Assembly (NCBI GenBank): GCA_027577595.1
Contig: JANBRJ010000001.1
Location: forward strand, 186,001 to 250,000
Source: Coemansia sp. RSA 487
Lineage: Eukaryota; Kickxellomycota; Kickxellomycetes; Kickxellales; Kickxellaceae
Length of the DNA stretch: 64,000 nucleotides
Direction: 5' to 3'
The notes beneath the pieces are model-generated. The model had not been told where the DNA came from and did not search any database. It saw nothing but the letters and a program-made list of their open reading frames with translations. Shown piece by piece: positions 1 through 64,000 of this stretch (positions are counted from its first letter, which is position 1; each line of letters starts with the position of its first letter). Position numbers and translations under genes: made by a program.

Positions 1-12
1 CATATACATTAC

Positions 13-1845
13 CTGCTGTCGTGAAGCTGTTCCAGAAAGTGCTCCGGCACCTTGCTCTGGGCGTGCACCAGCAGCAGAGTTTGTGGTCAGCGATATGCGC
101 AGGACTGAAGATGGCAGGCGGGGCGCCATTGTGCTTGAAGCAAAGCGTGCGTCCATCATACGCAACCCAACAACATCGGTTGCATCGGTCCATGTGCTTA
201 TAGCAATTGTAAACAGAAAACGGGCGGCATTTGGCGCCCATCCGCTACTTTGTAGCCATCGAAGCTGCCACTCCAGCTCCATTGGCTCAGACAATCTAAC
301 TGGGTACTGGGGCGAATGTGATCCAGAGTGCAGTTGCTGCTCCTGCGCGTGATATGTGTGTGTTTGGTTATGATAGCGAGTATAGGAGTATGGAGGCTGC
401 TGGTGCGGGAAAATAGGGCCATATTGGCGTTGTTGTTGCTGGTAATTGTAGTGTCTGAAATGGTTGCTGTTGTTGTAGGATGATGCAAGAGCTGGTGTGG
501 GATACATGATGGATGACGGCATTATTGGACCAGTTGATCCACTGCCGGAACCTATACTATCGAAGCCCTGCGTCTCGGGTATGTATGCGCGGGGCTGGAA
601 TTTATCGCGGCGTGGATAGTTGCGCAGGATCTCGTCCCACTTGGCCTGATAGCGTGTTCCTTCCTTTGGAGAGACCATATCTGGATTGTTGCCGGTCTGT
701 ATCCTCCACAGGCAGATGACGCTGCCCATATGGTCGCGTAGAATGTCCGGCACGTAGCTCTTTTTTGTGTTGATTTTGTTGACAAGATCGATTTCAAAAA
801 GCCAGTCGAGATAGTCGATAAGTTTGTCCTCAGTGACGGTAAAGTCCATGCTGTGCTCCTTGCAATAGCGGACCCACAGGGCAGCACGCCACGCATAGAT
901 GGACCGAGTCTTTTTGGAAATAAACTCGCAGTTCTCGTAAAGCTCTTGAGACTCTTTTAGATCTACACAATTGAGTTTTGGTTAATAAAACAAAATAATT
1001 ATTTGCTTAGCAGCAAGACAATACATGCTTCATAGTGCCGAATATTGTGCAACTTTTGGTTTTTTTTGAGGTTGCCATTTTCTGAGTACTCTCATTCATT
1101 ATCGGCAGAACAACAGAGTGCACAAGCCATTGTCGTTTTGTGGGAAAAGGAAAGACATTTCCTGTAATAAGCAATATCTCTAATGTAATATTGTATTGTG
1201 GCTGTTGTTCAGCAAACCCAGCAATCGGAGTCAAACAAAGAGGAAGAGAAGCTGAAGCCTCTTTCCTCTATTCTTGGCTAGCAATAGGATGGAGGCATAA
1301 CTAATCATCCAAGCGAGATAAAAAATGAGGAGGGCACGCGAACAAGGAAAAATTTTATCCACCAAATTACTAAATGATAGTCCTCTCAGTTACAGGAGAG
1401 AAAAGGGCCTGTGTGGCGTCCTCGATAAAACAAAACAAAAAACAGATGCAAGATTAATATCTGGTATAGCACCATAAAGAGAGCGAATAGATACTACTCT
1501 TGTTGATATTGGCATCGCCAAAAAGCACAGCAAGCATGCTCTTGCAGCCATGATGCTCTATGGCTTAGCAAGTTAGGTCTGTTTCAGAGAGCACACATAT
1601 TGGTGGAAGGGAAGGAGAGCGAAAGCGGCAACGATCTGGTCAAAGAGAATGCATTGGATGTAATGTAAAGCAAAGAAGGCAGGATATGGTGCCGATGAAT
1701 TGCTCTTTTCTCTTTTTATATTATTCTCTCGGAGCAAGCGCACAAAATACAGTAGGTTTGTGCATTGAGCCCATGCTGTTGAACAAAGCATCTGTGTCGT
1801 TGCAGCAACAATAGCGTTCGTACCTTGCTTAGAATACAGAGCCAT
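13..1845 (-). CDS. Ndc10/Gcr1-type DNA-binding protein, partial at the left edge
   Basis: This minus-strand gene leaves the window through a donor (GTAATG) next to position 13. The main exon (962 down to 13) begins after a TTGTGTAG acceptor and encodes a helical module around LWVRYCKEH, VTEDKLIDYLDWLF and MGSVICLWRIQTGNNPD. This matches the recombinase-like N-terminal domain of fungal Ndc10/Gcr1-type DNA-binding proteins, followed by a Q/Y/H-rich linker. A probable start exon is 1824-1845 (ATG plus 22 coding bases, donor GTACGA), which joins in phase. Below about 250 the reading frame is unclear. The frame carried on from the linker becomes low complexity, while a second frame (244 down to 13) is Cys/His-rich (CYKHMDRCNRCC, DHKLCCWC) and looks like a zinc-binding domain. 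A 56-bp intron at 245-300 (donor GTTAGA) would connect them in phase but has a weak donor. The family call rests on pattern memory; DNA binding is inferred. Confidence 0.55.
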
Positions 1846-2774
1846 CCTTTGCGATCTCTGTTTATTGCGTATCGGTTTCTAGGTCGGTGAGGTGGGGAAT
1901 GTTTCTAGGTGCGCGCTATATTACTGGTTTGGGTATATGTCTAAATTTACAGATCAAATGAAAGAAAAATAAATAAAAGCGTCAGATGTTGCTCAGGAAT
2001 CAAATGCCATATATTAGCGAAGTAGAAAACAATGATGACTAGTCGAATTGTAATGCAACATGGACGGATAGAACCTGCCTGTTTTTTATTTTCTGGCGTC
2101 CACAAGAACAGCATAGAATGGCGACAATGGGAGAGGGAAATGGCAAGGGCTGGCAGGAATAAAAGGCAGGGAAATCAGAGAGAGAAAAGTGTAGATACTG
2201 ATGGAAAGGGAAGAAGAAAAGACCCTGGGCGCTGCGCTGACTAAAACAAATAACAAGTTGATTTATAAGGGTGAGTTGGCCTGTGTATGCTATTAGCATC
2301 TCGCCCACCGATTTGCGCTGGGCTCTGTGCTTTGTGTGTTTCTAAATGAGCAATAGAAGCCGGGAAGCACTCGGTATGTTCATTATTTTTGGAAAGTCGG
2401 AGGCATAAAGTTGCCGGGCTCCTAAGAGGAAACTAGTAAGCACTCCCTGAAAAGGGGTGACAAAGCCACATGAAAACGAGAGGCTAGCAGGAGGCGAGGG
2501 AATTGTGGTTCAGACGACTGTTCCCCCACACACACATAACTTACCGAAGACGCGCGGTTTCGTTTGAGCAAGCGTAATAATGTAATTAATAGAACAGACT
2601 TTGCAGCGAAAGCGACACTTTCTGTGCAATATCCAGGCAATTAAAGGTAGTAGATGAAAAAAAGTACAACGGCTGTTGAGAGAGGGAGAAATAGAGCTGT
2701 TGCAACAGTAGTGTTGATGATGCGCCTCTCTTCCCGCCAGCCTGGACGCGGGCCAAGAAGTCGCAGTGCGTTTG

Positions 2775-2783
2775 TTTTATATA
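2775..2783 (-). promoter_or_regulatory. TATA box and untranslated first exon for the leftmost gene
   Basis: On the minus strand a TATATAAAA box is followed by a pyrimidine-rich, ATG-free stretch that ends at a strong GTAAGT donor (exon end near 2545). This suits a non-coding first exon spliced to the start exon near 1845. That splice is inferred. Confidence 0.4.
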
Positions 2784-4939
2784 TCTCCAGCTGTTAGCAA
2801 AAACGGCAAAAGGGGAGGGGTAGCTGCAGGGCGGGGGGATGCAACCCCTGTATTTGCCGCCACCCCCGGCCGCGACAACGCCGCCTGATGTTTGTCGATC
2901 AGCACCAAAAAATGATAAAGTCTTCATGAGTCCCTTACCTGTCCAAAAGGAAACACGCCGATTTTAAAGCTGAAGCTGCTGTGGGTGGCTAGTGATCCTG
3001 GCACAGCTCAAACGTCGGTTGGCTTTTTATTCTCAATAGCGTTATTCTCAGAGCATAGCCTAGCGATTACACACAGTTTACAGCCTAGCTCCTAAATGCT
3101 ATTCGGAAACAACATGGTAGCAAATCCACCTTTTTGGTTCGTTCAGTGTTTCCAGAATCGCAATTTAAATGATGCATCACTCACGCTCAATACAACTCAA
3201 CAGTTTTGCCAATTCTCTTTCAAAACCGAGGCGAGCAGCCGGATGAATAGCAAAAGCGATTGAGAGAGATTTGCAAGCTGACGAGGGTTGTCTCTTTTTT
3301 GTTTGGGCAGCATAAAAGCTAATAAATTAACGCAATTTTTGCCAATATTCCCTCTGAACACATGGACATTGGTTTTGTCTTTTGGGCATTTTTTCAAAGC
3401 GCAGCTCTGACCAAAGGGATGGAAAGTTAATATAGGTTCCCTTTCCTTGCTTGACATCTTAACACCACACGAGCTTCAAACAGGTTGCAGGAACTGGTCT
3501 ACAAAGGAAGGGGGATGGAGAGATATTGCGCAAAAGAAAAAACAGACACCCCACATGCTAGCCCAAAGCACCTATTGCTACTTTCAAAGCGATATGGGCA
3601 AAACAAAACTCGACGCTATCTACACATTGCTATCGTCATAGTGCAACAGCATCCGCAAACACCTTCCTTATTTTCTTTTTGATTAGCCAAAGCCAGAGAC
3701 ACACAATGTATTGTGAAGAAGAAAACACCTGTGGTGCAAATGCACGCTACATGCAAAGAGGAAAGGAACACAGCCATGTGTATTGCTATGTGGAGTAGCC
3801 AAAAGTAGCATCTCTGCTTGGCCGAATCCTTGTGTCTGGCAGGTTGTTTGTTTCTTTTTGTCACATTCCACGGGTGATGTCAGCTCTTTTGTGGAGTTTT
3901 AATGTCATTATTCGTTGGTCAGCGCTTACGGCATCCCCATTTCCCTTTGGTTGCCTTGTTTTGGCAGTGGCGGTTGTTGCAATTCATTAAAGCGCAGCCA
4001 CGGTTACTTATTTATTTATTTTTAGGTTTTATACCTTGATATCATGACAGTGGGGAAGGATTGTCTCTTGCTTTGTGTTTCTTCCGCACACGGGAGCTGC
4101 ATAAGCACATCATGTCAGGAACAATAGAAGCAAAATGGCAAGCGCGGTTGGGAAATCCGCTAATGCAAGGCAGGCGGACATGGTGCAAAATAAGGCTGTA
4201 GATATTATTAGAGACTATCAATCATGGTAGCAGATGTGTGCGTATATGGTCCAGCTGATTTTCTTTTTCGGTCGTTGTGGACACAGCAAACCACTGCCAC
4301 GGATATCAACCTTGAGCCAAGAAAACAAGAATGTCCAAACGAAAAGACTCACAAAGCATATTTGGCTATTGATGTGTGATTTCTGCTCTTTCTAGTGTGT
4401 TGCGAAAGCCGCCAGTATAGAAACCTGTTTAAGCTCTTGCTTCGACCATCGTCAACCAATTAATTATGTTTGTTTGGGTTTGCAAATGACTGCAGGAGGG
4501 GAGGGGCTTATTGCAACGGTTTCTCTCTGATTCCAAATGGTCTTTGGGGGAAAAGATGTTGGTGTGCCCTCAAAAACAGAACATGAGCCACCTCCGCATT
4601 TATCTCGGCTTGGCGTTTAAAACATGTATACCCACCAACACACCTTTCTTCTTTGGATGTGGCTGTGCAGACAACAACGATTGTCGGACGATTGACCACC
4701 ATTGCATGTAGTTTTGCCCACCGCAAAATTTACAGCCCATTCAGCCGAATAAGCTTCAAAAGAAAAACAAATATTGTGGAAGATGTGTAGTGATGACGTT
4801 GATCAGCACCCACACTGCAGATAATCCTCTAACGTTATTGATATAATTTCAGAGCTAAAACTAATGTATCGCCTACACGTAAATTAAGCAAAGGTATGCA
4901 TGTAGCAGCCTTACTTATGATACTTATTTAAGCTATTAT
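2784..4939. other. Intergenic region
   Basis: AT-rich sequence with homopolymer runs. Only short open frames with no recognisable domain or coding-like composition occur on either strand. I see no tRNA, no terminal repeats and no transposon remnant. Confidence 0.5.
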
Positions 4940-7900
4940 TTATTTGGAACTACGAATCGCTTCAAGCAGACCCTGGACGTCTTCGATCCCGCTATTTAGC
5001 TTCTCCAGCATGCCATGCAGACCGTTTATCTGCGGCAATATCTCACTAGCAAGCTCGTTTGAGGCGCTTGAAACTGCTGCCTTTAAATCATACTGATTGC
5101 TCACGATCTCCTTCATCAAAAGCTTGATCGATGAGAGGTCATCCTGTATAGTGATTATGTTGCTTGCCTGCCTCTCTACATGGTCTTTTGTGAGCACACA
5201 GTTCATGTACTCAAATAAAATCATGCCACGTTTACTAGTTTTGTCGGGAAGCCTAGTTTTTTGCATTGGGTGAATGCGAGGGTTGGATGAATTGTCTCTG
5301 CTGCTGATTATGTCCTCCATATTTTTACTTGATATAGCGGTAATATCGCCATCGTATTCGCTTTCGCTTTCCTCCAGCTCTTCGTTCCAGATATCGCTAT
5401 AATACTCCTCCTTTTCCATGTTCCCCGATCCCTGGCTATTCTCCTGCCGAATACACGCTGTATTGATGCCGGAAAGGCCAAAATCTTCCCCAACAAGGCT
5501 ACTACGGTCATGCCAGTTATCAGCAGGCATAGCAGCAGCAAGAGCAGCTTCAACGATGTTTCTGCTGCCGTTCACAGCACCTATGGAGTTTTCCTTTTCA
5601 ATGCCTTCATCGTAAACTATATCAAACGGCGCCTGCTGAGAGCCTAGGGGCTTCTTCTGTCTCGCACTGGGGTCGACACGTCCTGCAACAACCAAGCAGC
5701 CTCCAGTGACGGGGTTGGTACTGTTGCTGTTGTTCAGAATATCGGGTACCGTTGGACCATCAGCAAAAACCGTACTTTCGCTGTTGTTGCTCTTGCTGCT
5801 CCCAATGTCATTAGGAAACTGCTCCGAAATCCGACGCTTCTTCGCCGCTGCAAAACCATCAGCAGGCTGATCCTCAGAGACACGCCTTGGCAAACAATCA
5901 TGTTTCCGGGCCACTGCATCAAACGAATAGCTGCTGCTTGAAATGCTTTGAATGTCAAACATATCCAAGGCACTTTTAGGCAGCAATATGGACTCTATAG
6001 GGGTATGGGGAGGAGTGTCAAGGATTTCGATAGGAAGCTGATCCTTGTTGCCAATATCCATTGCTGTGATGTTTTCTGCATGAATTGTGCGGAGCGTGGA
6101 TTGATTTGGATCTGGCAATACAGCTGCTGTTGGTGCTGATGTTTCAAGAATTGCTGGTCGACTTGTGGTTGCCCACTTGTGTGGGCAACAACGCACGCGC
6201 GCCAATATTGGGTGCTTTGGTGTTAGGTTAACCAATGGAAGAAAGTCAGAATCCCAGGCCTTGTTCCTAAGCTGCTCCGAGAATTCCATAAAATCGGATC
6301 GCTGAAATGTTTCCGAGCACATCAACGCATTTCCTTGTAGCATTCGGCGATAAAACGGCACGTCAAACAGTATAGCCATGTCTTGGAGCAAAACAGCTCG
6401 CAGCATTTTGAGCATGTTGCAAAATCCAGCTATTGTGTCGCGCTGAGCTTTTTCCTCAGGGTCGTCAGAGGTGTAATCGTAAACGGGAATGGTCTCTGCA
6501 AATGGGAAAATCGTGTGTTCTAGATTCGAAGGAGCGCTGTACTGCTGTCGCAATACGCCATAAGGCGCGGTACTATCCTGTGTATCAAACCCTGAGTTTC
6601 TCATTTGAACCGTTTCGAATGTTGGCCGCTGCAGAAAGTTGCTAGTCACATACATTGTGTTTGCTGTTGTGATAGCGCCTTGGAACATAAAATCCATCTT
6701 CTTTTCCTTCACCAAATAACACTGAGTGGGTTTTCTTATATGTTTGTACGTGCTTTGGCGGCTGAAGATAGACGTCACATACTCTTTGTAGAGGTCCCCG
6801 CAAACACTGCCAAGGTAGTCGTCGTTCGTAGAGCCATGGTTGCCAAACAACGGCTCGTCAGCCCATGACGGGTCTTCAAAGTCTGGCGGCGGGTCCTTCA
6901 AGACGTGCCATTTGTAGTAGAACAGTACAGCCAATGCATTCCACGGACATTGTAACGGAATTTTGTGCCTAAATATCTCCAACCTCTTTCTCCCACCATG
7001 CTCGGATGGTGTAGCCTTTCCCCGGCGTGGATCTCCGGTGGCGGCCGTGTCGTCGTAGGTGGTCTGCTTTTTGCTTTGCTCTCTGTCTTTGGTAGAGACT
7101 GTGATATAGCTTTGTGGGGTTGATCCTTGTAGACTACGCTTATGCCAGAGACTCAATGACCCAATTCTAATACCGTCGCGGAAAACCTCCGAATCGAGCC
7201 ACGTTGACGCATATAACAAATGCCAGAGACGCATTTCTAGGCTTGCGTACGATGCTCGCCGCAAAAGTATGCAATTAAGCAATATGTCGCTCTCAGTGGA
7301 AAACTGCCGCCAGCTACAGTCCATCAAAGAGGGAAATATTTTAACGATCTGACCACATGGCCCCTCGCCATAAATCGCATTTCTTTCCCGAGTTTGTGTC
7401 TCCGATGCACTAGTGTTACCCGATGAAGCATGCTCTTTCTGCAAACGCATAGAACCACTGGTGAAGGGTATGTACGACACACCATTGGCATAATATGTGG
7501 AAGCGTTGCTGCTATTATCCATGGCAATGACACGCTGAACGCTTTTTTGAGATTTTTCCATGCTGCTTCTATCTTTTGGTGGTGGCTGCCGCTGCTGCTT
7601 TGATGGAGCCTCTTTTTCTTTATCAGGGAAATCATTCTTTAGTCTAAAATATAAAATAGTGGTCGTTGGGTGGCGAATGTCACTATTAGTAAATGCGCTT
7701 GGTAGTTGTCAGCTATGCATTGGATTGTACCGTAACATTTTTGTACTCGATTCGGCAAATATCGCCTTCAAACTTACTCCTTTCTGATATAACGCCTGGC
7801 ACCGATAATAATAGGCCTAATCTCGTCTTTTGTCTTGGCAACATCCTCCGGACTAGCAGTATCAGGAGTGTCCCACACTACCCAGAGATCGTCTATTCTT

Positions 7901-8284
7901 TTATACACCCACATTGCTGCCGATCTTGATGAATAAGATGCTGATTTTGACTTTTCAATGAGATACACGATATACTCTGTAAGGCGCTCCACGTTGCATT
8001 TTAAACTGCGGGCTGGTGTATCCTCCCAACAAAACAGGATCCATGTCGCCAGGCATCCAACGCGATGTGCAGTCGCAAGATCGGGTTTGATGGCCATAAG
8101 CAAATCTTTCGCTTTTCTCCTGGCCCTTTCTATAAATGAGAGCACAGGGAGAGTTTACATAGAGAGGTCAAACAATATAGCAAGTATAAGCCGTTAATGC
8201 AGCTTGAAATGTTCCACAGCGTGCAAGCTGTAATTTGAATGTGCCATAATACCAGAAGCAATAATTACCTGCTTCAGAGCCCAT
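4940..8284 (-). CDS. Ndc10 domain-II-like DNA-binding protein
   Basis: Three exons are readable: 8269-8284 (ATG plus five codons), 7778-8129 and 4940-7643. The introns of 139 and 134 bp have GTAATT and GTAAGT donors. All phases agree and give 1023 residues. Residues 1-150 form a helical N-terminal module like that of the leftmost gene. Residues about 235-620 resemble the central Ndc10 domain II of yeast centromere-binding CBF3 and related fungal proteins, with the marker IPLQCPWNAL near 351 and a WHVLKDPPPDF stretch after it. The middle is disordered. The last 80 or so residues are a heptad-like helix that could mediate dimerisation. Ndc10 domains have a tyrosine-recombinase-like fold, and many fungal relatives are transcription factors or remnants of Crypton-type recombinases. 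I see no intact recombinase catalytic set. A role in sequence-specific DNA binding is likely; centromere function is not shown. Confidence 0.75.
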
Positions 8285-8939
8285 TTTTGGTCAATAGGCT
8301 AAGCTTGTGTGGATAACTGTCAAAATGACCAGACAAGATGCTAGAGATGCAAACGTCAAATGGGAATGCAAAATTAAAAATTAAAAAGAAATGCAATACA
8401 TAATACACTATCGAAAAGAAAGCTTAATAGCAAAAAAAGAGAATGATTTGATGAGATGAAAAGGGCAATTCCTCTCAGTTAAAACCATTGGCTGCTTCGT
8501 TGGCTATCGTTCTTGTGTAGATCTTTTCTTTTCCCTTGGTGTTCCTTGTTTTGTTCGTTAATCCCTGAAAAGAGGGATATGATCTTTGAAAAAAGGCAGT
8601 ACTTATCCCTGTTTTCCAGTGATAAACAAACGTGACAAACCAAAGCTATATTTAGCATGTTTTATGTCCAGCTGACGTTTTTTATCTGTATGCGGGTGAC
8701 CAGGCTTGACCAATGGTTTCAGGCAAGATGGTTTAAGAAAACATTGACATCTCTTCACTTCCTGCAATGAATTAAGAGTGGATGGATTTATTATTCACAA
8801 AAATGATTTTCAGTATTAAAAGTAATCTAGAGGCTAAACAAAGTAACAGAGCTGCAAGTATGCAGTGGCAGAATAAAAGTAAATGGTACAAGTGTAGAGA
8901 TGAATTTGGATGGCTGAATAATATAACCTATACTGCCGT
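8285..8939. other. Intergenic region upstream of the Ndc10-like gene
   Basis: AT-rich promoter-like gap between the minus-strand Ndc10-like gene and the next minus-strand small gene. No coding frame or repeat is recognised. Confidence 0.5.
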
Positions 8940-9161
8940 TTACAGCTGGATCAACCGCGGCAAGTCAAAGTGCATCTGCTCTGGCCATGCCCGATGGGCT
9001 CCCTGGATCTGGCCAATAATGGGCTTGATCTCAATTGCTGGGTTATCTGCTGGGACTGGAATGCGTGCGCTGGTGGGACGAATTCCCTGGGCGCGTCTGC
9101 TGCGTGCCTGTTGTGCGGTGATGCCAGAGGCAAAAATGTAGTCGGGAACTGGGCTGTCCAT
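8940..9161 (-). CDS. Small PRL-tail family protein A (73 aa)
   Basis: A single-exon 73-residue protein. It starts MDSPVPDYIFASGITAQQAR and ends DLPRLIQL at the stop. It is clearly paralogous to the 84-residue protein at 41.5 kb: both have a DYI[FL]xSGITAQ head, a shared EIKxxxG segment, an R-x-W-x-x-Q segment and a D[LI]PRL tail. The start is the ATG closest to the conserved head, in an AAAAATGG context. There is no signal peptide, membrane segment or known domain. The middle is Arg/Ala/Pro-rich and probably disordered. I do not recognise a function. The conserved ends suggest two short binding motifs on a flexible linker. Confidence 0.7.
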   Translation of the reverse strand: MDSPVPDYIFASGITAQQARSRRAQGIRPTSARIPVPADNPAIEIKPIIGQIQGAHRAWPEQMHFDLPRLIQL

Positions 9162-10531
9162 TTTTGGCAAGTTTAAAATATAGCGTGTAATGTACAAATA
9201 AATAACAAAGAGAGGACAAAAGATAGTTGCCTGTTCTAAAAAGGGAGGGAATAGTTGTGGTTGAAAATTATCGAGTCGGGGAAAATTTGGGAGGGAAAAC
9301 GTAGCCCTTTTAAATGAAAAAGGAAAAAGGAAAAAGAGCGCATCCTTACCCTGCACAAAACCATGGGTTTGTCAGTAACTGAAATAAAATGCGCAGCAGC
9401 GGCCTATTTGAAAAAAGGGAAATGTCCACGACAAAAGTTTTTTGCGTGAAAGCTATTTTTAAGCCGCATCCCAAATGAGCATGAACAGCGGATGTCGGAA
9501 AAATCAACACCGCTTATTTTCGTAAGAAAAATTCTATTTATCATCAACACTTTGATTGTTGGGAGGCTGTGCAGCTCTTTATTGGACGGGGTGAATTCGG
9601 CTGGGTAAGCGGCGGGCTGCGGACCACACTTTTCTACGGTCTTCCGGGTTCCACAACTGCACATGATAAGAGACGGTCTGGCTCCTTTTTTTTATGTCAG
9701 CAGCGGTTTTCACCTTAATCTGTAGTCTTTGCCACAAAGGCGTAAAAATGCATGTAACATTTGCTTGTTTGGAATTTTTATCCACCAAAAGAACATTAAT
9801 TAATAATGCCATTTTTACAGCTTTTATGCAGAGTGCTGCTGTTGAAAAATGCCAAGCTTGGTTCAGCGGATTGATGAGTTCTTTATGCATTGTCTTCACT
9901 ACAAAAAAATTTAAGCAGGGAGGGAAAGCCATATTGATAAAAAACGTGCATATTTTGGATCAAGTGGGAGGAGGTAGCGATGTTGCGTGCGAGGAGCCGT
10001 TGTAATAGAAGTGATGGCAGGTGTGTGTAGAACAGCAGCGACGCGTGCGAGAAAGAAGCATCGATGCTGTACGTTTAAAATAGCAGCAACGTGCAAATAA
10101 AAAGTAATGGAAATAAGACAGTTTGTAGAATTAGTACTTTGTAAATGCTGAATAAAGCAAGCAAAACAGCAACACAATATTAATAACAGTTTGCCTGGAG
10201 CAAACATAGACAAAAGGGCTCTCACACCAGCCCTGAAGTCCCGATTGAGGACAGCGACGCCTGGCCCGGGAAGGTTGCAGGAGTTGAACGCATAAGTACA
10301 TGAGCACCACCGAAAAGGAGTCTTAGTTCCATGGACAAAGAAATTAAAGAAGCAACCAAAGCCTCTGCTTGGAGTAAAGCCCAAAAACCACAGCCAAACT
10401 TATGTGGTTTTATGTGAAGCTACATAAAATATTTTTGTAGTGCTTGGCACAATTTGAAAGTATCAGAGCTTGTCAAAGAAATTACAGATAATACAATAGA
10501 AAGTAAATAAGGTAAAAACGCAACTATCAAT
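9162..10531. other. Intergenic region
   Basis: No supported gene. A minus-strand open frame of about 157 codons (10384 down to 9911) has Cys/Phe/Leu-rich, non-coding-like composition and no domain. A/T runs are common. No repeat or RNA gene is seen. Confidence 0.45.
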
Positions 10532-11428
10532 CTATTCCGTCGGCTGGTGTAGCTGCTGCAGAGCAGGTACAATGTTATAATTGTCGCCAGAGCGGCCAAT
10601 GTTTACCAACTGCGGCATGCATCGAACAACTGCCTCTATTCTTTTGATCTCAACAAGTCGGAAGCTGTCTTCTTCCTCGCTACTATTATACACAGTGCTG
10701 CTGTCACTGGAAATGTCTTCAGCATCCTGGAACTGTGGAGGGTATACTGTGGCACTTTTGTTGAAAATATACATTGTTGCGTACTTGGATTGTGCTGATG
10801 GTCCAAAGACTGGGGGCCGGCAATAGCGAGCGTAGTCGAGTGGAGGTTGCTGCTGTTGCTGCTGCTGGGACGGCATTAGCGGTGGCCCATTGAGTTGCTC
10901 GATGCTTTCATCTGCATATGCAGCGGAGCTTGAGCAAGGTGGTGCCACCTTTATCGTTGGGCGATTGCTTGCAGGCTGTTGCTTCCTAAAATGGAAAAGA
11001 TCCACAGCAGCCTTTGTCGCTACTCCCCCAATCTTCGAGAGGCGGCCCAAGTCCAGCCGAACACGACCAGCACGACGAATAGGGTTGCTTGTTATGATAT
11101 GGCTGAATGTTGTTTGTTTGCTGCTATTGTCTTGTTTTCCGAAAGATGGTGTACATTTAGGTTCGCCACTTGTGGCTTCCACACTGCTTTCGGCCATGTG
11201 GTGATTCTGTGCATGGGTGCGCCCGCTGTGAGTGTTGTAGGGATGTATTACGTCGGTGTTTTGCACATTGCATGCAGCCTGCTGTTGCGCCACATCCTGG
11301 AAGCCAGCGTGGTTCTGCGTCGCAAGCGGCAGCGCAACAATTGTTGGCTTTGCGTACATGTTGTGGCGAGCCAGCTCAACAAGTGTGATGGAGCTTCCTT
11401 TTAGTGTAGACGGGCGCGCTGTTGCCAT
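10532..11428 (-). CDS. Unknown 298-aa protein with polyglutamine tract
   Basis: A single-exon protein starting at ATG 11428. A basic patch (NPIRRAGRVRLDLGRLSK) lies near residue 115, a CAG-encoded glutamine run near residue 190, and a Ser/Glu-rich acidic patch (SSEEEDSF) near 250. The C-terminal region has VEIKRIEAVVRCMPQLVNIG. Its MPQLVNI is reminiscent of the KPRLVNI tail of the small protein at 15.2 kb, but here it lies about 30 residues before the stop and the N-terminal family motif is absent. There is no signal peptide or membrane span. No family is recognised. Most of the chain looks disordered, as in many fungal regulatory proteins. Confidence 0.65.
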   Translation of the reverse strand: MATARPSTLKGSSITLVELARHNMYAKPTIVALPLATQNHAGFQDVAQQQAACNVQNTDVIHPYNTHSGRTHAQNHHMAESSVEATSGEPKCTPSFGKQDNSSKQTTFSHIITSNPIRRAGRVRLDLGRLSKIGGVATKAAVDLFHFRKQQPASNRPTIKVAPPCSSSAAYADESIEQLNGPPLMPSQQQQQQQPPLDYARYCRPPVFGPSAQSKYATMYIFNKSATVYPPQFQDAEDISSDSSTVYNSSEEEDSFRLVEIKRIEAVVRCMPQLVNIGRSGDNYNIVPALQQLHQPTE

Positions 11429-12169
11429 TGGCTTATGTAGCGAATATAGTACAATGTATGCTTACTTTGGTACGACGCCAAAATTTAACTTGTTCGAAAG
11501 TAGAAAACCTAAAGTGTTGTTCCTAGCTTGTAGTCGTTAAAGAAAGTTACTAAATAGAAAAAACAGGTTTATTGTCAAAATACAAGTGATTAAAAATTCG
11601 GGAGGAATATGTATATATATGGCAAGTGCAACTAAGGAAATGAGTTGAAGTAAATGGAAAGGAGGTGTTCTCGCTGCTTGGTGGGCAAAAAAAACTTTAC
11701 CATCTTTATTATAAGGGGTATTTTCAAAAGCGCAATGGGCTTTCTCGTCTTTTTTCTCTTTATATTTCTGACTGGTTATGTCACTTGAAGAGCACATGCA
11801 ACGCTAGTCGCAAGAATAGACCATGGCGTAACATGTACAAAGCTCTGACAAAAAGAGGTCACATTGTCAAACTACTCGATATCGGATTTCACCTTTACAT
11901 CTTTATGAGACACGGTGTTCTTTATAGACCGACTGAATCTGCCCCCATTGCTCAAAAAGAACCCACAACCACAAATTTCGTAGCTGCTTTTTCTGAGTCT
12001 CCTTTGTACTCTTTATAGCAGCAGTAGTTTGTGTATGCACCGAAAGATATCTGTGTAACTTTTTGATTGCGTGGAAAGCACATTTTATTTTGCTTATAAA
12101 AATAATCGCACCTCCAAAGCCCAATCTAATCTTTGGACTAACAATTCGTTCTTCCAGCTTGCATTCGGC

Positions 12170-12453
12170 AATTTCAGCCATACCTGGCACAATCAAACCA
12201 ATGCTGGGCGATAAAATAGCTCAGTCACCAGGAAGCAGGTAATTTTGACTATTGAACTCCAGATCTAAACAATCACAGTTAATATATCAGTTCATATTCG
12301 CAAACCCTGTGACCGATATTACTCTAATTGTATTCTTGTATTTACAGAATGTATTCTACACCGCATGGAAAGCAGGTAGAACAATGTGACCTGCGTGACC
12401 CAAGGTTTCTGTATATATTTCCCGTTCGAGTCCTGTTTTGGCGCGTATACTAG
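12170..12453 (+). CDS. Possible small spliced gene, incomplete
   Basis: Two open segments are joined in phase by a plausible intron. The first runs from an acceptor-like site near 12178 (or from ATG 12201) to 12238 with donor GTAATT. The second is 12348-12453 after TTTACAG. The joined reading is IKPMLGDKIAQSPGSR, then MYSTPHGKQVEQCDLRDP, ending LFWRVY and TAG. Its composition looks coding, but I recognise no family. A further upstream exon (ATG at 11455, donor GTACGA at 11471) would fit in phase and give about 62 residues. It could equally be a chance frame or a remnant. Confidence 0.3.
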
Positions 12454-13522
12454 TCTGCAAACCACAAGAATATCGAGAATAGTGCTGAAAAATACAATGT
12501 ATTTATGCTCGCAATTAAATCTATAAGAGCTGAAATAAACTCCAACGTGTTTTTAGGGCAGCTTCACCACATAAACCAAGCCTTCTAATTTCAAACAGGT
12601 TCAGAAGCTGGCTTGGCATTTGATTTACATTCGTCCAGGATACGTGATTTCTAACCCAACACGCAAAGAAATTGCAGACCGATGGATTTACAACTAATGA
12701 ATTTATGCGCGTTGGTACGGACACAGCAATTCAGCCAATGCTTTAACGCGCCAAGATTATGTATTTTGCTTTTTGGAACAGAGTAAAATGTTTAAAAAGC
12801 TTTGCAAAAGCGTTATATTTATGGTCTGTGAGCTGGAAAGACCTTTCCGGCGTTTCTAAATTTAACTGTCAAGCCTGCTTGATTTGCGCACATTTAGGTC
12901 GATTCCTTTCACTAGGCAATATAAAGGGCAAATATGTATTAGAATGAGTGGTTTGATTTACTGCCCTGCCCTGCCTTTTTTTAACAAAATAAATAAAGTG
13001 ACCTTTCTAAATAACATCCACAAAGGCGATTTCTTTGTAGCGAAAAACAGGTTTAATTACTGTAGTCTCTCTTTCAAAGGCATTACAAAGAATTCGTGCA
13101 ACATCGTACACCTTTTTCTACAAATATGCTATATCCTTATAACGAAAAGAACAACCTATAACAAAACAGCCGCTTGGCTATTCGTTGTGGTCATTGTATA
13201 TAAACTCATACTAACTGCTGAAATCATCTTAATGAATCCTCATTGTATTCCGCATCATTTGACACAACCTTCTCCTAACTCCATTGCATTTACTACTCGT
13301 TTATAACATACAACTTTCCTGACATTTCCGATAATTGTTTGCTAGTCTTCTTCCTCGTTTTTTACTGTCATATCAAACACTTGCTATACAAAGTCATTAT
13401 CACGTCTGACTTGACATTTACATATCAAATCCCTTCTTCCTTTACAATTGGCATTTATACCTATATACTGCGCTTACCCTCTTTGCAACCGTCAATAACT
13501 CTGAAATTTACATAATCCTGAT
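12454..13522. other. Intergenic region upstream of the GH16 gene
   Basis: AT-rich. The open frame at 12884-13306 has non-coding-like composition. The last 150 bases before the GH16 start are pyrimidine-rich, as expected of a fungal promoter and leader. Confidence 0.45.
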
Positions 13523-14872
13523 ATGAACAAGCTGTTCGCCTTTTATGTGGCTGCCAGCGCACTGGTAATTGCTGCTATGGCTGCCACCACCTGTACCGAG
13601 TTCTCCCCTTGTGCGCGTGAAGGATACTGCAACAGCAATGCAATGTTCTGTATGTGGGGGCTGTGCGATGAGTCAAAGTCCTACAACTCCACCTCGTGCT
13701 GGCAGCCAGAAAGCTGCGCGAGCCAAAGCGTCACCTTTGACAGCTCGAGCGACGCCATCCCTATCAACAGCTACGATGGAAACCCTAACAGCGCTGCATT
13801 CGTTTCAATTTTTGAACCAAACAATGCTGCTATCGAGAACGGCAATCTGGTGCTCAAGATGACATACGACTCATCGCAAAAGAAAGGGTTTGGTACTACT
13901 GTTGAGAATACCCACACTATTCAGTATGGTAAGGTTACCGCACGTATCAAAACCGCGTCTATTGCCACGGGTGTCGTTTCTGCCTTTATCATTCGTAGCG
14001 ATGTAGTTGGCGACGAAATCGACTTTGAATGGGTTGGAAAGGATCCTAACCAAGTTCAGACAAACTTTTTCTATCACGACGAGCTTGTTTATACAAACAG
14101 CAAAAAGCATGATGTTGGTGGCGACAGTTCCGCTGATTACCACGACTATACCATTGTTTGGGACGCCGACTCTATTGTATGGATGCTCGACAACAAGGCT
14201 ATTCGCACGCTAAACCGCAAGGACACCTATGATTCTGGTTCCAAGGAATACAAGTTCCCTTCTGCTAGGAGCCGCGTTGGACTTTCGATCTGGGATGGTG
14301 GCAACTCTGGAGCCAAGGGAACTGAAGAATGGGCCGGATATCCTACCCCCTGGACTGCTAATACCGTTTATAAGATGTACGTTGACTCTATATCGATTGA
14401 GTGTAGCGGAGGCGATTCGTCTGCATCTTCCGATGGCTCGGACGAAACCAGCAGCTCAAGTACAAGCAGCTCGAGTGTTGACAACACCGATAATAGCAGC
14501 ACGCCTAATGTGGATGGTGAAAGCTCTGCCAATGAAAATGACGACTCTACAACTGGTGGTAGCGACAATACTAGTGTTGGCGGGGATGATAATACCAACA
14601 GCGGAGATGGCAACACTGGTGGTGGAGATAGTAGCACCAGCGGTGGTGACAATAACAACACCAGCGGTGGTGAGAACAATACTGGTGGTGGCAATGATAG
14701 CACACCAGACAGCAGCAACACAGATGGCAACGACAACACTCCTTCATCTACCGATAACAATAATGGATCGCAACCCACTGCTGATACAGACACTGAACCC
14801 ACCAATAGCCCAAGCTCTACCGCTGGTCAAAAGTGCCAGATCATCACAATAACCAAAGTATCTCAGCTGTAA
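13523..14872 (+). CDS. Secreted GH16 cell-wall transglycosylase, CRH-like
   Basis: A 449-residue single-exon protein predicted to act in the cell wall, where CRH enzymes link chitin to beta-glucan. Residues 1-20 form a signal peptide ending AAMA. Residues 24-70 are Cys-rich (CTEFSPCAREGYC and following). The GH16 fold spans about 70-290, with the catalytic motif GDEIDFEWVG carrying the nucleophile and acid/base glutamates, as in Crh1 and Utr2. From about 297 a Ser/Thr/Asn/Gly/Asp-rich repetitive tail runs to the end. The expected GPI-anchor signal (hydrophobic C-terminus) is missing: the protein ends GQKCQIITITKVSQL. It may be secreted free, or a 3' exon may have been missed, since a GTAACC donor-like site overlaps the stop. 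A hydrolytic role is the alternative. Confidence 0.9.
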   Translation: MNKLFAFYVAASALVIAAMAATTCTEFSPCAREGYCNSNAMFCMWGLCDESKSYNSTSCWQPESCASQSVTFDSSSDAIPINSYDGNPNSAAFVSIFEPNNAAIENGNLVLKMTYDSSQKKGFGTTVENTHTIQYGKVTARIKTASIATGVVSAFIIRSDVVGDEIDFEWVGKDPNQVQTNFFYHDELVYTNSKKHDVGGDSSADYHDYTIVWDADSIVWMLDNKAIRTLNRKDTYDSGSKEYKFPSARSRVGLSIWDGGNSGAKGTEEWAGYPTPWTANTVYKMYVDSISIECSGGDSSASSDGSDETSSSSTSSSSVDNTDNSSTPNVDGESSANENDDSTTGGSDNTSVGGDDNTNSGDGNTGGGDSSTSGGDNNNTSGGENNTGGGNDSTPDSSNTDGNDNTPSSTDNNNGSQPTADTDTEPTNSPSSTAGQKCQIITITKVSQL

Positions 14873-15197
14873 CCGAGGGAGGATATTTCTTTCTTAAAAA
14901 TGAATAAATATTGAAATAAAATTCAACGAAATTTTCGCTCTTGGTATTTGAGCCTTGTTTAAAAATTAGACTAAAGAAAAGAAATACAAAACTTAGCAGA
15001 TGTGAGAAAATAAAACAAAAATAAAGTAAAGTGAGCAATAAAAATGATGTCTCCGTAAAGACCTCGTCATTTAAAACACTATATGAATGTTTACATTGGA
15101 GACGACCCAATAGAAAAAGCGGCAATACTCTGCTGCTTCTATATACAATATAATAAAAATGGCAGCCTAGGTTATATAACTCAAGGCACAACGGAAA
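14873..15197. other. Convergent 3' intergenic region
   Basis: AT-rich spacer between the convergent GH16 gene and small protein B. It contains AATAAA-like signals on both strands (for example near 14900 and 15010). Nothing else is seen. Confidence 0.5.
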
Positions 15198-15683
15198 TTA
15201 GATGTTTACTAGACGCGGCTTTCCACATGTAAATCCTCCTACATTACTAATACTCAGGCGCTTGATGCCATTGTGGATTACAACGCCATCCTCGCCGTCT
15301 GCTTCTTCAACTGTCTCGGCTTTGATTTGTGCTGAAGTTTCATTAAAAAAGGCGCTATGAGTCGAGCGCGGCGAGCATGGAAGTGATGTAGACATAGATC
15401 TAGACAGTTTTGGGTTGGAAGAAAGAGGAACAAAATGAGGCGAGCCAGGAGGTGACATACTGAACGCTGAGCAGCGCTTTGCAGAGGTCAGCTTATCAAT
15501 AGGAGAATAACAAAAGTCCGGAGCCAGCAGGGTTTGCTGGCTATCTCTATTGTCTTTTCCAAAGGGCATGTCATCGGGTATTTGCATTACACGGTTGGCC
15601 GATTGGCGCCTGCTCTGAGCTGAATACCCTTGACGAGCCAAGAGCATATATGTTTCTTCGCAGGGAATATAAAAAGAGTTCAT
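15198..15683 (-). CDS. Small PRL-tail family protein B (161 aa)
   Basis: Minus-strand single-exon gene. From ATG 15683 the protein carries the family head YMLLARQGYSAQSRR and ends CGKPRLVNI at the stop. Just before the tail, VVIHNGIKRL resembles VIHNGMQM of paralogue C at 40.5 kb. The middle is Ser/Pro-rich with several SP sites and probably disordered. An in-frame upstream ATG at 15752 would add 23 residues containing a hydrophobic span (FLFLSFLFIAITLLIM). I chose 15683 because the head then lies 10-15 residues from the N-terminus as in the paralogues, and the extra segment reads like a translated pyrimidine-rich leader. A membrane-anchored form cannot be excluded. Function unknown. Confidence 0.65.
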   Translation of the reverse strand: MNSFYIPCEETYMLLARQGYSAQSRRQSANRVMQIPDDMPFGKDNRDSQQTLLAPDFCYSPIDKLTSAKRCSAFSMSPPGSPHFVPLSSNPKLSRSMSTSLPCSPRSTHSAFFNETSAQIKAETVEEADGEDGVVIHNGIKRLSISNVGGFTCGKPRLVNI

Positions 15684-15796
15684 GATGAGTAAAGTAATAG
15701 CTATAAATAAGAAAGATAGGAATAGAAATTGAAGAAAAGATTGCTGGTTCATTTGAGAATGCCCTATCGCATAAATAATGTCAGCGGTCGCCGCTA

Positions 15797-15804
15797 CTTA
15801 TATG
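15797..15804 (-). promoter_or_regulatory. TATA box for small protein B
   Basis: Minus-strand CATATAAG lies about 115 bases upstream of ATG 15683 (45 bases upstream of the alternative ATG 15752). Weak but well placed. Confidence 0.35.
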
Positions 15805-15948
15805 AAGTATGACTTGCTTAAATGTGGGAACTCTTCAGTCCGCAGTTGATACGAGTAACACTTGTTTCCACTCGCCAAGAGATTTGCACTATTGCGGGAA
15901 ACGCGTTTTTCATTATTTTGTGCTCCCCCACTACACATTTTCTTATCC

Positions 15949-15999
15949 TTTTTTTTACATCATATGAGAAACTATTTTCGGACGATGATGTAAAAAAAA
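15949..15999. repeat. Perfect 15-bp inverted repeat with T/A tracts
   Basis: TTTTTTTTACATCAT (15949-15963) and its exact reverse complement (15985-15999) are separated by 21 bases. It lies 150 bases upstream of the TATA box of gene B. It could be a hairpin, a small foldback remnant or a regulatory site; no flanking duplication was identified. Confidence 0.6.
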
Positions 16000-17098
16000 G
16001 CTGTCTTAATGAACGACACTCAAAACTTTCTTCATCTTGAAAAAGACACCACCATGTACAGGAGATATGAAGGAACGGAAAGCGCAGACGAGTGTGCGGC
16101 AGATGTAACGCATAATGCAATACAATGCATATTGCGGAGAAACATAAGAGACACGCGCACCATTCCATTGGTTGTTTCGTTTCTTTATTTTCGTTTATTT
16201 ACAAGGCTCGTCTGTCCCTTGCTGTTTTGGTCAGAACAAAATGATTAGCAAGGATACAGGGCAAACCAACATACATGACCAGTTTTTAATAAAGTAGAAA
16301 ACAAGACCGCCAAAGGCAGGGAATGACCGAAATATTGGAATGCATGAACTTGCATTTTCGCCATCAAACCAAACATCATGTGCAATGTTTAGAAGCACCA
16401 CACCCATCCTTTTCATGTCTTCTGCGTTTGTTTGCTGCATGAGAAATATTTCCCCTCCACTCCTTTCGAAGCCATGCGATAATCACGCGGGAGAAACAGA
16501 ATAACGTTGGACATCCATTGTTAAACAGAGTTTTTCTTTTTCATTTTGCTGAAACAGGGCGAAAAATCAGCCTCTTAGCAGAATGGCTCTTTGAATAAGA
16601 AGATATATTGAACGCAAGGATGACACGAGAAACAACTAACTACACACATCTCCCGTTTCGAGAATACTGAAAGAAGGTGTGCTTGGGATTGATTTCAGCC
16701 ACGTCAGATATGTCATATTGTCTTATGTAATTGAGATAAATAAGTTCATTCCGTCCGACCCAACAACAAGCTCTGCGGCATCACAGAATCGGTTGCGCAA
16801 ATTACATCATTATTCATGTTCAGAAGCACACTTACGCATGTGAATTACGCTAATGCCAAAATATTACGGCGGACTCACTCTTGTGTAAACGAGAGCATGT
16901 TCTGTCGCATGAACGTAAAGTTTGGCCCCGAGAACACAATCTCGTCTTTTTGGCTATCTCGACTGAGAGAAAGACGGGCTTGCGATGAACAAAAGATCTT
17001 CACCACTTCTTTTTATGACGTAACCACATGAAACACCAGAAAAGAAAGATATTCGAAAAGGAAAAAAGCAATTAGGCTGCAGCAGCTGCAATGCTACT
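16000..17098. other. Intergenic region
   Basis: AT-rich gap upstream of gene B and downstream of the NELF-C/D gene. Only short, unconvincing frames; no repeat or RNA gene seen. Confidence 0.45.
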
Positions 17099-19121
17099 CT
17101 AAGATGCGCTTGGCGCAGGCAAGAGACTAAATTGCTTTTTGGCCAAAGCATGGTCGATGTTCTGCAGAAATTCGCGAATTGGCGTCAGTTCCTTCTCTCG
17201 CGCGATCTTTACACTGTCCATCACTCGTTCGGTCAGCTGAAGCATCGGCATATAGAATTCTTCAGTGTACGGGGGCTCAAACTGCACCAATGTTCTGTAG
17301 ATAAAGTACACTGTCACAGTCTCGTCCACGGCATCGACTTGCTGAGAAAAGTACTGTAACACTGGTGAGGCATAGTCCATCTGGACTAGCGCAGCAATGC
17401 GGTTGATGACTACCTTTTGCAAGCGGATCTGCTTGTCCGGCAGGAATCCCTGGACCTTTGACTCAAAGCTATCCTTATAGACAGAAAAGACCAATGGCTT
17501 CAATAGCGGGTGGCGATATGCGATCTCCTCCAGCAGCAGCAACGGGGTGGGCACTTCAGAGCTGTGAAAGTACGTCTCGTAGTATGAAAATCCGTCGTAG
17601 CTCAGCATATCGCGAATCCACAAAACCACAATCCGAGCAAGTACCGGAACGTCAATCCAATTAATGACCTTGCCGATGATCTTGTTGAAGTTTGCTTGGT
17701 TCGGGTGAATTGGGATTTCCTCTCGAAGCTCTTTCATCTGCGAAACGAGCTGTCCAAGGGCTTCGCGCTTTGTGGAATCGCTTTGCTCGTTATCCTCAAA
17801 CAAGGTAGCATAGGCGATTAGCCATAGGTACTTGCCCATCAGGTCGTTGCGTGTGTTTATTGGTGTGCTGCTCCAGATATGGCTAAACGCTTGATCCATC
17901 ATTGGCAAAAGAACGCGCTCATCTCTTAGAAGCTCGACTGGTGGCACTTGCTGGCCTTTAGCAAACGTATTGTAATACTGCTTGTACAGAACCATGACAT
18001 CTCCAGGCGTTGCATGTGTGCTCTGGATAATACCTGCCACCGCGTTGGCCACAGCGTCGTCGCCGCCAACTGCACGTCCACTCAAAAGCAGCTTAATGTG
18101 GATGGCAAGCTGTGGAAGATCATAGTTATCCAGCATGTACGACTCTAGCTCCTGCTCAATCCGCTGTATAGTGGCTGTGGCCTTGTTTCCTAGCTTTCTA
18201 CGCACGTTCTGAAGCACATATTGTGCAACTATATATGTTTTCTCGCCGCGACAAACGGAATTGGTGAGCTCGGACAAATGCGCTTGGATATTCTCATCAT
18301 CTGCAGGCGTGATCTTTTCAAAGCATTCGACGAGAAGCGGATAAAACACATGCGCATGTAACGATGTCGAGTTCAGCGAGGTCATCTCTGCCTGGTACCC
18401 GTTGTCGGCAATTCTCTGAAGTGCTGCACCAAGCATTACGCTTTTCGGGTGCATTTCGTTGAGCCTGTATATTGTTCTGCGCCACACGCTATGCGGAATC
18501 ATTTCGTCGATATACTTGGGGAGCTGCTGTGTCTCGTTATACTCTGCATCCGCCTTCTTTGCATCAAAACTTTCAACGATCTTGCGACTAATGGTATCTA
18601 GAATAGCCGATTTTTCGCTGTTGTCAAAAGCACTCGCCATATCGTGATGCACCATGTTAGACATGGCTGCAAGACCTTCATAGCTGAACACTAGTAAATT
18701 CATTATGTTGAACGGCGCGCCTCCTGCTCCAAGGTATTGATTGACAAACTCTGTTGTGGTCGGCTCCATGATAGCATCTACAGAATAGCACGAAACAAGA
18801 AAATGAGCAACAACGAAAAGAAAATGAGCACTGGGTTTTAAAAATAATGCACTGTTAAAAAAAAGCAATATCCTGTGTTCATTAGTCCTAAACGCTACCT
18901 GTCATGTCTCATTCTTGTAGAAAAATAATTTTCTCTACACGGCACGGACAAAAACAGCGTGTTTTTCCTCTCTAGCTTTTCACTGACACAAATACATTGG
19001 TTTTTTGATAAATACCCAGCTTGCTGAATTCATTTTTAGACTCTTCCTGAGCCAGGCGCTTGCGCTCCGCTTCAGAAAGCGGAGTTGTGCCATTGCTGCC
19101 AGTACTATTCGTTTCTGACAT
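17099..19121 (-). CDS. NELFCD: NELF-C/D (TH1) negative elongation factor subunit
   Basis: Two exons, 19016-19121 and 17099-18777, with a 238-bp intron (GTATTT donor, CTGTAG acceptor), join in phase to 594 residues, about the length of human NELF-D. Similarity to TH1/NELF-C/D is strong from the start: SKLDAIMEP then YLGAGGAP (human IMEP and YFQAGGSP), FDAKKAD, DEMIPHSVWR, HPKSVMLGAALQRIADNGYQ, GEKTYIVAQ, PPVELLRD, and PPYTEEF near the C-terminus. In animals this subunit bridges NELF-A to NELF-B/E and helps hold RNA polymerase II at promoter-proximal pauses. The family is absent from baker's and fission yeast, so a fungal copy is notable. Whether the other NELF subunits exist here cannot be judged from this window. 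Confidence 0.93.
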
Positions 19122-20035
19122 TGGCTATAGTCCCCCAGCACAATATTATACACAAAAACACACTGAGAACAGGCGTTATTTGTATATACAGTTGGTGGAG
19201 ACGTTTGTATGTTTAATGTAAAAGGAAAGAAGAGGAATCAAAGCAGGAAAATAATAATAATGTGCCTCTGCTTTAAAAGGGTGGTAAGCTTTCTGTTTGT
19301 GTTTATTATTCAAGTAAACTAGCAAACAAGAGAATTCACCGTTTTATTCTCTTGTTATCGTTTTTAGGCGCTTTGGCTTGCAGACTCGCGACTATAATGC
19401 ATAAAGTCGCAGACGTGGGAGACAATGGATAATTCCTATGCTGAGATTTGTACTTCTTTCGAGATCTTTGCCGCAATTGGAATACAAACTGCACCCACCC
19501 ACGTATGTCTAGAAGAGTAACAGTAACAAATAGATAATAAATGGGAAAACACACGTGGAAAATGAAGTGTCGACGAATAAAAGATAAAGCACAATAATAC
19601 AGGTTAAAGGCAAGTTTTGAAAAGGTAAAAGAAAAGAAAAGCAATGGTGGGGTATTTTCATCTGGGATGTTTCGCTTCATTTTTGGCTCTGGTAAAAAAA
19701 GGAAAAAATATTTTGGTGCATTTTCATTACAAAAACGTTGGTCTCGACTCGGGGTGGCATCAGCTCGGCTCAAAAATACACAAGTTCCACCACTCACAAT
19801 GCCACAGGTCACATGCTTATATGCGCACAATCATAAAAGGCGTGACGAAACAACCTTCATCCTTCCTTTTTCACAACACAAATATTGCTTTTTCTTTTCT
19901 CTTCTCTTTACTGTCAACCCTTCACGTATTTTGTATTTGCCTTTTTATTTTACTCGCTTAAAACAACACCACCCCATTGATAATTTAGCTACTTTTCACA
20001 GACACGTGAAAGCGAATATTCTCATAAAAGCACCC
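19122..20035. other. Divergent promoter region
   Basis: Spacer between the minus-strand NELF-C/D gene and the plus-strand 285-aa gene. An open frame extends upstream of ATG 20036, but the pyrimidine-rich sequence from 19850 looks like a leader, not coding sequence. Nothing else recognised. Confidence 0.45.
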
Positions 20036-20893
20036 ATGTCATCTGTTGAACCAAGCCCATACAGCGTGTTTAAGTCGCTTGAATGGATTGAAGGCGTCGT
20101 TTGGGACGTCACCGGCCTTCCTGATGCATTTGCCGGCCTCTTGTCCGACTGCAGCGCCATTGCCCACGATCGCAGCTGTGCTTCCGAGCACACCGCTGCA
20201 GCATTAACCACCCTTGACATTGTGGAACCGGCAAAGTCCATGTATGATGCCAGTGGCCCGGATGCGCTCAAGGAAGCGATTGAGACCGCAGCTAATGATG
20301 CCAACTATGCAAATCTGGTTGGTAACATTTGCGACTCGTACTACTTTTTGCGTTCTCTGAATGTATTTAGCCTGGACAGCAAGAGCTTTGAGGGCATTGT
20401 TGCGCTGTTGCACCTCAATGAGCAGGATGACGATGCATCATCATCCATCACATACACTCATGCCGAAATTGTCGCCATGCTGAACACCTACTTGCACAAG
20501 CTGGAGTCCGACTACCCAGGAATCAAGCAGTATGCCAACTGCATTATGCTCGAGGCAAACGTAGAGCAGGAATTTGGTGCTTGTCACGAGTTGCTGTATG
20601 CATTCCGCAGCGAGCTTCCGACTGACGGCGAGCTCTATATGAATACGCTACGCTGCATTTCTGACTGCGTTCAGGAAAATGCCGGCATGAAGCAGCTGAC
20701 AGAGCGTGTGCATGCTCTTTACGGCGGGTCGCATGGCGAATTCTGGCCTGCTGCGCTGAACTTTGTTTGGGAGCTTTATAATGACAACGATGGCGAATAC
20801 GGCGACCCAGCAGAGTATATGGATATTGAACCCGCTGCTAATGCCCCAGGTAATGCTAGCATAAACACGCAGACTGTTAGTGTTGCTCACTGA
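20036..20893 (+). CDS. Unknown 285-aa helical protein
   Basis: Single-exon gene; the start ATG follows a pyrimidine-rich leader. The protein (MSSVEPSPYSVFKSLEWIEG and onward) is predominantly alpha-helical by composition, rich in Ala, Leu, Asp and Glu, and without a signal peptide or membrane span. It has scattered cysteines (for example around CDSYYFLRS) and ends in a short acidic, Ala/Asn-rich disordered tail. Codon use resembles its neighbours, and the long even coding-like frame supports a real gene. I do not recognise a family. The regular helical segments could form a helical-repeat fold. Confidence 0.75.
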   Translation: MSSVEPSPYSVFKSLEWIEGVVWDVTGLPDAFAGLLSDCSAIAHDRSCASEHTAAALTTLDIVEPAKSMYDASGPDALKEAIETAANDANYANLVGNICDSYYFLRSLNVFSLDSKSFEGIVALLHLNEQDDDASSSITYTHAEIVAMLNTYLHKLESDYPGIKQYANCIMLEANVEQEFGACHELLYAFRSELPTDGELYMNTLRCISDCVQENAGMKQLTERVHALYGGSHGEFWPAALNFVWELYNDNDGEYGDPAEYMDIEPAANAPGNASINTQTVSVAH

Positions 20894-21513
20894 GTCATTT
20901 CCAACCACATTTTCATCTAGATCAGCCTCTGCGGCTTGATACTAGTAGTTGCTCAAAGCGGATTTTGCGGATGATGAGCTGATGCCAGAGGTTACTACCA
21001 CCCACCGCATACATAATGCAAACTACAACAAAAAAAACATCATGTAAAAAACTCTACAAACAAATTATTTCTTTTTAACCACAAATTTTGTACTAGCCTA
21101 TTTCTATTTTCATATTTCCTTTGCTTACTTTCGTTTTTATTTGGCTTGGCTCAATCCATGATATTCGTCTGCTTGTCATAATCAATAAATTAGTTTATAA
21201 TCAAGCCTTCACTTTGTTTACGAAAAAAAGACTACCAAACCATTTAATGGGCAGAGCTTGTTCCTGCCAGCTTGGCTCGCGTTATTTCTTTTCTTTTGCA
21301 AGCCAGAATTTACTTTTCTCCATCTGGACCCTTTTACTTTTGTTTCGTTTCTGTTGTTCATTTCCACTCACGCTCAAGAAATCACGACTTTATTCCTGTC
21401 GTTTTAAGAAATTATTGTGTGCGAACTTTTTTTGAAGCAAATCAACATATACATAGCGGATAGCCTTTTGCTTTCTTATCGTTTGAAAAGAAGAAAAGTA
21501 GGCACAACTTAAA
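20894..21513. other. Intergenic region upstream of RAE1
   Basis: AT-rich sequence with long pyrimidine stretches just upstream of the RAE1 start. No gene or repeat seen. Confidence 0.5.
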
Positions 21514-22780
21514 ATGGACTCGAGTCAGACGGATCCACAAATCAGAGACGTTGAAATTAACCAACCGCCCACAGATTCAGTCAGTGAGCTGGCGTTTAAT
21601 CCAAAAGCCAATTTCCTGGCAGCCTCTTCTTGGGACAATGAGGTATGTTTACGCGTTATCAGAACGAAAGACACATTTAGACGCGTATTATTTTTTGACA
21701 GCTTTGCAAAACAGCAACAGCATGCTTATATTTTTACGAAAACGACTTTTATGGTTGATGTTTGGTCTATTGTTTTAGGTGCGGATCTGGGAGGTCATGG
21801 AAACTGGCGCGTCCGCTGGAAAGGCGTCTTATTCTCACGAAGCGCCTGCACTGTGCTGTGCATGGAGTAGGGTAAGTATACCGAGCCAAACTGTCAGGGT
21901 TCTATTCGGTTTACATAATATGTATTCTTCATGCTAGCTAATTTGTTGCTAGCCTTTTTATTACCAAACGCGGATATAGGACGGCTCAAAGATCGCCTCT
22001 GGCGGTGCAGACAAAGCAGGACGCATGCTCGACATAGGCACAGGGCAGACCGTACAGATTGCACAGCATGATGGACCGATCCGCTGCATCAAATTTGTGG
22101 AGGCTGAAAATAGCTCTCCGATTGTTGCTACTGCCAGTTGGGACAAAACACTCAAGTATTGGGACTTGCGGCAGCAGTCGCCTATTGGAACGGTTAATCT
22201 TCCCGAGCGCGCATATGCAATGGACTGTAACCACCCAATGCTTGTTGTTGCAACCGCTGAGCGGAAAGTACTGATTTTCAACCTGTCGAACCCGACAACG
22301 CCATTCGAAACAGCCGATTCGCCGCTCAAATGGCAAACAAGGACCGTGTCATGTTTTACGACAGGTGACGGCTATGCTATCGGTTCCATCGAAGGTCGAG
22401 TGGGTATCCAGTACGTTGACCCAAAGCTCAAAGATAAGAGCTTTTCGTTCAAATGCCACAGGGATTCCACCAAGACTATAGAAACACAGGTGTACTCAAT
22501 CAACTCGATTACCCATCACCCCATATACGGTACATTTGTTACTGGCGCCAACGACGGCTCGTTTGTTTCGTGGGACAAAGACTCTAGACACAAGCTCAAG
22601 ACGTACTCCAAGCTTGGTAGTCCTATCTTGAGTACAGCATTCAGCGGCGATGGCAAGCTATTTGCATATGCTCTTGGCTATGACTGGGCGCAGGGATACA
22701 AAGGAAACGTTGGCACGATTAAAAACACCATCAAGCTACATGCTGTTTTGGACGAAGACGTAAAGCCAAAGCAAAAGTAG
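21514..22780 (+). CDS. RAE1: RAE1/Gle2 mRNA export WD40 protein
   Basis: Three exons, 21514-21642, 21779-21871 and 21980-22780, are joined by introns of 136 and 108 bp with GTATGT and GTAAGT donors, in phase. The product is a 340-residue WD40 beta-propeller. Diagnostic segments are LAASSWDNEVRIWEV (first blade), DGSKIASGGADK, VATASWDKTLKYWDLR, FCTTGDGYAIGSIEGRV-like residues, and the C-terminal FAYALGYDW with a run of lysines. In other eukaryotes RAE1/Gle2 binds the GLEBS motif of nucleoporin Nup98/Nup116 at the nuclear pore and supports mRNA export. Length is slightly below the usual 350-370 because the N-terminal extension is short. Both early introns interrupt the first propeller blades. 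Confidence 0.97.
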
Positions 22781-23020
22781 GATGTGCCTTTGCTGGTATT
22801 CCCCCTGGCACGACATATTGCTTCTTTTTGTCGCAGTATCATCCCTGGCATTGTTCCGTTTCTTGAAGCTTAGAGCTTGCATTCCTCTCGTTGCATGCCT
22901 TTCGTCTGGCTCACAAGAAAACCGCACGCTATAGTACATCCTTTTTTAAACACCCCCTTTTATTAGCTTTTCATTTATTTTTGGTGTTGAGAATATCTTG
23001 TACAATGTTTTGCAAAAATA

Positions 23021-23130
23021 GTTGCGTCAGATAAGAAGGATGTATACGCGCCGAATGGTGGAAAGGGTTGTGGTGGCAACAGCGCATTTTGCGTTCCAAG
23101 AAAAAGCCGTTTACGTCAGTTGGTATTATA
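23021..23130 (+). repeat. Left terminal inverted repeat
   Basis: About 110 bases matching the reverse complement of 26883-26992 at roughly four of five positions by eye, with identical blocks such as GTTGCGTC, AAGGATGTATAC and CGCATTTTGCGTTCCA. Confidence 0.85.
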
Positions 23131-23330
23131 TTTGCGCTTGGAAGCAAGAGGCATAAACGGGGCTTTGTGAAGAAAGCAGTTCGCTGTACGCCTATTATTT
23201 CACACTAAAATAGATTGGCTTCTCGGTCTCTGTCTGTGCACTCGATGTGGTTAGTTAACATTGATCTTAACAAAGCCTAACAATCTGAAGAAATACCACT
23301 ACTACTTTGAACAAGAACAACAACTAAGCC

Positions 23331-23882
23331 ATGCACTCGTTGCCAGATGTAGATATATTGGAAGACTGTCACTCAAATAACGAGCCAGAGAACATGCTTG
23401 AACGCATACGTATGTTAATGGATATTTCATTGAAAAAGCCTCAAGCCGCTTCTGCTGCCAAAAAGAGAAAAGCGAATGGCAAGGAGATCAGGATCAGTGG
23501 GCATGTTGGCACGCGGACAGAGCACTTTCTGGCCTACGTCTCAAATGTAATCGATGCACTAGATGCAAAGAGCATGAAGGGCCAGTATCTTGTAATGTAT
23601 AATGCTCCAATCCACACGCTATTAGCCATTCGAGACCTAATAGAAAACAGAGGGTACAAGCGCCTATATCTGCCTCCATACTCACTTTTTCTAAATCCCA
23701 TTGAGGAGCTTGGGTTCAAAGTAGAATCGGGTGTTCACAGAACAGCGCTTCCAGCAGACTACAGACTCAGTGATAGAATATGCGAGGCAGTCAACAAAGT
23801 GATAGCATCAGCCTGTCAAGGCTACATCAAAAATTCCATGGTATTCTTCTCTCGCTGCAAAGACGGAGAAACAGATCTTTAA
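23331..23882 (+). pseudogene. Tc1/mariner/IS630-type transposase remnant (C-terminal half)
   Basis: A 183-residue open frame. Residues about 60-183 are the C-terminal part of a DDE_3-type transposase as found in many zygomycete elements: GTRTEHFLAYVSNVIDAL, then QYLVMYNAPIH, then LPPYSLFLNPIEE. The normal VMDNxxIH aspartate (second D of the DDE triad) is a tyrosine here, and the usual tryptophan after NPIEE is a glycine. The part with the DNA-binding helix-turn-helix and first catalytic aspartate is absent. The first 60 residues (Lys-rich near AAKKRKANGKEI) are not recognised and may come from a fused flank. The protein cannot be a working transposase, although the frame stays open and could still be translated. 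Confidence 0.8.
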
Positions 23883-24468
23883 ATCTTCTATTTTGACAAA
23901 CAAAACTTGTACACAATCCTCTGATTGCTGTGGATAGCTTGAAGGCCCCTTCCTTCAGTTACAATAACCAACGTTTCTGATTTTCTTTTGTAACTAGGAT
24001 AACGATTAGGCTCGCGAGTTGCCGACTCCATTGCAATGGGATTTTCTCATATCGGAACAACTATATTGTTGGAAAGTATACGATATATGCTTCCCAATTA
24101 TCTAGTTCAATTGTTGTAGTATTAGTACGGCCATAAAAGACAGGTTGTTTATGAAAAATAAAGACGAGGGACTTTTCTTTCATATGTTCTCTTGGTATTC
24201 TTGTGAAAAGTGGTATATCAGTATCACAAGTGTTCCCAAACAAGCTAAAGAACGAAAATAGAATGTGTGCCTGACTAGGAAAGGCAGCATGACATTGATG
24301 ACTTAGCGTTAGCCAATGCTATATAACGCCCAAAGGGCATTTGTTTTTCCTTTTCACTTTTGTTTCTCGGCTTTCCTTTGGCATTTTATTTCTACTAGTA
24401 ACGCTAAATAAACCTTTCAACGCATATATTATATTAGTCATTTGCTCTTGTTTGCGCACTTATCACCA

Positions 24469-26672
24469 ATGGGCAATGAGGATACATCAGACACAGAGAC
24501 ACGCGTTATAAAATGTCCCCTAAAGTCCCTGGTAAACGACAGAAATGACATTACTAAGGTAAACGACTATGTCGTAGTGGCCAACACAGCCTCTGCACAC
24601 ATGTATGGGCTGGCTCGTTGGATATTTGTCCATGAGATGGCTACTCACAAGCAGTTCGATCCCTCTGTGTACCTGGAAAGAGGTTTTTTGGTGAGGTATT
24701 CCTGCACCTCACCAAGCGGAAAGCCAGGCCGAATGCCAAGGCTGAAATCCAGGAGTACAGGAGGGTCATACGCAATCACCTGGATGCGTACAAAGAGGCT
24801 GCTGGCATCACAGAGTTTGATATAGCCAACCCAAACCAGACAGCACAGTTTGAGGCAGCAAGAATTTACACTGCGTACGTGAATAATATACAGACCAAGT
24901 TTGGTCAGCACCTTTGGCGTGCAGTAAATGTTCTGCTGAAAACACGGGAGCGCAAGAGGGACCTTGAGGAGACAATGAAGGGTAGAATAATGAATGAGAT
25001 AAAGGAAGCGTATGAAGACCAGATTTGGAAACCCGGACGAGAGTTGAAAGAGGCGATAAAGCACCGCGACACTGTTCTTCCAGTTATCACTGTGGGCGAC
25101 AAGAACATCGGGGACATGCTTGAACCTGTGTTGGCAGCATATGACAGCGACTACAGGTTTGAGGAGGAAGGTCTTTATTACGATATCAAGGCTCATCCAA
25201 AAAAGCACTTCAAAGCATTCTGCTGCTTGGCAGTGCTTCTTGAGACCAACGACTGCAGATCTTTCCAGTGTTTCCTGTTGCGGAAGTCATTTGTGCCAAT
25301 GCACATCGAAATTGACACCACTGTATTATGTCGAAGCATAATGGACTGGAGCTATAACGCAAAGTCCCCCATTGAAAGCTATTGGTACAGGTTTCTCAAC
25401 GAAAAATCGAGGGTGCTACGGACAAGCAACGGCTTCAGGTTCTATGGCACGATACAGACCGACGGCGTGTCAGTGTCAGTGATCAAAAAGACTGCAGCGA
25501 CCAAAGAAAAAAGCAGCTGGAAAGTGAAGAGAAGGGACACTGAAGCAAATGCTGCCATTGAGACCAGCGGAAGTGGGCCAGCTGCTTCAGTCGAGAGCGC
25601 AGCTACTGACTCACTGCCAGGGGACCAGCCCAGGAAGCCCAGGAAGCCCAGGAAGCGAGAAAAGCCAAGAGAAAAGAAGTCGGGTGAGTTCACATATATC
25701 CACGAGCTTTCGCCAGAGCAGCTGGCCAGCATGAAAAACCCGATTTTCATGGATCCGGGTCGCCAGGACATTATCTTTGGCATGACGGATAAGAGCACCT
25801 CTGAGGAGAAAGTCCTTTTCCGATACACACGGAGCCAGAAGGCTAAAGAAACCCGGACAACCCATTATCGCAAGCTGAGGGAAAAGGTTAAGAAAGAGCA
25901 TCCAGACAGTAACGAAATCAGGACCGCTGAAGCTAGATTGTCTGCTTTTTCGTGCACGCCGATATTTCCAGGTAAATATGAGCAATATGTCAGGATGCGT
26001 GCTGCTATTTGGCCAGTGCTGAGTAAATTCTACACAAACGCCATGACCACCAGCAAGAATGGGAACAACTCTCAGCCGATTCATCGCAAGCTTCGGCAAT
26101 CGGCCCACATCAAGCAGAAACAAGCCGATGAGCGGCTAGCAAAGAGCATTCGGGCGACATGCGACGATGAAAAACTCACTGTGATCTTAGGCAACTGGAG
26201 TGCGCCAATGGCTCGCTACCATGAGCCTATACGAGGAGTCGGATTTCGGCGAATGCTGAAGAAGAAAGGGTGCCAAGTTTACCTTATTGACGAATTCAGA
26301 ACATCAAAGGCTTGCCCGAACTGCCTCACCGGCACTCTCAAGAAGTTCCTGAAAGTTCTCAACACCCGCCCCTACCAACGAAAGAAGATGAAAGAAGTTC
26401 TCTGCCACGGTCTCCTTAAGTGCACCAACGAACTATGTATGGGGCCCGTGGAAGTGGATGGTGTTTTGGCTCCTAGTTCTCGCATGCACAACCGAGATCT
26501 CGCAGCCGTTCTCAACTTCAGGCATGTTTTCCATGGCCTTCGCGACCATGGCGAGACTCCAGAGCGTTTCTGTCGCAGTCAGCCTGCAGCTGTTACTACC
26601 ATCGGTGAACAGCAGCCCAAGAAGAAAAGGAAGACGACTGCAGCAAAGAAGACGGCGAGGACAAGCACATAA
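24469..26672 (+). CDS. Fanzor1 RNA-guided nuclease (TnpB-like), one frame disruption
   Basis: A Fanzor-family OMEGA nuclease. The frame from ATG 24469 runs to a T6 run at 24684-24689, where it shifts by one base into the long downstream frame. One extra T would give about 734 residues. From 24879 onward 597 codons are uninterrupted. In that segment the RuvC-like residues are D292 (FMDPGRQDIIFGM), an inert N439 at the canonical glutamate position (VILGNWSA), the relocated glutamate E472 (YLIDEFRTSKACPNC) and D540 (HNRDLAAVLNF). The zinc module is CPNC (479, 482) followed by a CxxxxC pair (515, 520). A basic linker (RKPRKPRKREKPREKK) precedes RuvC-I, and PKKKRK near the end is a classical nuclear localisation signal. 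Fanzor proteins cut DNA guided by an element-encoded RNA. The T-run shift may be a sequencing error, a real mutation or a slippage site. Confidence 0.9.
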
Positions 26673-26710
26673 CCACCACGAAATTCAGCCAAGGTTATAG
26701 CTGCGGCAAA

Positions 26711-26758
26711 TCCTAGTTCTAGGAATCCTAGTTTTAGGACAGGATGCTGGTGCTGTCC
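26711..26758 (+). ncRNA. Candidate omega-RNA scaffold hairpins
   Basis: Just after the Fanzor stop codon three small hairpins are packed together: TCCTAG/CTAGGA (26711-26724), TCCTA/TAGGA (26726-26739) and GGACAG/CTGTCC (26737-26758). The last two overlap and are alternatives. TnpB and Fanzor guide RNAs lie at the 3' end of the nuclease gene and run toward the element end, so the position fits. The RNA's limits (probably reaching the right TIR at 26992) cannot be set from sequence alone. Confidence 0.4.
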
Positions 26759-26882
26759 CTTTTGCAGGTAGGTGCTCTAATGAGAGCTGAAGAGATAAAC
26801 ATCTGTGACTGCTTTTTGACAATGGCACTAATCATTTCTGTTTTCTCTTGCGTGTTTTGCTGTTTTGCACTGACGTATATGC

Positions 26883-26992
26883 CATGCCACGCCAACCAAC
26901 GCAAACGACTTTTCCTGGAACGCAAAATGCGTTATTGCCACTGCAAACCTTTCACCATTCAACATGTATACATCCTTTTTATTCGACGCAAC
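26883..26992 (-). repeat. Right terminal inverted repeat
   Basis: Reverse-complement partner of 23021-23130, ending GACGCAAC before TA. Imperfect but with long identical blocks, indicating a moderately old or long-diverged pair. Confidence 0.85.
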
Positions 26993-27004
26993 TAGTTTTG
27001 CATA

Positions 27005-27510
27005 GCACAGCAATCAGCAACCAACGTTTTTGGCATCCGTAAACATATTGTTACTACTAATTATTTTTATTTTTAAGTTTCTATGCCCTCTTCTCACTTT
27101 TGTTGTGTGCATGTTATAATGACGACAATAAAAACATAGTACGTCTATATTTGTGTGCGCAACGTTGGATAAGAGTGCTGGTACGGGATATGAAAAAAAC
27201 AGCAACACGAAGCGTTCACTACTGAAGTTAGGATTCAGGTTTGTTTTGGAAGGAAACGACAGCGACAAAAATGAAAGCAGAGGATTTTTTATATCGTTGC
27301 TTGCAATTTACACACGAAAACATAACAGTTTCTACGGAAAACATGGTCATTGTGCCAGTACATTTGTCAAGGAGAGCCGCAAAACAGTTTCCCGCTTAAG
27401 CATGCCAAAAGACCAGTTACATATTCTTTTCTTCTTGTCTCTCTATTTAACAAACCAGTCTATATTTTGAACACGCCATTTGTGTTAAACTCGCAGGATA
27501 CAGTCACCGT
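27005..27510. other. Promoter region of the 771-aa gene
   Basis: AT-rich. An acceptor-like CTCGCAG lies 15 bases before ATG 27511, so a leader intron is possible. Nothing else recognised. Confidence 0.4.
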
Positions 27511-29826
27511 ATGCAGATCCAGGAAAACCAAGGTGCACCACCCGATGCTGATCGAGGTTCGACTGAGCTGTACGCTTTTCCGGTTCCGCCAATGGGCAGC
27601 CACGAGACCTCATTCCATTCGGACCACGATTTGGCAGCCATCGATAGCTATCGCAAGAGAAGCATGGCTAGCATGGATCCCCCGCTATTTGATACATCAG
27701 GCACAAACTCTGAGCCATATGAAATGTCGCAGCTAGAGCAGGAAAACCATTGTATCAGCCAGTTTAGGCGCTTCTCCAAATCAACAGCCTCTTTGCCCAT
27801 TATTCCGACCCATTTTGCCAACGGTGGCAAGATGAGCAGAAGCTCCATGGAGGCTGACGTTCTGAATACAGCGAGGTCGATAGAACTAGAAAGTAGCGGC
27901 GGATATGGCGCTGGTACAGGCAAGGCCAAACCTACAGTCAGGGCAGTCAGGTCTTACCACAATCTGCGCTCGGAAAATAACAGCCCTTTTTCGCAGTCGT
28001 TTTTTTCGCTGGATGGCAAGGATGAGCCGGTGCCTGAGACTTTGGGTTGTATCTCACCAGTCAAGACCACTGCCCAACCCTATGAGAATAACATGGAAAC
28101 ATCGTCATCTTCGTCAGGGACCATCACTCTGGTGTCATACGTATATGGCCAGCAACCAGTGCCGCCAGATGAAAGCGGCGGACACCGCGTACATCAGGAA
28201 ACAGGAGCACAAGGCTGCCTTTCCGAGCAATCGCTGTTTGCCGTGCCGGTGCCCCGAAGACAGTATAGTATGGCACAAATTGAAGCAAGGCTGAGCAATC
28301 GCAATTCGATGTTTGTTTCTGATGCTCTATTTTCTGGCGTCGCCTCGAGTGCTAGCGATACGGCGGAGCAGCCACTTGACAAATCAGGCTGTTTGGCTAG
28401 AAACCAAAAGCAAGAGAAAGTAACCATCGATATTCCTCCTCAATTCAACATTGACCCCCGTCGCACGTCGCGCTATCTGTACAACGTACCTTCGGGGCCA
28501 TTTAGGAGCAGTATCCATGGCCCACTAGCAAAGGCGCTGCAGTGGCCACAACGCATCGGCCATAACGCGCCTCGTCGCCTCCGTCGTACCAGAAGCTCGG
28601 TCATTGACCAGCACAAGATATACGACATTTACGAGGAAGCTGTCTGGCACTCTACCCGTACACCACAAAAGAATGCGGCAAGTATTGTGGCAGATGTAGA
28701 TGTTTTCTCATCTAGCAAGAGCGCAGCATCGAAACCCGACTCTAAGAACCTTTCTCGCAGCAGGATTCTTCATAAAAAGGCGAGTGCGCTTGGAGCCTTT
28801 GCTACGACACGTCTCAAGTCACTGGGATCTACAAAATCTTCTGGAATGTCCTGGAACTTTATTCGCTCTTGGAAGCCCCGTGGCGAGACTCAGGAGGGAC
28901 CAGACGACTGGTACGATCCGTCCAGCATCCCAACAGACTACGCCGACAAAATTGACGACGACGACGATGACGGCAGCGAGAATGGCGTGGATGAACCGGA
29001 CTCGGACATATCCTTGTTTCGCACAAGCGCAAGTGATGCACAAGGCAAAAAGCCAGTTCGCAAGCCGTCAACGATTCAGATGTTTGTAAAGCGCGCAGGA
29101 AAAGGGTTGCTACGTCGATCAGCCAGCTTTTACAAAAGTGTATCCAGTACATCAACAGCCGACAGCGGGAAGCTTAACAAATCGATGCTTGATACGCACG
29201 GCAAGTACGACCTTGGCATTTCAAGCGCAGATGTTTGCGTAGGCGATTCAAAGAGATACACAATGAGAAGTCGCCTAACTAGCGCCATGCGCCAAGCTAG
29301 CGGGAAGATTCGCAGTCCTCTCAAGTATCTCGACAAGAGCAGCACATCGCACCACGATGAAGATGCCGACGTTGTATCTGCGTATCCGACAGATTCGATG
29401 AAGGGAAATGAGCTGGATTCGTACCTGTCGCTTTCTGCGCTCCATTCGCCCGTGATCTCGTCGTCGGAAGACTCGGGTACGTCAGATTCTCAAGATATGC
29501 CTGCCAGCGATGAAACTGTCTGTTTCGACCAGGAAGCTGTGGAATCGCTAAACAGGAGGTATGTTCCGCCCAAGAGACCGCCTTACTTGGGCCTTCACCG
29601 CAAGACAGCTAGAAAATCTGTCATCGACTGTGGTGCAAGACCTTTATCTGCTGTATCCGCAGAAAGTGTGCAGCCAACACCGCCTAACATGGCTGCTGCT
29701 TCGCTAAGGCTTCGCCCGACACAGTTCAATTCGCCGTTTATGACGCTTCCCTACGCTACATATGCACAACTCAGCCAAACAAATGGGAATCAGCAGCAGC
29801 ACGATCCACGCTTTGGCCACACGTAG
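27511..29826 (+). CDS. Large disordered protein, 771 aa, unknown
   Basis: A single long frame rich in Ser, Arg, Pro, Asp and Lys, with no signal peptide, membrane span or recognised domain. Visible features are a conserved-looking block near residues 305-385 (KVTIDIPPQFNIDPRRTSRY, then ALQWPQRIGHNAPRR, then KIYDIYEEAVWHSTRTP), a basic region around residues 410-450 (ILHKKASALGAFATTRLKSL), an acidic run of aspartates near residue 483, and many SP/TP and basophilic phosphorylation-like sites. The pattern suggests a regulated scaffold or polarity/cortex-type protein, but that is only a guess from composition. The first ATG after an acceptor-like site was taken as start. Confidence 0.7.
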   Translation: MQIQENQGAPPDADRGSTELYAFPVPPMGSHETSFHSDHDLAAIDSYRKRSMASMDPPLFDTSGTNSEPYEMSQLEQENHCISQFRRFSKSTASLPIIPTHFANGGKMSRSSMEADVLNTARSIELESSGGYGAGTGKAKPTVRAVRSYHNLRSENNSPFSQSFFSLDGKDEPVPETLGCISPVKTTAQPYENNMETSSSSSGTITLVSYVYGQQPVPPDESGGHRVHQETGAQGCLSEQSLFAVPVPRRQYSMAQIEARLSNRNSMFVSDALFSGVASSASDTAEQPLDKSGCLARNQKQEKVTIDIPPQFNIDPRRTSRYLYNVPSGPFRSSIHGPLAKALQWPQRIGHNAPRRLRRTRSSVIDQHKIYDIYEEAVWHSTRTPQKNAASIVADVDVFSSSKSAASKPDSKNLSRSRILHKKASALGAFATTRLKSLGSTKSSGMSWNFIRSWKPRGETQEGPDDWYDPSSIPTDYADKIDDDDDDGSENGVDEPDSDISLFRTSASDAQGKKPVRKPSTIQMFVKRAGKGLLRRSASFYKSVSSTSTADSGKLNKSMLDTHGKYDLGISSADVCVGDSKRYTMRSRLTSAMRQASGKIRSPLKYLDKSSTSHHDEDADVVSAYPTDSMKGNELDSYLSLSALHSPVISSSEDSGTSDSQDMPASDETVCFDQEAVESLNRRYVPPKRPPYLGLHRKTARKSVIDCGARPLSAVSAESVQPTPPNMAAASLRLRPTQFNSPFMTLPYATYAQLSQTNGNQQQHDPRFGHT

Positions 29827-30134
29827 CCGATACGTAGTGCGCAATACATTCACATTTACCATTGTCCTTCAGCTTTCCTTCCTTTTCATTTACTTCACAT
29901 AAACGTTTTAATCAGATAAGCACAATAAAGTTCTGCTTGTTTCTGCCAAGATCAGACCAAGACATGTGAATTGCTACGAGACCTGGCAGAGGAAATGATG
30001 ATCATTCCAGATTTTGTAAGCATATCTAGTAGGTTTCGAAAACAGAGAGAAAATGGAAATGATCCTTTGATGAATTTTTTATATAAACATCTTTGGAGGA
30101 AATGGAAAGACTAACTGAAAGCTCAAAGACATAC
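29827..30134. other. Convergent 3' spacer
   Basis: Intergenic spacer between the 771-aa gene and eL18, with an AATAAA signal near 29924 on the plus strand. Nothing else seen. Confidence 0.5.
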
Positions 30135-31444
30135 TTAGTTCTTGTAGCCACGGCTGGCACGGCGACCACGAGCGCGCTCGAACTTGCGGCCCTTGGAGCG
30201 GACGTAGGGCTTGGCAGTGGAGTTGGGGGTACCCGGGGCAGCACCGAAGTGCTTGACGGCTTCGCGGGCATTGCGCTCACCGCGGAGGAGAACGCAGTGG
30301 GAGCCAGTGGGGGCACGGAGAGCAAGCTGGTCCAGGGTAAGGGCCTCGCCGCCGGCGTTCAGGATGCGGGCGCGGGCGCCCTTGGTGAAGCGCAGAGCAG
30401 CAACCGACATCTTGGGGACAACGTCCAGACGGTCGTCATCGGTGATGGTGCCAACAACGACAGCGGTCTTGGCCGAAACGTTCTTGGTGAGCAATGCGAG
30501 ACGGGAAAGGGAGACCGGCGGGCGGTTGACGCGCGACATATACAGGCGCTTCAGAACAACCTTGTTAAAGTTCGAGTTGGTACGGCGAGCCAGGTAGCGG
30601 TAAAGCTTGACCAGCAGCAGCAGGTAAACGTTCTCGCTGACGGGAGCGGAGCGGTTCTTGCTCTTGACGTGCTTGTTGACAATGTCGATACCCTAAACCA
30701 TGAACAGCAACAGTAAAATAACGCAAACAGTTTAGCAGAGAGAACACATTTGTTGGATAATAGAGAGCAAGACGATAAAGCTCGTATTCTCAAAAGCCCC
30801 GTTTGCCTATGACTACGAAACATTCAATAGTATATGTTTTGCTGGAGTTGCTAGATAAACTGCGAAAGAGAAGCACAGTCTCGAGGAAAGGAATAAAGGT
30901 CGGAGGGGTTTGGAGCGCTAAAGATCTATAAATCGCCCTTGTATCTGTAGTTCTACACAACAGGGCAAAACGGTAATCGAATCCGGCGTTTCAACCTGAC
31001 TTGCACATCGTGAGCTGGAATTGCCAAGCTATGTTTTCCTCCGTTTTCTCCCAATGTCATAGCTAATAGTGCCAAATCCCCCACGGAGGGCTTTGACGAC
31101 CACGTAAATATTCTGCTTCAAATTTAAGGTTTGGGAGTCTAATTTCCTCCACCAGGCTACAAAAACAGAGTCAATGTACTCCAAGCAGAGAAGCTAGATT
31201 TCCATCTTAATGCAAATTCAGAAGCGGATTTGCGTGTTAACCAATCTGGGTTGGGTTCAAACGAAAAAAAGCCAGCATCACGTCTGTATCTCCCCCTTTT
31301 TCTCCACATAGTCGCATCCATCGAGCGCATCCAACGGGGAAAAAGTGTCCGTATCCAACGCGAATCCAATGTCCTTTTCCTTTATCCTCTCTGTATGCAT
31401 CCATCACAGCATAGCTTCGGATGTTTAATATCGATTCGTACCAT
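30135..31444 (-). CDS. RPL18: 60S ribosomal protein eL18
   Basis: Exon 2 (30135-30692) encodes 185 residues from [20 protein letters not shown] through [11 protein letters not shown] and TVTDD-like [11 protein letters not shown] to the basic C-terminus [16 protein letters not shown]. With an initiator Met this gives 186 residues, the length of yeast Rpl18. Exon 2 starts right after a TTTAG acceptor and its first codon is Gly2, so exon 1 must end with ATG. The best candidate is 31442-31444 (AAAAATG then donor GTACGA), with a TATA-like sequence just upstream and a 749-bp intron, but the donor is unusual. The protein is a structural component of the large ribosomal subunit. Codon use is strongly biased to C/G-ending codons (for example CTG, AAG, GTC), unlike the neighbours, as expected for very high expression. 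The protein identity is certain; exon 1 is tentative. Confidence 0.9.
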
Positions 31445-31866
31445 TTTTCCAAAGTATAAAGTTTTATAAAGCTACAGTGGGTGACTGAAAAAGAGACAGA
31501 TCACTTTTACTTATTTCGTCCTCCCTGTCAATTTTGGCAATCGAAGGCCTACGATAAAAAAAGGTGCTATGTTTTTAGGAATTTTACAAGCTTTTGGCCT
31601 GAAGGTCAATCCGGTTCATCGAGCCACGACTCATGTCGACTCCACCTTTTCATTACCTGAATGTGCTTGTGGTCCAATCATTTTTCTCCAGCTACTTTGT
31701 GCCATTTTACGTTTGAATTGAATGTGTTGTTGTTTTTGGCAAAGCGCATGCTTTTCAGTTCAGCCATTAGCTTGTCGACCAATTTATTTGCTTATATGTA
31801 TTTGCCATCGACAACATTAGTGCTGCTTATTTACGAAATTACAACAATCTTTTTCTCAATCCAACA
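31445..31866. other. Divergent promoter region of eL18 and the ARF-GEF
   Basis: Contains TATA-like TTTATAAA near 31463 oriented toward eL18, and AT-rich sequence ahead of the ARF-GEF start. No other feature recognised. Confidence 0.4.
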
Positions 31867-34800
31867 ATGCTAAAGGCAGGTGAGGAATCCGCGCCAGTGA
31901 CGACAACGCCGCCGCCGTCAGTACAGAACAAGACTGCACCTGCCCCGCTTAATGCTGACACATGGCGCTTGCTTATCGAGGCAGAGATCGATGCCACTGT
32001 ACGCGAGCTGCGTAAGAATGCGCTCTGGGCCGAAGCTGTTGAAAGAGACGGGCTTGGCGCGCTCTGGGTCGGCGGGAGCAGGTGGCCAGCAGGTACACAA
32101 TCTAATTCTGGTTCTCAATCCGGAGAGCAGTCTATATCTGCTAGTGCTGCCGGAACCATGGTAAATCCGCCGGCCACAACGTTAGAACATTATCGCAGAG
32201 AGTTTGCAAGTCGACGCACGCTGGGCAAGGCTGGCGTATGCATTGGCCTGGCCTCGTTTGCAGAACGGGAGGATGATTTTGAAAGTGACGAATATACTTT
32301 GAACCGCGTCATGGTTCTCGAATCGTTTTTACTCTTGCGTGAGGCAGTAAACGGCGTTTCTGGCCCTAAGGAAATGGATGTCCAGGCGATTATTGATCCA
32401 TTTCTCATTGTTATCCGCGACCCAGAGATTACAGGACCAATCACTCGCAGCGCGCTTTTCAGCATTCAGCGGTTTATCAGCTATGGCGTAGTCGATTTTT
32501 CGCATCCTGGATCTGGACCCGCGCTTTTGGAGATGGCGCGCACCGTTACACACTGTCGCTTTGAAGCAACCGATTCCGCATCCGACGAGTCCGTGCTTAT
32601 GCAGATACTCAATGTTCTTAGCGCGCTTGTCCTTACACCAGGAAGCGATCGTCTGAATGACATTGTAGTTTGCGAGATCATGGAGTCCGTCCTGAGTATT
32701 AGCTGCCAAATGCGCTTAAGCGAAATGCTCAGAAAATCCGCAGAGACCACGCTCTTTACGCTAGTGACCTTTGTTTTTGGAAAGCTGAACAGCACCCAGC
32801 TTGAAGTAGAAGAGCCCAAAGGATCTGCCGTTATTGCTGCTGTTGATACCACAACTAGCGTTGTTAATGAATCCAATACTCAGTTGGAACATCACCCTGA
32901 CGAGGTTTCAATGACCCGCCCGTCTGCATCACGCATGATCATCAACACGGACAGAAACAAAGCACGCGCCCCAAGGACACCGACTAACGGTAGTTCTGAT
33001 GAAGCACCATCGACCCCTATTCCTGAAAGCGAAAGTGACGGGCTAGCCACACAAGGAGCGCAGGAAGCCGCCGCCGTTTCACCGGCTGGTCCGTCTACCT
33101 TTGGCCTTCCTGCTATACAGGAGCTTTATCGCGCACTTGTAGAGCTAACAAACCCGCGTGACTTGCAGTACACCGATTCGATGCGCTTGCTAGCGCTTAA
33201 TACTCTTCAAACCGCATTCCAGACCGCCGGCGATGCAATGTCAAGGTCGGCACCTCTGCGCGAGCTTACGCTCGGCGATCTCAGCCGCAACCTACTGCTT
33301 GTTCTGCAACGAGATCAACCCAACTTGATCTCACCTGCCCTGCGCGTGTTGTATTTGCTGTTTGCATCGCATCGCAAGGATGCAAAGGAGCAACTAGAGC
33401 TGTTTTTGTGCCAGACACTTGGAAGGATCATGACACTTCCAGCAATCGAGCGCCAAGGTAGCCGCACTTCTCTAAAGCTCGGGTCTGGGCAGTCGACACC
33501 AAAGACGGGTGGTCAGCACCTAGCACCAAAGCTACGCTTAGCTTCCGAGAGCAAGGTCAAAGCACGGACATCTGGAGACACGGGGCTAGGTATTACTGAG
33601 CCGGCTGAGAAGACCGGATTGGGCGCTACAATCGCACAAGGGACCAGAAGTAGAGGCAGCAGCAGACGTCCAAGTGTTGCTTCGGCGAATACCCAGAGCG
33701 GCACAGATCAATCCGTTGCGGTTGCGCCGATGCCTGCGTTGCTGGAAAGTGATGCAGCTCTGACATATGAGGAGGAGATCGAGCTTTACGAGGATGCGTC
33801 GCTGCGTAAGGGCGTGCGCGGACGTATTGCCCGACATGAGATACGACGCCAATTACTCGAGGGGCTGCACCATTTCTTCACCGGCGACGAGTCCTTGCTT
33901 ACTGATCTGTGGGTGAACTATGATTGCGACATGCTGCGTGGCAACATGTTTGATTTTCTTATTTCATTCATCACACATCGTGCGATTCCATGGCCAGACT
34001 CGCCGAACGAACCGGAGGACGAGGCATTCTTGGATATTATGCTGCACTACCTGATCCGGATGGCTGTGCGTGCTGGAGTTAGACCACCACATGGCAAGCT
34101 AGGCCAAATCCTTGGGTTGCCTGCAGGCCCAGTGCCAGAAGATAAAAGCCCCGAAAAGGGCGTGCATTGCCAGATCATCCCTGCACATTGGGAAGTAGAG
34201 CAGGGCAAGCCGTTGACAGTAGTTACCGACTTGCTGGACCCAAACACCATGTCTCCGATGCCGCTGACCATGGTTCAGCTCCAGGACCGCAAGAGACACA
34301 AGGACACGATGATGCGTGCAGCAAAGCTTTTCAACGAGAAGCCCAAGGAGGGGATTGCGTACTTGCAGCGCATGGGTACTCTGACGTCTGACAACAACGC
34401 GGAGATGACACAGCAGCTTGCGCGGTTTTTCCACGAAACGCCGACCGTCAACAAGAAGCTGCTGGGCGAATTCCTGGCGAAGCCGTCGAACCTGGAGGTT
34501 CTGCAGACGTTTATCCACATGTTTGACTTTTCAGGGAAGAGACTGGACGAGGCTCTGCGCGTTCTCTTGGGGACGTTCCGCCTGCCAGGCGAGTCGCAGC
34601 AGATAGAGCGCATTGTCGAGGCGTTTTCGGCAACGTACTTTGCTAGCGGGCAGCCAGACGTCGCCACTAAGGACGCAGCGTTTATCCTGGCATATGCTGT
34701 GATTATGCTCAACACCGACCAGCACTCGCGGCAGGTGAAGAGCCGCATGGCGTTTGGCGACTTTGCGCGTAACCTTCGTGGAGTTAACGATGGCCATGAT

Positions 34801-37800
34801 TTTCGCCATGAGTTCCTGGTGGATGTGTACAATGGCATAAGGAGCAACGAGATTGTCTTCCCTGAGGAACATGAGGGTGAAGCTGGCTTTGAGCACGCAT
34901 GGCGCGAGATTTCATCGGGCGTGTCAAGAATGGGGCCCTGGGTGTCTACGCGGGGAGCGACTGCCAGCTATGACCGTGGGCTTTTGGCTGCGTCGTGGCC
35001 GCGATTCCTGCAGTCGTTTGCGCGCATTCTGGAGCACTTTAGTAGCGACCACACGCTGCGTATGGCGCTTTCCGGACTGTATGCTCTGGCAGCTAGCGCT
35101 GCTCACTACGGCCTGTCCGCGTGCGTCAACGAATCCATCCGCCTGCTGTCGCAAATGACAAAGCTTAGTGACTCCTCATTGCACTTTGATCTTGGGATGC
35201 CACAGGTCGTGACAAAGTCGTACAACCGCTACGTACTGGTTGACCCCGAGTCACCTACCTCGTCAGTAGGGGTTGTTGCTGAGCGATTTTCTGGCACCGA
35301 ACGCTTGGATAAGCTTCAAGAGCAAGAAAATTCGTCTTTCCAGCTCACCCAGGTCGCATTGGAGTTTGGCAAGGACTACCGTGGCCAGATTGCCTTTGTT
35401 GCGCTCTTTGAGTTTGTCGCTGAGTTCCCCGACGAAATCAGCAGGCTTGGTTGGGCTGAGGTCCTGGAGGTGGTGAAGGTAGCTGTTGATGCCGACATAG
35501 TACCTCAAAAGATGCGTGCCGTAAAGGATCTTTTGACGGACAGCATGTGGGTTCCTCGTTTGTCGACGCTTCAGGCGCTGGATGCAGCGCAGGAGCGAAT
35601 TAGAGCCAGACTCTTGGATGGCGCAGATGGCCGGCAATCGGGAAACCAAGGCGGCGGTCTGTTGTCAGCCATCTCGTCGCTGTGGGGTGGTGGTGCCTCT
35701 GGCGGTGGCGGCGGCAGTAGCAGCTACTCCGACTACAGCCAGGCGGGCGGTCGTAAGAACGATCTACGCTGGCGTGCGTCCGCCGAACTGCTTGTAGCGC
35801 TAATTAATCGAAGTCGGGCTGCGGCACAGGCAAGCGACATTGGTGTACTTTTCGATCTGGACAAGCGTATGGACACGTCTTTGCCGACGCTTTTAGGGAT
35901 GCTGTCGCAGTTTTTCCCTCAACCGCCCCCATCGCAGCCCAGCTCTCCAGCCGATAAGGGTGTGCACAGCGCCGATGACGCCCGCGTCTCTCTGCAAAAG
36001 CAAGCACCGTCAGTACCGTCGTCATCGCCTCGTGCCAGATCCAGCAGCATTATAGCAGGCAAGAACAGTGTTGGCTATACTCCATCCTCAGTGTTCTTCT
36101 TTGAGCTTGCGATGTCCCTGGTCTCGCATTCCCCGGAGCGCGCACCTATTGCTTGGCCGGCAATCGAGAGTTCTGTGCAGCGCATGCTTGAGTACGCCGA
36201 TTGTTTGCATGCGTTTTCGCTTGAGCGCGCGGTGAGTGGGCTTCTCAGTCTCGCAGTCAAGCTCCTCGAGTACTTCAGCAACGCTGAATCCGAATCCGAC
36301 AGTACCGCGCCTCTTCTCGATGTTGTTGAGCGCATTATTCGGTGTCTGGGACTTTTGCGCGATGCGAACGACGCGACCTTTGGCTCTGTAGCGCCTGAGC
36401 TTGCTGAAGGAATCGGACTCCTTGTTGATACGGACGCCAAGGCGCTGATATCGACATTTGCCAACTGGGATATCATTCGCTTTTTGCTCAAGCGCCTGGC
36501 ACATGCACAGGACACGATTGTTCTGCATGAAAAGGGCGATACAATCCGCCGCGCTCTAGGAGTGCTTGTTGAAATTGTTATTCTGCTTAGGTGTGGCGCG
36601 GTCGATCCACTTGTTTACGTCAACGATATGCTGGATACCTTGGCTGCATTTATGCCTAGCGACCGGGCCTTTTCTGCACATGCAGGCAAGACTGGCACCA
36701 AAGAATCCGCACCTATTGACATATTGGATAATGGCCAGTCAAGCCACATGTCTGCGGCTGAGATGGCGGCCAAGCTGGTTGCACTTTTGTACGAGCTGCA
36801 AGACATAGCAAAGTTGCGCATAGGCGAAGACTCTCTGCGGCCAAATCAAGAAGCCTTTGAGCAGCAGCAGCACCAGCAGCAGCAAGGTGGCATGGGCTTG
36901 ACTTCTTCGCCGCCTGTAAGCTCGCCAGAGCTTGCAGCACAGCATGTGTTGCAGTATCTACAGCGAGGCAGCCAAACAGAGCCATCGGTTATATCAATGG
37001 GTTCGACGCAACACACGCTACTGCGCAGTGCAAGCAGAGAAACGCCGCTGTCGATGTGGGTAAGTGCAATGAACGCCCTAGTGCCATACACATGCGTGAG
37101 CAACAAGGAGACACGGCAGCTCGCGTGCTCCAATATTCAGCGCGCAGTATCGTCAGGCCTGGGCAACATAAGCTGGGTCGTTGCTGCATTCCACCGGGTT
37201 CTGTTCCCTCTTATGGATATGCTTCTTCGCGCTGATTTGCTTGCCGATAATGCAATGGGGGACACGCATGCGCGCTGTATTTCGATCCTGACAATGTGCT
37301 TCCTTCACAATGCAAGCGTACTCCAGTCGCCGACCTCTGGGTCCAGCAGCTCCGAGCTGCCAAGCCAGAGCTCACCAGCCGTGGATAGTAATGCAAACAT
37401 CGAATCTGCTAGTGCAACACAGTCCGCCGATCTGCATTCACAGGATAAAGCCGGCGTTTCTGGATCTCCTGTTCCTCTTCTTGAGAGCATTTGGCTTCGG
37501 CTCATCGAGAAACTCGCGGTATACATACATACGGGCAAGTTAGCATCCGAATCGCGTACGCTGCAGCAACAACAGCAGCCGCAACAGACGGCAATGGTGG
37601 ATTCGCATGAGAACGAAGTAGCCAGTGCACGCAACTGGCATTTGCCTGCGCTTGGCGAGATGGCGGAAGAAAGCATAAAGAATTGCCTGCTTGTTCTTAA
37701 CAGCACAGGGATATTTGGCAGTGTCGCAGCTGCAGACCATGGAATGACAAACGCGCTTTGGACAAAGACGTGGGAAAAGCTCGACAAGGTTGATCCGCAG

Positions 37801-38220
37801 CTGAAGGGCCGTGTTTTCCCAGGTACAAAGGGTCCGTCAGGTGAGACCGATAGCTCATTGTCCACGACCGATGGCAAATCAGCTGCAGAGCGCGGGTTAG
37901 ACGATGCAGCTGCTGGTGTAGATAATGGATCCGGCCAGGAAATACAAAACAATACAGCACAGTTGCCGGCTTCTGCGGACGAGATTGTCAGAGAGAAGAA
38001 TGGGGATGGAGAAGAAGAATCAGAAGCGACTGAAGCCCAGCAGCCTGCTGTCAATGCTGTGGAGGGTCAGGCGAGCGACGAGAAACAGCCGCAGCCGCCA
38101 ATGTCACCATCGCAGCAGCAGCAGCAGCAGCACTTGGAGCAGGCGGAGCAGAAACAGCCGAAGCCAAATGAGCCGAAAAGGAAAAAACATGGTAGACAAA
38201 ACATCATAATTATGACATGA
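31867..38220 (+). CDS. GEA1: GEA/GBF1-type ARF guanine-nucleotide exchange factor
   Basis: A 2117-residue intronless gene for a large ARF-GEF of the GBF1/Gea1/Gea2 class, which activates ARF GTPases on the early Golgi to recruit COPI. The DCB region covers about residues 35-310 and the HUS region about 400-760, with the HUS-box marker VNYDCD at 683-688. The Sec7 domain spans about 800-1000, with the catalytic glutamate finger in FRLPGESQ (E909) and the MLNTDQHS motif. HDS-type helical regions follow to about 1920. The last 200 residues are low complexity (Gln-rich, Glu-rich, basic end). Inserted disordered, Ser-rich segments near 330-420, 540-620, 1270-1400 and 1650-1680 make it longer than human GBF1 (about 1860) and yeast Gea1 (about 1410). 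A stretch of CAG repeats near 38112 encodes glutamines. Confidence 0.95.
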   Translation: MLKAGEESAPVTTTPPPSVQNKTAPAPLNADTWRLLIEAEIDATVRELRKNALWAEAVERDGLGALWVGGSRWPAGTQSNSGSQSGEQSISASAAGTMVNPPATTLEHYRREFASRRTLGKAGVCIGLASFAEREDDFESDEYTLNRVMVLESFLLLREAVNGVSGPKEMDVQAIIDPFLIVIRDPEITGPITRSALFSIQRFISYGVVDFSHPGSGPALLEMARTVTHCRFEATDSASDESVLMQILNVLSALVLTPGSDRLNDIVVCEIMESVLSISCQMRLSEMLRKSAETTLFTLVTFVFGKLNSTQLEVEEPKGSAVIAAVDTTTSVVNESNTQLEHHPDEVSMTRPSASRMIINTDRNKARAPRTPTNGSSDEAPSTPIPESESDGLATQGAQEAAAVSPAGPSTFGLPAIQELYRALVELTNPRDLQYTDSMRLLALNTLQTAFQTAGDAMSRSAPLRELTLGDLSRNLLLVLQRDQPNLISPALRVLYLLFASHRKDAKEQLELFLCQTLGRIMTLPAIERQGSRTSLKLGSGQSTPKTGGQHLAPKLRLASESKVKARTSGDTGLGITEPAEKTGLGATIAQGTRSRGSSRRPSVASANTQSGTDQSVAVAPMPALLESDAALTYEEEIELYEDASLRKGVRGRIARHEIRRQLLEGLHHFFTGDESLLTDLWVNYDCDMLRGNMFDFLISFITHRAIPWPDSPNEPEDEAFLDIMLHYLIRMAVRAGVRPPHGKLGQILGLPAGPVPEDKSPEKGVHCQIIPAHWEVEQGKPLTVVTDLLDPNTMSPMPLTMVQLQDRKRHKDTMMRAAKLFNEKPKEGIAYLQRMGTLTSDNNAEMTQQLARFFHETPTVNKKLLGEFLAKPSNLEVLQTFIHMFDFSGKRLDEALRVLLGTFRLPGESQQIERIVEAFSATYFASGQPDVATKDAAFILAYAVIMLNTDQHSRQVKSRMAFGDFARNLRGVNDGHDFRHEFLVDVYNGIRSNEIVFPEEHEGEAGFEHAWREISSGVSRMGPWVSTRGATASYDRGLLAASWPRFLQSFARILEHFSSDHTLRMALSGLYALAASAAHYGLSACVNESIRLLSQMTKLSDSSLHFDLGMPQVVTKSYNRYVLVDPESPTSSVGVVAERFSGTERLDKLQEQENSSFQLTQVALEFGKDYRGQIAFVALFEFVAEFPDEISRLGWAEVLEVVKVAVDADIVPQKMRAVKDLLTDSMWVPRLSTLQALDAAQERIRARLLDGADGRQSGNQGGGLLSAISSLWGGGASGGGGGSSSYSDYSQAGGRKNDLRWRASAELLVALINRSRAAAQASDIGVLFDLDKRMDTSLPTLLGMLSQFFPQPPPSQPSSPADKGVHSADDARVSLQKQAPSVPSSSPRARSSSIIAGKNSVGYTPSSVFFFELAMSLVSHSPERAPIAWPAIESSVQRMLEYADCLHAFSLERAVSGLLSLAVKLLEYFSNAESESDSTAPLLDVVERIIRCLGLLRDANDATFGSVAPELAEGIGLLVDTDAKALISTFANWDIIRFLLKRLAHAQDTIVLHEKGDTIRRALGVLVEIVILLRCGAVDPLVYVNDMLDTLAAFMPSDRAFSAHAGKTGTKESAPIDILDNGQSSHMSAAEMAAKLVALLYELQDIAKLRIGEDSLRPNQEAFEQQQHQQQQGGMGLTSSPPVSSPELAAQHVLQYLQRGSQTEPSVISMGSTQHTLLRSASRETPLSMWVSAMNALVPYTCVSNKETRQLACSNIQRAVSSGLGNISWVVAAFHRVLFPLMDMLLRADLLADNAMGDTHARCISILTMCFLHNASVLQSPTSGSSSSELPSQSSPAVDSNANIESASATQSADLHSQDKAGVSGSPVPLLESIWLRLIEKLAVYIHTGKLASESRTLQQQQQPQQTAMVDSHENEVASARNWHLPALGEMAEESIKNCLLVLNSTGIFGSVAAADHGMTNALWTKTWEKLDKVDPQLKGRVFPGTKGPSGETDSSLSTTDGKSAAERGLDDAAAGVDNGSGQEIQNNTAQLPASADEIVREKNGDGEEESEATEAQQPAVNAVEGQASDEKQPQPPMSPSQQQQQQHLEQAEQKQPKPNEPKRKKHGRQNIIIMT

Positions 38221-40248
38221 TCATTATACATCACTGTTTTTTATTTATTTTTAAAATGCACACATGTGTGCTTTCCATTGTCTTTGAAAATGAAGATTAG
38301 GAAGAGCATGAAGCGTGGATACATGTGCTGATTGTCGTGTACATGTCATGTAGGGTGCGCAATATTGCAAAACAAGCATTTGGCAGGAGGACTCAGTGGT
38401 TTGAAGATTGAAGGACAATGGATATGAAGCTGTTTCGCATGGTAGTATATGTGGGTTTTGCGCTGATCGGTATCTAGGACAGATGTATATAGCATACAAT
38501 GAAGGACAACTTCTTTGGGCCTCAGCTTGGCAAACAATCGATGTGCTGCGGATATTAGCGTTTTTGAGAGACCCGTGCAAAGGTGATCCAAAGCCATCAG
38601 AATAAAGGAAGACTAGAGATATTGTGCGCAACATAAACAAAAACAAAGGTCACCTTGTGCTTTGAGGAACAGACAAACAATACACCCTATTCTTTGAGTA
38701 ATACGCGCGATAAGCACAAGTCCGCCATGTGCATTCGAATATTGCTAGCAATGTAAAGCTGCCCCTTACTTCTCAAAATCCCTGATGCTCGCTTTTGCGA
38801 GAGATAGACTGAGATTTGAGGACCCTTGGATTTAGCTCTGACGCAACGAAAATGTTACAATATAGATAATACGACGTGCGATGCCGAGTTTGTGGCTTAG
38901 GCTGTTGGAAGACCCATTCATTCTGCCGCGAAGAGGGAAAGCACTGAACTGCAAGAAGATTTATGCACTCATTTTTTTGCAATATGAATGTGCAGAAGAG
39001 GAACAGACAGCCACTTTACCTTTTAGGCCACTCAATTGTTTTGCAAAGTGCAAAAAAAAATAGCACTTGCTTTTTTCATGTTAGACATATCGAAGTTAAT
39101 GTGGAAGGAGGAGGATAAAAAGGGAGAAACTGTGTGGCGCAAATGCAAACAAACAGAGGATGTGGTGTGTTGAGTTTGGACTTTGGTTCCCATTCGAGTC
39201 ATTGGGACCAAATACGTTGCTATGACTCTTGAAGAGGTGTTTTTTTGGCTCTGTTTGGTAAAAAAAGGTATGCGGATAGAATTACCATACTTACCAATTC
39301 ATCAACCAAACAGGTTGTTTACTATTTCCCGAGTCAAGATACCAAGAAAAAAATCAACGAGGGCAAAATCAGAAACAGTAGCAATACACAAGAGAACTGG
39401 CTCAAACGAATGGAAACTAGCCCACCCATTTTAGGCTCGGGTTATCCGCTTCCGAACCAAAGGACGCATAGGAAATCTGCTTGGAGCAATGCATGCGACC
39501 AGGCAACTATAGTCAACAATCGTTTTCTCTCTTGCTCCTTTGCTTACAGGATAGCTCAATATGGCGAGGAAAGATTAACTGTACTTCCTTTACAAAGCGC
39601 AACTGTAAGTATACAAGAGAGATCACGTATCAACATTGTATGCACGATGTGAGTGAAGAGCTAGCTGGATATGCGTGCTTTGAAAATAAGGAGCATTTGA
39701 AGAAACGGCCATAAACCAAACAAACAAGATATTTCCTCATTCGACACATACGATGCAAGCAATATGTGCGGTTGAAATGAAGACAAATGCAGCGGATTGC
39801 GTTGTTTGCTGTTTGGGTGTGGTTTAAATGTTGAAAAGTCACAAGATACCAGTATTCTTGTTCTGAATAGCGCTGGACAGGCAATATACAGATGAGAAGA
39901 TAAATGGCCGACAGAGCTACAGGCACAAGAAAAAATATAAGGAACATACATTCAGGACTGCGAGGGCGGATATGTGGAAAGGGTGCATGCAAGGATAAAA
40001 ATAATGCCTAACCAGTGGACAGCATGTACAGACCATGCTGCATTGTGTGGCGGGAGAGGAAGACGTGCATGAAGATATCTTCTGCTCACGAAGAAATGAA
40101 AAAGGTTGGGTAGCTTTTTTTTTTTTCCCAAAAACAATCAAAAAAAAAACTCTCCAAAAAAAATCCACCACATCCCTGGAATAAAAAAATTTAGAAATGG
40201 TGGAAAAGAGGGGATGAAGGGGAGGGGATTGTTGTGGCGTGCTGGCGG
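38221..40248. other. Intergenic region
   Basis: No supported gene. One short segment at about 39550-39603 reads as a clean exon (TTGCTTACAG acceptor, IAQYGEERLTVLPLQSAT, GTAAGT donor) but I could not link it to other exons. The rest is AT-rich with long A/T runs near 40120-40190. A 12-bp direct duplication (AACTCTTTAAAA) lies near 40284. Confidence 0.4.
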
Positions 40249-40256
40249 TATATAAA
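40249..40256 (+). promoter_or_regulatory. TATA box for small protein C
   Basis: Perfect TATATAAA about 230 bases upstream of ATG 40486, followed by a pyrimidine-rich leader. Confidence 0.5.
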
Positions 40257-40485
40257 AACCTCGGTCCCGCCCGCTCAACAAGAACTCTTTAAAAAACTCT
40301 TTAAAAAAAGTATCAAGTATCCTTCTTCCAGTTGCCACCACAGCATTACTCAGCCCGTCTTCACTTTCTCTTTATCTTCGCTCAAGCCTTTATTCTTCTT
40401 TGTATATTTTCCAAGTGCTCTCTACGCTTTACCAGGCTAGAAACTCATTTTACCCGAATCACTGGCATATTGATCACCAGCAGCC

Positions 40486-41166
40486 ATGGGCGATCTGCCA
40501 TTCAAATACATTGCCGATATGGAGCGGGAGATGGTTGTTCTGCAGGGCATTGCTGCACAGATCCGACGTGTTGAGCGCCGGGAATTGGAGCCGTGGCACC
40601 AACAGCGGCGGAAATGCGACAGTCTGCAAATGATACCGCTGCCAGTGGTTGCCATTCCGATGCTTCGCCCAGCCACAGCATCCGGTCCATCCACAATACA
40701 CGCAGCGGCTCTTTCGCCACCACAAACGACGGCGAGACGGCAGCGTCTGCGCAGTAAGACTGCGGGCAACGCTGGGTCTCCGTCCATCCCACTCCGGCTG
40801 CTACTTCCAAAATACCACAACTCGTCGGCTGCCCAACGTTGCAAACTCCCCGCCTACGCCATCGCCACCGACCACGGGTTTGGTGCTGCAGATAGCATTG
40901 GCGACCGGAACTCGACGCCGGCATTGGCGCAATCGTCGCCCTTGGCATCATCTTTGGCATCACCTTTGGTATCACCTTTGGCATCACCTTTGGCATCACC
41001 TTTGGCATCACCTTTGGCATCACCAGCGTCGATCAACCCGCGGTTTTCAGACGCACACTTTGAGTACATTGATAACGACTGTGTGATTCACAACGGCATG
41101 CAAATGGTTGACATTGGCTTAGAGTATGCGACGCAAAGGGCCGCTCCTCGGCTGATAAGCCTATAA
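40486..41166 (+). CDS. Small PRL-tail family protein C (226 aa)
   Basis: The longest and most divergent family member. The head is LPFKYIADMEREMVVLQGIA followed by AQIRR, where GIAAQ stands for the usual GxSAQ, and the tail is RAAPRLISL at the stop. VIHNGMQM upstream of the tail matches VVIHNGI of paralogue B. The middle is Pro/Ser/Ala/Arg-rich and contains a (LASP)n array encoded by a 12-bp minisatellite (40941-41024). No known domain, signal peptide or membrane segment. Start chosen as the first ATG after the pyrimidine-rich leader. Function unknown. Confidence 0.7.
   Translation: MGDLPFKYIADMEREMVVLQGIAAQIRRVERRELEPWHQQRRKCDSLQMIPLPVVAIPMLRPATASGPSTIHAAALSPPQTTARRQRLRSKTAGNAGSPSIPLRLLLPKYHNSSAAQRCKLPAYAIATDHGFGAADSIGDRNSTPALAQSSPLASSLASPLVSPLASPLASPLASPLASPASINPRFSDAHFEYIDNDCVIHNGMQMVDIGLEYATQRAAPRLISL
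40941..41024 (+). repeat. 12-bp coding minisatellite, seven units
   Basis: Seven tandem units close to TTTGGCATCACC. The length is a multiple of three, so copy-number change would alter only the number of LASP units in protein C. Confidence 0.9.
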
Positions 41167-41471
41167 GTGCATAATTTGTCTATTGTTATTGTTATTGTTA
41201 GTCTAGTTTCATAAAGTTCGATAATGGTGTTAATGTGATTTTTGGTTATTATGTTATGAACTTGCATAGGGGAAAATAAATTGAACAAAAGTAAAGCCCA
41301 TTTAGGTAACCCAGACCATTATGCTGACGATGCAAGCGATATTAATTGATAATTTGTTGAACTTTATTTGGTCAGTCAATGGAATCTACATAAAATTACA
41401 AAAATAAATAAGAACAATGAGGACAAGAGGAAGAGAAACTACAGACAAGAGGCAATATTGCTAAGCATCTG

Positions 41472-41726
41472 CTAGAAATGGACCAGGCGGGGAATGTCGC
41501 TATTCAGCGACTGTTGTGACCATCCACGTTGCGGTGCAGGAATATATCCTAGGACAGCCTTTATCTCGGGGATCGATTCATCCAGGTCGTAGGTATATTC
41601 GGGGCTGGAGGAGGATACGGAAACATCCGAGGCAATGGAAAGGCGGCCGCGCCCGCTATGTGTGCGTGATCTTTGGGCAGTGATTCCCGAGGAGAGGATG
41701 TAGTCTGGAACTGTGGTTGCGAACAT
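41472..41726 (-). CDS. Small PRL-tail family protein D (84 aa)
   Basis: An 84-residue protein starting MFATTVPDYILSSGITAQRS and ending SDIPRLVHF. It is the closest relative of protein A at 8.9 kb: besides head and tail they share PEIKAVLGYI versus IEIKPIIGQI and an R-x-W-x-x-Q segment. The middle is Ser-rich with a short acidic segment (YDLDESIPE). It converges with gene C, 305 bases away. No known domain. The pair A/D shows that conservation extends beyond the two end motifs. Function unknown. Confidence 0.72.
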   Translation of the reverse strand: MFATTVPDYILSSGITAQRSRTHSGRGRLSIASDVSVSSSSPEYTYDLDESIPEIKAVLGYIPAPQRGWSQQSLNSDIPRLVHF

Positions 41727-41880
41727 TTTTTTTATCAAATGAGTGGTAGTGTTGTGCAGAAGCGTTTTATTGATGTATATTGGAAAAGTGGAGTGTGTGT
41801 TTGATGCAAGAGTCGTAAGGATGGAAAGAATGTACAGTATACTGGAGAAATACTTGAGAGCAAAGAAGCAGCAGATGGGG

Positions 41881-41888
41881 TTTAAATA
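41881..41888 (-). promoter_or_regulatory. TATA-like box for small protein D
   Basis: Minus-strand TATTTAAA, 155 bases upstream of ATG 41726. Confidence 0.35.
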
Positions 41889-43638
41889 GGAAACGGCTTG
41901 AGGCGCCTGCTCAAGCATAAAAATAGAAAAAAAATAATGGCTAGAAAAACCCAATAGGGTGTTTCATCAAAAATCACAAAAAGGGGAGGGAAGCACCAAC
42001 CTTCTACTATTCCTGTTCTCCGCATACAAAATGCCGAGATGCAACAAAAGAAAAAAAAACATTCTCATAATTTGCCAAGCTAACTACTGCTAATAGCATG
42101 GGCAACATCCGGGACCAAACAAGAAAGAACCTGCTTTGTGTCTTTTTTAGACCACAGAAATAGAACAAAGGAAAAAGGCAAATTGCTTTCACACAATAGA
42201 CGATGAAAGGATCAAAAACAATATCCATTGTTTTGTCACCTGAGAAAAAGGCATGTGGAAATTTATGATGTATAAACCTTCACGTTTCTTTCACAAAGCT
42301 TTGATAACTGAAAAGCAGGATTCCCTTATTTGCGCAGCCCGGATTACTGTCGCAATGCTATATTTTTCCAAGCCCCCACGGAGTTGTGTATTCTTGCGCC
42401 GGTCAAAACTCTCCATCAAACCCGTCTTATTTCTGGCGGTGGGAACAATCTATTTTTCTGTTCAAACTTCCGAGTCTGTGACAAAAAACGATTCATCCAG
42501 AAATCTCAGGTGATCTACATATTATAGGCAGGTGCTTTGTAGGCACCATTAACAGATTATTTCCATGCTGGATGACGTTGCTGACAAGATCTATCCGATT
42601 TGCACTACTGGGCAATCACTTTTGGGACTGTAAAGTTTAAACACAAGCTAACCCGCTTGCACCTGAAAATGCACTACGATGCCCAGGAGCACATATTCCC
42701 ATCAATCCCTTGCATGCCTGGCGTATGGCCCACGATCCGCCTGCCATCCATAGTCAAAAAGCAAAGCCGTGTCTGATTTCCAGACCATGCTTTTGAAGCA
42801 GTCCTTTGCAATCAGTGGCCCAGCTGACCAACTCCAAAGCTGCTCAGGCCAGCCTGCAAATTGAGTATTTCGGAGGGCATTGTGGATTTGAAAGCCAAGA
42901 TCATAGATTGATGGCCTGTGGTTTTTGTTTGCCGAAATCAACAATTGAAAGTCACGGGGAGTTTTTGTATTTTCATGACTGCATAATCGGTCTTTTGCTT
43001 GAAGCTATAATCCAGCACATCATATGGCTGAGTGTAGGTCACACGCATCAGGGCAGTATTATTCTTCTCGGAACTGTAAAAAAAAGTAGCACATGGAGGG
43101 AGATGGGCTGCGCAGCATTGATAAGAGCCGAAACCCAAACAAAAGAAATACACTCCTCTAGGAAAAAAACCACAAGCACCCGGCTTTAGCATTAACAAGA
43201 GAATAAGGTAGTATAATGGTACAGCTGTAAGCCAAATTTTCCCTTTTAATGCAGGGGTGAGCAAATGTTTTTTTCCGCGTATAATATGCCAACCGTGTTT
43301 AAACCCGCAACACAGCGGCCAAAGCAGTTGATTGGCATGTAAACGTCGCAAATGTTGTTTTTTATCGTGGTTCAGCAAAAACACAGCAAGAAGCGTGGTT
43401 GCAAACGATGGAAAACATCACAGATGTTATCGTGAAGCCAAAGCCCAAGAAAAACGATGGCCCAAAGTAAACGATTTTGCAGCGCCTACACAGTACAACC
43501 ACACAGACGCTATAATATTATTTGTTAAAAGGCGTGCTAAACAAAGCAACGTCTACAGAACACAGCTAGTGAGCAAGAATCTGGTGGTGGATGGTGTGCT
43601 GGCTAGAAAAACTGGTAGGCTATCCATATGGGCGGCAG
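41889..43638. other. Intergenic region
   Basis: No supported gene. Open frames at 42702-42944 (minus), 42806-43189 and 43332-43646 (plus) have no recognised domain. The last abuts the left end of the Tc1-like element. Could contain decayed repeats I cannot identify. Confidence 0.4.
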
Positions 43639-43640
43639 TA

Positions 43641-44389
43641 CAGTAGTTAGCCAATGTTTATTTTGTTTAGCCTTTTTCTGAATGACCATCTTCATGCGTC
43701 TGGGCATGCCTTTGATTAGTTTGTTTATATCCTTTATATCGATGTTATTCCAAAGTTTGTAAAGAATTATCTCCTTGACATTGCGTGTCGAGTATCCTGG
43801 TAATTCCCTGGAAAATATGCACTTTCATCAGTGAATGTAAGTTTCTTCCAATGTTCGATATCCCGATTGATATGATTGTTGACAAATTCCAGTCGCTCTT
43901 ACACCTGCTTATCAGCAATAAATGGCTTCTTCCTTGATATCCTAGAAACAATATATTTATCTTTCATAATTTTTCCAATGTACTAGCGACAAATATCGAG
44001 CTCTAAATCTATTATGATATATTTGTTTGTTCTTTATATATCCCTCTTTGCTGTATTCATCATGTGCCTTGTATATTTATCAATCGTAGATTTCCTGCCA
44101 CTTTTTGGTTTAGGCACCATTGTCTCACATTCAGCAGAATGCTTGATCAAAGCTAGCACAGTTCACATAGGCAAGTCTAAATGTTCAGCTATTACACGAG
44201 GAGGGAGACGTTGGTCTCTCTTCTCGATAACTTGTTTTCTAATAAATAATGGACAAGTCATGATTTATATATAGTTTGCAAGAATTTAAACAAGCGCTAA
44301 GGAAAGAAGGTTGCAAAAGGCGTTTTAGAAGAATGCCAAAGAAAATATTAATCAAGGCTACACAGTAAAAAAACATCGGCTCGCCACTG
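43641..44389 (-). mobile_element. Decayed Tc1-like transposon, 749 bp
   Basis: Terminal inverted repeats of about 32 bp begin CAGTAGTTAGCCAATGTTT at the left and, on the reverse strand, CAGTGGCGAGCCGATGTTT at the right. Both ends are flanked by TA (43639-43640 and 44390-44391). Minus-strand remnants of a Tc1 transposase remain: a helix-turn-helix region (around PRVIAEHLDLP and KPKSGRKSTID, 44230-44050), the second catalytic segment HWKKLTFTDESAYF (about 43850) and the end KGMPRRMKMVIQKKAK (about 43700). Several frame changes and stops, and an internal deletion including the first catalytic aspartate region, make it dead. At about 0.75 kb it is roughly half a full Tc1 element. Confidence 0.8.
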
Positions 44390-44609
44390 TATTTTTTTGG
44401 AACGCTCGATTTAGAAATATGTTTTCGGTACTCTATAATTTGAATTCATTCTGTTGTGCTCATAAATCCCTTTATTGCTGTACAAAAACTTGGCCGTATC
44501 ACGCGTAACTCTTAATTACATTTACTATACCAGTTGTGCCCGGCAGAAGGAATAATGACTATAAAATATGATAGCTACCCCCTCTCAGAACAAAGAAGAA
44601 ATAGCACGA

Positions 44610-44852
44610 TTATCTTTGCTTGGTGACCATGCCCAGAGAATACTCAATAGCTTCAGTGCTATTGTCATCATGTTTCGATGGGAACTTTGGCTGGTCTGTT
44701 GTTGCTGTGAATGGAGCAATGGCGCCTCGCCTTTTTACTCCTTTCCGCCCAGCGCCCCCTGGTTGTCTGTATCGCCGACTTGACTGAGCACTTAATCCTT
44801 GCGACAAAAGGTAATCTGAGACATATTCATCAGCCAACACAGAACACATCAT
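44610..44852 (-). CDS. Small PRL-tail family protein E, tail missing (80 aa)
   Basis: Head motif MMCSVLADEYVSDYLLSQG followed by LSAQSSRRYR places it firmly in the family. It then becomes Lys/Arg-rich and ends EYSLGMVTKQR without the PRL tail. No downstream exon supplying the tail was found. The dead Tc1-like element ends only 220 bases beyond the stop, so the 3' part may have been lost or displaced by rearrangement. It may be a degenerating copy or a tail-less variant. Confidence 0.5.
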   Translation of the reverse strand: MMCSVLADEYVSDYLLSQGLSAQSSRRYRQPGGAGRKGVKRRGAIAPFTATTDQPKFPSKHDDNSTEAIEYSLGMVTKQR

Positions 44853-45603
44853 CGGCTTTTGGTTTTCGCTGATGATAGTGAAAGTACAGAAATAAAACGT
44901 AAAAAGGGGGTATAGAGAAAGACGTGTACATACGCAGCAATTAGCTTAGTGCGCATTCCAAGATGCTTTCTAACTGATTTCCCAGTTCATTTTATATTCA
45001 TCGCTTAGTCGGCCAAGCTACTCAAGACACTGCTATTCTGCGCTTATGAAGCATCCTCCAAAATGCATTGGCTAGTGTGAAACCATGGAACGGGAAGTAT
45101 TTCTTGGAGTTTTCTTGGTACATCAAACCAACCCAAACAAAGAGACGCCTTAATTGAAAAAAGGGAAAAAGGAAAGACAGGCCCGGTCTTTTGTCTTTTT
45201 CATTTTTCGCTTGTATTGTCGAAATAGAAAACAAAACAAAGGCTTTCTCTTTTTAGTCGGATATTGGTTATTTCTTTCAGTCCAATATCCAAAAGCAAAA
45301 GAAAACATGATGGTACCGCGTTTCATTGCACTGGACAAAAAAGGCATTTGTTTTTGTACTTTTCAGTTCAATAATAAACGTAAGTGGTTGTTTCTTGTAA
45401 ATTACGATATTTTTGGAACTGGAAAAGTCATTGTTCTTTAGTCAGAAACCAAATGATACAAAACAAAAATCAATGCAACAATAAACTAAAAATACAAACA
45501 CGTTTTATTAACCGCGCACCCATGTTCCAAAAGAGAAATGGGCAGTTTTATATACAAGATTCATAAATATAAGTCAGTTAAAAACACTACAGCGTTAATT
45601 GCT
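44853..45603. other. Intergenic region
   Basis: AT-rich, with A-rich purine runs around 45150-45350. No gene or repeat recognised. Confidence 0.45.
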
Positions 45604-46068
45604 CTATTCAAAGTGCACAAGTCTAGGCCTGGCTAGCCCGAACCTTCCGTTTTGTGGTTCAGCATCGTCCCCCGCCATCGCTGTACCGGGGCCATTGCTA
45701 CTGTCAACGGTGGTGGTTTGCGAGAGCAGACGCTCGTCGCTATTTCCTTTGTCTTCGATATCTTGGCTGGGAAACGTAGCTGATGATGGTGCATCCATGC
45801 GATATGTTGCAAGACTATTGTTTCCGTAGATAGGTGCAGAAGTATCACCACTGATTCTATGTACAGGATGGTGGGCACTCCCAGAGGATTCGTGAGGTGA
45901 CAGCACTGTCGGCGATAGTGCACATCCATCATAAGAAGTATCTCTGAACATCATAGGCGAGGGATTCACAGAAGAGTTGCTTGTGCGGGAAATCGTGCTC
46001 GATCTCCGCCTGTACTCACGTGCAGAGTCTCCACGCTGAAGAATATATTGTGGAATATAGCCTTGCAT
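45604..46068 (-). CDS. Small PRL-tail family protein F (154 aa)
   Basis: Starts MQGYIPQYILQRGDSAREYR, a variant of the family head (GDSAR for GxSAQ), and ends LARPRLVHFE, with one residue after the usual tail. The middle is Ser/Thr/Pro/Asp-rich, with several SP sites, and probably disordered. The open frame extends upstream, but that part reads as a translated pyrimidine-rich leader. ATG 46068 places the head at the N-terminus as in the paralogues. No known domain; function unknown. Confidence 0.7.
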   Translation of the reverse strand: MQGYIPQYILQRGDSAREYRRRSSTISRTSNSSVNPSPMMFRDTSYDGCALSPTVLSPHESSGSAHHPVHRISGDTSAPIYGNNSLATYRMDAPSSATFPSQDIEDKGNSDERLLSQTTTVDSSNGPGTAMAGDDAEPQNGRFGLARPRLVHFE

Positions 46069-46311
46069 TTTAGTCGCGGCTACTAATAAAAATAAAGCGC
46101 CTGAAAATGAAGAGACCGTTAATGTTGTGTAAAAAAAAGCTAGGGATAAGAAAGTATGGATATGTTTTTGATTTTTAAAAGAAAATCTATGGAAAAGCAG
46201 ATGAACATTCAAAGTAATAGAATAGAGCTGTAGGTGGTGTTCCAAGTATGTACAGGAATATGAAAGAAAAAGTTGGCGGTAAAAATAATGATGTCTGGGA
46301 TAACTGAAGGG

Positions 46312-46319
46312 CTTATATA
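46312..46319 (-). promoter_or_regulatory. TATA box for small protein F
   Basis: Minus-strand TATATAAG, 245 bases upstream of ATG 46068. Confidence 0.4.
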
Positions 46320-47165
46320 GAAAATGGAGATAACTGTGAGCAGTACTGGATTTTGCAGAATGAAAACTTTTATTCCAGAATTTTTTACTATTAATGCTAT
46401 ATGGTTACTGGATGTTCTTTTCACTGTACAAGGGATGCTTTTCCAGTAATTTCAGTTTGTTTGGCAGGCTAGCCCTATCGCATATATTCTCCAGTTTTAA
46501 GATTTCCTGGAGAGAGGGAGGGGTCACGTTTGGTTGAGGGTGTAAACAAATCGCCTCATCCAGCTACGGTTTCTTCCTAGACACACTGCTACACTGTGGA
46601 AAATATTCGAAAATGTTACACAGACGTACACAAAACACTTGTCTCCTGTGGATTTCAACGTTTCCTCATGTTCCTTGTGACCTGCCATAGTGCCTAAGGA
46701 TGTCTATTGGTCGCTGAAGACCTCTATTATTCAGCCAAGCACACTAGATTTACTCCTTCTCTGTTGCGGATTTCCAAATTGAGAAAGATGTATTCCACAA
46801 AAGCTTGGTTGTGTTTGCCGCTTGCGGGCGGGCCCAGGCATATTACATATCTATTTGGAAGAATTCAAAGCCCCGCGCCCATTATTTTTGTTTGTGCTTT
46901 TCAATACTCGGATTCATTTCGAGTCCACATCGGATTTGTCTAGAAGCTGAGAAAATCCGTGTAAAACTCGAGGTAAAAAAATAACAAAGCACAGCAAATC
47001 ACATCCGTGTAACCCACAACCATGGGTGATATTTTCTGCCAGCACCTGTTACTTATTTGTCTACATAATCATCCTGGCTGAAAAAAGTTGCTGAATTGAT
47101 TAATAAACAAAGCAAACTCTATCCAAACACAGCTCCATTCTTTTATTTTGTCCAACATCGATAAC
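46320..47165. other. Divergent intergenic region
   Basis: Promoter-like spacer between small protein F and CWC22. Only short unconvincing frames. Confidence 0.45.
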
Positions 47166-50150
47166 ATGCCGTCGGACAGCGAGAGCGGCTCCCGAGCAAG
47201 TTCAGAGAGCAGCGGCCGAAGGGGCAGCGTATCGTCGGAGGCGAGTGCTGAAAGCCTTGGCGATAGCAACCAGCAACATAAGCTGCGGCATTCCGCATCA
47301 GAGCGGGATCACAAGAAAACAACACCATACAGCAGCAGCAGTGATACAGGTAGTACGGATAGTGATACAGGCAGCGATGATAACGAAAGTAGCGATGGCC
47401 AATACAGCACAGACAATGCACACGGTGATACCCAAAAGCTGCTGTCGGAATGGCCAAAGCAAGATAAACCGAGCCATCATCCGTTGTCTTCTCAGCCCAA
47501 CGTAGTTGTTTCTGCTGTTGTTGCTGGCACAGCGACTAGCTCATCGATGCGCGGCCGTTATATGCCTCCTTCTATGAGACGGCAGATGATGGCCGCAGCC
47601 GTAAAGACAGCAGGAAACAGTGAGCGGGCAAAGGCGGAGGTTGAGCAACGCGAGAGCTGGGAAGGCCTCAAGAAACGCGTAAACGGCCAGATCAACAAAG
47701 TAAATACGTCAAACATCAAGGAAATAATCGTCGAGCTTTTTTCGGCAAATCTGATCCGTGGGCGGGGCTTGTTTTGCCGCTCGGCTATCAGGGCCCAATC
47801 ACTGTCCCGGCCGTTTACGCCCGTGTATGCAGCCCTTGTCGCGGTAGTGAACACAAAGCTTCCGATCGTTGGGGAGCTTTTGCTGACCCGGCTTGTGCTA
47901 CAGTTTCGTCGGGCGTTCAATCGGGACGAGAAAGATAGGTCATTATCGGCTGTCATGTTTATTGCCCATCTGACGAACCAGCGGGTGGCCCACGAGGTCT
48001 TGGCACTGCAGGTGCTGACGCTGCTACTTGAGAACCCAACCGACGACAGCGTGGAGATTGCGGTAGCTTTTATGCGAGAGGTTGGTGCGCTTTTGGCTGA
48101 GATCGTCCCACGCGTGCTCAATGCGGTGTTTGACACATTTAGGTCGATTCTGCACGATGCGGATATAGACAAGCGCATCCAGTATATGATTGAGGTTCTA
48201 TTTCAATACCGACGAGACGGATTCAAGGACAACCCCACAATCCCTGATGGTCTCGATTTGGTCGAGCTAGAAGAGCAGATTATTCACGAGGTTGCATTGG
48301 ACGACGATGAGCTTGATGGACAGGATGAGCTAAACGTCTTCAAGCTTGACGAAAACTTTGAGGAGAACGAACGCAAGTACGATAGTATCAGGAGTGAGAT
48401 CCTTGGTGATGGAGACAACAGTGAAGGCTCTGGAGGGGAAAGCGGTGGTGAAGAATCGGGTACAGAATCTGACGTAGAGTCTGGATCAGAGAGCGACACT
48501 GAAAGCAGCGATGAGGATACTGAGGCAATTGCTACTTTGGCAAAAGGAGCTTTGGGGACGCCTGCCACTCAAAAGATCCATGATCTGACAGAAACAGAGA
48601 TGATCAACCTTCGACGCACGATCTATCTGTCAGTTATGTCTAGTCTTAGCTTCGAGGAAGCCGCACACAAGCTTTTGAAGATTGAGATCCGCCCAGGCGA
48701 GGAGCAAGAGCTGTGCAACATGGTCATCGAGTGTTGCTCCCAGGAGCGTACATACAAGACGTTTTTTGGTATGATTGGCGAGCGCCTTTGTAAGGTCAAC
48801 CGTGCGTGGGCCAATGGGTTTTCCAAAGCGTTTGAATCGTGTTACGAAAACATCCACAGATACGAGACAAACCACATTCGCAACATTGCCCACTTCTTTG
48901 CACACCTTCTAGCTTCCGATGCGCTAAAGTGGTCGGTGCTAATAGCCGTGGTGTTGACTGAAGAAGCTACCACATCTTCCTCGCGCATCTTTTTAAAGAT
49001 ACTGTTGCAGGACCTCGCCGAGTCACTTGGGCTCAAGGCACTGAACAGCAGGCTAAAGTCAACGGATCCGACCATGTCAGAAGCAGTCAAAGGTATGTTT
49101 CCGAGTGACAGTGCAAAGTCCATTCGCTTTGCAATTAACTACTATACAAGTATTGGGCTAGGTGCAATAACCGAAGAGATGCGCGAGTGGCTGAAATCAG
49201 CTCCGACCCTAACAGTTGGTGGTAGCGACAGTGACAGTGGCAGCGAAAGTGATACGGATAGCGGAAGTAGCAGTAGCAGCGGCAGCTATTCTAGGAGCGG
49301 GTCTGGGAGCTCTTCTGGGTCTGCTTCAGATTCAAGATCGTCTTCAGGCTCATACTCAAGCTCTGGATCTGCTTCGTCAGACCCAAGATCAGAGTCAGAA
49401 TCTGACTCCTCCCACAGTTCTCGTTCCGGTGCCAGTTCGCATACTTCAGCTTCGTCTGCCGATTCGAATACTTCCAGAGGTAGGAGGTCGAGACAACCTC
49501 GACACAAGAGCAATGATATAAAGAGGCCGCCTATTCGCTCATCTAGCCGTTCGCCTGGCGCATCGCCGAAGAAGTTTAAGCGTGTTACCGATGAAGCAGC
49601 TAGTCTTCACTCGGTAGAGGAATTGACTGTGTTGCATGTAAGGTCTGAAAACACAAACAGTGCAACCAAGGCAGAGTCGACAATTTTGAACCAAGACAAG
49701 CCTCAGACCAGCCATGTCCGTTCGCCTGAGAAGCCAAAGAAGCATGCTCTTTCTCCGTCTCGCTCGCCAAAAAGCCCGCTATACAAACGGGGCCGCTCTG
49801 CATCTCCTGAGCCCGTTTCGCCAGAGTATGAGACCAAAACAGCTATGCGCGACCTGGCAATCAGTGACCGCAGCAGAGATAATAGCTCTAGATACCGCCC
49901 AAAGCCTCGCAACACTTCACGTCCAAGATCGCCTCGTCGGCGCTCAAGATCTAGAGACACGCGTGATAGATATTATAGCAGCAGAGACGACGGCTATTAC
50001 GGTCGGAACTATGACATATATAGTGGTGATGGTAGGAAAGATAGGTACGAAAGAAGCAGAAATCACGGAAGACGTGATTACTCCCGGTCAAGGTCGCCAA
50101 GGAAGCACTACGAATCATACTCTTCCAAAGCAGATCGGCGCAGACGCTAG
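47166..50150 (+). CDS. CWC22: CWC22 pre-mRNA splicing factor
   Basis: A 994-residue intronless gene. The first in-frame ATG is 47166. Residues 1-150 are Ser/Asp-rich and disordered. Residues about 160-350 form a MIF4G domain (SWEGLKKRVNGQINKVN, IIVELFSANLIRGRGLFCR, TPVYAALVAVVNTKLP), and about 475-590 an MA3 domain (LRRTIYLSVMSSLSFEEAAH, TYKTFFGMIGERLCKVN). From about 685 to the end there are Ser/Asp-rich then RS-rich tracts (SPRRRSRSRDTRDRYY). CWC22 belongs to the spliceosome, helps the first catalytic step through the Prp2 helicase, and in animals recruits eIF4A3 for exon-junction deposition. The long RS tail is like that of metazoan CWC22 and much longer than in baker's yeast (577 residues). 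Converges with KAE1, 106 bases between stop codons. Confidence 0.95.
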   Translation: MPSDSESGSRASSESSGRRGSVSSEASAESLGDSNQQHKLRHSASERDHKKTTPYSSSSDTGSTDSDTGSDDNESSDGQYSTDNAHGDTQKLLSEWPKQDKPSHHPLSSQPNVVVSAVVAGTATSSSMRGRYMPPSMRRQMMAAAVKTAGNSERAKAEVEQRESWEGLKKRVNGQINKVNTSNIKEIIVELFSANLIRGRGLFCRSAIRAQSLSRPFTPVYAALVAVVNTKLPIVGELLLTRLVLQFRRAFNRDEKDRSLSAVMFIAHLTNQRVAHEVLALQVLTLLLENPTDDSVEIAVAFMREVGALLAEIVPRVLNAVFDTFRSILHDADIDKRIQYMIEVLFQYRRDGFKDNPTIPDGLDLVELEEQIIHEVALDDDELDGQDELNVFKLDENFEENERKYDSIRSEILGDGDNSEGSGGESGGEESGTESDVESGSESDTESSDEDTEAIATLAKGALGTPATQKIHDLTETEMINLRRTIYLSVMSSLSFEEAAHKLLKIEIRPGEEQELCNMVIECCSQERTYKTFFGMIGERLCKVNRAWANGFSKAFESCYENIHRYETNHIRNIAHFFAHLLASDALKWSVLIAVVLTEEATTSSSRIFLKILLQDLAESLGLKALNSRLKSTDPTMSEAVKGMFPSDSAKSIRFAINYYTSIGLGAITEEMREWLKSAPTLTVGGSDSDSGSESDTDSGSSSSSGSYSRSGSGSSSGSASDSRSSSGSYSSSGSASSDPRSESESDSSHSSRSGASSHTSASSADSNTSRGRRSRQPRHKSNDIKRPPIRSSSRSPGASPKKFKRVTDEAASLHSVEELTVLHVRSENTNSATKAESTILNQDKPQTSHVRSPEKPKKHALSPSRSPKSPLYKRGRSASPEPVSPEYETKTAMRDLAISDRSRDNSSRYRPKPRNTSRPRSPRRRSRSRDTRDRYYSSRDDGYYGRNYDIYSGDGRKDRYERSRNHGRRDYSRSRSPRKHYESYSSKADRRRR

Positions 50151-50256
50151 CATAATATATTTGGAACACTACTATGCAACATTTCTCATTTTATTCTGTT
50201 TAATGCAAAGTAAAGTTTGGCTTTTCTGGGGTTGGTAGTAGCAAAATCTACAGAGC

Positions 50257-51339
50257 TTAGATTCTCCAATCTACATGAACTTGGTCTGTGCGGAAGCGCT
50301 GTGTGATCCAGCTCTCCTCGATGGGCGTGGTGAAACCACGTGCAAAGGCAAGCGCTCCAGCCTGCGCAATCATGATACCGTTGTCGATGCAGTAGCGCAT
50401 ATCCGTGGCAAACACCTTGCCGCCACGCTCCTCCGCCATCCTGCCCATCATCTCCTGTAACCGCTCATTGCACCCGACGCCGCCAACGACAAGAACTTCG
50501 GAACTGCCAATGTGCGCCATTGCTCGCTCGGTGATTTCAACCAGCATGGCAAACATGTTCTCCTGCAACGAGTAACACAGATCTTCGGCCAAATACTTGT
50601 TTGACTCGGTTTTTGCAAGTTTTTCAATGTACGACAGAATACCTGAAAACGACACATCCATGCCCTTGACCGTGTACGGGAGTTCGATAAACTTGGTCCC
50701 ACGCTTTGCATACTGCTCGATATTGTATCCCGGGCTTGGCTCGTTCGGCAGTTTGAGAACACGCGCGAACCGGTCAAGACAGTTGCCAATAGCAATGTCC
50801 AGCGTTTCCCCGAAAATGCGGTATGTCTGCTGCGAATACGCTATAACCTGTGTGTTTCCGCCGCTGACGTAGAGCACCACTGGGTTTTGCGCTCCAGTGA
50901 TCGCCCGCCCCATCTCGATGTGGCCCACGCAGTGGTTGGTGCCGACCAGCGGCACATTCCACAGCTGCGACAGGGTGCGTGCAACCAGCGCAACCGACTG
51001 CAATGGCGCGCCCATTCCCGGCCCCTTTGTATAGCAGATGCAGTCGATGTCAGCGGGTTCAACATTGGCCTTTGCAAACGCTTGTTTGAGTAGTGGATTG
51101 ATCAGCGCACGATGGTGAGCAGCAACGTCGCGTGGCAGAAAGCCCTCGCCTGCAGGTGGGTTGTATGTGTCGCGCACATTCGCAAGCTCAATGTACTCTG
51201 GCTGCAGCTCAGTCTCTGGCCCAGGCACTCCAGCTGGGTAAACATGCTTGACTATCCCGATGCCCAGTTTGTTTGCGGAGCCCTCGAGACCAAGGGCAAT
51301 TATAGTTTTTGGCGCATTTTTCGTTTCTGCTTTTGTCAT
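50257..51339 (-). CDS. KAE1: KAE1/OSGEP tRNA t6A synthase subunit
   Basis: A 360-residue single-exon protein of the Kae1/TsaD/Qri7 family, catalytic subunit of the KEOPS complex that transfers threonylcarbamoyl to A37 of ANN-decoding tRNAs. Visible motifs are [17 protein letters not shown], the KGPGMGAPL loop, the metal-binding pair in [11 protein letters not shown] (H136 and H140), the ATP-binding YVSGGNTQV, and GGVGCNERL and [11 protein letters not shown] near the C-terminus. There is no mitochondrial presequence, so this is the cytosolic/nuclear KAE1 form and not QRI7. ATG 51339 was chosen because upstream residues are hydrophobic leader-like sequence without conservation. A short insert ([12 protein letters not shown]) accounts for most of the extra length over human OSGEP (335). 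Confidence 0.96.
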
Positions 51340-51719
51340 CGCGGAGAGAAATGGCGAATAGGTAAATAGCCTTTCAAATGTATCAGCACAAAAATTACAA
51401 TTAAGGAATGTGAGGAACAGCAAAAGAGAATGCAATTTACTTTCAGTTGCAGTTGCAGTTACAAACGAAACGCTTGTTACTGAATAAATTAATCTGACTG
51501 CTGATCACAAATTTGATAGAAATTAAGTAATAACAAGTATAATTAAATTACAGATGCTTGGACAATTGCCTGCCAAATGTTTTCTGCTACCTTTTTTGTC
51601 TACTTTGCTTTGGTTTACATGAATTCCCTCTTTCTTATTTCAGATCCATTAGACTTTTATTCATTTATAAGGCGACGCTAGAAAACTGAAGAGAAAGAGG
51701 GGGCTTTTATCTGCGCGAA
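51340..51719. other. Divergent promoter region
   Basis: AT-rich 380-base spacer between KAE1 and the 991-aa gene. No clear element recognised. Confidence 0.45.
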
Positions 51720-54695
51720 ATGGTTTCCTTGCGTTATCTAGATGGCGTCAAGCTGTTTAGCACCAGCCATATCGCACGGAAGGCATGGCCACAAACATCA
51801 CCCACACATGGCATGTCGGCGCTTTTGCAAAGCCGTCGATGGAAGGAAGTGCCACCTATGCCAAGACAGCCGGTTCCTACCATTGATCTGGAGAGTCTTA
51901 TGAAAGCCGGTACCAGCGCGCGTATCCACAATCCACTTCTTGATCTGCAGAATAAAGAGAGTGTGGTAGAAATGTCCCGCAGAGATGCGGAGGCTAAGGA
52001 GATAGATAATATTTTGTCAAAGCACGGTAATACGTTTCCACTGTCTCCCATTGACCATTACAGCGTCGAAAGAAAAAAGTTTTTGAGTCTGCACCATGGC
52101 ATTGACAAAACTCCTACGCGAGTTTTCCATGGAGTTGAAGATCCAGGAGAGACCCTTAACCTGAAGCCTGCATTTGGCGATGTCGCAGTGTTTCGGAAGA
52201 GTATACATACTGGTATCGTACAAAAACGCGAGAGTCGGATCTTCCCTAACGAGTTTTTGTTCGCGAAGCCAAAGAACACATACGAATACTACTTAAAACA
52301 TCTCACTCTCTATGTACATGCGTTACACATGCTTCGGGAAACCGACAAAAGAACGTTCACATCGTACTTGGATGACTTTTTCTTGATTATCAAGGCGATT
52401 CGCCAACGGCCAGCATTCCATGCGAAGCTAGTTGGCATGTTCGAGTACAAAAAGCTTGTGCTATGCTATCTTTTGTTCGACAGACAACATCACCTTGCGT
52501 TGATGCTAGCGATAAATGTATTCCCCAACGTAGTGCCTGATATGCTGGACCGATGGCTTGTGACTGGAGTTATGGAGCTCTACACATTCCAAGAGGTGAA
52601 TACGGCAAATCTTAAGATCCTGGAAAGTTATAGACAGGCAGTCCAGGAGTACAGCCACAATAGGGAAAAACTCGAGCGCATGTCAAAGGTCAAGAAAAGA
52701 AGAGAAAACCTGGTTCCGGGACCAATAGCCATGAAGGAAATCCGCATCGAGGCTCTTGTAAGTACGATAATCGAGTACTACCAGAGCGACAAGAACATAG
52801 TCATGAGCGCCTGGGAACTAACGCAGCTGATCAGACTGGCCAAAAGGCGGCTCAAGTCGCATGGATTGATGATACTCATTCCGCTAGTACTAAAGTATTT
52901 TTACCAGTACGATGCAAAGATGTATTCGGCAGAGAACAAAACCATGTTCTTTTACGACTGGTGGATATGGAAGTACAAGATCGAAGGCTTTCAGATGGCG
53001 ATGTATTACATAAAGTCATTTGTCGATATTGGAGAGTACGAAAAGGCGCAGTCTATCGCGGAGACTATCAAAAGCATGCCACCCAAACCGATTAAGGGGT
53101 TGACAGGCAGTTCAAGAGACATTGCCTGTGCACTTAAAGGATTGCTTGTCGATGAGCGGGGATTATCCGATCTGCTCCTCGTTGTTTTTGATGGGTTTGG
53201 TACAGTTCATATCAAAAAGAGCAACAAAGCTGATCAGGGGAAGCCAAAATACGCAAAGCTCAGGCTAATGCTTGCAGAACATGTAGTTAAATCGGCAAAG
53301 ACAAGAGATGACAAGAGCGCAGATGCAGCAACAGCAATGCTTGGCTCATTGACCTGTCGGATGCAATCGCTAACTGTAATGGCTATCATCCGCCGGCTGG
53401 ATGGTGTTAATGTGAGCCTTGCAATTGGATGGATAACGCGCAACTATTACGGATTCGACAAAGAGGCGCAGAAATCTGCGTTCGCTTGGCTGACTGAAAA
53501 CCTTGTGAAGAACAGGAATGGATGTGTCCACTTTATCCAGGACTATTCGTTCAAGGATCCTGTGACGGTTTCTCGGCTGGTGCATCTAATCTCGCGCCAA
53601 CTTGCTGGCAAAGAATCGGACAGAAAGTACATCCTTGACGCGGCCCAGAAACATATTTTGAGCACTGGAAATGCAAAGGCAATCGGCTCTCTTCTCATTA
53701 CTGCGTCTCAGGGGCCTGAAATGCCTGTTCTGTCGTCGTTTGGGCCGCAGTCGCCAACAGCATGTGCGCGGATGGTCACAAGGTTCATCAAGTCGATCAA
53801 ACAGACGCCTGATATGGACATTCCGGCGCTGGTCCCGTTCCTGTTCAAGGTGGCACAGCTGCTCAACTCTAGAAAGATGGAACAGATGCTGTGGAAGGAG
53901 GTGCTGCGGCATGGCATTGATGTTGACCAGCAGATACTGAAACTGTCTCTCGGAGTACGCCTTGGACAGGGCGACCGCAACAAAGACACACTTGAGCTAC
54001 TTTATCATGCGCTTTGCCTAAAGGCCAACTTTGAGGAAAGCGGCCAAACCGAACAGCCGCTGCTAACAAGTGGCGCAGACAGTAGTCACTTTGGTTCTGG
54101 TAGCCTTGCAGCGCTCTATATGACGATTCTAAATGGAGCCAATCATGCAGGAGCGTATGATGCAGTCGAACTACTTGCCAACTTCATGCTCAACAGCGGC
54201 GAACTGTCTAACCGGTCGTTTGGCTCTTTGGCGTCGATCTGGCTGGACTCAACAGGGTTTTCCAAGAGCTCATCCAGAGATGATGTCCAGCGAGTATGGA
54301 ATGCCCTTGGCTCCTATGTTGGACCAAAAGCGGCTGCCGCAAGCAATCGGGAGGAGTACTGTCTTAACCGCAACCATTACCACTCTGTGATCGAGGCACT
54401 TATTCGCCAGGGCGATGTGGAAGGAGCATGGAATATGATCCAGGTGGAGCTGCGCAAAGCACTGATTAAGCCTGACCTGAAGACATTTTACACGCTTACT
54501 TCTCCGCTTGCCAGCAACAGCCAGCTTTGGTCAATCGGCAAGACGATGGTGCAAAGATTCGCCATGCACTACCCAGAGATCGTAAAGGAGGCGCTCCAAG
54601 ACCGCTCCAACACACCCATTGTCCAGGCACTGCTGCGCATGTCACTGAAGGAGGCGGATGGGGCCACTTTGTCTAATACTGCCCATATAAAATAG
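51720..54695 (+). CDS. Mitochondrial helical-repeat (PPR-like) protein, 991 aa
   Basis: A single long frame. The first 40 or so residues (MVSLRYLDGVKLFSTSHIAR and onward) are Arg/Ser-rich, poor in acidic residues and amphipathic, as expected for a mitochondrial presequence. The rest is alpha-helical with repeated paired-helix segments, including C-terminal HYHSVIEALIRQGDVEGAWN and FYTLTSPLA segments that resemble pentatricopeptide repeats. The overall size and layout resemble fungal mitochondrial RNA-maturation or translation factors of the PPR class. The N-terminal half has conserved-looking blocks (KNTYEYYLKHLTLYVHALHM, MFFYDWWIWKYKIEGFQMA) that I cannot assign. An RNA-binding role in mitochondria is inferred. 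Confidence 0.7.
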   Translation: MVSLRYLDGVKLFSTSHIARKAWPQTSPTHGMSALLQSRRWKEVPPMPRQPVPTIDLESLMKAGTSARIHNPLLDLQNKESVVEMSRRDAEAKEIDNILSKHGNTFPLSPIDHYSVERKKFLSLHHGIDKTPTRVFHGVEDPGETLNLKPAFGDVAVFRKSIHTGIVQKRESRIFPNEFLFAKPKNTYEYYLKHLTLYVHALHMLRETDKRTFTSYLDDFFLIIKAIRQRPAFHAKLVGMFEYKKLVLCYLLFDRQHHLALMLAINVFPNVVPDMLDRWLVTGVMELYTFQEVNTANLKILESYRQAVQEYSHNREKLERMSKVKKRRENLVPGPIAMKEIRIEALVSTIIEYYQSDKNIVMSAWELTQLIRLAKRRLKSHGLMILIPLVLKYFYQYDAKMYSAENKTMFFYDWWIWKYKIEGFQMAMYYIKSFVDIGEYEKAQSIAETIKSMPPKPIKGLTGSSRDIACALKGLLVDERGLSDLLLVVFDGFGTVHIKKSNKADQGKPKYAKLRLMLAEHVVKSAKTRDDKSADAATAMLGSLTCRMQSLTVMAIIRRLDGVNVSLAIGWITRNYYGFDKEAQKSAFAWLTENLVKNRNGCVHFIQDYSFKDPVTVSRLVHLISRQLAGKESDRKYILDAAQKHILSTGNAKAIGSLLITASQGPEMPVLSSFGPQSPTACARMVTRFIKSIKQTPDMDIPALVPFLFKVAQLLNSRKMEQMLWKEVLRHGIDVDQQILKLSLGVRLGQGDRNKDTLELLYHALCLKANFEESGQTEQPLLTSGADSSHFGSGSLAALYMTILNGANHAGAYDAVELLANFMLNSGELSNRSFGSLASIWLDSTGFSKSSSRDDVQRVWNALGSYVGPKAAAASNREEYCLNRNHYHSVIEALIRQGDVEGAWNMIQVELRKALIKPDLKTFYTLTSPLASNSQLWSIGKTMVQRFAMHYPEIVKEALQDRSNTPIVQALLRMSLKEADGATLSNTAHIK

Positions 54696-55576
54696 GAAGC
54701 AGGCATGGCCTGGCGTTTAGACGATTGTAGCAAAAATCGCTTTTATACATAAATTGGTGCAATAAACATTCTCACTACCATCATCCAATTTCTGCACAAC
54801 AAATGCGCAATTTGCAAACAGACAAAAAGTATATGTTCCGACATTGCGGTTTGACACTTGCATGTTTTTTAGCGATTGATGCAAAAAGACATGCTAGCAA
54901 GTAGGATAGACCATTACTGCAAAGTCCATGTAAAGCTTGAAGGTTGTGTCTCCACGTCATGCCATCTCTATTTTTCATGTTCTGATGAAGGAGTGGACAA
55001 CCAACAAATGTCAGCAGGTAAGAAAATCTCAATTTGCTTGCTTTCTGTTTCCTTGCGCAAAGAAACGAAAATCATATTACGACCTGCATTTCAAGGAAGA
55101 ATAAAAAGTCGCACTGGACGTGAGATGGGGAAATACAAGCATGAGCATAATCGTTTATGTATTTTTTCTTCTTGAGATGCAGAACAGCATTCTACTGTAC
55201 GTACTGTCAAGCAGGAAAGCCAGCAAACAATGCAGACACACGTATTGCGCTGTTTCTTGACCACGCGTGGTAGTGTGTATGGGGAGATAAAATTAGAAGA
55301 TTAGCACGCATCTGTATCGAGACAAAACACGGAAAAAGAAAGAAACAAAAGTAACGAAAGATGAGTTAATGTGCAGTATTCATTTTCGTTTCCAAAATTT
55401 TGCCATTGCTACTTAAACAGTACACCCGCTGTATATAATCCCCAGCCCTTTCTCTACTCTCCTTGTTCAAAACAGCCTCGCTACATATACATCCCAGCCT
55501 TTTTCTTTTTTATTCTCTCCAATTATTATCTATTTTTATAAACAGCATTTACTCTTGTATTTACAACCTCCTGACG
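54696..55576. other. Intergenic region with TATA box
   Basis: AT-rich. A TATATAA box near 55431 and a pyrimidine-rich leader serve the methyltransferase gene starting at 55577. Nothing else seen. Confidence 0.45.
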
Positions 55577-57481
55577 ATGATGGCCGTATCTGTTGAAGGA
55601 TTGCCTGCACCCACCGCAAATATACAGACCGCGGTGGCCACCAGTAAGCCAGAATCACGCATTGAGCCCAGCAAAAGCACCATCAATGACCACAAGCAAG
55701 AGTGGACCGAGTTCTGGGAGCATCCGGACGCAGACGAGCATGGCCAGAAGGGGCCATCGGTTGCCTTGCGCGAGCTTCTCGAGGATCTCCGATGGCTGCT
55801 GCCCAAGGGCCGCTGTCTTGTCGCCGGGTGCGGCAACGGCCAGGACGCTGTGTATCTGGCCAAGCGAGGCATTACCTGCATTGCAATTGATTTCTGTGAC
55901 GCAGCAATAGCGCGGGCCCAGAAGGTAAGTTTTTGCATCACATTTTCTCGAGACACAAAGCATAGCGGAGTTGGATGTTTCTCGGATTTTCTGAACATCG
56001 ATTGAAGGCATTGCACGGAAGCAGGAAATGTGGGAGTGAGAAATCCACACCCCCCACTCAGCAAAAGCACATTGTTTTATGTGTTTTGCCTTTCCTCTCC
56101 TTTCTTTCTCATCTTCCTGTCTCGCTGTGAATGGGTGGTTCTTTGTGAATCCAATGCCTGCCTCCTGGCTGACACAAGAAGTTGTTGGAATGCCATCGTC
56201 TTTGTCTACTTTGGCTTGATTCAAGTAAAGAAAGTAGCATGTGCTGAGAAAAAGCAGCTAGTGAGAAGAGCATTGTCGCAGTATTTTGGCCAAGCACGGC
56301 ACAAGGCACGCAAAATGCACATATTCAACATACATGTCTCTCGGAGGGTCTCTTTTGTCCCCAAAAACAAGCCGAGGCATGCATCATCTTTCCCAATCGT
56401 GGCTGGTTGTATCGTAGAACGAAAGAGAGAACGGACGCACTGCTCTAACAGGAAGCATTGGAGCTTGCATTGTTTTGTCTGCCATCCTTCTTTCCATGCG
56501 TGTTTGATTTTCTATTGTTCCGAATGGTACTAAAGCTATATGGAATTTTTGCATTCTAAGTAGTTGCTTGAGTCGTGCGACGATTTGTCAGCGGGAAAGC
56601 TCACGCTGGCTGTGCAGGACTTTTTCACGCTCAGCCCGCCGGTTCGCTTTACCACTGCCTATGAGTACGGGTAAGTTTGATGCGAGTAATATAAAAGCCA
56701 CATTGTTTTTTTGCCGATCCAGTCGTGGGTGTGTTGCTGTTAGTCTTTATTTTTAGCAAACTTTTCCTGCCATGGCTCCAAAAATGCGCATGCAGAAGAG
56801 ACATACAGCACAGCAGTCTGCAACACATTCTAAAATTGTCTCTCTCACACTCACGCTTGTTGGATATGATATGCCCTGCTAATTTGCTCAGCTCATGCAT
56901 TGCTGAAACGCACCATTTCTTGCGTAACGTCACTTGTGCTTGCATCCTCCATTGCCTTCCAAAGCACTGTCCACCAGAAGGGGAAAGGTCCCTAAGTGAT
57001 ACATAAATAAAAACATCCTCGTGTTGGACAGAATGACACAATCAACCAAGTCGATCGAGAGGGTGTATCTATTCTGCACCAGACATGTAGCAGAGTCTAC
57101 AGAAATGGCAGAAGCTTTTCAGTAAGGCATCTCACAACTTTATTCTCCTACAACAGTCTCCTAAATGCCATCAAAATACCTCCTGTACAATAATAAATAA
57201 CACATGCGTTGGTTATCTGTAGGCTATTTTCGGCGATTCATCCGTCACAGCGTCAGCGGTGGGCCGCGACCTATGCGCGGTTAATTGTTCCGCAGGGCAC
57301 GTTGATTGTTCTGCTCTGCCCTCTTATCCACCGCGGCCGTGCGCCGCCATATCGAGTGTCAATGATCGAGTGCGAAAGGTATCTAAAGAACTACTTTGTT
57401 CTCGTGCGTGTGGATCCAAACTGCAAATGCATCGACGGCGACGAGGGCAACGAACTAATGTCCGTCTGGAGAAGACTATGA
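55577..57481 (+). CDS. TPMT-type thiol methyltransferase 1, three exons
   Basis: Exons 55577-55924, 56564-56670 and 57223-57481 join in phase across introns of 639 and 552 bp (both GTAAGT donors) to give 237 residues. The TPMT/thiol methyltransferase fold is shown by EWTEFWEHP near residue 42, the SAM-binding loop VAGCGNGQDAVYLAKRG near 82, AIDFCDAAI, QDFF, FSAIHPSQRQRWA and the C-terminal GNELMSVWRRL. These enzymes transfer a methyl group from S-adenosylmethionine to thiols or halide/thiocyanate ions. The substrate cannot be told from sequence. The next gene is a shorter, intronless paralogue in the same orientation. The N-terminus has two adjacent ATGs (55577 and 55580). Confidence 0.85.
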
Positions 57482-57740
57482 GGCATTTATTTATCTTTTT
57501 TTTCGAAACCCTAATGTCCGACAATTTCTACATTAGTAATCAATTGCCCGATTTCCAATCAAGGCTCCCCAGAACTCTTGTACAATCCCTATTCAGCTGC
57601 AACAGTACGTGGGAAAGAGGGGCGCCCATCTAGTGAATAACAACCAACAGCTCCTTTACCAACTGTCTTCCATATCGTTCCTTTTCTCCTCTTTACTTTT
57701 AGCACCTCTTTTTGAATATTAAGACGACTGCAAACGAACA

Positions 57741-58385
57741 ATGGCCTACAAAAGAACAGCAACCGTGGCTCCAGACGAATACAACAAGATCTGGTTCAAT
57801 TGCTGGAACGAGAGCAGGACCATGTGGGACCAGGGCGACATATCCCCTGCGCTGCGTGAATTGATTCAGGAGAAGAAATGGGAGCTTCCGAGTGGCAAAG
57901 GCATTGTTCCTGGCTGTGGCCGTGGCTACGACGCAATGTTCCTGGCATCGCCCTCGCTGCACATGGTCGGTATCGACATCAGTCAAATAGCTGCAGACAC
58001 CGCCAACAAGCTGCGCGACGAAAAAGGGCTTCCCAGCAGCCTTGTCGACTTTAAGGTCATGGATTTTTTCAACTTTGAGGTGGCCGAAAAGTACCAGGTA
58101 GCGTACGACTACACGTTTTTCTGCGCGCTCCACCCATCGATGCGCAAGAGCTGGGGCGACCGGTACGCGGAGATCATGGCTCCTGGCGGCCACTTGATTG
58201 CGCTCATGTATCCATTGTGGAAGGAGGAAAAGGACAGGGACGTTGGTCCTCCGTTCCTCCTCTCCGAAGACGATTACCACCAGATACTGGATGACAACTT
58301 TGAGCTTATCCACATCGATCCACATTGCAAGACACACGAAACACGTGCTGGCCATGAGCTCATAACTGTTTGGCGCCGCAAGTAG
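57741..58385 (+). CDS. TPMT-type thiol methyltransferase 2, intronless
   Basis: A 214-residue single-exon paralogue of the preceding gene, 260 bases downstream. Motifs are EYNKIWFNCWNE, the SAM loop VPGCGRGYDAMFLA near residues 56-69, VGIDIS, VMDFFNFEV, DYTFFCALHPSMRKSWGDRY and the C-terminal AGHELITVWRR. It is complete for the TPMT family and closer to the family norm than its neighbour, which carries an N-terminal extension. Same-strand placement indicates tandem duplication or two long-separated paralogues kept together. The missing introns could reflect intron loss, or gain in the neighbour. Likely a cytosolic detoxification or halide/thiol methylating enzyme; substrate unknown. Confidence 0.9.
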   Translation: MAYKRTATVAPDEYNKIWFNCWNESRTMWDQGDISPALRELIQEKKWELPSGKGIVPGCGRGYDAMFLASPSLHMVGIDISQIAADTANKLRDEKGLPSSLVDFKVMDFFNFEVAEKYQVAYDYTFFCALHPSMRKSWGDRYAEIMAPGGHLIALMYPLWKEEKDRDVGPPFLLSEDDYHQILDDNFELIHIDPHCKTHETRAGHELITVWRRK

Positions 58386-58540
58386 CCGAAATATAGAGCC
58401 AAATTGCCTATTTGAAATGCCAGGTAGTCGCTCTATTTATAGTTTACTATATTATGTTTCAGTGTTTTAAACAGCACTATAGAACATACACTCCTAAAGC
58501 TCAGAGCTAATAGTATATAGTCTCTTCCTTTGTTTATGTG

Positions 58541-59446
58541 TTAGCGGATGCTTTGTCTCAAGCCTGGAGGCGTGAGTATGTTGACATTTAGCTGCGGCTT
58601 TTTCGCCCTGCTATTGCTATCGTTCTTGTTGCTGTTGCTCCAAAGCACCTGGGACTTTTTTGCATGGACAATGTGATCTTTACTGGCGTTTCTCGTCGTA
58701 TATGATGGCAACTTTCCCGAGTTTCTTGTGTTCCTTCCTGACGGCACGAAAGCTGGAGGCGGCAAACTCAAGCGCATAAGCGCAGTTTGGTAGCTTCTAT
58801 TCTGCGAGTGCTCCATAACAGTAGGATTCGCCGATTGCTGTCTCGTTGACAGAGTCATATCGTCCAGCAGCAACGAAATTCTCTTGACATCGGAACTGCG
58901 CGGGAAAACGACATTGGGGTTGCTCCCACTTCGACCGTTGTTGTGTACAAGCGCTGGGCACTTTGGGGACACCATACGTACGCTCTTTGGCGTAGCAAGC
59001 TCGTCACTTCTTCTGTCGACAATTGGTGCTTGCCGTTCGTTGTCTACTTGGTTCCGATTGCGATTACCATGGCTTGGTACGTGAGAAGGCATCCTAAAGT
59101 CAGGAACCTGCCTAGATATTTGGTGTTTCTTCTCCTTCAGCGGAGTAGCTGTCACTGTGCAGGTGCTGTTGGTGTTTATATACTTGTTGCGCACAAATTG
59201 CTTCCTAGCAGGATCAAAGTTCTCCTTCTCAGCACGGATCTGTGAGTTTGGGGACAGCTTGAAGTCATTGTTTGCACTCAGTTCTCTGAGCACCGCACAG
59301 CCTGCCGTATCAGACTGCGATGCCCGCAATCGAGCATACCTGGGCTTTGGCACAGACGCGACGGTAGAGGTCAAAGGCTGTGCATCAGCGTACACCCTAA
59401 AAGGTGCCCTTGTTTGTGGTCTCTGTTGGCTGCTGCGATACAACAT
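58541..59446 (-). CDS. Unknown basic protein with KEN box (301 aa)
   Basis: Single-exon minus-strand gene from ATG 59446. The protein is basic, Ser/Asn/Arg-rich and mostly disordered. It contains a KEN box (AEKENFDP), RxxL-type sequences (KRISLLLDD, MRLSLPPP) that could be destruction boxes, CDK-like sites (ATPKSV, VSPKCP) and a C-terminal block KKPQLNVNILTPPGLRQ. This set is typical of cell-cycle proteins degraded by the APC/C, such as securins, shugoshins or spindle regulators, but I see no domain that decides between them. The upstream in-frame extension to 59548 reads as hydrophobic leader and was excluded. Confidence 0.6.
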   Translation of the reverse strand: MLYRSSQQRPQTRAPFRVYADAQPLTSTVASVPKPRYARLRASQSDTAGCAVLRELSANNDFKLSPNSQIRAEKENFDPARKQFVRNKYINTNSTCTVTATPLKEKKHQISRQVPDFRMPSHVPSHGNRNRNQVDNERQAPIVDRRSDELATPKSVRMVSPKCPALVHNNGRSGSNPNVVFPRSSDVKRISLLLDDMTLSTRQQSANPTVMEHSQNRSYQTALMRLSLPPPAFVPSGRNTRNSGKLPSYTTRNASKDHIVHAKKSQVLWSNSNKNDSNSRAKKPQLNVNILTPPGLRQSIR

Positions 59447-59734
59447 TATTATACAAAAAAATGTACAAGTAAACAAAGTGTGTTGAAAGAAAAACAAAAG
59501 TAAATACAAGAGATTCAAGTCAACAAGGACTTGCTTTCCAGGGTACACTATTGCTTCAACTGATAAAGAGCGGCATAGGTTGAATAAAGAGATTGTTTAC
59601 AATCTTGCGCGAGCAAATCAAGCAAAAAAATAAATAAACAAATAAACAATGAAAAACATTTGATCCCTAACCCCAACGCAAACAAAGATTATATACACAA
59701 GTGTTTTACTCTTCACGCACCGATTATTCGCGCT
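59447..59734. other. Intergenic spacer
   Basis: A-rich spacer upstream of the KEN-box gene and downstream of the F-box gene. Nothing recognised. Confidence 0.45.
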
Positions 59735-61006
59735 CTAGTCGAGAATAGTGGTAGAATTCAGCTTTAGCACAGCAGTCGCTGGAATGCCAGAAAAGTTGTC
59801 TCTTGTGCACTTGGCACGAATACGCAGGTACTTCAAATACGGCCATGTTTGCTGGCCGAATGTCCTTTGCACAGCCGCAACAGAGAACTTTTGAACATCC
59901 ATCATGTCAAGCACCTGCAGGCTTTCCAGGACGAACGGGTTGAGCGAAAGCAAAAAGTTGTCGTCTAGGCGCAAGCAACTCCACATTTGCAGTACACGCA
60001 GTTTCGTGCATTTGGTGACAAGCTCGGACATCGCCGCAGAGCTCACCGGACATCCGCCAACGTTGAGACTGACAAGCGAGTTCGACAGGTTGTTGATTAT
60101 TGCATGGATCGTTACGTCCGTCGCGTTCGTTGCCCGTATACGAAGCTCCCGCAAGCGCGGACAGTTCTCGACCACAGGCAGCAGATCGTTGTCACTTAGC
60201 TCCACACGATTCGTGACATCAAGGTTCTTTAACATGTGGAGCTGCTCCGAGACGAGCTGCAATGGCTGTGTGTCCCACATGATAAAGTCGCTCAACTCCA
60301 AGCGCTCCAGACGTGGATACGCCTGAAATAGACGCACAAGGATCCCTAGGCGGCGGCTGTGGCTCGAGATGCCCGTCGGATTCTTCACCACCGCTTCAAG
60401 CACGCCGATACAGTATCTCTCCATAAACTGGTGCAGTCTTGTTACAGTGCCTTCGGAAATCTCATGGTGCTGGTAGGAATGCGATGTGCTAGAATGTTGA
60501 TTAGACTGGCTTCCGATGCGCGAGGATGTGGACCCGTTTCCGATCCCTGCTGCTCCGAACCCCGTGGGTCCTATTCCCCAGCTGCTTCCAGAAGCCGACT
60601 GAGACATTGATTCGCTTATTACGTTTCCGGGTCCTGGCGTCCCAGGGATCGGAACTGCGTATACCGGCGGCAACATTGGCGAAGGTAGCGTCGACACGCT
60701 GGCCCGCGACAAGCGCCTTCCCGTTCCGCCGCCGCCGCCACCGCCGCTGGTGCTTGGAGTTGCCGAAAGCGAGAAATCCAGCTGCGGTGTGGTGCTGCTT
60801 GAGCCTGGTCGCTGTCGCGATGTTGACGCCAAAGACAGAGGAGATGCTGGTGGGATGTGGCTTGTTGAGCTCTGAGGCTGTTGCTGCGGAGACGATGCGC
60901 CACTGGCAAAGCCGCTATGTATTGTGCCTGGGACAGGTGCTGTGGTTGCGGACGAAACAATTGCGCTGCTGTTTTCTGCAGATCCCTCTGAACCATTGCG
61001 ACCGCC

Positions 61007-61037
<31 letters not shown>

Positions 61038-61780
61038 CCGTGCGATGCAAGTAACCCAGAGCGCGAGATTGGCCGAGAGAGAGACCAGCTCCTGGAATTT
61101 GACGTGCTTACGCGTCTTGAGGACCTGCCTCCGCCAACCTGCGACTCAAGGATCGGTGGTGTAATTATTACCTTGCGTACAAAGTGTCCAAAGTGGCTGA
61201 GTGCGGGCTTCATTGCGGCTAACCGCCGCTTGTCCAGCGGGAATGTCATTGTGCGCCAAAGCAACGGATTTCCCGCTGTCCGCCACTGCCGCGACACCAG
61301 CACCGCCGACTTTAGATCGTCCACAGCCAGATAGGAGAATATTTGGCGCCAGAGCTCGGTGGGAAGATGCTGGAACGACGACATTGTCGAGGAGAACGAG
61401 GATATCGAGACCGATCGCTTCATCTGATAGGACGACAGCGACTCTGTTTCTGTCGCCGCCATGGAGTCGAGCATCGACGACGTTGACGCATAGGAGGCTG
61501 CAATTGACGAGACATTGGACGGCGGCGGGTAATGGTAGAGGTTGGCGCCGCTGAATATTCCCATTCCATAGCCGCCAGAGTAGCTGGGTGGCCGTGTTCC
61601 GCTGTTACTGCCACGACCTATAGATCCACTTGCGGTGCTGCTACGACGGCGCCACGCGGGTATGTCTACGGACGACAGCGGCGTATAGAGCAGACATGTT
61701 GGCGCGTGCTCGTCGTGATTGTTCGAAATTGCCGAACAGGTGCAGTACTCATCCTCCTCCTCTGCTGTCTGGTGTTCCAT
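59735..61780 (-). CDS. F-box/leucine-rich repeat protein (681 aa)
   Basis: Single-exon gene. A disordered N-terminal region is followed by an F-box at about residues 137-178 (HLPTELWRQIFSYLAVDDLK, then VSRQWRTAGNPLLWRTM). Next comes a long Ser/Gln/Gly-rich low-complexity region (polyQ near 250, polyG near 350). Leucine-rich repeats run from about 480 to 660 (RLERLELSDF, LKNLDVTNRVELSDNDL, CPRLRELRIRA, SLVSLNVGGCPVS, KLRVLQMWSCLRLD). F-box proteins bind Skp1 and present substrates, usually through the LRRs, to SCF ubiquitin ligases. The substrate is unknown. The gene is divergent from proteasome gene PRE3, sharing a 509-base promoter region. Confidence 0.9.
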
Positions 61781-62047
61781 ATCCGTGTGTTTGGAGAATG
61801 CAAAAACAAGCGTTGGAACGTGTGTGTATGTGTATATGAATTTAGGTACCCGTCACGCCGTAAAGAAATAAAGTACAGGAAGTGAAAGCAGATTAGCAAG
61901 GAAAGCAGCAGAGTGCATAGGTTTAAAAATAAATACAAAGCTCAAAGCGGAGACAGAAACCTAATGAAAGAGCTGGGATGAAGCATCTAGCCTAAAAAAA
62001 GACGGCATTTGGCAAACACGCATCCGATCGTAATTACACGTGACTCT

Positions 62048-62067
62048 TGATCAAGGCAGCTTGATCA
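62048..62067. promoter_or_regulatory. Palindromic element in the F-box/PRE3 promoter
   Basis: TGATCAAG and CTTGATCA form a perfect 8-bp inverted repeat with a 4-base spacer, central in the divergent promoter. It may be a dimeric transcription-factor site; no known factor is assigned. Confidence 0.4.
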
Positions 62068-62289
62068 TAGGTGGTTACGCAACAGCTCTGCCATTTGGGG
62101 GGAAGAACTTACGTATGCAGCAAAAGTAAATGCGATGCAATTCTCCTGCCATCTCTTTATTTTCACTTTATTCTGTTTCATTTTAAACCACATTGTGAGC
62201 TTTATTTGTCACTTGCTAGCTGCATTAGTCTTATCAACTTGCCCGCTGCCTTCCTTATCATTTATAAATCCAGCGATCTTTAAATTGAA

Positions 62290-62928
62290 ATGACGCAGCT
62301 CAAACCAGGAGAGGTCAGCTTGGGAACCACCATTATGGCGGTGCAATTCAATGGCGGAGTTGTGATAGGTGCCGATTCGCGTACAACGACAGGATCATAC
62401 ATCGCCAACCGCGTCACAGACAAGCTTACAAAGGTGCATGACCGGATCTACTGCTGCCGCTCTGGATCTGCTGCAGACACACAGGCGGTCGCGGACGTAG
62501 TTGCGTACCACCTTGAACTGTACACTGCCCAGCATGGCGAGGAGCCTACTGTCAAGGTAGCTGCGTCGCTGTTCCAGCAGATTTGCTACCAGAACAAAAA
62601 CAACCTGTCGGCTGGAATCATCGTTGCCGGTTGGGACAAGGTCGATGGCACCTCGGTGTATGAAATTCCTCTTGGTGGTTCTATACATAAGCAGAACTTT
62701 GCGCTGGGCGGTTCAGGATCGGTGTACATCTACGGATACTGTGACAAGACCTTCCGTCCAAACATGACCAAAGAGGAGTGTGTCGAGTTTGTAAGGAGCT
62801 CGGTGTCGCTGGCAATGACGAGAGACGGCTCCTCGGGCGGTGTTATTCGCCTGGCAGTGATCACTGAGGATAATGTGGAAAGAATCTTTGTTCCTGGCAA
62901 CCAGCTGCCTCCACAGTACCTTGGCTAA
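62290..62928 (+). CDS. PRE3: 20S proteasome subunit beta1 (caspase-like)
   Basis: A 212-residue intronless beta1 subunit. The short propeptide (residues 1-12, ending VSLG) is removed so that T13 of GTTIMAV becomes the catalytic Thr1. The mature numbering keeps Asp17 (GADSR) and Lys33 (TDKLTK), and Arg45 (YCCRSG) marks the caspase-like, acidic-residue-cleaving site of beta1 in contrast to beta2 and beta5. The C-terminus [12 protein letters not shown] is typical of Pre3/PSMB6. It works in the core particle that degrades ubiquitinated proteins in cytosol and nucleus. No PACE-type (GGTGGCAAA) proteasome promoter element was seen upstream. Confidence 0.97.
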
Positions 62929-64000
62929 ATGGAGTGCTGGCTTTCTATCTTTGTGGATGCCATGCCCTCATATTTATTATACTTTTTTGTTCTCAAGCAT
63001 TATATAAATATATCTGCCTTGTCGCGTGGGTTATATCTTCTCTGATATGATTCTGAAAAAGCGACTCTTTGAAATTCATGATATATTTAGCATGCAACCA
63101 AAATGGTGCCAGTTCCCAGATCAGCGATTAGTCCGGTTTATCAAATTATACGCCAACCTGGGCTGCATTTAAGCGGAATGTCTGAGGAAATTAAAAGCGG
63201 ATACATGGCATGTCCTAGCCATCAAAAACACTAAATGCAAATATGCAAAAACCTGCTATTGTCAGTATTTTGCCTACCACATGTCGATTAGCCATTGTTG
63301 TGCCAGAACTGAACCATGCACATGCTCTTTAGTTTTTAATAGCAGCCACATACAGGTCGTATAGATAGTAGAATACCAATGCATACTCATATTGGCATTG
63401 TTTTCGAGGAGCTGATTTTGCCTATTTGCCAAGATTTGTATGCCATCAAAAGAATGGCCACTTTTTCGGATTCATGACTTTAATTGCGCATATAAAAAGA
63501 TAATAGCTTAATGTCCAACAACCACTGTCAAGCTTCAATGAGCACTTGTGGAGCTGTACCACGGAAAAGATGCCAATTTTTGCAATAATGGAATATGTGC
63601 GTATTTTTAACGAGCAGATCATACAAAGGTGTTAATATATATCACCTGGCTTCTGATACTTTGAGAAGGAAACAGACAGTACTCTTTTTGGCTATCTCGT
63701 ATTATTATTATTATTATTCCACCAATACCTCTCCATTCCCTAAAAAGCAACTATGACAACAGCAGCAACAAGCATGGGATGTTTATATATTTCGAGCACT
63801 ATCCAAATGTGGAAACACATGTGCATTTGTTGCCAAATGATTAGATAGCGGACATAAAGAAATCCACACAGAGCTTTCCAACAGCCGCTCATTATCTTGT
63901 TTTGCACTGCTGTATCAAATATTGCGAGCCATTTTCTATGGCTGTCGTTGTGAAAGCATGCACGTGCTTGACTAAGCTTTAAATAGAAGATGAAGAGTAA
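62929..64000. other. Intergenic region to the right edge
   Basis: AT-rich, no coding frame of note. Contains an (ATT)n microsatellite at 63701-63718. No RNA gene or transposon recognised. Confidence 0.5.

Follow-up and report, generated by a model that had tools for sequence, protein, structure and literature searches.

The RNA-guided Fanzor1 nucleases, which cut DNA, have been described in several transposons that resemble the element analysed here. Bao and Jurka (2013) reported Tc/mariner elements that carry Fanzor1 and are flanked by TA duplications (PMC3627910). Since the combination of Fanzor1 with mariner has thus been known since 2013, the present locus is a new example and not a new system. 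Among the elements described in that paper, PGv-1, PUl-1 and PUl-4 contain Fanzor1, alone or together with a Mariner-like transposase, and have inverted repeats and TA duplications like our element, and some of the Tc/mariner Fanzor1 elements described there likewise have degenerated coding sequences. The prefixes used in PMC3627910 include those for Phaeocystis virus (PGv), Pythium (PUl), Phytophthora (PCa) and Hydra (HMa) as well as OLpv, and our comparison with these elements is by description. The closest relative with a solved structure is Fanzor1 of Parasitella parasitica (PpFz1; PDB 9cf0-9cf3; Xu et al. 2024, PMC11423790), whereas the second is Fanzor1 of Spizellomyces punctatus (SpuFz1; PDB 8gkh; PMC10432273), which belongs to the element SPu-1 described in PMC3627910.

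An element of 3,972 bp with imperfect terminal inverted repeats of about 100 bp and a TA on each side was found at positions 23021-26992 of the window, by which we mean the whole 64-kb stretch of DNA that was analysed. The surrounding DNA looks fungal, judging from the genes nearby and from the best Fanzor relatives. In the reading that we consider likely, a Tc1/mariner-type transposon (TA-targeting, DDE) with Fanzor1 as its cargo is present here in one non-autonomous copy, with its transposase reduced to a stub and its nuclease gene broken. The left repeat (23021-23123, forward strand, 103 bp) begins with GTTGCGTC and the right repeat (26892-26992, reverse strand) has 101 bp. Out of 101 compared positions 84 are identical, with 16 transitions, one transversion and two gap columns. 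In a blastn comparison with the window, the left end matched only itself and the right end, the latter with 82.3% identity in an alignment of 113 columns that takes in some flank (E 1.2e-22). For the right end there were four more matches of 13-19 nt, all at chance level (E 0.64), and no further copy of either end was found in the 64-kb window. The TA dinucleotides lie directly outside the two ends (23019-23020 and 26993-26994) and are read as the target-site duplication, although a 2-bp duplication alone has a chance expectation of about 1/16. The first-pass annotation, which gave inverted repeats of about 110 bp with flanking TA, is therefore confirmed on this point. Longer repeats were also considered, as the alignment of the ends runs outward through GCAAAA, but no fitting direct duplication was found there by eye. 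Under the TA duplication the empty site becomes a near-palindrome centred at the TA, and the TA reading was adopted. Scans of the window with Rfam (gathering threshold) and for tRNA genes returned nothing.

The main body of the nuclease gene consists of 663 codons in the -1 frame on the forward strand (24681-26672) and comprises the N-terminal/REC-WED region, the RuvC domain, a C4 zinc finger and a C-terminal PKKKRK motif, the domains being named after their homologues in PpFz1 and SpuFz1. Against PDB sequences the nuclease matched PpFz1 with E 3.9e-78, SpuFz1 with E 2.4e-39 and GtFz1 with E 0.027, and the identity of its C-terminal 166 residues is 44% to PpFz1 and 31% to SpuFz1. Against the assignment, the Pfam family Cas12f1-like_TNB stays below its cutoff (20.4 against 26.3 bits), and searches against PHROGs and NCBIfam gave nothing at E up to 0.1. 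The three RuvC residues were located at 25752 (D), 26292 (E) and 26496 (D), the zinc-finger cysteines at 26313, 26322, 26421 and 26436, and a C-terminal QPKKKRK at 26613-26633, so that each of the motifs named in the first-pass annotation has its place in the sequence. The catalytic glutamate (26292) sits at the DE[FY][RK]TS position, aligned with both PpFz1 and SpuFz1. In SpuFz1 the metal is bound by E541, which we equate with this glutamate via the chain numbering (offset 394, which also places D383). The Fanzor1 pattern given in PMC3627910, D-X(125,275)-[TS][TS]-X-X-[C4 zinc finger]-X(5,50)-RD, was searched as a regular expression with our own spacing inside the C4 part, and was found with D25752, a TS starting 183 residues further on, the C4 and an RD starting 19 residues past the last cysteine. 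By sequence similarity and motifs, the assignment of the nuclease gene to Fanzor1 holds. An AlphaFold2 prediction on the 597-residue reading frame, run without an alignment, reached a mean pLDDT of 37 and a pTM of 0.20.

The protein shares the D/E/D and zinc-finger layout of PpFz1, but the FRI insertion of about 100 residues in PpFz1 has no counterpart in it; the matches end at chain position 986 (query 390) and restart at 1096 (query 402). SpuFz1 also has no FRI insertion, and SPu-1 is likewise an inverted-repeat element with a putative TA duplication. As described in PMC10432273 and PMC3627910, SPu-1 is about 2.1 kb long with repeats of 30-33 bp and a single open reading frame, whereas the element in the window has 4.0 kb, repeats of about 100 bp and a transposase stub.

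This stub is a truncated DDE (IS630/Tc1-type) transposase remnant of 183 residues (23331-23882, forward strand). It matches Pfam DDE_3 above the cutoff (E 1.2e-10, profile positions 59-135 of 146), which bears out the transposase remnant noted earlier, and it also matches the NCBIfam model transpos_IS630 (E 2.9e-7, profile positions 205-274 of 299), though with 30.2 bits against a cutoff of 100. No match was found among PDB sequences at E up to 1, and PHROGs returned a single family whose function is unknown (E 4.7e-6) besides a weak match (0.04). The N-terminal part of the protein, equivalent to the leading two thirds of the IS630 model, is missing, with no match to the part that holds the first aspartate, and the position of the second catalytic aspartate is occupied by tyrosine (23598-23600). 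The glutamate of the NPIEE motif lies 35 residues past the second-aspartate position, a spacing resembling that of DD34E. The transposase of this copy cannot be capable of catalysis. Because the N-terminal part and a catalytic aspartate are missing while all 183 codons are free of internal stops, its defects look more like truncation than like slow decay beside a protected gene. Taken together, the repeats with TA, the DDE_3 match and the matches to PpFz1 and SpuFz1 uphold the earlier proposal of a Fanzor1 riding on a DNA transposon, here for the Tc1/mariner type.

The nuclease had been described as a long frame over 24469-26672 in a nearly intact element. We did not observe such a frame. The first 71 codons (24469-24681, forward strand) lie in frame 1 and the other 663 in the -1 frame, neither frame is open throughout, and the step of -1 falls in a run of six T (24684-24689) that reads T TTT TTG in phase and forms part of the 5' arm of a hairpin predicted there. 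The nuclease is recognisable, but the frame break in its gene makes the wording 'nearly intact' too strong. The PpFz1 alignment is contiguous across the T run, both from the side of the main body and when the two pieces were used as one query. The N-terminal piece was matched only jointly with the main body, as a 74-residue query by itself gave two chance-level matches among PDB sequences (E 0.73 and 0.92). An intron at the junction was ruled out, since the PpFz1 alignment continues ungapped across the junction into the residues that follow, and splicing would take out conserved sequence. Apart from this break the roughly 734 codons show no disruption, and neither piece has an in-frame stop. 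Barring a sequencing error at the break, this Fanzor1 copy is most likely a dead gene, and with the transposase a stub and the nuclease gene broken by the -1 step, full-length nuclease is most likely not produced from this copy.

An error of sequencing or assembly in the homopolymer, which would leave the Fanzor1 gene intact in the organism, is possible but doubtful. A homopolymer run within a hairpin is a typical site for such errors, and the sole disruption here is located at six consecutive T that belong to a strong predicted hairpin, with both flanking pieces free of in-frame stops. Other long reading frames of the window, on the other hand, read through runs of six to seven identical bases (for example T7 at 28000, T6 at 47737 and 48762), although these frames are a biased sample, having been picked for their openness. 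It is very unlikely that ribosomes produce full-length Fanzor1 through a -1 frameshift at T TTT TTG with the help of the adjoining hairpin. The direction, the phase and the form of the heptamer all fit, and for the 60 nt starting at 24681 the predicted fold, with a perfect 9-bp stem (TGGTGAGGT/ACCTCACCA), has an energy of -24.2 kcal/mol. Among 1000 synonymous recodings, 0.6% reach this value (2% with 45 nt and 9.8% with 30 nt). However, the heptamer arises automatically from any frame change within the T run, and the stem starts inside it, whereas a stimulating stem is expected some 5-9 nt after the heptamer; the folding tests were picked after inspection of the sequence and concern a single copy. 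Were frameshifting true, a eukaryotic transposon would tune the dose of its RNA-guided nuclease in the way that bacterial insertion sequences tune their transposase.

That the nuclease was kept by selection after the loss of the transposase appears unlikely. If both repeats started out identical when the element inserted, the divergence between them (K2P 0.203, or 0.101 per copy) leads one to expect 4.4 stops across the two Fanzor1 pieces for a neutrally decaying gene, against none seen (P 0.0095 in 2000 simulations). The repeats of such elements may differ already at insertion, however, and with half that decay P rises to 0.082 and with a decay of 0.03 to 0.22. Moreover, the gene carries the frame break, the transposase stub is likewise free of stops (P 0.58, with no power), and a single copy gives no dN/dS. 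We regard it as extremely improbable that the stub comes from one element and the nuclease from another, nested with it, a reading for which one could cite the stretch of about 590 bp without a recognised gene between the end of the stub at 23882 and the first ATG of the nuclease at 24469. A single pair of repeats encloses both genes, no other inverted pair longer than 18 nt was found in the 6 kb searched, and published Mariner-Fanzor1 elements hold both genes.

In a working copy of such an element, Fanzor1 would bind a guide RNA made of the right end of the element and the adjoining host flank, and would cleave DNA in which a short left-end motif is followed by a match to the flank, meaning the empty donor site or an uninserted allele. 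Cutting may then help the element to persist or to be copied back. The guide RNA, the target motif and the cutting are carried over by analogy from published relatives. Published guide RNAs originate at the right end and reach into the flank, by 14-15 nt in SpuFz1 (PMC10432273) and by about 15 nt beyond the duplication in insect-virus Fanzor1s. Read like SpuFz1, the host flank at 26995-27009 (forward strand) would be the guide of 14-15 nt, and a 16-nt query from 26995 had no other match in the window at up to three mismatches. A 6-bp hairpin, AACGCA-AAA-TGCGTT (26919-26933, forward strand), lies in the right repeat, starts 74 nt from the right end and may tentatively be put forward as a candidate for stem-loop 1 of the guide scaffold. 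It is the only perfect 6-bp stem with a loop of 3-8 nt in 26673-26992, and 94 such stems occur in the 64-kb window. Folding of five right-end stretches gave z values of 0.47, -0.01, -0.12, -1.24 and -1.98, none of them significant, and three controls elsewhere in the element gave -0.83, -0.96 and -2.84. The left flank ends in ATA and is compatible with the PpFz1 motif ATN, though its TA comes from the insertion itself.

Relatives were sought in collections of viral and prokaryotic contigs. The Fanzor1 body had no pattern match in the viral collection and matched seven stretches in the prokaryotic one, none a relative. In the viral collection, the transposase stub matched 32 stretches and a three-sequence C-terminal alignment matched 36, again none a relative. 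Because these collections hold viruses and prokaryotes, the result says little about fungi. The element alone changes little. Its contribution is one more Fanzor1, related to PpFz1 and lacking the FRI insertion, whose mariner-type carrier has kept a transposase stub. Sister copies with open frames, if they exist in the host, would make it possible to test directly whether the nuclease lasts longer than the transposase.

The element was found at 23021-26992, exactly the coordinates given in the first-pass annotation, as a Tc1/mariner-type transposon of 3,972 bp bounded by two imperfect inverted repeats of 103 and 101 bp and, as also claimed there, with a TA on both sides. The two repeats (23021-23123 and 26892-26992) align with 84 matches, 16 transitions, 1 transversion and 2 gap columns. 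Transitions make up sixteen of the seventeen differences, a near-exclusive pattern that cytosine deamination would give. A repeat search within 22000-28000 found six inverted pairs, two of them being the element ends and the other four measuring 15-18 nt. In blastn against the window, the left end matched only itself and the right end, and the right end gave four additional chance-level matches (13-19 nt, E 0.64). The reconstructed empty site (23003-23020 joined to 26995-27010) is a near-palindrome with TA at the centre, TGCAAAAATAGTTTTGCA; therefore a palindromic target is possible, as is a further outward extension of the repeats.

The proposed Fanzor1 identity of the nuclease was borne out by matches of ORF 24879-26672 to solved Fanzor1 sequences in the PDB sequence set, namely those of Parasitella parasitica (PpFz1, 9cf0; E 3.9e-78) and Spizellomyces punctatus (SpuFz1, 8gkh; E 2.4e-39), with a weak match to GtFz1 (E 0.027). 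Over the C-terminal 166 residues the identity is 44% with PpFz1 and 31% with SpuFz1. The only Pfam match of this ORF was Cas12f1-like_TNB (E 0.00057; 20.4 bits, under the cutoff of 26.3), and PHROGs and NCBIfam gave no match to the nuclease at E up to 0.1. The residues reported earlier were all located: the RuvC D/E/D at 25752, 26292 and 26496, the zinc-finger cysteines at 26313, 26322, 26421 and 26436, and the PKKKRK signal motif inside 26613-26633. The nuclease also satisfies the TnpB/Fanzor motif as defined in part of PMC3627910. PpFz1 is described in part of PMC11423790 as having an FRI insertion of about 100 aa, whereas the nuclease in the window shows no counterpart.

The translation of 24469-26672 as a single frame did not hold, as 71 codons in one frame are followed by 663 in the -1 frame, with the step located at a T run (24684-24689). 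Similarity to PpFz1 begins at FFGEVFL, the start of the second piece, and the first piece alone gave only chance-level matches among the PDB sequences. When both pieces were joined with an X at the junction and compared with PpFz1, residues 31-198 were matched with the junction ungapped (E 7.9e-23). Because this similarity crosses the junction without a gap, we regard the gene as broken at the T run. Programmed -1 frameshifting there is, in our judgement, very improbable, even though the run forms T TTT TTG in the correct phase for -1 slippage and sits in one arm of a hairpin predicted to be strong. For the 60 nt beginning at 24681 the predicted fold is -24.2 kcal/mol, which 0.6% of 1000 synonymous recodings attain (2% and 9.8% attain the observed fold for 45 nt and 30 nt), and perfect 7-bp stems start within 12 nt at 1.4% of positions in the gene. 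However, these tests were picked post hoc with the sequence already seen, and the stem begins within the heptamer itself, which is not the case in known frameshift stimulators. The break is due to a mutation or a sequencing error.

The suspected transposase remnant was recovered as ORF 23331-23882 (183 aa), which matches positions 59-135 of 146 in Pfam DDE_3 (E 1.2e-10; 41.8 bits, cutoff 28.6). Positions 205-274 of 299 in the NCBIfam IS630 model were also matched at 30.2 bits, below the cutoff of 100, together with one PHROGs family of unknown function (E 4.7e-6); the PDB sequences gave no match. The second catalytic Asp sits in a DNAPIH consensus motif, and a Tyr is found in this stub where that residue is expected. 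From this position it is 35 residues to the first Glu of NPIEE, a distance that we take to fit DD34E, the Tc1 spacing. No match was found for the part bearing the first catalytic Asp or for the DNA-binding domain, and 23124-23345 contains stops in all three forward frames. The stub itself is free of internal stops. We read the stub as a product of truncation, and the element is non-autonomous.

Selection on the nuclease was addressed by simulating neutral decay of the single copy as a substitute for dN/dS (2000 simulations, on the assumption that the repeats started out identical). With decay set to 0.101 substitutions per site per copy, the two Fanzor1 pieces should have gained 4.4 stops and in fact contain none (P 0.0095); counting three flank columns gave 4.9 expected stops and P 0.007. 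At slower decay, zero stops had P 0.082 at half the rate and P 0.22 at 0.03. Because elements of this kind may have unequal ends from the outset, selection is not established by the stop count. The same simulation had no power on the transposase stub (P 0.58).

The SpuFz1 guide RNA consists of a 75-nt right-end scaffold and 14-15 nt of flanking sequence (PMC10432273, in part), and in insect-virus Fanzor1 the repeat and duplication are predicted to belong to the guide RNA (PMC10711439, in part). Five right-end stretches folded at best slightly better than their shuffles (z 0.47, -0.01, -0.12, -1.24 and, for 26673-26752, -1.98); three control stretches gave -0.83, -0.96 and, within the coding region, -2.84. 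Just one 6-bp stem with a 3-8 nt loop occurs in 26673-26992 (94 occur across the window). This hairpin lies at 26919-26933, its start being 74 nt from the right end, and could, as a lead only, be stem-loop 1; in the three solved complexes stem-loop 1 comprises 7 bp (PMC11423790, in part). The left flank ends in ATA, which fits ATN, the target motif of PpFz1 in the same source, although its TA is supplied by the insertion itself.

Eight of the ten neighbouring ORFs scanned match Pfam families with E of 0.01 or less, including the eukaryotic TH1, WD40, F-box, proteasome, TsaD and GH16 families; 27511-29826 (771 aa) and 51720-54695 (991 aa), both on the plus strand, had none at this threshold. 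An 873-aa ORF on the minus strand (4940-7561) carries an NDC10_II domain (E 4.1e-14, Pfam), which fits a fungal host. Fungal NDC10_II proteins can be Crypton-type tyrosine recombinases, and therefore the window may contain another mobile element. On the plus strand, 57741-58385 encodes a TPMT-type methyltransferase (Pfam), and 55463-56005 resembles, by eye only, the N-terminal part of a relative; the two are possibly a tandem pair.

Among the literature matches listed for Fanzor, no title concerned this particular element, which is not searchable by name. Bao and Jurka, in the part of PMC3627910 covering these elements, describe Tc/mariner elements that carry Fanzor1 and have TA duplications; a transposase may be present or absent, and the coding sequences of some are degenerated. 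Rhizopus, Phycomyces and Mucor are listed there as carriers of Fanzor1. The element in the window is a fresh example of this already described combination of Fanzor1 and Tc/mariner.
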